A stretch of DNA of 35,979 nt from the NCBI GenBank assembly GCA_016189945.1, contig JACPRN010000155.1:1-35979 (forward strand), given 5' to 3'. Under the pieces are notes generated by a model. That model made no database searches and had not been told where the DNA came from. It saw only the letters and a program-made list of their open reading frames with translations. This stretch comes from Betaproteobacteria bacterium (GTDB lineage Bacteria > Pseudomonadota > Gammaproteobacteria > Burkholderiales > SG8-39). The position numbers were made by a program, and so were the translations under genes. Shown piece by piece: positions 1-35,979 of this stretch (the stretch's first letter is position 1; every line of letters begins with the position of its first letter).

Positions 1-378
1 CTTGGTCCGGAAGAGAGTCCCGCGTGCGCCCAGGATGTCGCCGATGTCGAAGTGCTTGAACGACTCGTGGGTCTCCTCGCCGGCGGCATCGCGCGTCACG
101 TAGAGCTGGATTCGACCGCTCATGTCCTGAATCGTGGCGAAGCTCGCCTTTCCCATGACGCGCTTCAGCATCAGCCGGCCTGCGACGGCGACGCTCACCT
201 TGCCCTGTTCGAGCGCCTCGCGCTCGAGCTGCCCGTAGGCCTCGTGCAGGGCGGCGGCGAGGTGCTCGCGCGCGAAATCGTTGGGGAAGGGATTGCCTCT
301 CGCCCTCAGCCCGGCGAGCTTGGCGCGGCGCTCGGCGATGATCTGGTTCTCGTCCTGATGGGCAATCTCATCAGCCAT
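1..378 (-). CDS. lysS: lysyl-tRNA synthetase, N-terminal part (cut by window edge)
   Basis: Class II LysRS attaches lysine to tRNA-Lys in the cytoplasm. Only about 126 N-terminal residues are present; the gene runs off the left edge. The visible part begins MADEIAHQDENQ, continues with the typical charged helix and RGNPFPNDF, and then enters the OB-fold anticodon-binding domain (GRLMLKRVMGKASFATIQD, followed by the GRIQLYVTRD strand). The catalytic domain lies outside the window. The ATG at 376-378 is 14 bp after the prfB stop, the usual prfB-lysS operon arrangement in proteobacteria. Family identity is clear from the OB-fold sequence. Confidence 0.95.
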   Translation of the reverse strand, partial: MADEIAHQDENQIIAERRAKLAGLRARGNPFPNDFAREHLAAALHEAYGQLEREALEQGKVSVAVAGRLMLKRVMGKASFATIQDMSGRIQLYVTRDAAGEETHESFKHFDIGDILGARGTLFRTK

Positions 379-392
379 GAATCGCTCCCTGT

Positions 393-1497
393 TCAGACGC
401 CCTGCTTGAGGCTGGCGCTGATGAAATCGTCGAGATCGCCGTCCAGCACGGCCTGCGTGTTGCCGATCTCGACCCCGGTCCTCAAGTCCTTGATCCGCGA
501 CTGATCGAGCACGTAGGAGCGGATCTGATGTCCCCAGCCGATGTCGGTCTTGGAGTCCTCGAGCTTCTGCTGCTCGGCCTGGCGCTTGCGCAGCTCCAGT
601 TCGTACAGGCGCGACTTGAGCATCTCCATCGCCACCGCCCGGTTGCGGTGCTGCGAACGGTCGCTCTGGCACTGCACCACGATGTTGGTCGGCAGGTGCG
701 TGATGCGCACCGCGGAATCGGTCTTGTTGATGTGCTGGCCGCCGGCGCCGGAGGCCCGGTAGGTGTCGATGCGCAGGTCGGCGGGATTGATTTCGATCGC
801 GATGCTCTCATCCACTTCGGGGTAGACGAATACGCTGGCGAACGACGTATGCCGGCGCGCGTTCGCATCGAACGGCGACTTGCGCACCAGCCGGTGCACG
901 CCGGTTTCCGTGCGCAGATGGCCGTAGGCGTAGTCGCCCGAGATCTTGATCGTGGCGCTCTTGACGCCTGCCACCTCGCCCTCGGACTCCTCGATGATCT
1001 CCACCTGGAAGTCCTTGCGCTCGCAGTAGCGGATGTACATGCGCTCGAGCATGCGCGCCCAGTCCTGCGCCTCGGTCCCGCCCGAGCCGGCCTGGATGTC
1101 CATGAAGCAGTTGGCGGGATCGAGCGCGTTGGAGAACATGCGCCGGAATTCGAGCGCCGCGACGGTGTTTTCCAGTCCCGCGGCGTCGGCTTCGACCGCG
1201 GCGAGCGTCGCATCGTCCGCCTCGGCGCGGGCGAGTTCGAACAGCTCTGAGGCGTCTCGCAGCCGGTTGGCTACGTCGGTGAGCACGGAGACCACGCCCT
1301 CGATCTGTTTTCTCTCGCGCCCCAGCTCCTGGGCGCGCCGGCTGTCTTCCCAGATCTTCGGGTTCTCGAGTTCCTTGGCGACTTCGCTCAGGCGCGAGCG
1401 CTTGGTATCGAAGTCAAAGATACCTCCGAAGATCGCGTTCGCGCGCCGCGAGGTCGGCAAGCGAGCCGGCGATGAGGTTGATGCGTTCTGGTTCCAT
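393..1497 (-). CDS. prfB: peptide chain release factor 2, with programmed +1 frameshift
   Basis: RF2 recognises UGA and UAA stop codons and triggers hydrolysis of peptidyl-tRNA on the ribosome. The first 27 codons (from ATG at 1495-1497, reading [16 protein letters not shown]) end at CTT followed by an in-frame TGA. Skipping one T continues as [17 protein letters not shown] to the TGA at 393-395, giving 367 residues, the normal RF2 length. The SPF tripeptide that reads the stop codon is in [15 protein letters not shown], and the catalytic GGQ is in [15 protein letters not shown]. The gene is followed by lysS after 14 bp. Annotating it as one continuous reading frame would lose the true start. 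Confidence 0.96.
1414..1428 (-). other. RF2 autoregulatory +1 frameshift site
   Basis: On the minus strand the sequence reads CGGAGG-TAT-CTT-TGA-C. This is the conserved RF2 frameshift cassette: a Shine-Dalgarno-like CGGAGG three bases before the CUU slippery codon, an in-frame UGA at 1414-1416, and a following C. When RF2 is scarce, UGA is read slowly and the ribosome slips +1, restoring RF2 synthesis. The mechanism is established for the family; the sequence match is direct. Confidence 0.95.
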
Positions 1498-1576
1498 TGC
1501 GTCCTCGAAGTGAAGGAATGGCGCCATTATACCGGTTCGTGCGCCCGCCTCGTCGGGCGCAAACGCGCGGGGGCGG

Positions 1577-1789
1577 CTACCTCAGCCGCCGGCTCGGATA
1601 ACTCTCGTCGATCCTGTCCTCGAAGAAGGAAACGGGCGAGGGCGCGGCCATGAACGCGCGGTGCACCTCGGGCGATACGCCGCTGTAGAGGAGCACCTTG
1701 CCGTCGCTGAATTCGACCTCGAGCTGCTGCGATTTTGCGTCATAGCCGACTGCGCGGATTTTGCTCGAGCTGATGCGTTTTCGTTCCAT
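1577..1789 (-). CDS. KTSC-domain protein
   Basis: A 70-residue protein starting MERKRISSSKIRAVGYD and ending SFFEDRIDESYPSRRLR. It matches the KTSC family pattern: a short strand after SSKIRAVGYD, then LEVEFSDGKVLLYSGVSPEVHRAF and a terminal FF..RI...Y. The biochemical role of KTSC proteins is not known to me; the fold is a small beta-rich domain often found alone or fused to other enzymes. The ATG is chosen because GGAGGG lies just upstream; longer readings would run through the hairpin repeat at 1849-1896. It lies downstream of recJ on the same strand, separated by that hairpin. Confidence 0.75.
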   Translation of the reverse strand: MERKRISSSKIRAVGYDAKSQQLEVEFSDGKVLLYSGVSPEVHRAFMAAPSPVSFFEDRIDESYPSRRLR

Positions 1790-1848
1790 GGTCCCTCCAA
1801 GATATCCGACGAGCCGCAACCAGCGATGCTGGTCTTGCCTTTTATAAA

Positions 1849-1896
1849 TCTCCACGCTTTTGCGCAGTTGCTTGCAACTGCGCAAAAGCGTGGAGA
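1849..1896. repeat. 48-nt perfect hairpin repeat, copy 1
   Basis: Two perfectly complementary 23-nt arms separated by TT. The arm consists of TCTCCACG, then CTTTTGCG, then CAGTTGC. The outer and inner blocks are identical in all three copies in this window, while the middle 8 bp differ and are always fully paired. Less conserved flanks extend the similarity to roughly 1828-1921 (TCTTGCC on the left; GAAAAGCAAGTTCTC on the right) and can partly pair with each other. The copy lies between the recJ stop and the KTSC start. Confidence 0.95.
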
Positions 1897-1958
1897 CATA
1901 TTTGAAAAGCAAGTTCTCTCCGGCCCTGTCAACACCCGCCTGAAAAGCGGCCAATATC

Positions 1959-3659
1959 TCACGCCACCCCCTGCCAATGCTCGATCACGAGCTGCAGGCT
2001 CTGCGCGCCGTTGAACTCGTTGACCGACAGCCGGTAGGCCGCCAGCACCCTGGCCGGAAACGCTTCCAGCGATTGATAGCGCATCGCCTCGAGCGTGCGT
2101 CCGGCGCGAGCCAGGCGCAGCTTCAGGTGGCGCTCGCCGACCACGCGCTGGTTGACGACCTCGAACTCGTCGCAGAAAAGCGGCTGCGGAAATCCCTGGC
2201 CCCAGATCTGCTCTGCGAGCACTCGCGCCATGTCGAGGCTGAGGTACGCGGGCTCGAGCGGGCCGTCGGTCTCGATCACGTGTTCGAGGTCCTGCGGGCC
2301 GAGCAATTCGCGCACGACGGCCTCAAAGGCCGCCGAGAAACGCGCGAAATCGCCCTCGCGCAGGGCGAGTCCGGCCGCGGCGGCGTGGCCGCCGAAGCGC
2401 AGGATCACGCCCGGCTCGCGCTTGGCCACCAAGTCGAATGCGTCGCGCAAATGCACGCCCGCGATGGAGCGCCCCGAGCCGCGCAGTTCGCCGCCGTCGC
2501 CGCGCGCGAAGGCGACCACCGGCCGATGATGGCGATCCTTCAGCCGGCCGGCGAGGATTCCGACCACGCCCTGGTGCCAGGTCGGGTCGTAGAGCGCGAG
2601 CGTGCAGCTTTCGCGCACGGCGATGCCCTCGAGCAGCGAATCGGCTTTTGCCTGCATGTCCGCCTCGATCGCGCGGCGCTCCCGGTTCAGGTCGTCGAGC
2701 GCCCGCGCCAGCTCCAGCGCCCGGCCGAAATCGTCAGCGATCAGGCACTCGATGCCGACCCTCATGTCCTCCAGCCTGCCGGCGGCGTTCAGCCTCGGGC
2801 CCGCCGCGAATCCGAGGTCGAACGTGCTTGCGCGCGCATGGTCGCGGCCGGCCACGGCGAGCAGAGCGCGTACGCCGGGCTGCAGCCGGCCGCGGCAAAT
2901 GCGCCTGAGGCCCTGGGCGACGAGCACGCGGTTGTTCTGATCGAGCCGCACCACGTCGGCGACGGTGCCCAACGCCACCAGATCGAGCAGATCGGCCAGG
3001 TTCGGCGCGCTCCGCGCGGCGAAGGCGCCGCGCCGCCGCAATTCCGCGCGCAGCGCGAGCATCACGTAGAACATGACGCCCACGCCCGCAAGGTGCTTGC
3101 TCGGAAATGCGCATCCGCGCTGATTTGGATTGACGATCACCGCGGCGCGCGGCAGTTCGGCCCCGGGGAGGTGATGATCGGTGATTACGACCTGGATGCC
3201 GAGGCGGTTCGCCGCATCGACGCCTTCGATGCTGGCGATCCCGTTGTCGACCGTGATGATCACGCCGGGCCGCCGCGCCGCCGCCTGCGCGACGATCTCC
3301 GGCGTCAACCCGTAGCCGAGGCGGAAACGGTCGGGGACGATGTACTCGACATCGGCGCCGAACGCCTTGAGCGCCCGCACGCCCAGCGCACAGGCAGTGG
3401 CGCCGTCGCAGTCATAGTCGGCGACGATGAGCAGGCGGCGGCGCGCCGCGATGGCGTCAGCGAGCAGCGCGGCTGCGCGATCGGCTCCGAGAAGGGTTTG
3501 CGGGGGGATGAGCGCGGCGAGCGCATGCTCCAACTCGGCGCGCGCGCGCACCCCGCGCGCGGCGAATATCCTCGCCAACAGCGGATGAATGCCTTCGCGC
3601 ACGAGCTGGTCCTCGGCCCTGGGCGAAACGGTACGGTTGACGATCCGTGGGGAGGTCAT
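1959..3659 (-). CDS. recJ: single-stranded-DNA-specific exonuclease RecJ
   Basis: RecJ degrades single-stranded DNA 5' to 3' in recombination and in mismatch and base-excision repair. The 566 residues are the usual length. DHH-family metal-binding motifs are visible: DYDCDG at residues 81-86, VDNG at 137-140 and DHH at 161-163. These are followed by the DHHA1 half with the FGGHAAAAGLAL motif and a C-terminal OB-like region. The start MTSPRIVNRTVSPRAE is typical; no strong ribosome binding site is visible. It lies downstream of the PGM-like gene on the same strand, with hairpin copy 2 in the 184-bp gap. Confidence 0.96.
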   Translation of the reverse strand: MTSPRIVNRTVSPRAEDQLVREGIHPLLARIFAARGVRARAELEHALAALIPPQTLLGADRAAALLADAIAARRRLLIVADYDCDGATACALGVRALKAFGADVEYIVPDRFRLGYGLTPEIVAQAAARRPGVIITVDNGIASIEGVDAANRLGIQVVITDHHLPGAELPRAAVIVNPNQRGCAFPSKHLAGVGVMFYVMLALRAELRRRGAFAARSAPNLADLLDLVALGTVADVVRLDQNNRVLVAQGLRRICRGRLQPGVRALLAVAGRDHARASTFDLGFAAGPRLNAAGRLEDMRVGIECLIADDFGRALELARALDDLNRERRAIEADMQAKADSLLEGIAVRESCTLALYDPTWHQGVVGILAGRLKDRHHRPVVAFARGDGGELRGSGRSIAGVHLRDAFDLVAKREPGVILRFGGHAAAAGLALREGDFARFSAAFEAVVRELLGPQDLEHVIETDGPLEPAYLSLDMARVLAEQIWGQGFPQPLFCDEFEVVNQRVVGERHLKLRLARAGRTLEAMRYQSLEAFPARVLAAYRLSVNEFNGAQSLQLVIEHWQGVA

Positions 3660-3733
3660 GCGGAACAGAAGAACGCGTGGTCGCCTATCGGAGGAATGTT
3701 GACGAAGGTGCGGAGAATTTGCTTTTCAATACG

Positions 3734-3781
3734 TCTCCACGATTCTGTGCAGTTGCTTGCAACTGCACAGAATCGTGGAGA
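3734..3781. repeat. 48-nt perfect hairpin repeat, copy 2
   Basis: Same architecture as the copy at 1849: TCTCCACG, a variable block (ATTCTGTG), CAGTTGC, TT, then the exact complement. The flanks are reversed relative to the other two copies: the GAAAAGCAA-type flank is here on the left as its complement (TTTGCTTTTC near 3718-3727), and the CTTTTGCCGTT-type flank is on the right as its complement. The copy lies between the PGM-like gene and recJ. Confidence 0.95.
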
Positions 3782-3843
3782 TGGGTCAACGGCAAAAGCA
3801 ACACCCCCGATTCCGACTCGTTCGGCTTGTGGTGGAGCATTGA

Positions 3844-4881
3844 CTAGCTTCCCCAGGCAGCGAGCGGTTTCGCTCGGCGCCAGAACCGGCGCAGGTCGGA
3901 GCCTGTCGTCTCGACCTTGAGCGTTCGCTCAGGACCGAGCAGATAAAGGCTCACCATCCCGATTCTCCACCGGCGCAGCGCGAGCGCGAGCGGCCCGAAC
4001 CAGTCGCGATCGAGAGCCCCGAGCTGCTCGCGCCAGGCACGCCCATCGCCGCGGCAGACCGGGGGGCGGAGCGCATCGAGCACCAGCAGGACGCTGCCCG
4101 CGCCGCGCGTGCTTTCGATCCAGGCGCCGCCGCCTGCCGGCAGCGGCATAGCAGCCGCGCCCGCGGCCTGCGCCAGGCCCAGGGCGAGCGGGTCGTTCGC
4201 GGCGGCCAGCCGAAAGGACTTTGCCTGCGGCGGCGCGAGGCGTCCGGCGCCCCACAGCCAGACGCTGTTCACGGTGAGTTCGCCGCGCGCCTCGCGGGCT
4301 GCGTTCACGGGGTGCTCGTGGAGCAGCATCTGCAGCTCGTTGGTGCGCGCCTGCCAGCGCATGGCCTCGGCGCCGCGGGGCAGGCGCGAAGCGATCGAAC
4401 GGCCGCAGACGGCGGCAAGCGGCGCGGTTTCCATGTCCGGGGCCTCTTGCAGGCGCAGGTACCAGCGGTCGCGCCGCGGCGCGACGAGCGTAAAGCTGCC
4501 GGCGAAATGGCGGTTGATGTCGCGCGCGAGCATTCCCGCCTCCTCATCGGTGATGGCGCATTCGCTCGCATCGACATGCAGCAGCCCGCTTCCCTCCGCG
4601 CGCAGATGCACCGGATCGGCCCGCATCCAGCAGTCCTCGCCGGGCGCGATTCCCGCGGCGCGGCCGTCCGCGAGCAGGCAATAGGGGGCGGCCGGCCAGT
4701 CGCGCTGGCGCGCCACGCCAAAGCGCTCGAGCAGCCAGTGCTCGGCCTCCAGCGGCGCCATTGCCTCGCGCCGTCCCCTCGCGATCAGCGTGGCGAGCCC
4801 CTCGGGGGCCAGATCTCCCATGGCTTCGGCCCTATCCTGGCGCGGCCAGAATGCGTCGGGGACGAGTACTTGGCAGTGCAT
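3844..4881 (-). CDS. phosphoglycerate mutase-like protein of the recJ neighbourhood
   Basis: A 345-residue soluble protein starting MHCQVLVPDAFWPRQD. It resembles the protein commonly found next to recJ in betaproteobacteria, annotated as cofactor-independent phosphoglycerate mutase or RpfE-like regulator. Visible features are the W/H-rich segment EHWLLERFGV, the PHLRAEG-like stretch DPVHLRAEGSGLLHVDAS, the HEHPVNAAREARGELTVNSVWLWGAG motif and the LLVLDALRPP strand. I cannot identify a complete alkaline-phosphatase-type metal site, so mutase activity is doubtful. The ATG at 4879-4881 leaves 64 bp to the divergent lolC start. A longer reading would add an arginine-rich leader that overlaps the lolC promoter space. 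Confidence 0.65.
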   Translation of the reverse strand: MHCQVLVPDAFWPRQDRAEAMGDLAPEGLATLIARGRREAMAPLEAEHWLLERFGVARQRDWPAAPYCLLADGRAAGIAPGEDCWMRADPVHLRAEGSGLLHVDASECAITDEEAGMLARDINRHFAGSFTLVAPRRDRWYLRLQEAPDMETAPLAAVCGRSIASRLPRGAEAMRWQARTNELQMLLHEHPVNAAREARGELTVNSVWLWGAGRLAPPQAKSFRLAAANDPLALGLAQAAGAAAMPLPAGGGAWIESTRGAGSVLLVLDALRPPVCRGDGRAWREQLGALDRDWFGPLALALRRWRIGMVSLYLLGPERTLKVETTGSDLRRFWRRAKPLAAWGS

Positions 4882-4945
4882 TGCTGGTTCAAGTCTAACA
4901 TGGCTCCGGCGCCGCCCCGGGCCGGTCTGTGGCACACTTCAGCCC

Positions 4946-6199
4946 GTGCAATACGAACTCATGATCGGCTTGCGCTATACGCGCGCCCGAAAAAAAGGGA
5001 GCGCCGGCAACCGCTTCATTTCCTTCATTTCGCTCACCTCGATGCTCGGCATCGCGCTCGGCGTGGCGGCCCTGATCGTCGTGCTCTCGGTGATGAACGG
5101 CTTCCAGAAGGAGCTGCGCGCGCGCATTCTCGGGGTCGCTGCGCACGTGCAGGTGAGCGGCGCCGGGGACCGGCTGGGACAATGGCAGCGGATCGCCGAG
5201 CAGGCCAGAGCGCATCCGCAGGTGCAGGCCGCGGCGCCCTACGTCAACGGCCAAGCGATGCTCTCCTTTTCGTCCCTGGTGCGCGGAACCCTGGTGCGCG
5301 GCATCCTGCCCGCGCTCGAGGAAGAAGTCGCCGATATCGGCACCCACATGGTGGCCGGCCGGCTCGACGCGCTCAAGGCGGGCGAGTTCGGCATCGTCCT
5401 CGGGGCGGAACTGGCGCGCGCGCTCGCGGCGATGGTGGGCGATCGGATCACGCTGATCGCCCCGCAGGGCTTGGTGACTCCCGCCGGCGTGCTGCCGCGG
5501 CTGAAGCAGTTCCGCCTCGTCGGCATTTTCGAAGTCGGCATGTTCGAGTTCGACTCGGGGTTGGCGCTCGTGCACCTGGAGGACGCGCAGCGCGTCTACC
5601 AGATGGGCGAGGACGTGTCCGGGGTGCGCCTGAAGCTCGCGGATCTGTTCGCTTCGCGCCAGGTGGTCCGCGACCTGGTGACGCGCATGGGAGCCGATGT
5701 GTTCGTCTCCGACTGGACGCGCAGTCACGCCAACTTCTTCCGCGCGGTGCAGATCGAGAAGAACGTGATGTTCATCATCCTGACGCTGATCGTCGCGGTG
5801 GCGGCGTTCAACATCGTTTCGACGCTGGTGATGATGGTCACCGACAAGCAGGCCGACATCGCCATCCTGAGGACCCTCGGCGCCACGCCGGCATCGATCA
5901 TGAAGATCTTCATCATCCAGGGCGCGCTGATCGGCTTCATCGGCACCCTGATCGGCGTGGCGGGCGGCGTTGCGCTTGCGCTCAACGTCGACGTCGCGGT
6001 TCCGTTCCTGGAGCGGTTGCTGCAGGTGAAGTTCCTGTCGAAGGATGTCTATTACATCAGCGAGCTGCCCTCGGATCTGCAGCGCGGCGACGTCCTCGCC
6101 ATCGCCGCCATGTCCCTCGCGCTCTCCCTTGCCGCCACGATCTATCCGAGCTGGCGCGCGTCGCAGGTCCTGCCGGCGCAGGCGCTGAGATATGAATGA
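4946..6199 (+). CDS. lolC: lipoprotein-releasing ABC transporter permease LolC/E
   Basis: Inner-membrane subunit of the Lol complex, which extracts mature lipoproteins from the inner membrane for delivery to the outer membrane. The 417 residues fit the family: an N-terminal membrane helix in ISLTSMLGIALGVAALIVVLSV followed by MNGFQKELRARILG, a periplasmic domain, then three C-terminal helices (NVMFIILTLIVAVAAFNIV, the FIIQGALIGFIGTLIGVAGG segment, and one near the end) and the closing YPSWRASQVLPAQALRYE. GTG at 4946 gives VQYELMIGLRYTRA, the family N-terminus; the internal ATG at 4961 would shorten it by five residues. lolD follows after 150 bp, most of it occupied by hairpin copy 3. Confidence 0.95.
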   Translation: MQYELMIGLRYTRARKKGSAGNRFISFISLTSMLGIALGVAALIVVLSVMNGFQKELRARILGVAAHVQVSGAGDRLGQWQRIAEQARAHPQVQAAAPYVNGQAMLSFSSLVRGTLVRGILPALEEEVADIGTHMVAGRLDALKAGEFGIVLGAELARALAAMVGDRITLIAPQGLVTPAGVLPRLKQFRLVGIFEVGMFEFDSGLALVHLEDAQRVYQMGEDVSGVRLKLADLFASRQVVRDLVTRMGADVFVSDWTRSHANFFRAVQIEKNVMFIILTLIVAVAAFNIVSTLVMMVTDKQADIAILRTLGATPASIMKIFIIQGALIGFIGTLIGVAGGVALALNVDVAVPFLERLLQVKFLSKDVYYISELPSDLQRGDVLAIAAMSLALSLAATIYPSWRASQVLPAQALRYE

Positions 6200-6245
6200 A
6201 AAGACTGCATCCGGAAGCGGCAATCGTGGTCTTGCCGTTACTCGA

Positions 6246-6293
6246 TCTCCACGTTTTGGTTCAGTTGCTTGCAACTGAACCAAAACGTGGAGA
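6246..6293. repeat. 48-nt perfect hairpin repeat, copy 3
   Basis: TCTCCACG, a variable block (TTTTGGTT), CAGTTGC, TT, and the exact complement: again a perfect 23-bp stem. The left flank GGTCTTGCCGTT and right flank GAAAACCAAGTTCTCC match copy 1 in orientation. The copy sits between lolC and lolD, so it would be transcribed within the lol mRNA and could form a long stem there. Confidence 0.95.
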
Positions 6294-6349
6294 CGAAATG
6301 AAAACCAAGTTCTCCCCGACTGCGCGGATACGCCACTGATAAGATCCCA

Positions 6350-7030
6350 ATGCCCTCCCCCGTCATCTCCTGCCGCGACCTGCAAAAGACCTATTATCAG
6401 GGGCGGGTCGCGGTACCGGTGCTCGGCGGAGTCGGTCTCGAGGTCGCGCCGGGCGAACTGGTCGCCATCGTCGGCAGCTCCGGCTCGGGCAAGAGCACGC
6501 TGCTGCACCTGCTCGGCGGACTGGACAGTCCGACCGGGGGAACGGTGAGCGTTCTGGGTCGCCCCATGCACGCGCTCGCCGAGGCCGAGCGCAGCCGCCT
6601 GCGCAACGAATCGCTTGGCTTCGTCTACCAGTTCCATCACCTGCTGATGGAATTCTCGGCGCTGGAGAACGTCGCCATGCCGCTGCGCATCCGGCGCAAT
6701 TCGAGCCAGGCGGCGCGTGCCGCGGCTAGGGCCATCCTTGCCGAGGTAGGGTTGGCCGAGAGGCTCGAGCACACGCCAGGCGAACTCTCGGGAGGCGAGC
6801 GCCAGCGCGCGGCGCTCGCCAGGGCGCTCGTGACCGGTCCGGTGTGCGTGCTCGCCGACGAGCCCACCGGCAACCTCGACCGCCTCACCGCCGGCGGCGT
6901 GTTCGAGCTGATGCTCGAACTGAACCGCAGCCGCGGGACCAGTTTCGTCGTCGTCACGCATGAGCCGGCGCTTGCGGCGCGGGCGCATCGCGTGCTGAGA
7001 TTGCGAGACGGCGTGCTCCATCCCGAGTGA
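6350..7030 (+). CDS. lolD: lipoprotein-releasing ABC transporter ATP-binding protein LolD
   Basis: Cytoplasmic ATPase that powers LolC/E. The 226 residues show Walker [10 protein letters not shown] (42-50), a Q-loop in [18 protein letters not shown], the ABC signature LSGGERQR (146-153), Walker B with [11 protein letters not shown] (about 167-177) and a switch histidine in [10 protein letters not shown]. The FHHLL-EF-ALENV stretch is characteristic of LolD within the MacB/LolD group. It follows lolC on the same strand. Confidence 0.96.
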
Positions 7031-7091
7031 ACGAAGGGGTCGGTTCGGGTAGTATGTGCGGGCGGATGGGCCCCGCGGGCGCACCGGCTGC

Positions 7092-7105
7092 TTGACCAAG
7101 ATCAA
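7092..7105. promoter_or_regulatory. candidate FNR/Anr binding site
   Basis: The sequence TTGAC-CAAG-ATCAA matches the FNR/Anr consensus TTGAT-N4-ATCAA at nine of ten defined positions. Its centre is about 90 bp before the first start codon of the acidic protein-hemerythrin pair. A class II activator position (-41.5) would put the transcript start near 7140. Oxygen-responsive control is an inference, consistent with a hemerythrin gene downstream. Confidence 0.55.
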
Positions 7106-7188
7106 ACCGCCTTTGCCGAGCTGCGCGCAAATTGGCATGGGAGTGGCCCGAAACCGAGGCTGCGGCCGCCCAAATCGGAACATCGACA

Positions 7189-7473
7189 ATGACCCAGGTT
7201 ATCCCCGAAACCCCACCCGATTACGACGAAACGCGCATCATCGAGCGTCCCGACGGCTTTTACTGGCAATCCAAGTCCGGCGGCGCCGAATTCGGCCCGT
7301 TTCCGAGTTTGCTCGCCGCGATCGACGACATGCAGTATCGCGACAATGCCGAAGCCGAAACGGGCGAGACGCTCGAGGAGGCCGAAGCGGATATCGGCAT
7401 CGCAGACTGGATCGACCCCGAAACCGGCGAGCCCGCCGAAGAGGGCATTCCACGGCTGGGGGATGACCGATGA
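7189..7473 (+). CDS. small acidic conserved protein upstream of hemerythrin
   Basis: A 94-residue, strongly acidic protein that I cannot assign to a named family. The N-terminal half (ETRIIERPDGFYWQS, then EFGPFPSLLAAIDDMQY) resembles a small strand-helix domain in which an aromatic-rich strand is followed by FGPF and a helix. The C-terminal half is a run of Glu and Asp ending GIPRLGDDR. It has no signal peptide or membrane segment. Its TGA overlaps the hemerythrin ATG by 4 bp, so the two are almost certainly co-translated. ATG at 7189 is used because the only upstream in-frame start adds an unrelated low-complexity leader. Confidence 0.7.
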   Translation: MTQVIPETPPDYDETRIIERPDGFYWQSKSGGAEFGPFPSLLAAIDDMQYRDNAEAETGETLEEAEADIGIADWIDPETGEPAEEGIPRLGDDR

Positions 7474-8027
7474 AGGCCGATCTGGCCGCCGTGTGGCATG
7501 CCGAGCACGACAATTTCGCCCGGCTTCTCGATCTTCTCGAACGCGAGGTGGCCGCTTTCCGCCTGGGCGAGCAGCCGAACTACGACCTGATGCTCGACAT
7601 CGTTTATTACCTGCGCGATTATCCCGATCAGGTTCACCACCGACAGGAGGACGTGGCGTTTGCCCGTCTCCTCGAACGCGATCCGAAGATGAAGCCGCAG
7701 ATCGACCGGCTCCTGCAGGAGCACCGGGTGATCGCGGCGGCCGGCTCGGCGCTTCTGCGCCATCTCGATGAAGTGGTGGCGGATGCTCTGGAACCGCGTT
7801 CAATCGTCGAGGCGGCCGCCGCCACCTACCTCACCTATTTCCGCGAACACCTTGCGGCAGAGGACGAACAGGTCATCCCCCGCGCCGCCGAGTTATTGAC
7901 GCCGGAGGACTGGGCGGCGGCCGCGGCGGCGGTCCGGCCACGACCCGATCCGCTGTTCGGGGAAGACATCGAAGCGCGCTATCGGAATCTGCGCCGGAAG
8001 ATCGCGCTTGGAGCGCAGGGCGCGTAG
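7470..8027 (+). CDS. hemerythrin HHE-domain protein
   Basis: A four-helix-bundle protein expected to hold a di-iron centre that binds O2 or NO, or stores or senses iron. Metal-ligand candidates are in the expected order: H13 (WHAEHDNF), H56/H57 and E60 (YPDQVHHRQED), H85 (LLQEHRVI), and H127 and E131 (YFREHLAAEDEQVIP). The 185 residues comprise one HHE domain plus a helical tail with DPLFGEDIEARYRNLRRKI. The start overlaps the stop of the acidic protein (ATGA), and an FNR-type site lies upstream of the pair. No other domain is fused, so it may act in oxygen or nitrosative stress rather than signalling. Confidence 0.9.
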   Translation: MKADLAAVWHAEHDNFARLLDLLEREVAAFRLGEQPNYDLMLDIVYYLRDYPDQVHHRQEDVAFARLLERDPKMKPQIDRLLQEHRVIAAAGSALLRHLDEVVADALEPRSIVEAAAATYLTYFREHLAAEDEQVIPRAAELLTPEDWAAAAAAVRPRPDPLFGEDIEARYRNLRRKIALGAQGA

Positions 8028-8070
8028 GCACGCGGCCGCCGTTCGGCATCGGCGTTCGGGCGGACGGGCT

Positions 8071-8460
8071 CTAGACCTTCGCGATATCCCGCTGCGGATT
8101 GTGCTTCAGAATCCGTTTCATCATTTCGTCCCGCACGATGCTGCGGCCGCGGCTCTGGTGCAGATCGGGTTCGGCCGTCTCGAAGACATTGTCGCGCGTC
8201 TCGCTTGATTCGGCTTGACCCTGTGCCGAAATCATTCTGTCAACGTGGGCTTCGGCCAGGAGCCAGTCCTCCAGATCGTTCCCGTGGATGAAACCGCGCT
8301 GTTCGTAAAGGAAATAAGCGGCTTCTCGAATCATGTGCAGGCGTTCCTCCGCGCCGACGGAGGGGGATCGAATATCCGCCCCGGAAACAGGCACCGGGGC
8401 GGAGGGCTGCGCGGCAGTGCGCCGGCCTGCCGTGTCACCGAACAGCTTGCGTGTGGTCAT
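8071..8460 (-). CDS. DUF2934 protein
   Basis: A 129-residue protein with the DUF2934 signature at residues 44-73: IREAAYFLYEQRG, then GNDLEDWLLAEAHV. The function of the family is unknown. The N-terminus is basic and Pro/Ala-rich. The C-terminus, after the DUF, contains Ser/Glu-rich sequence and RDEMMKRILKHNPQRDIAKV. The ATG at 8458-8460 has an excellent ribosome binding site (AAGGAGG, six bases upstream). The gene converges with the hemerythrin gene, leaving 43 bp. Confidence 0.85.
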   Translation of the reverse strand: MTTRKLFGDTAGRRTAAQPSAPVPVSGADIRSPSVGAEERLHMIREAAYFLYEQRGFIHGNDLEDWLLAEAHVDRMISAQGQAESSETRDNVFETAEPDLHQSRGRSIVRDEMMKRILKHNPQRDIAKV

Positions 8461-8572
8461 GTTTGCCTCCTTATGCCGGCTTGCTCGATCAAGCAAATCA
8501 TCGACCGGGACTGCAACCTGATTCAATCATAGCAATGCCCGGCGCGGATGCCACATGGGAATGCGCGGAAAA

Positions 8573-8645
8573 ATGGGGTCAGACCCCATTGTTTCCTTCT
8601 TATCGGGGATCACCCACGGTCAACGAAGATGGGGTCTGACCCCAT
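8573..8645. repeat. paired inverted copies of a GGGGTC-N-GACCCC palindrome
   Basis: Two 17-bp palindromes, ATGGGGTC-A-GACCCCAT at 8573-8589 and ATGGGGTC-T-GACCCCAT at 8629-8645, are exact inverted copies of each other with 39 bp between them. This type of palindrome recurs in many betaproteobacterial intergenic regions; from memory it resembles REP-type elements mobilised by REP-associated transposases. No transposase gene is present here. The right copy ends 7 bp past the stop of the PEBP-family gene and could act as its 3' stem-loop. Confidence 0.8.
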
Positions 8646-8652
8646 CTTTTCG

Positions 8653-9216
8653 CTATTTGCGCCGGTAAGTCCCTACCAGTTCGGCCTGCGCCAGGACGTG
8701 GCCCTGCATCGCCTTCTCCAGCGCCGCCTTCGCGGGCTTGCCCAAATCGGGCAGGGCGACGTCGAGCGCGTACAGCTTGTGGAAATACCGGTGCTGCCCG
8801 ATGGGCGGGCAGGGACCGCCATAGCCGGTCCGCTTCCAGTCGTTCAGGCCCTCGCGCGTTCCGGCGGGCAGGTCACGCGCAGCGATTCCCTGGGCAAACC
8901 CCGACGCGGAAGGCGGAATGTTGTACAGAACCCAGTGCACCCAGGTCATTTTCGGCGCGTCCGGGTCGGGCGCATCCGGATCATCCACGATCAGCACCAG
9001 GCTTTTCGCGCCGCCGGGCACATCCGACCATGCGAGCGGCGGCGAAACGTTCTTGCCGTCGCAGGTGTGTACCCTCGGGATTTCCGCATGGTGTGCAAAC
9101 GCCGTCGATGTCAGTCTCATGACCATATCCTCCTTCCCCGCGCCGGCCGAGCCGAAGGCAACGCCGATGAACAAGGCGATCACTGCCGCGATCCGACGGC
9201 GCCCGATGGCAAACAT
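8653..9216 (-). CDS. YbhB/YbcL family (PEBP-like) exported protein
   Basis: A 187-residue protein of the Raf-kinase-inhibitor-like/phosphatidylethanolamine-binding fold. Family motifs are HTCDGKNVSPPLAWSDVP, LVLIVDDPDAPDP, WVHWVLYNIPP and YGGPCPPIGQHRYFHKLYALD, which line the conserved anion-binding pocket. The N-terminus (MFAIGRRRIAAVIALFIGVAFGS) is a signal peptide, so a periplasmic location is expected. The bacterial role is unclear. It is divergent from the ABC exporter gene and has the GGGGTC palindrome pair at its 3' end. Confidence 0.9.
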   Translation of the reverse strand: MFAIGRRRIAAVIALFIGVAFGSAGAGKEDMVMRLTSTAFAHHAEIPRVHTCDGKNVSPPLAWSDVPGGAKSLVLIVDDPDAPDPDAPKMTWVHWVLYNIPPSASGFAQGIAARDLPAGTREGLNDWKRTGYGGPCPPIGQHRYFHKLYALDVALPDLGKPAKAALEKAMQGHVLAQAELVGTYRRK

Positions 9217-9328
9217 ACTGCGAACATCTTAATCCCGGCATCGCGTCGTTGCGAGTTCGACGCGCGGATGCTATTGAGATAGATTTCGGCTAACCTGAGT
9301 TCCTTTTCGCGTTCTTCCGGCCTCGGCA

Positions 9329-11284
9329 GTGAGCCTGTTCAGTTTTCTGCAATCGCGCGTACGCGGCACGGCCGGCACGGGTCCGGGCACGCCGCCGGCG
9401 GGCCTTGCCGCCTTCTACTGGCATTTCGTGCGCCAGACCAAGGGCTGGTACGCGCTCATGTTCGCCACCAGCCTGGCGGTGGCGCTGATCGACACGGTGA
9501 TTCCCCTGTTCATCGGCAAGCTGGTTTCGCTGATGCAAGCCGCCGACCGCCACGCCGCTCTGGCGCAACAGGGGATGATGCTCGCCGGCATGCTGGCGCT
9601 GATACTCGTCGTGCGCCCGCTCATCATGTTCGCCGACATCGCGATCCGCCAGAACGTCCTGATCCCGGGGGCCACCAGCCTCATTCGCTGGCAGAGCCAT
9701 TGGCATGTGATACGCCAGGGCTTGCCGTTTTTCCAGAACGACTTCGCCGGCCGAATCGCCAACCGCGTCATGCAGACCGCGAACGCGTTGCGCGAAAGCG
9801 TGATGTCGGCGATCCGCGCGGTGTGGTACATCGCCGTCTACGGCGCGAGCGCTCTGACGCTCATGGCCCTTGCGGACTGGCGGCTGGGGCTGCCCACGCT
9901 GCTGTGGTTCGCAGGCTACGCGGTGTTTTTGCGGCGCTTCGTGCCGCGCATGCGCGACCTGGCGAAAGCGAGTTCGGAGGTGCGCTCGCTCGTGATGGCG
10001 CGCATCGTCGACAGCTACACCAACATTCTCACCGTCAAGCTGTTTGCGCGCCTGGCCGACGAGGACGCCTACGTGCGCGAAGTGATCGACGAGCATCAGG
10101 ACGCGATCGGCGCCCACATGCAGCTCATCTCGCGCTTCATGTTCTGGCTCTCGTTGATGAACGCGGCGCTGCTCACCGCGACCACGGCGGTCGGCATCTG
10201 GCTGTGGACGCAGGACGCGATCGGAGCGAGCGCGGTGGCTACGGCAGTCCCGCTTGCCTGGCAGATCGCCAACGTGGCCGGCTGGGTAAGCTGGGAGGTG
10301 ACCGGGATCTTCGAGAACATCGGCGTGGTTCAGGAAGGCATGCAGACCATCGCGGTCCCGCACGGCGGGGTCGACCGCCCCGGCGCGCGCAAGCTCGAAG
10401 TGTCGCGCGGCGAGATCCGCTTCGAAGACGTTTTCTTCACCTACGGCAGGGGAAGCGCGCATCCGGTGCTCGACCACGTGAGCTTCGACATCGCCCCGGG
10501 CGAGCGCGTGGGACTGGTGGGCCGCTCCGGGGCGGGCAAGTCCACGCTGGTGAATCTGCTCCTTCGCTTCTACGAACTGGAGCAGGGTGCGATCCGCATC
10601 GATGGCCAGGACATCGGCGGCGTGACGCAGGAGAGCTTGCGCGCGGCGATCGGCATGGTGACGCAGGACACCTCGCTCCTGCACCGCTCGATCGCGGCCA
10701 ATATCCGCTACGGCCGTCCCGGCGCGAGCGACGAGCAGATATGCTCGGCCGCGCGCAAGGCGCAGGCGCACGATTTCATTTGCGGCCTGCGCGACTGGAA
10801 AGGCCGCACCGGCTATGGAGCGCACGTCGGCGAGCGCGGCGTCAAGCTCTCCGGCGGGCAGCGCCAGCGGGTGGCGATCGCGCGCGTGGTGCTCAAGGAT
10901 GCGCCGATCCTCGTTCTAGACGAAGCCACCTCGGCGCTGGACAGCGAGGTGGAACTCGCCATCCAGGAACAGCTTCTTGGCCTGATGGAGGGGAAAACCG
11001 TGATCGCGATCGCGCACCGCCTCTCGACCATCGCGCGCATGGATCGCCTGATCGTCCTCGATGAAGGCCGCCTCGTCGAGCAGGGCTCGCACGAGGAACT
11101 CCTGCGCCTGGGCGGCCTGTACGAAAGGCTGTGGCGCCACCAGTCGGGAGGCTTTCTCGCCCCCGACATTGCCGCGGCCGAAACGGCGGTCGAGCCGCCG
11201 GTTGAGCCGCCTCCCGGCAAGATACGCGTCGAGCCGATGCCGGAGGCCGGCACCGACGACGCGTCGCTGGTGACGCGGACATGA
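9329..11284 (+). CDS. ABC exporter, fused transmembrane and ATPase domains
   Basis: A 651-residue half-transporter of the MsbA/lipid-multidrug exporter type, expected to work as a homodimer in the inner membrane. Residues about 35-335 hold six membrane helices. The nucleotide-binding domain has Walker A GRSGAGKST (398-406), signature LSGGQRQR (507-514), Walker B ILVLDEATS (527-535) and the switch histidine in AHRLS (562-566). The C-terminal 50 residues are a Pro/Glu-rich tail. GTG at 9329 is the first possible start after an in-frame stop at 9296, although no good ribosome binding site is visible. The substrate is unknown. A DUF6494 gene follows closely. Confidence 0.92.
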   Translation: MSLFSFLQSRVRGTAGTGPGTPPAGLAAFYWHFVRQTKGWYALMFATSLAVALIDTVIPLFIGKLVSLMQAADRHAALAQQGMMLAGMLALILVVRPLIMFADIAIRQNVLIPGATSLIRWQSHWHVIRQGLPFFQNDFAGRIANRVMQTANALRESVMSAIRAVWYIAVYGASALTLMALADWRLGLPTLLWFAGYAVFLRRFVPRMRDLAKASSEVRSLVMARIVDSYTNILTVKLFARLADEDAYVREVIDEHQDAIGAHMQLISRFMFWLSLMNAALLTATTAVGIWLWTQDAIGASAVATAVPLAWQIANVAGWVSWEVTGIFENIGVVQEGMQTIAVPHGGVDRPGARKLEVSRGEIRFEDVFFTYGRGSAHPVLDHVSFDIAPGERVGLVGRSGAGKSTLVNLLLRFYELEQGAIRIDGQDIGGVTQESLRAAIGMVTQDTSLLHRSIAANIRYGRPGASDEQICSAARKAQAHDFICGLRDWKGRTGYGAHVGERGVKLSGGQRQRVAIARVVLKDAPILVLDEATSALDSEVELAIQEQLLGLMEGKTVIAIAHRLSTIARMDRLIVLDEGRLVEQGSHEELLRLGGLYERLWRHQSGGFLAPDIAAAETAVEPPVEPPPGKIRVEPMPEAGTDDASLVTRT

Positions 11285-11306
11285 TGTGCACAACACGGAG
11301 ATCGAA

Positions 11307-11513
11307 ATGAACGAAGAAACCTTCAACTTGAGCATTCGCAAATTTCTCAAGACGGTCGGCGTCAAATCGCAGCACGAAATCGAGCAGGCGGTGGCCAAGG
11401 CGCTTGCCGGCGGAATGATTTCCGGCACTGAAACATTTCCGGCCGGAATGACGCTGGAGGTCGCGGGACTGAAGCTGAAAGTGAAGTTCGAGGGCGAGAT
11501 CAAGCTTCAGTGA
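11307..11513 (+). CDS. DUF6494 family small protein
   Basis: A 68-residue protein beginning MNEETFNLSIRKFLKTVGV and continuing with a helix containing QHEIEQAVAKALAGG. The second half forms three predicted strands (TFPAGMTLEVAGL, KLKVKFEGEIKLQ). This pattern matches the DUF6494 family, whose function is unknown. ATG at 11307 has GGAG six bases upstream; an upstream in-frame GTG at 11286 lacks support. It starts 22 bp after the ABC exporter and is probably co-transcribed with it. Confidence 0.8.
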   Translation: MNEETFNLSIRKFLKTVGVKSQHEIEQAVAKALAGGMISGTETFPAGMTLEVAGLKLKVKFEGEIKLQ

Positions 11514-11541
11514 GGAAGCAGTCCTGCAGCGCCCCGGCGAC

Positions 11542-12564
11542 CTACGCCGCGAGCAGTTCCTGCAGTTGCGCGCGTCCCTTCGGGGTGGTCATCACCACCA
11601 GCGTCTGCCCGGCCCTCAGCTCGTGGTGCTGCTGCGGATTGAAGAGCCACTTCTCCCGGTCGCGAACCGCGAGCAGCACGTAATCGGCGCTGCGCAGCCC
11701 GAGCTTGCCCAGTTGCACGCCGGGAAAGGTATCAGGCACGTGGACGTCCTCGACCCGGACGGCGTTGTCGGCGCGCAGCATCTCGTCCAGGAACGAGACC
11801 ACGTGCGGCCGGATCATGCAGGAGGCGAGGCGCATGCCGCCGGTGAAGTCGGGCGACACGATGGCATCCGCCCCGACGCGGCGGATCTTCTCGATGTAGT
11901 TGACCTCGTGGCAGCGCGCCACGACGCGCGCTTGCGGGTTGATCTGCTTGCAGGTGAGCGTGATGACCAGGTTCTTGCTGTCATCGCCGGTGATCGCGAA
12001 AACGCCGGCAGCCCGCTCAATGCCCGCCCGCAGCAGCAGGTCGTCTTCGCTGCCGTCGCCGTGCAGGAACATGGTCTCGGGGTATTTGTCGCGGTACTCG
12101 TCGATATGGTGCTGGTTGATATCGATGACCACGTACGGGCGGTCGGTGGCCGACAGTTCGTGAGCGACATTGGCGCCGACCCGGCCGATGCCGCAGACGA
12201 TGTAATGCTCGTGGAGCCGGTCGATTGTCTTCTGCATGGTTCTCCTCCGCAGGGCTTTGTTGATATCGCCTTCGACTATCAGCGCGGTGATCGCCGACAT
12301 CATGTAGGTGAAATTAAGGATGCCGGCCGTGGCGATCCCCATGGTGAACACGCGCCCGCCGGGGCTGTGCGCAAGGTCGACGATTTCGCCGTAGCCGATG
12401 GTGGCGACGGTGATGAAGGTCATGTAGATCGCGTCGATGGCCGTCGTCTGCGGCCCGCCGATCAATGAATAGCCAGCCGTCCCGACGGCGAGAATGGCGA
12501 TAAATCCCACGGTCGGATACAGGAGCCGGCGGTAGATTCGCCGCAGAAGGGGATCGTTGATCAT
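11542..12564 (-). CDS. two-TM potassium channel with RCK (TrkA-N/TrkA-C) domains
   Basis: A 340-residue ion channel of the MthK/Kch type. TM1 (VGFIAILAVGTAGYSLIGG) is followed by a pore helix and selectivity filter ITVATIGYG (filter TIGYG at 55-59), then TM2 (MGIATAGILNFTYMMSAI). A Rossmann RCK domain follows with YIVCGIGRVGANVAHEL (GxGxxG at 125-130) and VIDINQHH, and a C-terminal TrkA-C-like part ends LVVMTTPKGRAQLQELLAA. RCK domains gate such channels with nucleotides or Ca2+. The ATG at 12562-12564 overlaps the stop of the DUF2062 gene by 4 bp. A longer reading would add 63 Ala/Arg residues from the other frame of that gene. Confidence 0.92.
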   Translation of the reverse strand: MINDPLLRRIYRRLLYPTVGFIAILAVGTAGYSLIGGPQTTAIDAIYMTFITVATIGYGEIVDLAHSPGGRVFTMGIATAGILNFTYMMSAITALIVEGDINKALRRRTMQKTIDRLHEHYIVCGIGRVGANVAHELSATDRPYVVIDINQHHIDEYRDKYPETMFLHGDGSEDDLLLRAGIERAAGVFAITGDDSKNLVITLTCKQINPQARVVARCHEVNYIEKIRRVGADAIVSPDFTGGMRLASCMIRPHVVSFLDEMLRADNAVRVEDVHVPDTFPGVQLGKLGLRSADYVLLAVRDREKWLFNPQQHHELRAGQTLVVMTTPKGRAQLQELLAA

Positions 12565-13106
12565 CGCCGCGCTCTTCTCGCCTTGCGCCGGCGCCAGCGG
12601 ATCACGACGTAGGCGCGCCAGCCCGCCTGCACGCCCACCCAGCCCAGAGCGGCAAGGGTCAGCGCGAGCGCCACCAGCCCGAGCGCGAGCGGCTTGCCAA
12701 GCAAGATCAGCCAGCGCGCCAGCGCCTCGATCGATGCGCCGAACTGCGACCACTCGAACTCGGGCGCCTGGGTCATTTGACCGTTGCCGCCGGTGAGCAG
12801 CTTGCCGTATTCATAGGCGATCACGTAAAGGGGCCCGATGGTGAACGGGTTGGTGTAGAGCGTGGTGAAGAGCGCCACCGGCAGGTTCACCCGAAACGCG
12901 ACGGCGAGAACTGCGGCGGTGAGCATCTGGAACGGGCCCGGTATCAGCCCCGAGAACAATCCGATGGCCAGGCCCCCTGCGACCGAATCGCGGTTCAGGT
13001 GCCACAGATTGGGGTGATGCAGAAAGGTCCCGAAACGCGAGATGTGCCGGTGCTGCCTGATCGAGTCATGGCTGGGCAGAAAATTTCTCAAGAACTTGCG
13101 CGGCAT
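12561..13106 (-). CDS. DUF2062 membrane protein
   Basis: A 181-residue inner-membrane protein with the DUF2062 pattern: HPNLWHLNRDSVAGGLAIGLFSGLIPGPFQM, then FRVNLPVALFTTLYTNPFTIGPLYVIAYEYG, and a C-terminal pair of hydrophobic helices followed by the basic tail RWRRRKARRARR. The family function is unknown. The start MPRKFLRNFLPSHDS matches the usual N-terminus better than an upstream start 35 codons earlier. It is translationally coupled (ATGA) to the downstream K+ channel, suggesting a shared role at the membrane, and is divergent from comEC. Confidence 0.85.
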   Translation of the reverse strand: MPRKFLRNFLPSHDSIRQHRHISRFGTFLHHPNLWHLNRDSVAGGLAIGLFSGLIPGPFQMLTAAVLAVAFRVNLPVALFTTLYTNPFTIGPLYVIAYEYGKLLTGGNGQMTQAPEFEWSQFGASIEALARWLILLGKPLALGLVALALTLAALGWVGVQAGWRAYVVIRWRRRKARRARR

Positions 13107-13226
13107 GCGGGTGCATCGCGAAGGTTTCGTCGCATCGCGGGAGTTTCCCCTGCCGCTATTGTAGCGTAGTCGAATGGGCGTCCCGGGCGTTATAGCGGGC
13201 ATGACTACCACGCGGCATCGGCTGGC

Positions 13227-15590
13227 GTGCGCCTAGCCATCATCGCATTTGCGCTGGGCGTATGGCTGCTCCAGCGCCAGGCGGCGCTTCCCGGGGCGGG
13301 CACCCTGGTGGCGATGGGGTTGGCCGCGGCCGCGACGCTCATCGCGGCGCGCTGGCTGCCTTGGAAGCACCCGGGACTGCGCTTGGGGCTCGTGGCGCTC
13401 GCCTTTGCCGCAATGGGGTTTGCCTACGCCGCGATCTTCGCCCATGTCAGAATGGCAGAGAGTCTGGATGCGCGCTGGGAGGGACGCGACCTCGAGTTGA
13501 CGGGTGCGATCGCCAGCCTGCCGCAGCCTTTCGATCGCGGCGTGCGCTTCGAATTCGACGTCGAAGACGCGAGCCCCGCCGAGGCGCAGGTTCCCGGCCG
13601 GGTGCTGCTTGCCTGGTACAACGGCCTGTCGCGCGAGGAATACCAGGAAGTGATGCCCGTGCGCGCCGGCGAACGATGGCGCTTTTCGGTGCGCCTCAAA
13701 CGGCCGCACGGCAACGCCAATCCGCACGGCTTCGACTACGAAGCGTCGCTCCTCGAGCGCGGAATCCGGGCCACCGGCAGCGTGCGGCCGCGCGGGACCG
13801 CCGAGCGGCTCGAAGATTTCGTCCCGCGCCCCGCGTACGCGATCGAGCGCCTGCGCGAGGCGGTGCGCGAGCGCTTCTGGGACGCGCTGCCCGAGCATCG
13901 TTATGCCGGCGTGCTGATCGCCCTTGCCATCGGCGACCAGCGCGCCATCGAACCGCCCGACTGGGAGATCTTCACCCGCACCGGGGTCAACCATCTGATG
14001 AGCATTTCCGGATTGCATGTAACCATGGTTTCGGGACTCGTGGCCGCTCTCGCCATGTTCGGCTGGCGGCGCGCCGAGCGCCTCGCGTTATGGCTGCCGG
14101 CGCAGAAGGCCGGCGCACTGGCCGGGTTTGCCGCCGCATTGGCCTACTGCCTGATCGCCGGATTCGCCGTTCCAGCGCAGCGTACCCTGTACATGATCGG
14201 CGTCGTCGCGCTGGCGTTGTACCTTGACCGATTCAGCACCGCCTCGCGCGTGCTCGCGCTCGCCCTGGGGATCGTTCTCCTGCTCGATCCCTGGGCGGTG
14301 CTCGCGCCGGGATTCTGGCTTTCTTTCGGCGCCGTCGCCGTCATCTTCTTTGTCGCTGCGGGCAGAGCCAGGCAGCCTCATTGGCTGGCCCAATGGGGCG
14401 CGATGCAGTGGGCGGTGACCGTCGGACTCGCACCGGCGCTCTTGGCGATGTTCCAGCAGGTTTCGCTTTCCTCGCCGCTTGCCAATGCCGCAGCCATTCC
14501 GCTGGTGAGCCTGGTGGTGACGCCGCTCGCCCTCCTCGGCGCGGTGCTGCCGGTTCCGCTGGCCGACTGGACGCTCGCGCTGGCGCACTGGCTGCTGGAA
14601 GCGTTGATGCACTTGTTGCGCTGGCTGGCCTCGCTCGATGCCGCGGTGTGGCGCCAGCATGCGCCGGTCGCATGGACGCTGCCGCTTGCGTTCGCCGGCG
14701 TAGCCTGGCTGCTCCTGCCGCGCGGCTTTCCCGCGCGCGCCCTGGGGTTGCTCCTCCTTGCGCCCATGCTCGCCGTAGCGCCTCCGCTGCCTTCTTCGGG
14801 TGCCCTGTGGCTGACGGTCTACGACGCCGGACAGGGCCTCGCCGTGCTTTTGCGCACTCGCAACCACGCGCTTCTGTACGATGCTGGGCCGAGTTGGAGC
14901 CCGGATGCCGACAGCGGCAGCCGCATCGTCGTGCCCGCGCTGCGCGGCGCCGGCATACGCGGACTGGACGCGCTGGTGGTCTCGCACGACGACACCGACC
15001 ATTCCGGGGGCGCGCTCTCGGTGCTGCGCGCCGTGCCGACCGGACAGCTTTGGTCATCGCTTCCGGCTTCAGATCCGATCACGCAGGTGCCCGCCTACCG
15101 ATTGCCCTGCCTTGCCGGCAAGGCATGGGAATGGGACGGGGTGCGCTTTGAGTTTCTGCATCCTCCTCCGGCAATGCTTGCCGATCCCACTGAAAAGGCG
15201 AACAACCTGAGCTGCGTGATCAAGGCCTACGCCCCCGGCGGCGCGGCGCTCCTCTCCGGGGACATCGAGGCTCGGGGCGAAGCGCAGATGGTCGGCGCCT
15301 CCGGTGACGCGCTGCGTTCCACGGTGCTGGTCGCGCCGCATCACGGCAGCAACTCCTCCTCTTCGCCTGCGTTTGTCGCCGCAGTCGCGCCCGAGCTGGC
15401 GGTGTTCGCAGCCGGCTACGGCAACCGCTTCGGCCATCCACGGCCTGAGATCGTCGAGCGTTACCGCGCGCAGGGCGCGCGCACGCTGCGAACCGACTCG
15501 CTCGGCGCGGTCGAAGTCAGGATCGATACCGATGGGTGGTCGGCAAGCGGCTATCGAATGCGCGAGCGCCGCTACTGGCGCGAGTTTTGA
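13227..15590 (+). CDS. comEC: DNA internalization channel protein ComEC/Rec2
   Basis: A 787-residue inner-membrane protein that carries single-stranded DNA into the cytoplasm during natural transformation. An N-terminal membrane segment precedes the OB-like extracellular domain (DUF4131 region, about 60-190). The Competence domain with many helices follows, including TGVNHLMSISGLHVTMVSGL and FAVPAQRTLYMI. The C-terminal metallo-beta-lactamase-like domain has SHDDTDHSGG (H587, D589, D591, H592) and PHHGSNSSSSPAF (HHGS at 705-708). Retained metal ligands suggest nuclease competence. The start is GTG at 13227, near a divergent gene. The presence of comEC suggests natural transformation, but no other competence gene is in view. 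Confidence 0.94.
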   Translation: MRLAIIAFALGVWLLQRQAALPGAGTLVAMGLAAAATLIAARWLPWKHPGLRLGLVALAFAAMGFAYAAIFAHVRMAESLDARWEGRDLELTGAIASLPQPFDRGVRFEFDVEDASPAEAQVPGRVLLAWYNGLSREEYQEVMPVRAGERWRFSVRLKRPHGNANPHGFDYEASLLERGIRATGSVRPRGTAERLEDFVPRPAYAIERLREAVRERFWDALPEHRYAGVLIALAIGDQRAIEPPDWEIFTRTGVNHLMSISGLHVTMVSGLVAALAMFGWRRAERLALWLPAQKAGALAGFAAALAYCLIAGFAVPAQRTLYMIGVVALALYLDRFSTASRVLALALGIVLLLDPWAVLAPGFWLSFGAVAVIFFVAAGRARQPHWLAQWGAMQWAVTVGLAPALLAMFQQVSLSSPLANAAAIPLVSLVVTPLALLGAVLPVPLADWTLALAHWLLEALMHLLRWLASLDAAVWRQHAPVAWTLPLAFAGVAWLLLPRGFPARALGLLLLAPMLAVAPPLPSSGALWLTVYDAGQGLAVLLRTRNHALLYDAGPSWSPDADSGSRIVVPALRGAGIRGLDALVVSHDDTDHSGGALSVLRAVPTGQLWSSLPASDPITQVPAYRLPCLAGKAWEWDGVRFEFLHPPPAMLADPTEKANNLSCVIKAYAPGGAALLSGDIEARGEAQMVGASGDALRSTVLVAPHHGSNSSSSPAFVAAVAPELAVFAAGYGNRFGHPRPEIVERYRAQGARTLRTDSLGAVEVRIDTDGWSASGYRMRERRYWREF

Positions 15591-15609
15591 GCGTTATATA
15601 CTGCATTTA

Positions 15610-16476
15610 ATGACCGCAGATCTTCATTTTCGGAGAAAGAGCTTGCAGTCCATCGGCGCGAGCGGACTGCACCGCATGGCCTACCTCGAATGGGGCGAGG
15701 AAGAAAATCCGCGCGTGCTCGTGTGCGTGCACGGCCTGACGCGCTGCGCGCGCGATTTTGACTTTCTCGCCCGGGCCTTGTGCGCGCATTACCGCGTTGT
15801 CTGTCCGGACGTGCCCGGGCGCGGGGATTCGGACTGGCTGCGCGATCCGAAGGAGTACGCGCTTCCGACGTACTTGAGCGGTATGGTGGCGCTCCTCGCC
15901 CGGCTCGATGTCGAGCGCGTGCACTGGCTCGGAACTTCGATGGGCGGGCTGATCGGCATGGCGCTTGCCTCACTGGAACAGACCCCCGTTGCGCGCCTGG
16001 TGCTGAACGATGTCGGCCCGGTGCTGACGGCGGCCTCGCTCGATCGCATTGGCGGCTACCTCGGAAGCGCGCCGGCGTTCTCGGGGATCGACGAGGCCGA
16101 GCGGTACGTGCGAGCGGTCGCCGCGCCTTTCGGGCCCCACAGCGACGCCGAGTGGCGCTTTCTCACCGAGCATGTCGTGCGGCAAGGGGCGGACGGCGCC
16201 TGGCGCATGAAATACGACCCGGCCATTGCGCAGGCCTTTGCCGCGCGCGAGCCCGAAAAGGACATCGAGCTCTGGGGCCAGTGGGACGCGGTTTCCTGTC
16301 CGACACTGGTGCTGCGCGGAGAACATTCGGACCTGCTCGCGCGCGAGACGGTGGAGGAGATGGCTCGCCGCGGCCCGCGCGCGAAAGTGGTGGAGATCGC
16401 GGGAATCGGCCATGCGCCCACGCTCATACACGCCGATCAGATTGCGCTGGTTAAGGAATTCTTTCTCGCCGGCTGA
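15610..16476 (+). CDS. alpha/beta hydrolase
   Basis: A 288-residue alpha/beta-hydrolase-fold enzyme. Visible features are the oxyanion-hole HG at 41-42 (VCVHGLTRCARDFD), the nucleophile elbow GTSMGG with S110, a likely acid D241 in RGEHSD, and the catalytic histidine H268 in IGHAPTL. The lid region (about 140-210) resembles esterase/lactonase relatives. The substrate cannot be assigned. It begins 19 bp after comEC and converges with the DUF2229 gene, leaving only 4 bp between the stops; this marks the left edge of the accessory region. Confidence 0.9.
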   Translation: MTADLHFRRKSLQSIGASGLHRMAYLEWGEEENPRVLVCVHGLTRCARDFDFLARALCAHYRVVCPDVPGRGDSDWLRDPKEYALPTYLSGMVALLARLDVERVHWLGTSMGGLIGMALASLEQTPVARLVLNDVGPVLTAASLDRIGGYLGSAPAFSGIDEAERYVRAVAAPFGPHSDAEWRFLTEHVVRQGADGAWRMKYDPAIAQAFAAREPEKDIELWGQWDAVSCPTLVLRGEHSDLLARETVEEMARRGPRAKVVEIAGIGHAPTLIHADQIALVKEFFLAG

Positions 16477-16480
16477 ACGT

Positions 16481-17764
16481 TCACGCCCCTTGCGTCGCAC
16501 GCCAGGCGCGCCGTATCGAATCGGGGTCTCTCGCCTCGCGTGGGGTTCCCGGCGCACTCACAGAGGCGCTCTCCCGCCGCGTATCCCGGATGAGAGGGCA
16601 GTCGGGCAAGCAAGCCGCTTTCTTTGCCTCGATGATCGCGCTCGAATGCTTCTCGAGGTAATAGGCGATCGTCTCGATCCGAATCTTCAGTGCGCCGGCC
16701 GGTTTGGTGGAATCGAGATCCTGGAACGAGAAAAAGAGCGTACCCGAACGCTCGACGATCTGTTGAACGGGCGTGTAGGTCGGTTGATCCATTCCGCACT
16801 CGTAGCTCGCGAGACGGATGACACCCGCGATCCAGGGCACACGGGCGGCAAATTTTGCTCCCCACAGGATTTCGTTGGTATTGGCGCTGTAGGACGAGGG
16901 CCACACGTCCGCGATGTCGAACGGCGAACGCACATGGCCGGCACGGAGGTCTTCGCCGAAGACCCATTGGAGCAAATCGGCGTCGGCCGGCAAATACTGG
17001 GCCCACAGCACCGGATAGCCGTAGGCCCGGAGTTCGACCTCGATCTCATGGCCAATGCCGGGATCCATGTGGTACGGCCTTGCCAGGACCATCAAACATG
17101 GCTTGTCCTCACGTGCGCAACGCTCCAGCACCTCCCGGCTCCGGCGCCTGACCCGCGCATTGAAAATTTCCAGCGCCGTGTAACCTTCACGCACGGCGCT
17201 CCTGGTCTCATCGAGCGTAAGTGCGGGAATAACGTTCTTCAGCCCCTGATAGAGCTGCTGCGGCACGATCGGCGGATCGGCCAGGGATACCAGCGGCGCA
17301 GCGTAACGGATGGCGTGCTCGGCGAACACATCTTTTTCCTTCAGGAAGCCGGCCTTGATGTTCTCCGGCGCGGCCATCACTCGCGGGCAGGCGAGCGATG
17401 CGGCGACGTGCCCGTTCAGGCACGAGGGCAGGGAATAGATCATGGGTGACAACAGCAAGTCGATCTTGCGGTGCTTCTCGCGCATGAGCAGCTCGCCGTA
17501 ATGGCCGGAGATGCATTTCACGGGATAGCAGCAGTCCACCGTGCCGCGGCCCTTGCCGAACTGGCGGGCCTGTTCCTCTGAAGTAGCGGAGGAAAAGGCA
17601 ATACGCCGAGGGTCAATGCCGAGCGCAGTGAGAAACCCCACCCAGAACTGGTGAGTGGACCACAGGTTCAGCACCCGTGGAATTCCGATCCGCAGCTCAG
17701 CTCTCGCTCTTGGCGCGGCGGAACGCGTCTTCGCGAACCATTTCTGCAACGTTGGGAAAGACAC
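16481..17764 (-). CDS. DUF2229 protein of an archerase (2-hydroxyacyl-CoA dehydratase-related) system
   Basis: A 427-residue cytoplasmic protein of the COG3580/DUF2229 group, which in many anaerobes is fused to a double activase. The hallmark N-terminus is IGIPRVLNLWSTHQFWVGFL; the cysteine cluster CCYPVKC (C78, C79, C84) and SLPSCLNG (C115) are likely iron-sulfur ligands. A Rossmann-like half follows (LMVLARPYHMDPGIGHEIE, then YECGMDQPTY). The GTG start at 17762-17764 overlaps the activase gene by 68 bp and is set by a perfect GGAGGAGA six bases upstream. It is the last gene of the sigma-54 operon. The exact reaction is unknown; the family pairs with ATP-driven electron activation. Confidence 0.85.
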   Translation of the reverse strand: MSFPTLQKWFAKTRSAAPRARAELRIGIPRVLNLWSTHQFWVGFLTALGIDPRRIAFSSATSEEQARQFGKGRGTVDCCYPVKCISGHYGELLMREKHRKIDLLLSPMIYSLPSCLNGHVAASLACPRVMAAPENIKAGFLKEKDVFAEHAIRYAAPLVSLADPPIVPQQLYQGLKNVIPALTLDETRSAVREGYTALEIFNARVRRRSREVLERCAREDKPCLMVLARPYHMDPGIGHEIEVELRAYGYPVLWAQYLPADADLLQWVFGEDLRAGHVRSPFDIADVWPSSYSANTNEILWGAKFAARVPWIAGVIRLASYECGMDQPTYTPVQQIVERSGTLFFSFQDLDSTKPAGALKIRIETIAYYLEKHSSAIIEAKKAACLPDCPLIRDTRRESASVSAPGTPREARDPDSIRRAWRATQGA

Positions 17765-19889
17765 GCTTGGTCTCCTCCAGTTTGGCCTTCACGACACGCA
17801 TCTCGTTCGCATCCTCGAGCAGTCCCTTGGGACATGAGTTGCCGCTGATCACGCGTTCCCACCCCTCGGCCACCGGCACCTTGCTCCAGGGGCGGCCTTT
17901 GGCGCCAGCGAGGCGGACGTCGATGAAGGTCCGCCGGCAGTTGACGGGACACCAGCGGCACGTGGTGTGTTCGCTGGTCGTGCTTTGATAGGCGAGCACT
18001 TCAACTTGATCGAAGCCGCGGAAGCGCGTGGGACTCGCGCCGTACGACCAGTTCAGGGCGCACAGCGCCGCCCCGATGGCGCCAGCTTCGCCGGGATGCG
18101 GATGAACCACGATCTCGGCATTGGGGACCTTGCTGGTGACGAAGTCGACCTGCGCCTTCACCACGGCTAGGTTGCGGTGGGTCCCGCCTTGCAGCACGAA
18201 CTTGCGCCCGGCGTTGGCGAGGTTTTGCAATTGCCCCGCGTACACCCAGACATTGAGCGGTAGGACGGCGGCGAGGGAGGCCATAATTTCCTCGGCCGAC
18301 CAACCCTTGCGCTGCTGATTGACGATGTCGGACTGAAGAAAGACACCGCAGCCCATCGCCAGCGTCGGCATGGCTTTCGCCCGGAACGCACGCTCGGCGT
18401 ACTGTTCGAGCGGGACATCATAGCGCTCGGCAACGGCTTGGAGAAATGCGCCGTTACCCGAAGAGCATTGCGAATTGAGACGGAAGTCGGACACGGTGCC
18501 CTGTCGCAGCAGCATGATCTTCACGTCGCACCCGCCCACGTCGCAGATCACGTCGGCGTCGGGAAAGAAGTGCAGGGCCGCGGTGGCATGCGCAACCGTC
18601 TCCACGATTCCGACGTCAGCGCCGATGATGTCTTTCAGCAAATCCTTGCCGTATCCGGTGATTGCCAGTGCCCCTATGCCGCCGTAGCCCGCAGCCCGGA
18701 CTTGGCGCAGGACGGCCTTGGCGTCCTCTATGGGGTTGCCCTCGGACATCACGTAACAGGAAAAGAGCAACTCGCTTCGTGCCGACATGACGACCGCCTT
18801 GGCCGTGGTGCTGCCGAAGTCGCACCCCACGAATACCGTCTCCGTACGCGCTGTCGTGCCCGGCGCAGAAGCCCTTGAGCTGCGGTCCTGGCGATTGCAC
18901 CGCCCGTTCGACGGTCCGTATTTCTTCAGGAAGATCGCCCGTTCTTCCTCACTCGCCAGGAGACCCTTGGCGCCTTGCTTGGCCTTCTGGGCGTGCTGGC
19001 CTTCGTCGATCCACCAGCGCAGCTTATCGCTTCCCCGGTACACTGCGATGTCCCGGCCTTCCCTTTCTCCGATTTGTGCGCACCCGAGGCAGGCAAAATA
19101 CAAGGCGTCGCCGGAAACGCGGACGAGAGTTTCCGGATCGGTGCCTTGCGGCAGCGGAACGGATCTCTCGATCCAAAGCTTGCGCAGATGGTGCTGCCAC
19201 GCCTGCTGCAAGCCCTCGAAGAACAGGTTGGGTCCGCCGAGGAGCAGTGCGCCAGGCAACGGCGTGTTTCCCTTGGTAAGGGTGGCGAGGTTCTGGTAGA
19301 CCACTGCCTCGTACAGGCTGGCGATGATCTCCTCCACCGGAACACCCGCTTTTACCAGAGTGTTCGCATCGGCTTCGGCAAAAATGCCGCACTTGGCGCT
19401 GATCTTGTGCAGGCTCCGGCCGCGGTATTCCATGCGCGCAAGCTCTTGCGTCGGGATGCCCAATTTGCGCGCTGTCTTCTCGATAAATGTCCCGGTCCCG
19501 CCGCTGCAGGCGGACTGCATGTAGACCTGTTTGGCGAGGCCCGTGCCGGCAGGGGTGAAAAACAAGGTCTTCATGTCTTCGCCCCCGATTTCCGACACGA
19601 ACCGGACTTCCGGGTGGATCTTCTCCACCGCGGCCGCAACGGCCACGACTTCCTGGATGAATTTGCCGCCCACCAGCGGCGGAAACCCGCCGCTGCCGGA
19701 TCCGGTTAAGAAGATCCGGTCGCGTTCCGGGAACACCCCGCACTCGGCCTCCATCCTCGCCAGGAAATCGTGCACCGTTTCTGCCTGCCGGGTGTTATGC
19801 CGCTGGTAATCGCGCCAGAGCGGCTTGCCATCTTCCACAACTACGGCCTTGACGGTGGTGGAGCCAATATCCATGCCGACGATCTTCAT
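17697..19889 (-). CDS. acyl-CoA dehydratase activase, two ASKHA domains plus Cys-rich tail
   Basis: A 730-residue protein of the BadF/BadG/BcrA/BcrD ATPase family. Activases of this type use ATP hydrolysis to push one low-potential electron from a shared [4Fe-4S] cluster into a partner enzyme. Domain 1 (1-285) starts GMDIGSTTVKAVVVED, with IGGEDMK (101-107), C128 (SACSGGTG) and C167 (AKCGIFAEAD). Domain 2 (about 352-610) starts GCDFGSTTAKAVVMS, with C475 (NSQCSSGNG) and C514 (MGCGVFLQSD). Its phosphate loop reads VGGCDVK (451-457), where Q or E is usual. A tail (640-690) adds CRWCPVNC and C686. The ATG overlaps the stop of the HgdB-like gene (ATGA), so expression should be coupled. Confidence 0.9.
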   Translation of the reverse strand: MKIVGMDIGSTTVKAVVVEDGKPLWRDYQRHNTRQAETVHDFLARMEAECGVFPERDRIFLTGSGSGGFPPLVGGKFIQEVVAVAAAVEKIHPEVRFVSEIGGEDMKTLFFTPAGTGLAKQVYMQSACSGGTGTFIEKTARKLGIPTQELARMEYRGRSLHKISAKCGIFAEADANTLVKAGVPVEEIIASLYEAVVYQNLATLTKGNTPLPGALLLGGPNLFFEGLQQAWQHHLRKLWIERSVPLPQGTDPETLVRVSGDALYFACLGCAQIGEREGRDIAVYRGSDKLRWWIDEGQHAQKAKQGAKGLLASEEERAIFLKKYGPSNGRCNRQDRSSRASAPGTTARTETVFVGCDFGSTTAKAVVMSARSELLFSCYVMSEGNPIEDAKAVLRQVRAAGYGGIGALAITGYGKDLLKDIIGADVGIVETVAHATAALHFFPDADVICDVGGCDVKIMLLRQGTVSDFRLNSQCSSGNGAFLQAVAERYDVPLEQYAERAFRAKAMPTLAMGCGVFLQSDIVNQQRKGWSAEEIMASLAAVLPLNVWVYAGQLQNLANAGRKFVLQGGTHRNLAVVKAQVDFVTSKVPNAEIVVHPHPGEAGAIGAALCALNWSYGASPTRFRGFDQVEVLAYQSTTSEHTTCRWCPVNCRRTFIDVRLAGAKGRPWSKVPVAEGWERVISGNSCPKGLLEDANEMRVVKAKLEETKRVFPNVAEMVREDAFRRAKSES
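17771..17778 (-). promoter_or_regulatory. ribosome binding site inside the activase gene
   Basis: GGAGGAGA on the minus strand, six bases before the GTG of the DUF2229 gene. It lies within the 3' coding end of the activase gene and fixes an otherwise ambiguous non-ATG start. Confidence 0.85.
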
Positions 19890-21448
19890 TGCCGTTTCCT
19901 GTTGGCAAGATGCAGCACGAGGTTTGCAGCGGTTCCCACAACGCCGCAACGCGGAATCCGGTACGTCGCGCGCTTCATCTGGGGCGAAGACTCGAGCAGT
20001 TCGCGCGCTTGCTCCGGCGAGAGCCGAGTGCGGTCCAAAACCTCCTCGTATTCCTGCTGTGCCTTGCGTTTGGCCTCGGTCAGTACCATCTGGCACCGGG
20101 ACAGTGCGTGGACCTCCGCATCGCCCTTGACCTCAAGCGGGGCGTAGAGGAGATCCGGATGCTTGCCGAGCACGGCAGCCATGGCGCCGATGCTCATCGA
20201 ATTGGGCATGCAGGAGTACGGCGAAAGCTCGCATGTCATGTGTGCCTTCTTGTGGTGATACGCCCAGAGCGCCTTCCCGATCAGCATGTCGCCTTCGCCA
20301 CCGTCCAACCGGCTGTGGTAGTAGGGCGCGGCGAGTTCGCGCAGCTCGTACTGATCGGGCATCTCGTGCGGCAGATTGCCGAGCGCCGTGCGCATCCGGT
20401 TATAGCTCCACCTGAGGAGCGACTGTCCGGTCTTGATGACGCCGAGCTTCAGACGGGCGCATCCGCCTACGCCGATATGGTCCTCGTAATTCTGACCGGC
20501 AAAGCGCAGTAGGTAGTCGAGCCAGATGGCGATTGCCGCAGGGTAGACTTCCGCGCCTTCGGACTCGAGCCAGCGGTGGATGTTGTAATTGGGCGCGCCC
20601 TCGACGGTCTGCAGGTAGAACTCGCCGGTGAGCTTCACCACCGGCTTGACCCGCAGCCGGTCCACCTCGATGTTGTGGAAGTTGCGAAACACCTCCCGCA
20701 AGGCTTTCACGAAGCGGCTGGTGACGAGGTACCAGAGCGGAGCACTTGTTTTCCTGCTGAGTGCAGGAGACGCGCGGAAGACCTCGTACAGGTAATCGAT
20801 GCTTTTCCGGGCGACCCGCTCGGTTTCTCCTGGGGTCACTTCGTACGGCCTGGTCTGATATTCCAGATCCTGCACGACGTCCGCAGCCAGGATGGCCCAG
20901 ATCGCACCCATGGTGAACGGAAGATTAAGCTCCAGCCCGCCGCCGTCGGCCGCGCCCTGATCGAGCCCGTTCTGCGCGAGCAGGAACATGCGGAACGACT
21001 CCATCCCGATGTTACGCATCGCCAGCTCGTAGCTTTGATGATATTGCCCGAAGCGACAAGCCCCGCAGGCTCCGGCGGTGACATACACGTATTTCTTCGC
21101 GACTTCCGCGGCGCTTGTTTGTCGCGCCTGCGAACGCAGAAAGTTCGCAATGTTCCCGACCGTGAAGCTCGTGGGGCAGCACTGACCGATGTCGGCCAGT
21201 TCGCGTCCCGTCATAAGGTCCTCCTTGGTCGGTGCGGACAGGACTTGGCTCCGGTAACCGAGGTTCTCCATCGCGCCCTGGATAAGCCGCTCGGCTCGCC
21301 AATGCAGACCGCCGAAGAGCACCGTCGAATGGTCGCGCTCGGATTTGGTAAACGGCCGGGGCCTGTAGGCGCGGTACGGTTTGTGGACTGCATGTTCCAC
21401 GTCTTGTTCCATTCCGGCCTGGTTGGGCGCCTCTGAGTAGGGCGTCAT
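19886..21448 (-). CDS. HgdB-like iron-sulfur subunit (COG3581 type) of an archerase system
   Basis: A 520-residue protein of the 2-hydroxyacyl-CoA dehydratase-related group that normally forms the C-terminal part of large fused activase/DUF2229 proteins. Likely cluster cysteines are C90 and C91 (GQCCPTSFTVGN), C128 and C131 (GACGACRFGQY), C330 (GVGGCARLKLG), C406 and C413 (CELSPYSCMPNSMS). No signal peptide or membrane segment is present. It directly follows the TRAP permease after 51 bp and is coupled to the activase gene. The ATG at 21448 is used; M13 (21412) is an alternative, and neither has a clear ribosome binding site. Substrate unknown: dehydration of a 2-hydroxyacyl-CoA or another difficult reduction are both possible. 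Confidence 0.8.
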   Translation of the reverse strand: MTPYSEAPNQAGMEQDVEHAVHKPYRAYRPRPFTKSERDHSTVLFGGLHWRAERLIQGAMENLGYRSQVLSAPTKEDLMTGRELADIGQCCPTSFTVGNIANFLRSQARQTSAAEVAKKYVYVTAGACGACRFGQYHQSYELAMRNIGMESFRMFLLAQNGLDQGAADGGGLELNLPFTMGAIWAILAADVVQDLEYQTRPYEVTPGETERVARKSIDYLYEVFRASPALSRKTSAPLWYLVTSRFVKALREVFRNFHNIEVDRLRVKPVVKLTGEFYLQTVEGAPNYNIHRWLESEGAEVYPAAIAIWLDYLLRFAGQNYEDHIGVGGCARLKLGVIKTGQSLLRWSYNRMRTALGNLPHEMPDQYELRELAAPYYHSRLDGGEGDMLIGKALWAYHHKKAHMTCELSPYSCMPNSMSIGAMAAVLGKHPDLLYAPLEVKGDAEVHALSRCQMVLTEAKRKAQQEYEEVLDRTRLSPEQARELLESSPQMKRATYRIPRCGVVGTAANLVLHLANRKRQ

Positions 21449-21499
21449 ATCAAGGGCGCACGCTGCGTTGCGAAGACAATGTCGTGGTCATGTGGGGCA

Positions 21500-23380
21500 T
21501 CAGCGCTGAATGGAAAGCAGCCCCGTGCTGAGCCAGGGCACGTAAGTGATGACAAGGACGCCAGCGAGCAGCGCCGTGAATAACGGTGCCACGGCCCGGC
21601 ACACCTCGGGAATCGGCCGGTCGAACCGGTAGGACGAGAAGAACAGGTTGAGGCCGATAGGGGGTGTCAGATACCCGAGTTCCATGTTGGCAAGAAAGAT
21701 CATCCCCAGGTGTACCGGGTGCACGCCAAAGGCGAGGCCCAGCGGCACGATCAGCGGAGTGATCACGACGATCGCGGAAAAGATGTCCATCACGCAACCG
21801 ACGGCGAGCAGGAAGATGTTCAGGGCCAGCAGGAAGGCCCACGGCGACTGTATGTGCTGCTTTACCCAGTCGACTGCATGCTCGGGAATCTGCGCGTCCA
21901 CCATGAAATTGGTCAACGCCAGCGCCACCCCGAGGATCAGCAAAATGCCTCCGACCAGCAACCCGCATTCGGTGATGATGCGCGGGATATCCGGATAGAA
22001 CCGCACTTCGCGATGGATCACCGTTGCCACGAATCCGGCATAAAGCGCGGTGGCCGCGGCCGCTTCGACCGGAGTGGCAAGACCGCCCAGCAGAATGGTC
22101 ATCGGGATCGCGGGCAAGGCGAGCTCCCATTTCGCCGCCCACAACGCGCGCGCGAGACGGGCCCGGTCGAATGGCGTGCGAGCCGGGTTGCCCGCCGGCC
22201 GCTGGCGCAAGCCCCAGCACAGCGCGATGCCGAGCATCAGCGCCGCCGGCATGAGGCCGCCCACGAACATCGACTCGATACTGGTCTTCGCAACGATGGC
22301 ATAGAGGATGAGCGGCAATGCGGGGAAGAGCAAGACCCCAGGCAGGCCGCCGCCGGTGATCAGCCCCAATGCGGTCCGTTCCCGGTACCCGGCAGCCGTC
22401 AACAGCGGCATGGCAAGACCGCCGAGCGCCAGAATCGTGACGCCGGATGCGCCGGTGAAGCTGGTGAAGAATGTGCAGACGAGCACCGTGACCATGGCGG
22501 CGCCGCCGCGAAACCGTCCGAAAAGCGAAGCGAACACTTCGATCAGGCGCCGCGGCGCGCCGCTTTCGGCGAGGAAATAGCCAGCGAGCGTGAACAGCGG
22601 AATCGCCGGCAGCGAAGGATTGGCGCTAAGGCTGTAGTGGTCCACAGCCGCCGAAGCGATCGGTACGCCGCTCCCCCACAACAGGAGCAGCGCCGCACCG
22701 CCGATTACGGCGAACAGCGGGGCGCCGAGCAGTGTCGCCACGAGCAGCACGACCAGTCCGGGTGCCACCAACTCGCGGGGTTCGAACGGGATGAGGACGA
22801 ACAGCGCAACCCATGCGGCCGCGAGCACGCCCGCCCATAGCCTGCCGGCAATCCCGTTTGCCGCGGACAGCAGGAGACGCAGCGCGATGATGCCGAACCC
22901 CAGGGGCATGAGTGACTCGACAATCCAGACCGGGATGCCGTGGGCGAGGATCCGGCCGGCAGCGTGCTCCGCTCGCACGAACTGCAGGCTGGCGATACAC
23001 AGGAGGGCGCTCACGGCCGCTGCCGCGACAAAGGCGCTGAACTTTGCCCACCGGCCGGCACGGCCATCGATAAGGGCAGCCGCCGAAAAACCGAGCAGCC
23101 GCGCCTCACGGGCGGCAACGGCGGCGCCGAGAATGCCCACCACGAGCGTCAAGTGCTGAACCAGGGAAGACGAGCCCTCGAAGCCGACGCCCGCGGCAGC
23201 GCGCAGCAGGATCTCGGCAAGCGGCAGCAGGACCAGCGCCGCGAACACAAGCGAGAGAAAAGTGTTCTCCGCCGCGACTGCGAGTTTCGCAACGTTGATG
23301 CGGCGCGCAGGCATGGGTGCCGCAAGGGCAGGGCGGGTTTCCGGCAAGGAGCAAGTCTCTTCCGATAATGCGTGCATCAT
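21500..23380 (-). CDS. TRAP transporter permease, DctQ-DctM fusion
   Basis: A 626-residue inner-membrane protein. Residues 1-190 form a DctQ-like four-helix unit (starting after the basic MPARRINVAKLAV). Residues about 195-626 are the DctM large subunit, with IPLFTLAGYFLAESG, TSFTGASGVTILALGG, GGGLPGVLLFPALPLILYA, the VMDIFSAIVVITPLIVPL segment and MELGYLTPPIGLNLFF. The DctM half carries the Na+-driven transport path, usually for carboxylates. Fused DctQM permeases commonly go with TatT-type auxiliary proteins. The ATG at 23378-23380 overlaps the DctP stop (ATGATG), so translation is coupled. Confidence 0.93.
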   Translation of the reverse strand: MMHALSEETCSLPETRPALAAPMPARRINVAKLAVAAENTFLSLVFAALVLLPLAEILLRAAAGVGFEGSSSLVQHLTLVVGILGAAVAAREARLLGFSAAALIDGRAGRWAKFSAFVAAAAVSALLCIASLQFVRAEHAAGRILAHGIPVWIVESLMPLGFGIIALRLLLSAANGIAGRLWAGVLAAAWVALFVLIPFEPRELVAPGLVVLLVATLLGAPLFAVIGGAALLLLWGSGVPIASAAVDHYSLSANPSLPAIPLFTLAGYFLAESGAPRRLIEVFASLFGRFRGGAAMVTVLVCTFFTSFTGASGVTILALGGLAMPLLTAAGYRERTALGLITGGGLPGVLLFPALPLILYAIVAKTSIESMFVGGLMPAALMLGIALCWGLRQRPAGNPARTPFDRARLARALWAAKWELALPAIPMTILLGGLATPVEAAAATALYAGFVATVIHREVRFYPDIPRIITECGLLVGGILLILGVALALTNFMVDAQIPEHAVDWVKQHIQSPWAFLLALNIFLLAVGCVMDIFSAIVVITPLIVPLGLAFGVHPVHLGMIFLANMELGYLTPPIGLNLFFSSYRFDRPIPEVCRAVAPLFTALLAGVLVITYVPWLSTGLLSIQR

Positions 23381-24405
23381 TTCTTCTCTCCCCGGTACTC
23401 CGCGAGCAGGGCTTCCACACGATCGAACATGTCCGCGGGCACCATGGTTCCGCGCACCCGCGGCCAGGTCGTGCGGGCAAGTTCGCGCCAGGCGCGCTCC
23501 ACTTCCGGCGTGGGCGCGAGCGCTTTCAGGCCCCGCTGCTCCATGGCACGTATGATCTCCTCGTCGCGCGTATTGCGGTGCGCGCGCAGCGCCTCACCGG
23601 CTTGCGCGGCGGCCTCGGCGAGCGCAGTGCGGCCCGCCGGGCTCAAAGCATCCCAGGCCTTCGCGCTCATCACCACGGCACCCACGATCGGCACCCAGTT
23701 GATGCGCAGCATATACGGCGCAGTGCGATCGAATTGCCCTACGAGGGCCCAGAGCGGCGCGGCCGGAACGGTGTCGATCATTCCCGTTTGCAGTGAGGGC
23801 AGGATATCGGTGAGTTCAAGCACCACCGGCCGGTAGCCGAGCGACTTCATCAGATCCACCTGCGGGTTGTCGCCGGCCCAGGCGAAGATCCTGCTCGCTC
23901 GGTACTGCTCGGGTGTGGTGAACGGCGACTTGGAGAAGAACTGCACCCAGCCGCCTTCTCCCCAGAACAGCACCACGAAGCCCTTGGCGCGCAGGCGCAG
24001 CTCGAGGTCGGGACGAAGCTTCTCGCGCACGTAATCGACCTCCTCCCAAGAACGGAACATGAGCGGAATCTTCTGCAGCGCCGACACCGATGGATCGATT
24101 TCGGACAGGCCGACAATGCTCACCATGGAGGCGCTCAATTGGCCGACGCGCATGCGGCGGATCGTGTCGGCTTCGGCACCCTGCGCGCCGTCGGTATAGA
24201 CGATGACGCGGGACTGGTTGCCTTGCGCGACCCGCCACTTCTCGCCCATGTCCTGGAGCACGCGGTGATAGATCGAGCCCTTGGGCGCGACGGTCGCGAT
24301 TTTCAATGTGAGCGCCTGATCGGCCGAAAGGGCAGGGCATGCGCCCAGCGCCAGCGCGAGCGCGGCGGCGCACCTGAGAAGCGTTGTGCGATGTTGGGTA
24401 GCCAT
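23377..24405 (-). CDS. TRAP transporter substrate-binding protein DctP
   Basis: A 342-residue periplasmic binding protein. After the signal peptide (MATQHRTTLLRCAAALALALG) a cleavage after ALS is likely; LGAC could also be read as a weak lipobox. The mature part has the family features LKIATVAPKGSIYHRVLQDMGEKW, VIVYTDGAQGAE, the IPLMFRSWEEVDYV segment and the ligand-region arginine in EQYRASRIFAW. The segment QTGMIDTVPAAPLWAL is followed by a C-terminal helix bundle. A second ATG two codons upstream (24411) is possible; the ATG at 24405 has better spacing to AAAGGGG. The protein belongs to the DctP subgroup paired with TatT. Confidence 0.93.
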   Translation of the reverse strand: MATQHRTTLLRCAAALALALGACPALSADQALTLKIATVAPKGSIYHRVLQDMGEKWRVAQGNQSRVIVYTDGAQGAEADTIRRMRVGQLSASMVSIVGLSEIDPSVSALQKIPLMFRSWEEVDYVREKLRPDLELRLRAKGFVVLFWGEGGWVQFFSKSPFTTPEQYRASRIFAWAGDNPQVDLMKSLGYRPVVLELTDILPSLQTGMIDTVPAAPLWALVGQFDRTAPYMLRINWVPIVGAVVMSAKAWDALSPAGRTALAEAAAQAGEALRAHRNTRDEEIIRAMEQRGLKALAPTPEVERAWRELARTTWPRVRGTMVPADMFDRVEALLAEYRGEKK

Positions 24406-24419
24406 GTGCATTTCCCCTT

Positions 24420-25544
24420 TCAATCGGCGAAGAATTTTTCGATGCGGCCCAGCAGCCAGCGCGCGCGGCGCTGCATCACCAGATTTACGAGCCGCCACTC
24501 GGGTTTCTTGGCGACGTCCAGTGCCAGCACGCCGCGCAGCAGCCGTTGGAACTCCGCGCGGTTGCGCTCCGCAATGCAAACTGCCTCAGCGAACGCCACA
24601 TACGGCGCCGCGTGCATGCCCTCGGTCAGATCCACGGCGCGTGCGAAATGTTTGCGCGCCCGGGCCGGCGCGCCGGCGCTCAGGCCGGCCCGGCTCATCT
24701 CGTAATTGATCATGAAGACGTGCAGACCGCCGCGGTCGAACGTTTCATCCAGGGCGAACGCCCGGCCCACGAGCGCTTCCACCGCCGGGAGTTCGGCGAC
24801 AAGGAACGGGTCGTCCTTCGACAACGAAATGGCAGCGGCCCACGCAACTCCCGTCCAGTACAAGAGCCCGACGTCTTCGCTGCCGGCTTTCGAGACGGCG
24901 TTCGCCGGATCGGTTTTCAACGCCTTCGTCACACCGGGAACTGCGACTTCGAGACCGTGCAGACCGTAATTGCGGGCGCGCAGGTAGAAGCGCCGCGCGC
25001 GTTCGCGCTGCTCATGCGCGGCCTTCAGATCCGTGTCCTCGAGCTCGTCGGCCTTCAGTTCCACATACGCGTAGGCGTACTGCACGAATCCCTGCGTTGC
25101 GGCGAGCAGCAGCCCGCGGTGATTGGGGCTTTCGGCCAGCACGCTCTCCATGAGCTTGAGGCTGAAGGGGGCGGCGGCGCCGACCAGTTCCGGGTCGTCA
25201 TCGGAGCCGAATCCGGAACCGCTTGCGGCGAGCGCGTCACCGACGCTGTTGATCGCGTAATTTCGCACTGAGCAGCCGCTCGCGAGCGCGGCGAGCACCA
25301 GCAGCACCAGCGCGCCGGAGCGCTTACAGACGGTGCTGCAGCGTGCAAGCCTCGGCCGCATTGCGCCCAGCGTGCAGCGCCGGTAAAGCCACAGCAGCGC
25401 AACCACCACGAACGAGCCTGGCAGGAGTAGCGCCAGCGCACATGCGCACGACTTTGCGAACGCTCGGGGCTGCGGCAGCAGGTCTTGCAGGCGGCGTGAC
25501 GATCGCCCATTCGCTTGGCGCAGGAATTGTTCAGTGGCATTCAT
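24420..25544 (-). CDS. TRAP transporter auxiliary protein TatT (TPR lipoprotein), with extra N-terminal membrane segment
   Basis: The body matches the TatT family: a trimeric tetratricopeptide-like helical protein that docks to the TRAP binding protein in the periplasm, described for Treponema Tp0956. Family features include SVRNYAINSVGDALA, FSLKLMESVLAESPNHRGLLL, ARRFYLRARNYGL, the KDDPFLVAELPAVEALV segment and FMINYEMSRAG. A lipobox LASGC puts the lipid-modified cysteine at C91. The ATG at 25542-25544 has a strong GGAGGA, giving 374 residues, but this adds about 60 residues with an additional hydrophobic helix (about 33-54) before the lipoprotein signal. A start at M62 (25361) would give a normal lipoprotein but lacks a ribosome binding site. 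It is the first gene of the sigma-54 operon. Confidence 0.85.
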   Translation of the reverse strand: MNATEQFLRQANGRSSRRLQDLLPQPRAFAKSCACALALLLPGSFVVVALLWLYRRCTLGAMRPRLARCSTVCKRSGALVLLVLAALASGCSVRNYAINSVGDALAASGSGFGSDDDPELVGAAAPFSLKLMESVLAESPNHRGLLLAATQGFVQYAYAYVELKADELEDTDLKAAHEQRERARRFYLRARNYGLHGLEVAVPGVTKALKTDPANAVSKAGSEDVGLLYWTGVAWAAAISLSKDDPFLVAELPAVEALVGRAFALDETFDRGGLHVFMINYEMSRAGLSAGAPARARKHFARAVDLTEGMHAAPYVAFAEAVCIAERNRAEFQRLLRGVLALDVAKKPEWRLVNLVMQRRARWLLGRIEKFFAD

Positions 25545-25552
25545 GAGCTTGG

Positions 25553-25558
25553 TCCTCC
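25553..25558 (-). promoter_or_regulatory. ribosome binding site of the TatT gene
   Basis: GGAGGA eight bases before the ATG at 25544. It supports translation of the long form that carries the extra membrane segment. Confidence 0.8.
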
Positions 25559-25623
25559 GCTTAAACCTTTGCCGTCCGAGTGCCTGTGCCTGACGGCCTC
25601 TCATCGCACCCAACTGACTGCTG

Positions 25624-25639
25624 TGCATCACTCGTGCCA
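25624..25639 (-). promoter_or_regulatory. sigma-54 promoter of the TRAP-archerase operon
   Basis: The minus strand reads TGGCACGAGTGATGCA. Against the sigma-54 consensus TGGCACG-N4-TTGC[A/T], only one defined base differs (A for T), and the GG-N10-GC spacing is exact. The transcript should start about 12 bases past the GC, near 25613, giving a 5' leader of about 70 nt before the TatT start. Confidence 0.88.
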
Positions 25640-25657
25640 CACACATGCCGGAAGTGC

Positions 25658-25670
25658 CAACTGGTTGTTT
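25658..25670 (-). promoter_or_regulatory. IHF-type site upstream of the TRAP-archerase promoter
   Basis: The minus strand reads AAACAACCAGTTG, one mismatch from the IHF consensus WATCAA-N4-TTR. The centre is about 26 bp upstream of the -24 GG, where IHF normally bends DNA between activator sites and sigma-54 polymerase. The second promoter (29547) has the same geometry. Confidence 0.65.
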
Positions 25671-25739
25671 ACACATGCTTAGTAAGTGTTTCTGGGCTGA
25701 CTGACACTCCACCAAGGTCAGGAGCTTAGGTGCTCGTCA

Positions 25740-25756
25740 TGTACTTATGCAGTACA
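25740..25756. promoter_or_regulatory. palindrome, candidate activator site
   Basis: TGTACT-TATGC-AGTACA is a perfect 6-bp inverted repeat with a 5-bp spacer, about 100 bp upstream of the -24 element of the sigma-54 promoter, a usual distance for an enhancer-type activator site. No clear second copy was found at the other sigma-54 promoter, so assignment is tentative. Confidence 0.35.
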
Positions 25757-25867
25757 AGGAATGCTCATCGAGGATGGCAAGAATCCGCCAAGCGCCGGGC
25801 GTGTCGAGGCGGGCGCGAGGTGGAACAACGCAATGCTCGAATCAAAGACCGACACGGCTTCAGCCGG

Positions 25868-27322
<1,455 letters not shown>

Positions 27323-27332
27323 GGACACTTGC

Positions 27333-28631
27333 TTAGTCAGCCGCTTGGGACGAGCGCACGCCGTCGCGCTCCCGCACCAATGACAACAGCAGCGCGCCGG
27401 CGATGAACAGCACCACGATCGCCAGAATAGCCAGCCGCGGGCTGCCGCTGAGTGCGCCGCCAACACCGATCAGCACTGGACCCAGCACTGCCGCGAACTT
27501 GCCGAGCATGTTGTAGAAACCGAAGAACTCGCCCGCCTGCCCGGCGGGAATGATGCGCGCATAGAACGAACGCGACAGCGATTGTACGCCGCCCTGCACC
27601 AGCCCGATCGCAACCGCGAGCACATAGAACTCCCATACCTCGGTCATAAAGTAGCTCCACAGCGTGGCCGCGAGGTATGCTGCAATGCCGGCGAATATCG
27701 CGGGCTTCGCGCCCAGCCGCTCGCCCGCGTATCCGAACGCAAGCGCTGCGGGAAAACCGACAAACTGGGTGATGAGCAACGCGACGATCAGGCTGTTCGC
27801 CTCGAAGCCGAGCGCCATGCCGTAATCGACCGCCATGCGCGCGATGGTATGCACACCGTCGATGTAGCACCAGTATGCGAGCAGGAATATCCACACGGGA
27901 CGCAACGCGCGCAGTTGGTGGAATGTCTCGGCAAGCTCACGCAGTCCTTCCCGCACGGCCGTCCAACCTGCGGCGGGTTGCCGGCTCGGTGTTTCTTTCA
28001 CGAACAGGAGCAGCGGGACGGTGAACACCGCCCACCACACGGCCACCAGCGCAAAAGAAACCCGCACCGCTTCCGCCGCGTCCGCGAGACCGAACTTCTG
28101 CGGCCACAGCGTCATCGCCACATTTGCGGCGAACAGCAATCCTCCCCCGAGATAGCCGAGGCTGAATCCCAGCGCGGAGGCGTAGTGCAGGCGTTCATCG
28201 TGCGCAACCTCGACGATCAAAGCATCGTAGAAGATATTGCCTGCAGAAAAGCCGATCGAGGCGACAACAAACAGCACAATCGCAAGCAGCCAGTCGCCGC
28301 GCGACACCAGCGGCAGCGCGCCGGTCATGACGATGGCGAGTGCGGTAAGCACCACGAGATGCCTCTTCTTCGCCGATCCGCAATCGGCGATTGCGCCGAG
28401 CACGGGGGAAAGCACCGCAACCACGATGCTGGCGGTGGAATTGGCGATACCGAGTCGGAACGTGCTCACCGTAGGGTCGTCGCCGGCGCTCCAGTACTGC
28501 TTGAGGAACAGCGGAAAGAACGCCGAGATCACGGTCACCGCAAACCCCGAGTTCGCCCAGTCGTAAAGCGCCCACGAGACCACTGCCTTCCGATCCAGGA
28601 GGGCTCCGGTGCCTGGGCGGGACAGCTTCAT
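27333..28631 (-). CDS. UMF1-type MFS transporter
   Basis: A 432-residue, about 12-helix inner-membrane transporter of the COG2270/ATG22-like group of the major facilitator superfamily. Characteristic pieces are [55 protein letters not shown], the long [15 protein letters not shown] segment, [15 protein letters not shown], and [33 protein letters not shown]. Substrates of this group are mostly unknown. The ATG overlaps the stop of the ceramidase-like gene (ATGA); the amidase follows after 10 bp. In this operon it may export or import a product or substrate of the two hydrolases. Confidence 0.93.
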
Positions 28632-29494
28632 TTCGGACTGCGCAGGCGCAACATTCCCAACAGCCAGTAAACGGCAATCGCAGCGATCAGGTGCTTGAGC
28701 GTGTGGCCGCTCACGAATTGGCCCAGCGCGTATATTTGGGCGTCAAGAATCTCCGCCACCTTGGCTGCTCCGTAGGTTGCCGCCACACCGAAGATTTTTG
28801 CGCCGTGCGTGTATCGTGACGGGAAGACCATGGCGATGGCGAGGATGGCCGCGATCGAGCCATACTGTACGACGGCGTAGGGCAGTATGTTCTCCGCTCC
28901 GCCCAGCTGGCTCCAGCGCCAAACCACAACACTACCGACCCCGATCAACAGCAGCGGCAAGAGCAGGCGCAATCCCGCTCTCGCGTTGATCCGATCGACA
29001 ACGGTGGCTGACAGCAAGGACATGAAACCGATGGCCATGGGCAGCCTGTCCCAGACCAGGCGCGCGCTGTCGGGGGCGAGATGGTAATACGCCGATCCCA
29101 GCGACGTCAGAGCGATGCCAAGAAAGCACAGCAGGTATGGCCACCGTTCTATCGGGTCGGCGAAAGCATCGCGTTGCCGCGGCTCGCCGCGCCAGACGAA
29201 GTGGAGTCCCCAGGTGCCGATCAGCAGAAGCGGGACGTTGGAGGCGACGTTGAAGAAATTGGCGATGCCGAGAAATGTTCGGTCGTCGGCGAGTTGGCGG
29301 AATACTTGCGGCTCCGGCAGCGGCGGCAACATCGCCATCGCGGCGAGTGCGGCCACCAGCAGCAGCGCCATGGTCCCGGTACGAACGCGAGGCGACCACC
29401 AACGACGTTCAGCAAACGCCTGCGTGGCTTGTGCTGACGACCGGTATTGTTCGCGGTTGACCGCAGAAGATTCGAATGCCGGGCCTTCGTTCAC
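28628..29494 (-). CDS. CREST-family ceramidase-like membrane hydrolase
   Basis: A 288-residue integral membrane protein with about seven helices. It carries the full CREST zinc-hydrolase motif set: S134 and H138 in SLGSAYYHLAPDSARLVWD, D149 in the same segment, and H264 and H268 in SGHTLKHLI. The spacings (S-x3-H, H to D 11 residues, H-x3-H) are the same as those of the human alkaline ceramidase ACER3 zinc site (S77, H81, D92, H217, H221). It probably hydrolyses an amide bond in a lipid at the inner membrane; the actual substrate is not known. GTG at 29492-29494 is chosen because AAGGAG lies six bases upstream. Earlier starts at 29563 and 29554 fall inside the sigma-54 promoter and would not be transcribed. 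Confidence 0.85.
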   Translation of the reverse strand: MNEGPAFESSAVNREQYRSSAQATQAFAERRWWSPRVRTGTMALLLVAALAAMAMLPPLPEPQVFRQLADDRTFLGIANFFNVASNVPLLLIGTWGLHFVWRGEPRQRDAFADPIERWPYLLCFLGIALTSLGSAYYHLAPDSARLVWDRLPMAIGFMSLLSATVVDRINARAGLRLLLPLLLIGVGSVVVWRWSQLGGAENILPYAVVQYGSIAAILAIAMVFPSRYTHGAKIFGVAATYGAAKVAEILDAQIYALGQFVSGHTLKHLIAAIAVYWLLGMLRLRSPK

Positions 29495-29500
29495 GAATTT

Positions 29501-29506
29501 CTCCTT
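29501..29506 (-). promoter_or_regulatory. ribosome binding site of the ceramidase-like gene
   Basis: AAGGAG on the minus strand, six bases before the GTG at 29494. Together with the sigma-54 promoter upstream, it decides this start over longer alternatives. Confidence 0.8.
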
Positions 29507-29546
29507 CGCTCTTGATCGATCGCTGCAAGGGTACCGATCATAGATC

Positions 29547-29562
29547 AGCACCATCTGTGCCA
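29547..29562 (-). promoter_or_regulatory. sigma-54 promoter of the ceramidase-MFS-amidase operon
   Basis: The minus strand reads TGGCACAGATGGTGCT, close to TGGCACG-N4-TTGC[A/T], with exact GG-N10-GC spacing and two mismatches outside the invariant GG and GC. The transcript should start near 29537, about 42 nt before the GTG at 29494. Confidence 0.8.
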
Positions 29563-29579
29563 ACGGTGCCAGCTTGAGT

Positions 29580-29592
29580 TAACCAGTTGATT
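29580..29592 (-). promoter_or_regulatory. IHF site upstream of the ceramidase operon promoter
   Basis: The minus strand reads AATCAACTGGTTA, a perfect match to WATCAA-N4-TTR. Its centre is about 25 bp upstream of the -24 GG, nearly the same distance as at the other sigma-54 promoter. Confidence 0.7.
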
Positions 29593-29694
29593 GTTGGTCG
29601 ATCTGTTCCTTCCAATTAGCCTCCTAATGTCAAATGTCTGGCATTTCTAGAACACGTGACGTACATTACTTGCACATCGATAAGGGAGGGCACC

Positions 29695-31197
29695 ATGGCT
29701 GGTGGGCGCCTGGGAGCGGCCGAACGGGAATTCTTCGCCGCGCTCGACTGCGTTGTGTACGGAAACCCATTCAGCGACGAGCGCGCACAAGTGATCCAGC
29801 GACTCGTCCCCGGCTTGACGAGCATCGATCTTGTCCGGGACCCAGAGGCGCTGGCGCGGCTCGTCGAACCGCGACTGCGCCCGTTTTCGGACGCCGCCGG
29901 GCTGACACGTCTGAGCGCGGGGGATCGCCGGCTGGTGGAGGTCGGATTCCTGTACGTCTGCTACCACCGGCACATACTGCCCATCGACGAGCTGATCGAG
30001 CGCCAGGCCGCGCACCGCGACGCGCCGTCGGCGGCTCAGGTTGCAACGTCGGTGATCGGCGATCTGGTCGGCTGCGGATTCGCCGAACACGCGGCGGCGC
30101 GCTACCTTGCCTTCTTCTTCCAGTTGCGTCGCGCGTTCCATTTCATCCTGCGCTCGCTCGCGGGCGATTGCGAATCCATGCGCCGGCTCCGCCGTGCGCT
30201 GTGGGACAACGTCTTCACTCACGACATGCGTGGATACGAAGCCGGGCTATGGAACCGGATGGAAGACTTCTCGACGCTGCTTCTCGGCGAGACCGGCACC
30301 GGCAAGGGCTCCGCCGCCGCTGCGATCGGGCGTTCGGCCTTCATTCCGTACGATCCGATCAAGAGGCAGTTCGCGGCCGACTTCACCGAGAGCTTCATGT
30401 TAATCAACCTTTCGCAGTTCCCCGAGACGCTGATCGAGTCGGAGCTGTTCGGCCATAGGAAAGGCGCCTTTACGGGCGCGATCGAACACCATGAGGGCGT
30501 GTTCGAACGCTGCAACACGCACGGCGCGCTGTTCCTGGACGAAATCGGGGAGGTCTCGATTCCGGTCCAGATCAAGCTGCTGCAGGTCCTGCAGGAGCGA
30601 ACCTTCACCCCGCTGGGCAGCCACGAGAAGAAGCGGTTCGCGGGCCGGGTGATCGCGGCGACCAACCGGCCGCTTGACGAGCTGCGCAGCGAGCGCCGGT
30701 TTCGTGACGATTTCTACTATCGTCTATGTTCGGACGTGATTCTGGTCCCGACGCTGCGACAGCGAATCGAGGAGTCGCCGCGAGAGTTCGAGGATCTGGT
30801 GCGGCTGCTCGTCGCGCGAATCGCCGGAGAGGAAAACGCCCGGCTGTCCGCGCTCGTCATGGAGGCGACCGAGCGCGATCTGCCGCGCGACTACCGCTGG
30901 CCGGGAAACGTGCGGGAGCTTGAACAGGCGGTGCGCCGCATCCTGCTCACCGGCCACTACTATGGTGAGCGGCCGAGAGCCCCGACTGACGAGATCGAAC
31001 GGCTTACCGAACGGATGCGGGCTGGAACACTCGCCGCGGACGAATTGCTGCGTGGCTATTTGACGCTGTTGCATCGGCGCTTCGGCACATACGAAGAAGT
31101 CGGCCGCAGGGCCGGAGTGGACCGCAGGACCGCCAGAAAATACCTTGCAACGTCTGACAACTCAGGACCGCCTCGGGCGAAGGCGCGTAATTATTGA
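29695..31197 (+). CDS. sigma-54-dependent transcriptional activator
   Basis: A 500-residue enhancer-binding protein. The central AAA+ domain (about 170-420) has Walker A GETGTGKG (198-205), the sigma-54-contacting GAFTGA loop (257-262), Walker B ALFLDE (278-283), arginine-finger region RFRDDFYYRL (336-344) and RWPGNVRELEQ (401-411). A helix-turn-helix near 464-483 (GTYEEVGRRAGVDRRTARKYL) should bind the enhancer. The N-terminal 170 residues match no sensory domain I recognise (not PAS, GAF, receiver or V4R by eye) and probably sense the inducer. After Walker A, Gly replaces the usual Glu. The ATG at 29695 has GGGAGGG five bases upstream. It is divergent from the ceramidase operon and is the likely activator of both sigma-54 promoters. 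Confidence 0.92.
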   Translation: MAGGRLGAAEREFFAALDCVVYGNPFSDERAQVIQRLVPGLTSIDLVRDPEALARLVEPRLRPFSDAAGLTRLSAGDRRLVEVGFLYVCYHRHILPIDELIERQAAHRDAPSAAQVATSVIGDLVGCGFAEHAAARYLAFFFQLRRAFHFILRSLAGDCESMRRLRRALWDNVFTHDMRGYEAGLWNRMEDFSTLLLGETGTGKGSAAAAIGRSAFIPYDPIKRQFAADFTESFMLINLSQFPETLIESELFGHRKGAFTGAIEHHEGVFERCNTHGALFLDEIGEVSIPVQIKLLQVLQERTFTPLGSHEKKRFAGRVIAATNRPLDELRSERRFRDDFYYRLCSDVILVPTLRQRIEESPREFEDLVRLLVARIAGEENARLSALVMEATERDLPRDYRWPGNVRELEQAVRRILLTGHYYGERPRAPTDEIERLTERMRAGTLAADELLRGYLTLLHRRFGTYEEVGRRAGVDRRTARKYLATSDNSGPPRAKARNY

Positions 31198-31289
31198 CTG
31201 CGAACCCGTGATGCGGTTTCTTGGAGGCGCTCCGCATGGCGGGCGAGCATCAGCCTGCGCATAGCGCGCAAAAAGAAACCGAAGACTGG

Positions 31290-32054
31290 TTATCCGCCAG
31301 GGAGAACGCCCGCCGGATCCTGCCGGTAAAACCGCGCCAGCTCGCGGTAAAGCTCCGGGTACTCGCGCGCAAGAACCCCCGAGTCGGTGAAGAACTCCTC
31401 GCTCATCACGGCAAAAAACTCCGCCGGATGCTCCGCGGCGTAGGGATCGACGATGGTGGGCTCGTCGGCGTCGACTTCGGCACAGAAGCGCTGGTAGGCG
31501 TCCTCCCAGACGTCTTCCCAGCGCGATGCGTCCTGGCCTGCGCGCGGCGGCGGAAAGCGATCCTCCGACCCCAGCCGCATGTGGATCTTGTGCGCGAATT
31601 CGTGGATGACGACGTTGTAGCCGGCGTCCGTCATCCCGGCGTCCTGCCAGGACAGGATCACGGGGCCCCCCGGCCAGGCCTCCCCGGAAAGCTCGTCGCT
31701 GTAGCTGTGCATCACGCCATGCTCGTCCATCTCCTCGCCGTGGACGCGGAATTCGCCCGGATAGACGATGATCCCGACCCAGCCTGCGTAGAGGTCCAGG
31801 CCGAGGTTCATGACCGGCAGGCAGGCCTGGATCGCGATCGAGAGCCGGATCTCGTCCGAAAGGGTAAAGCCATGCGCGCCGTGCATTTCCTTTTGCGCCA
31901 GGAACAGGATCGCCAGCTCTCGCAGGCGCGCGAATTCGTCGGCGCTCAGGCCGCGAAGAAAAGGCAGGCTGCGGACGACCCGATGCCACAGCACCTCGGG
32001 AAGGTGCGCCTTCTTCAGTGTGCGCCTGCGGGACCAGTTTCCGAATAACCCCAT
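31290..32054 (-). CDS. mtfA: zinc-dependent peptidase MtfA
   Basis: A 254-residue cytoplasmic protein of the MtfA (YeeI) family. In E. coli, MtfA binds the glucose regulator Mlc and has aminopeptidase activity. The zinc motif HEFAH is at 151-155 (NVVIHEFAHKIHMRLG). Family segments include FLRGLSADEFARLRELAILFLAQKE, IAIQACLPVMNLGLDLY, GWVGIIVYPGEF and the C-terminal EFFAVMSEEFFTDSG, which supplies the third zinc ligand. The start MGLFGNWSRRRTL is typical. It is convergent with the regulator gene and divergent from relA. Confidence 0.93.
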   Translation of the reverse strand: MGLFGNWSRRRTLKKAHLPEVLWHRVVRSLPFLRGLSADEFARLRELAILFLAQKEMHGAHGFTLSDEIRLSIAIQACLPVMNLGLDLYAGWVGIIVYPGEFRVHGEEMDEHGVMHSYSDELSGEAWPGGPVILSWQDAGMTDAGYNVVIHEFAHKIHMRLGSEDRFPPPRAGQDASRWEDVWEDAYQRFCAEVDADEPTIVDPYAAEHPAEFFAVMSEEFFTDSGVLAREYPELYRELARFYRQDPAGVLPGG

Positions 32055-32223
32055 AGCGGCGATGATGGCAAATTGACGGCAGTCTATCCGGATAAACCCG
32101 ACCCCTAGCCCGGATCCGGCCCCTGCACGAGGGCCGCGCCCCGCCGTGCCATAATATTACTGCAGGCGGCCGATTTGACCCGCCGCAAATGCAGTCGCAC
32201 CCACCCACGGCGTTTTCGCCAAA

Positions 32224-34434
32224 ATGGTGTCTGCCAACGTTATAGCCAGTGCCGTCGGCGTGCCGACAGCCGGCGCGAGCGACGCGATTGCTTCCGGGCT
32301 TGCCGAAGACGATCGCCGCATGCTGGCGCGCGCGCTCGAGTTCGCTGCCGAGATCTACCGCGAGCGTCTGCTTGGCACCGGCGAGGGAGCGCTCGCCCAC
32401 GCCCTGGGTACGGTCGAGTGCGCCGCCGGCCTGCGCCTGGATGCGCCGGCGCGCGCAGCGGGGCTGCTGTTCGCCGTGCCGGCCTACCTGGAGAAAGGCG
32501 AGGAGCGGCTCGAAGGCGAGTTCGGCGCGACGGTGGCTCGGCTTGTAGCCGGGATCGCGCGCCTCAACCAACTGCGCGTGGCCACCCGCACCGTTGCCGC
32601 GGGCGGCAAGGGCGCGGCCAAGCAATCGCAGGCCGAAGTGCTCCGGAAGATGCTGCTCGCGATGGTGGAGGACATCCGCGTCGTGCTGCTGCGCCTGGCA
32701 AGCCGCACGCAGACGCTGCGCTTTCTCACCCGCGGCGAGAACGCGCAGCGCCGCGAGATTGCGCAGGAGACCCTCGACATCTACGCGCCGCTCGCCAATC
32801 GGCTCGGGGTGTGGCAGCTCAAGTGGGAGCTCGAGGACCTCTCGTTCCGCTTCCTCGAGCCCGAGGTGTACGCGCAAATCGCGAAGCTGCTCGATGAGCG
32901 CCGCGGCGAGCGCGAGCGCTTCGTCGCCGAGGCGATCGAGGTGCTCAGCCGCGAGCTCGCGCAGGCCGCGATCCGCGCCCACGTGAGCGGCAGGCCCAAG
33001 CACATCTACAGCATCTGGAGCAAGATGCGCGGCAAGTCGCTCGAGTTCTCCGAGATCTACGACGTGCGCGGCGTGCGCGTGCTGGTGGATGAAGTCCAGG
33101 ACTGTTACACCGTGCTCGGCATCGTGCACAACCTGTGGCAGCCGATACCGAAGGAGTTCGACGACTACATTTCCCGGCCCAAGGGAAACTTCTACCGCTC
33201 GCTGCACACGGCGGTGATCGGCCCCGACGGGCGCGCGCTCGAGGTGCAGATCCGCACCCACGACATGCACCGCCATGCCGAGCTCGGGGTCGCCGCCCAC
33301 TGGCGCTACAAGGAAGGCGCGGCGGCGCGTCCGCGGGAAGCCAAGGCCGATCCGTTCGACGAGAAGATCGCGTTTCTGCGCCAGGTGCTCGCCTGGCGCG
33401 ACGACGTGGTCGATTCGAGCGACTGGGTCGAGCAGTCGAAGAGCGCCGCGCTCGACGATACGGTCTATCTGCTCACCCCGCAGGGCCGCGTGATCGACCT
33501 GCCTCAAGGCGCGACGCCGATCGATTTTGCCTACGCGCTGCACACCGACCTCGGACACCGCTGCCGCGGCGCCAAGGTGAACGGCGTCATGGTCCCGCTC
33601 GACACGCGGCTGGAAAACGGCCAGCGCGTCGAAATCGTCGCCGCCAAGACCGGGGGGCCGAGCCGCGACTGGCTCAATCCGGCGCTCGGCTACATCAAGA
33701 GCTCGCGCGCGCGCAACAAGGTGCGGCAGTGGTTCAACGCACTGGATCTCGCGCACACCATCGCCGGCGGGCGCGCCGCGGTCGAGCGCGAGCTGCAGCG
33801 CGAAGGGCGCACCAGCGCGAACCTGGAGGCCCTGGCGCACGCCGCCGGATTCGAGAAGGCGGACGACTTTTTCGCCGCGGTCGGACGCGAGGACATCGGC
33901 CCGCGCCAGCTTCAAGTGCTGATCCGGAACGAAGCGCCGGCGCCATCGCCCGAGCCCGAGGTCACCACGCGCCAAGCGAAGGCCGAGCGCGCGGCGAGCG
34001 GCATTCTGATCGTTGGCGTCGACCGGCTGCTCACGCAACTGGCCAAGTGCTGCAAGCCCGCGCCGCCGGATGCGATCATCGGCTTTGTCACCCGCGGCCG
34101 CGGCGTGTCCATCCATCGGCGCGACTGCTCCAATGCGGCCATACTGCTCGAGCGTTATCCGGAGCGCGAAATTTCCGCGGGCTGGGGCGTGCGCGCGGGA
34201 CAGGTGTTTGCGGTCGACGTCGTGGTGAGGGCCTCGGACCGCCAGGGGTTGCTGCGCGACATCTCCGAGGTGCTCTCGCGCGAGCACGTCAACGTCACCG
34301 CCGCGCATACGCAGAGCAGGCAGGGGACCGCAACCATGCTCTTCACGGTCGAAATCGAGGGCCTGGAACACCTCAGGCAGACACTCGCGCTGGTGGCAAA
34401 AGTACCCGGCGTTTTCGAGGCGGCCAGGCGATGA
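32224..34434 (+). CDS. relA: (p)ppGpp synthetase RelA
   Basis: A 736-residue long-form RelA/SpoT homologue that makes (p)ppGpp on stalled ribosomes. The N-terminal hydrolase domain is degenerate: the metal-binding HD pair is missing in AARAAGLLFAVPAYLEKGEERLE, so no hydrolysis is expected. The synthetase domain has RPKHIYSIWSKMRGK, YDVRGVRVLVDE, and EFDDYISRPKGNFYRSLHT (from 311), whose acidic EFDD is the RelA-type signature. A TGS domain follows (VYLLTPQGRVIDLPQGATPIDFAY), then a zinc-finger/RIS segment (LAKCCKPAPPD, RGVSIHRRDCSN) and a C-terminal ACT domain. The gene overlaps the next one by 4 bp (ATGA). ATG at 32224 has no clear ribosome binding site. Confidence 0.95.
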   Translation: MVSANVIASAVGVPTAGASDAIASGLAEDDRRMLARALEFAAEIYRERLLGTGEGALAHALGTVECAAGLRLDAPARAAGLLFAVPAYLEKGEERLEGEFGATVARLVAGIARLNQLRVATRTVAAGGKGAAKQSQAEVLRKMLLAMVEDIRVVLLRLASRTQTLRFLTRGENAQRREIAQETLDIYAPLANRLGVWQLKWELEDLSFRFLEPEVYAQIAKLLDERRGERERFVAEAIEVLSRELAQAAIRAHVSGRPKHIYSIWSKMRGKSLEFSEIYDVRGVRVLVDEVQDCYTVLGIVHNLWQPIPKEFDDYISRPKGNFYRSLHTAVIGPDGRALEVQIRTHDMHRHAELGVAAHWRYKEGAAARPREAKADPFDEKIAFLRQVLAWRDDVVDSSDWVEQSKSAALDDTVYLLTPQGRVIDLPQGATPIDFAYALHTDLGHRCRGAKVNGVMVPLDTRLENGQRVEIVAAKTGGPSRDWLNPALGYIKSSRARNKVRQWFNALDLAHTIAGGRAAVERELQREGRTSANLEALAHAAGFEKADDFFAAVGREDIGPRQLQVLIRNEAPAPSPEPEVTTRQAKAERAASGILIVGVDRLLTQLAKCCKPAPPDAIIGFVTRGRGVSIHRRDCSNAAILLERYPEREISAGWGVRAGQVFAVDVVVRASDRQGLLRDISEVLSREHVNVTAAHTQSRQGTATMLFTVEIEGLEHLRQTLALVAKVPGVFEAARR

Positions 34435-35942
34435 CGGAAGTCGAGCTGAAGCTGCTCGTCGCGCCGCAGGAACTGGGGGCGATTTTCGATCTCGATCCGG
34501 TGAAGCGCCGGGCGCGCGCGCCGCGGGAGGAAAAGCGCCTGGTGAGCGTGTATTACGACACCCCACGCGAGGACCTGCGCGCACACCGCATGGCGCTGCG
34601 CTTGCGCCAGGATGGATCGCGGTGGGTGCAGACCTTCAAGGACGGCGGGAGCGTGTCCGCGGGGCTGCATCAGCGCGAGGAACTCGAGTGGCAGGTGCCG
34701 GGGCGAAGGCTCGACCTGGCCGCGCTCGGAGCGACCCCCCATGCGGCGCTGTTCGCCAAGCGCCGCGTGGGGGCCGCGCTGCGGCCGGCGTTCACCACGC
34801 GCTTTACGCGCATCGCCCAGGAACTGCAGTTCGACGACGGAACGACCGCCCAACTGTGCGCCGACAGCGGCATGATCCGCGCCGGGGCGAGGCGCGAAGC
34901 CGTCTCCGAAATCGAAATCGAGCTGGTGAGGGGCAATCCGCAGAGGCTCTTCGAGCTTGCGCACGAGCTTGCCGACAAGGTTGCGTTCAGGCTCGGTCAC
35001 CTGAGCAAGGCCGAGCGCGGCTACGCGCTCTCCAGCGGCGAGGCCGCCCGGCCGCACAAGGCACGGCCGATCGAGATCGAACCGGCTTTGCCGGCGCGCG
35101 AGGCGCTCGCCCGCATCGGCATGGCCGCGCTTTTCCAGGTCCAGGCGAACGGGGAGGGATTCCTCGGCGGGGCCGACCCGGAGTTTCTGCACCAGATGCG
35201 GGTGGGGTTGCGCAGATTGCGCGTGGCCCTGACGATGCCGGAGGAGGCGGGCTGGCGCGAGATGCTCGCCCCGCTCGTCGCCGAGATGCGCTGGCTCGCT
35301 CAAGCGCTCGGCCCGGCGCGCAACTGGGACGTCTATCTCACCGAGATCCTGCCGCCGCTGGCGCGGCATTTCGGCGGCAGCCCGGCGCTCGCTTTGTTTC
35401 GCTCGCGCTGCCGCCGGCTGCGGCGCCGCTACCTGGACGCGGCGCGCGCGGCGGTCCTCTCGCCGCGCTATTCGAAGCTGCTTCTCGACCTGGGAGCGCT
35501 CCTTGCGGGCGACACCTGGCCGGGGGTCCCGGAGGCGAGCGCCGCCGAGTTCGCGCAGACCGTGATCGCGCGGCGCGACCGAAAATTGAGGCGGCGCCTC
35601 GAGAGCCTGGTGCACGCCGGGCCGGCGGAGCGCCATCGCGCGCGCATTGCGGCGAAGAAATTGCGCTATTGCGCCGAATTCTTCGCTTCGCTGTACGCGC
35701 GCAGAAAGGTGAGGCGCTACGTCGGCGCCCTCTCGGCGCTGCAGGACGCCCTGGGGGCGATCAATGACGCCCAGGCCGGGGCGCACATGTGCGACGAGGC
35801 CGCGGGCGGCGCCAGGACCCGCGCCGATCCGCGCATCGTGGGCATGGTGCTCGGATGGATGGCGGCAAACGAGGCGCGGGCGATAGCGTCGCTGGCGCAC
35901 CTGCGCGAGGACTTCGTGCGGCAGAAGCTGTTTTGGGATTAG
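34431..35942 (+). CDS. CYTH-CHAD domain protein (inorganic triphosphatase-like)
   Basis: A 503-residue fusion. The CYTH domain (1-205) starts with the ExExK motif at residues 3-7 (TEVELKLL), followed by VYYDTPREDLRAHRMALRLRQDG and the SEIEIELVRG strand, which line the triphosphate tunnel. The CHAD domain (about 225-503) is a histidine- and lysine-rich helical bundle with HQMRVGLRRLRVAL and RARIAAKKLRYCAEFF repeats, known to bind polyphosphate. E. coli YgiF, with the same CYTH core, is an inorganic triphosphatase. The ATG overlaps the relA stop, so it is translated with RelA, an unusual link between (p)ppGpp and polyphosphate metabolism. Confidence 0.93.
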   Translation: MTEVELKLLVAPQELGAIFDLDPVKRRARAPREEKRLVSVYYDTPREDLRAHRMALRLRQDGSRWVQTFKDGGSVSAGLHQREELEWQVPGRRLDLAALGATPHAALFAKRRVGAALRPAFTTRFTRIAQELQFDDGTTAQLCADSGMIRAGARREAVSEIEIELVRGNPQRLFELAHELADKVAFRLGHLSKAERGYALSSGEAARPHKARPIEIEPALPAREALARIGMAALFQVQANGEGFLGGADPEFLHQMRVGLRRLRVALTMPEEAGWREMLAPLVAEMRWLAQALGPARNWDVYLTEILPPLARHFGGSPALALFRSRCRRLRRRYLDAARAAVLSPRYSKLLLDLGALLAGDTWPGVPEASAAEFAQTVIARRDRKLRRRLESLVHAGPAERHRARIAAKKLRYCAEFFASLYARRKVRRYVGALSALQDALGAINDAQAGAHMCDEAAGGARTRADPRIVGMVLGWMAANEARAIASLAHLREDFVRQKLFWD

Positions 35943-35979
35943 GGGCGATAATGGCAGGATTCCTGATGTCTTCAAAACC

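Follow-up and report, generated by a model that had tools for sequence, protein, structure and literature searches.

Ger and PlsA, the latter a plasmalogen synthase paired with PlsR, have been reported to convert the esters of phospholipids into alkyl and vinyl ethers, and the possession of two activase domains has been tied to Ger, the glycerol ester reductase (PMC13274423, PMC11150832). Each is a single chain in which an activase region is followed by a DUF2229 region and by an HgdB-like region. Homologues of the two are described as indistinguishable by sequence, and the search for producers outside the known groups continues (PMC11868695, PMC13274423); orthologues of plsA and plsR are reported in Listeria (PMC9702350), and PlsAR homologues have been proposed for the ether lipids of the acidobacterium Solibacter usitatus (PMC10087280). 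Bacterial ether lipids are of wider interest, being the basis of plasmalogens and of the branched tetraethers that serve as climate proxies. Another related enzyme is class I benzoyl-CoA reductase, in which BzdN is reported to hold six cysteines and an [8Fe-9S] cluster and BzdO three cysteines and a [4Fe-4S] cluster, while DCCP is reported to carry a double cubane (PMC11971306). As to transport, the TatT-associated TRAP (TPAT) system of Treponema pallidum (TatT/TatP/TatQM) is the closest described relative, and TPAT systems of free-living proteobacteria have been reported mostly in hydrocarbon degraders (PMC5812351).

Here we describe a betaproteobacterial locus in which relatives of both kinds of system follow one another. 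The window, i.e., the whole stretch of 35,979 nucleotides analysed, carries on its minus strand six tightly packed genes (25544-16481), confirming the initial annotation. The first, tatT (24420..25544; Pfam TAtT 1.4e-82), encodes the TPR-type lipoprotein of a TPAT system; dctP (23377..24405; Pfam DctP 2.5e-31) encodes the TRAP solute-binding protein and dctQM (21500..23380; Pfam DctM 1.1e-67, DctQ 1.8e-10) the fused small and large permease subunits. There follow the gene for an HgdB-like subunit (19886..21448), the counterpart of the C-terminal reductase region in chains of the PlsA/Ger type, whose product has no Pfam family at 0.01; a double activase gene (17697..19889) with two BcrAD_BadFG stretches (Pfam 7.6e-67); and the gene for a DUF2229 subunit (16481..~17719, start approximate; Pfam DUF2229 2.1e-38), which corresponds to the middle region of those chains and was translated from an in-frame position, not a start codon. 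Judging from their spacing, with gaps of 14 and 51 bp, 4-bp overlaps at two junctions and the DUF2229 gene overlapping that of the activase, the six genes would form one transcript.

Each of the last three genes corresponds to one part of the single-chain PlsA and Ger. The activase and DUF2229 proteins have their counterparts in all 13 fused chains compared, and 11 of these chains match all three proteins in collinear order, the two exceptions (L157 and L158) being frames that end before the last part. In the Listeria chain, the matches cover residues 14-655 for the activase (5e-86), 679-1021 for DUF2229 (2e-23) and 983-1473 for the HgdB-like protein (8e-24). Cluster cysteines are shared as well: among the residues that vary in neither split nor fused forms are C128, C167, C475 and C514 of the activase (8/8 fused) and C64, C111 and C308 of DUF2229 (13/13 fused). 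The triad differs in being encoded as three polypeptides and in its order (HgdB-like, activase, DUF2229), and the window adds a transporter and sigma-54 control. Its two BcrAD_BadFG stretches agree with the two activase domains of validated Ger; the Listeria chain, reported for plasmalogens, also carries both activase regions, so that two such domains alone do not indicate Ger. The archerase-type reductase initially proposed is thereby upheld, whereas the statement that no described pathway has this gene set must be revised, the chemistry of relatives of the reductase half being described. Furthermore, the absence of a CoA ligase or transferase among the annotated genes of the window is no puzzle, because PlsA and Ger act on phospholipid esters and not on a CoA ester.

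The transporter half likewise bears out its earlier assignment, since tatT adjoins dctP and dctQM in the manner of the TPAT systems associated with hydrophobic ligands. The closest solved relatives of DctP are Tp33/TatP(T), and, as in T. pallidum, TatT, DctP and a fused DctQM are encoded in one operon and the usual carboxylate arginine is missing. The column of this arginine, which was equated with Arg-147 of SiaP by reading of the alignment (for the TRAP arginine, see PMC4646407), holds Phe in the window protein and Phe or Trp in all 21 TatT-associated DctPs compared, against Ala in T. pallidum. A hydrophobic ligand is thus predicted. Unlike its treponemal counterpart, this TPAT is linked to a reductase triad, which, if the reading given below is true, would constitute a metabolic partner for TatT-type transporters.

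The explanation we favour, to which we give about an even chance of being right, is that a TPAT transporter for a hydrophobic molecule is combined with a three-gene relative of PlsA/Ger that makes a lipid ether from an ester, under sigma-54 activation. A sigma-54 activator would switch the operon on; TatT and DctP would bring the hydrophobic substrate, or a precursor of it, across the periplasm to DctQM; and the double activase would hydrolyse ATP and send electrons of low potential, by way of its [4Fe-4S] cluster, to the pair of HgdB-like and DUF2229 subunits. This pair would then act on a (glycero)lipid, reducing the carbonyl of one of its unactivated acyl esters to yield an alkyl or vinyl ether. 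The lipid ester substrate, the ether product, the types of cluster and the handling of one same molecule by transporter and reductase are what we infer, and the compound taken up may then be the one that is reduced. Against the lipid-ester reading, TRAP systems import, whereas phospholipid substrates originate inside the cell. Also against it, a terminator-like site lies at 21535-21518, at the end of dctQM and immediately before the HgdB-like gene; sites of this type number 16 within 16300-30000, where 10.5 are expected by chance, and no sigma-70-like site was found in the same interval.

Split triads occur across phyla. Their three ORFs keep a fixed order in 52 of the 53 loci with enough downstream sequence, and their hosts belong to Pseudomonadota, Rokubacteria, Acidobacteria, Aquificota and others. 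Named hosts include Serpentinimonas barnesii H1, Caldovatus sediminis, Falsiroseomonas bella and Actibacterium pelagium, and several of the hosts are, as we presume from their names, aerobes. In a quick, unrooted tree with flagged long branches, 38 split and 8 fused rows stand on opposite sides with a support of 100, and identity between the two forms is only about 19-27%; this distance and the long branch imply that the substrate of the triad may differ from that of the fused enzymes. Two features set the split group apart, namely its three genes and six cysteines of the HgdB-like subunit (90, 128, 131, 406, 413 and 452), invariant in 60/60 rows. A clean contrast in cysteines was rejected, as each of the eight fused proteins keeps four or five of the six and 6/8 have another one at the column of L313. 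What is known, then, is the PlsA/Ger chemistry and the TPAT type; what appears distinct here, on comparison of sequences, is the three-gene split group with an optional TPAT link. Such a group, with named host strains, offers a direct test for ether-lipid producers outside the known groups. A bolder version, which we hold to be unlikely, would see in the split group a second, separate lipid-ester reductase with a double-cubane [8Fe-9S] subunit for electron storage and a [4Fe-4S] catalytic subunit, a pairing known from class I benzoyl-CoA reductase, but acting on unactivated lipid esters, present in lineages that contain aerobes and in which enzymes of this type would not be expected, and, in some Pseudomonadota, equipped with its own sigma-54-controlled lipid importer to turn scavenged lipids into ether lipids.

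The models of the HgdB-like and DUF2229 proteins match HAD/BCR/DCCP subunits (HgdB-like against 3o3m_D: Z 9.8, rmsd 5.0, 288 aligned; DUF2229 against 3o3n_B: Z 12.7, rmsd 4.5, 271 aligned), with Foldseek TM-scores of only 0.29-0.48 for the family rows; DCCP ranks first among the Foldseek matches of the HgdB-like model. With class I benzoyl-CoA reductase (BzdNO, or MbdON with its two activase chains) the triad would share a two-subunit reductase of HAD/BCR fold, two different activase halves and a six-plus-three cysteine pattern, whereas it lacks credible sequence similarity in the HgdB-like and DUF2229 proteins and has no CoA pathway genes in its operon, and its activase halves are fused. The double activase has the cysteine pairs 128/167 and 475/514 and, at its C-terminus, a CxxCxxxC...C motif. 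The six HgdB-like cysteines are spaced differently from those of BzdN, and profile searches gave no usable alignment for mapping cysteines onto DCCP or BzdN.

From this an enzyme for CoA esters could be envisaged, either an acyl-CoA dehydratase or a reductase, with its ligase encoded elsewhere. HadC and BzdNO are among the structural matches of the models, the sequence of the activase half matches the activators of HAD and BCR, and several loci have, close to the triad, a cluster of genes that by eye look like acyl-CoA synthetases. We nevertheless judge it quite improbable: the three proteins align with PlsA/Ger-type chains from end to end, whereas the HgdB-like protein and its profiles gave no credible sequence match to solved HAD, BCR or DCCP chains and the profiles of DUF2229 gave none, or only BzdN at E 1.1. 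HgdB as a sequence assignment was accordingly rejected, there being neither a Pfam match nor a credible solved sequence relative, and agreement in predicted fold alone.

The two halves were indeed found together in other genomes, a check suggested at the outset. All six genes keep their order in the window, in two further betaproteobacterial loci and one gammaproteobacterial locus (together L018, L020 and L030), and in the related genome G271, where the operon is cut only by contig ends (two contigs). The claim of a dedicated system is not supported as worded: of the 55 loci scanned that extend at least 4.3 kb upstream, the window and G271 not being counted, only 3 have a complete in-line transporter, and an obligate transporter-reductase system was consequently rejected. 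L017, the relative closest in sequence (80% over 1224 columns), has no TRAP match in 10 kb upstream; in G010 triad and TatT are on different contigs and the DctP is more distant (31%), and G030 has a triad and no TatT match. Within 300 genomes of the order, 21 have TatT at E below 1e-30 and 4 have a split triad; 18 of the 21 are without the triad. Three of the four triad genomes are among the 21 (hypergeometric 0.001), a statistic to which we give no weight because these three are of one family and include that of the window. The link is therefore real but optional. No TRAP transporter appeared among the literature matches listed on plasmalogen, ether lipid, TatT and glycerol ester reductase (the 2022 description of Ger being outside their scope), and a search on acyl-CoA dehydratase activase with lipid and operon found nothing.

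This facultative linkage, together with the short fragments of DctQM that precede the triad in L022 and L031 and the rank of DCCP among the fold matches of the HgdB-like model, would also accord with a DCCP-like reductase of small molecules or for redox stress, beside which the transporter stands through operon shuffling only. Yet the six-gene order is kept in the window and the four other cases, and DCCP works with one activase and one catalytic chain, unlike this trio, where a DUF2229 subunit and a double activase accompany the HgdB-like protein; such a reductase seems decidedly improbable to us.

Regulation by sigma-54 would join both halves of the operon. The near-consensus promoter noticed at first is borne out as an exact -24/-12 site (25624..25639, minus strand; TGGCACGAGTGATGCA), which matches TGGCAC-N6-TGCW without mismatch and has the tatT ATG 79 bp downstream. 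The window has eight matches with at most one mismatch against 4.4 expected (5/100 shuffles reach eight), and only two are exact, the second (29547..29562, minus strand) lying about 50 bp before a ceramidase-like gene on that strand. A sigma-54-dependent activator (bEBP), the probable regulator, is encoded at 29656..31197 on the plus strand (Pfam Sigma54_activat 7.4e-44). On searching for orthologues, with the best five candidates per genome scored, the activator proved to be conserved in two related genera with a sigma-54 site beside it in both, and in G271 a 71% identical orthologue is directly divergent from tatT. Because of this activator and the sites beside its orthologues in two relatives, the tatT promoter is more than a chance match, and the earlier claim of sigma-54 control gains support: a -24/-12 site, rpoN and an activator are all present, and sigma-54-dependent transcription is predicted. 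The comparative backing is confined to the window, G271 and G143. A one-mismatch site likewise precedes tatT in L015; in L015 and L173 sites are not significant by number (118 and 171 of 200 shuffles, respectively, have at least one match with at most one mismatch), and it is their position beside the activator that counts. In L018, L020, L022, L027, L030 and L031 the scan revealed no clear site ahead of tatT; control there may fall to the BTAD/AAA regulator that occurs near TPAT genes in five loci, or to something else. A shared upstream motif for the activator was sought, and the short common words and one palindrome obtained were not convincing.

The remainder of the probable regulon lies on the minus strand between operon and activator. 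The ceramidase-like membrane protein (28628..29494; Pfam Ceramidase 1.2e-8 and 6.2e-9, just above the cut-off) is encoded by the first gene of a neighbouring probable operon; an ATG22-like MFS transporter (27333..28631; Pfam ATG22 1.1e-60) and an amidase-signature hydrolase (25868..27466, start approximate; Pfam Amidase 4e-99) are also encoded there. Relatives of the MFS transporter, about 30% identical, directly adjoin tatT-dctP-dctQM in L137 and L139. Against the lipid-ester reading, the amidase and ceramidase-like protein suit an amide no less well than a glycerol ester. A catabolic reductase, which would act early in the degradation of a hydrophobic compound brought in from outside, be it aromatic, derived from a hydrocarbon or amide-containing, and resemble PlsA/Ger through shared ancestry only, is also to be weighed, and we consider it possible, albeit rather doubtful. 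Sigma-54 control is common for catabolic pathways of this kind; in G143, too, the activator adjoins an amidase, with a relative of the ATG22-like MFS transporter some 4.5 kb off; TPAT has the hydrocarbon-degrader distribution cited above, and the six HgdB-like and three DUF2229 cysteines recall BzdN and BzdO. However, none of the six operon genes is for ring cleavage, a CoA ligase or beta-oxidation, triads across phyla are mostly without a transporter and, in Rokubacteria, stand beside a desaturase-like gene, and the host genome already has benzoyl-CoA-reductase genes, namely a bzd-type activase and a second four-gene set of that type. This kind of electron transfer is thus already run there, which makes the initially noted presence of an archerase in a betaproteobacterium less of a surprise.

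To return to the lipid-ether reading, the neighbours of split triads were compared in 83 loci, some of them short, with a codon-position gene caller, counts being restricted to loci with a neighbour gene. It speaks against this reading that most scanned triads have no adjoining transporter and many no adjoining lipid-type gene. In its favour, among 60 loci that have an upstream gene on the same strand, 13 have an acyl-ACP-desaturase-like gene directly upstream and 8 a TetR gene (one member of each cluster was annotated). All of the desaturase-like neighbours, however, come from records of Rokubacteria and so may reflect one event; TetR beside pls genes has been reported in E. faecalis (PMC9702350). 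Finally, also in favour, a glycerophosphodiester phosphodiesterase cluster, of which the L018 member was annotated, follows immediately downstream in L018 and L014 and after one small intervening ORF in L039.

The six genes, beginning with tatT (ATG at 25544) and ending with DUF2229 (stop at 16481), follow one another on the minus strand, no gap between them exceeding 51 bp, which confirms the single run described in the initial annotation. Pfam assigns names to five of the six products; the HgdB-like protein had no match in the Pfam search. The kind of reductase and the kind of transporter encoded here are each already known. The split form of the reductase, and its sigma-54-controlled union with a TatT-associated TRAP (TPAT) system, were not found in the literature searched, which did not include the main Ger paper.

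The double activase, the DUF2229 subunit and the HgdB-like subunit (the triad) are collinear with single fused chains of the type of plasmalogen synthase (PlsA) and glycerol ester reductase (Ger), which in 11 of 13 cases carry the activase part N-terminally, DUF2229 in the middle and the HgdB-like part C-terminally; at L157 and L158 the open frame stops ahead of the HgdB-like part, and the chains of L150-L152 have a single activase region. Phospholipid esters are converted to vinyl ethers by PlsA and to alkyl ethers by Ger, and two activase domains have been linked to Ger (PMC13274423, PMC11150832); a Thermotoga maritima homologue is treated in PMC8788747. One fused chain is a Listeria protein annotated as "2-hydroxyacyl-CoA dehydratase"; orthologues of plsA/plsR have been reported for Listeria (PMC9702350), and we infer that this chain is the plsA orthologue meant. 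Since it has both activase regions, the two-activase trait cannot decide between alkyl and vinyl ether.

The triad holds the complete Ger-type domain set as three pieces, and it is more than Ger cut up. Identity between split and fused forms is about 19-27%, and a tree built from 38 split and 8 fused rows separates the two sets by a single branch with a support of 100; as this tree is unrooted, was built by a quick method and has flagged long branches, it leaves the derived side undecided. Both activase cysteine pairs of the fused PlsA/Ger-type chains also occur in the split forms. A C-terminal CxxCxxxC...C (residues 644-686 of the window's activase), invariant in 45 split and 8 fused rows, may give the double activase a further metal site, and each of the 45 split and 13 fused rows retains DUF2229 cysteines 64, 111 and 308. 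In the HgdB-like subunit, six cysteines are invariant in all 60 rows; among eight fused rows, three of these are present in every row, one in seven, one in four and one in none, each row keeping four or five, and six of the eight rows bear an additional cysteine absent from the split rows. BzdN binds an [8Fe-9S] cluster through six cysteines and BzdO a [4Fe-4S] cluster through three (PMC11971306). As the six-plus-three pattern resembles that of this pair, the split forms may carry a double cubane, although the cysteine spacings of BzdN are unlike those of the HgdB-like subunit.

The predicted folds resemble those of 2-hydroxyacyl-CoA dehydratases (HAD), benzoyl-CoA reductases (BCR) and the double-cubane cluster protein (DCCP). 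The HgdB-like model (mean pLDDT 84, pTM 0.86) has DCCP as its top Foldseek match (E 6.5e-5); by VIA-align, eight HAD/BCR/DCCP rows reach Z 8.6-9.8 (rmsd 4.8-5.3, 270-295 residues aligned) and two more family rows Z 6.2 and 5.6, with the first unrelated row at 5.4. The DUF2229 model (pLDDT 80, pTM 0.80) matches HadC (Foldseek E 8.5e-5; Z 12.7, rmsd 4.5 over 271 aligned residues); its ten family rows lie between Z 8.7 and 12.7, against 8.4 for the first unrelated row. TM-scores of both models are modest. Judged from these models, the two proteins look like a related pair, resembling the subunit pairing of HAD and BCR enzymes.

Among 300 genomes of the order, 8 gave a match to the HgdB-like query: the genes are split in four of them (the window's, G010, G030 and G271), and the other four have a long fused frame. 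DUF2229 is rare (4 of 398 genomes in a sample across the phylum). Scanning a single genome from each species gave 174 relatives, of which the best 80 were kept; by record titles, hosts include Betaproteobacteria, Gammaproteobacteria, Alphaproteobacteria, Rokubacteria, Acidobacteria, Aquificota, one spirochaete and one planctomycete. The order HgdB-like, activase, DUF2229 holds in 52 of 53 loci with sufficient downstream sequence, the sole exception being L056, where DUF2229 had no match. Two split-triad contigs (L026, L039) come from metagenome bins labelled Bordetella parapertussis, which may be a binning or naming error.

As for the transporter, DctP is closest, among proteins of solved structure, to Tp33 and TatP(T) from Treponema pallidum. 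Uptake of hydrophobic molecules has been proposed for TPAT systems, and a linear hydrophobic molecule has been observed in the TatT pore (PMC5812351); BstC, another member of the family, binds sterols (PMC10942540). In TRAP binding proteins an arginine mostly holds the carboxylate of the ligand; 3% are described as devoid of it, with Phe most frequent in its place and Ala in Tp0957 (PMC4646407). Aligned to a standard DctP, the window's protein has Phe in this column, and Phe or Trp occurs there in all 21 TatT-associated DctPs of the set; a simple carboxylate is therefore an unlikely ligand. At its N terminus (25272-25544), the window's TatT is extended by about 60 residues, with a second hydrophobic stretch ahead of the lipobox, an extension that L015 lacks.

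The two halves, whose co-occurrence the initial annotation proposed to check, are found together in other genomes: complete in-line six-gene sets exist in the window, L018, L020 and L030, and in G271 both parts are present in order, with contig ends cutting the HgdB-like gene, but only 3 of 55 scanned loci having 4.3 kb or more of upstream sequence contain the full in-line transporter. Conversely, a split triad is missing from 18 of the 21 genomes of the order that have a strong TatT. The tree groups the four TRAP-linked rows with L017, which has no transporter, so that the link is optional and either originated or persisted in a single group. Short DctQM pieces preceding the triad (L022 9574-9759; L031 936-1175), as expected if a transporter was lost there, are likely remnants. 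At L027, TPAT genes lie on the opposite strand about 7 kb away.

An exact sigma-54 site (25624-25639) stands 79 bp ahead of tatT. A second (29547-29562) lies about 50 bp ahead of a ceramidase-like gene, the first of a same-strand run (25868-29494) that continues with ATG22-like MFS and amidase genes and is divergent from a sigma-54 activator gene (29656-31197). At E 1e-120 the activator occurs in 3 of 300 genomes of the order: the window's, G271, where it adjoins tatT in divergent orientation and a one-mismatch site lies between the two, and G143. In the latter, searches for TatT and the triad gave no match for either; an amidase gene adjoins the activator, an MFS protein 64% identical to the window's is encoded about 4.5 kb off, and the sole site in 19.9 kb is exact and lies within the divergent spacer, ahead of a Kelch/Big_5 gene. 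One match per ~19.9 kb is not rare by chance, and the argument is the place of the site. The activator beside such sites in three genomes supports sigma-54 control, as initially annotated, and the ceramidase-like, MFS and amidase genes probably belong to the same regulon. A scan of L018, L020 and L030 gave no clear site, and the ceramidase-like gene was not found in G271, G010 or G030; G118 and G157, both genomes with TPAT genes, have 53% identical relatives on other contigs. In G143 the protein in the place of tatT is the 736-residue Kelch/Big_5 product (L173 10501-12768). A palindrome, TGTACT-N5-AGTACA (25740-25756), about 100 bp upstream of the first site, is a possible activator site. Near TatT-type transporter genes at L018, L027, L030, L134 and L137 (three of five annotated), with and without a triad, there is a ~1000-residue AAA/BTAD regulator.

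Regarding function, in the likeliest reading, to which we give about an even chance, the trio works like PlsA and Ger and would turn an unactivated lipid ester into an ether by reduction; the TPAT system would probably deliver the hydrophobic substrate or a precursor. Support comes from the neighbours of other triads, counted at 60 loci with a same-strand upstream gene (one member per cluster annotated). Directly upstream, an acyl-ACP-desaturase-like gene occurs in 13, all Rokubacteria (L028, L036-L038, L041-L043, L045, L046, L048, L054, L055, L063; the L042 member annotated), overlapping the triad in seven; TetR occurs in eight and MFS in six. A glycerophosphodiester phosphodiesterase cluster is immediately downstream in L018 and L014 and nearby in L039. 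Ester reduction is weakened by the long branch and partly different cysteines, by the fact that TRAP systems import, by the amide hydrolases of the probable regulon and by the many triads without a lipid neighbour; the alternative, a catabolic reductase acting on another hydrophobic compound, appears to us rather unlikely.

The host genome (3.5 Mb, 80% complete, the window being its contig C72) has rpoN and a single DUF2229 gene. Two COX1 matches make oxygen respiration very likely. A bzd-type benzoyl-CoA reductase activase (BzdQ; L166 3576-4505) scores over its curated cut-off, and the proteins of a separate four-gene set (L165 4598-9185) match the BcrC, B, A and D models under cut-off; the host is probably a facultative anaerobe in which ATP-driven electron transfer of the triad's kind is already in use. 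Finally, prfB and recJ lie at the window edge (396-3602), prfB is near the operon in G271 (L015 1837-2580), and genes from both clusters follow the operon at L030 (16480-20856), perhaps an old chromosomal place in common.
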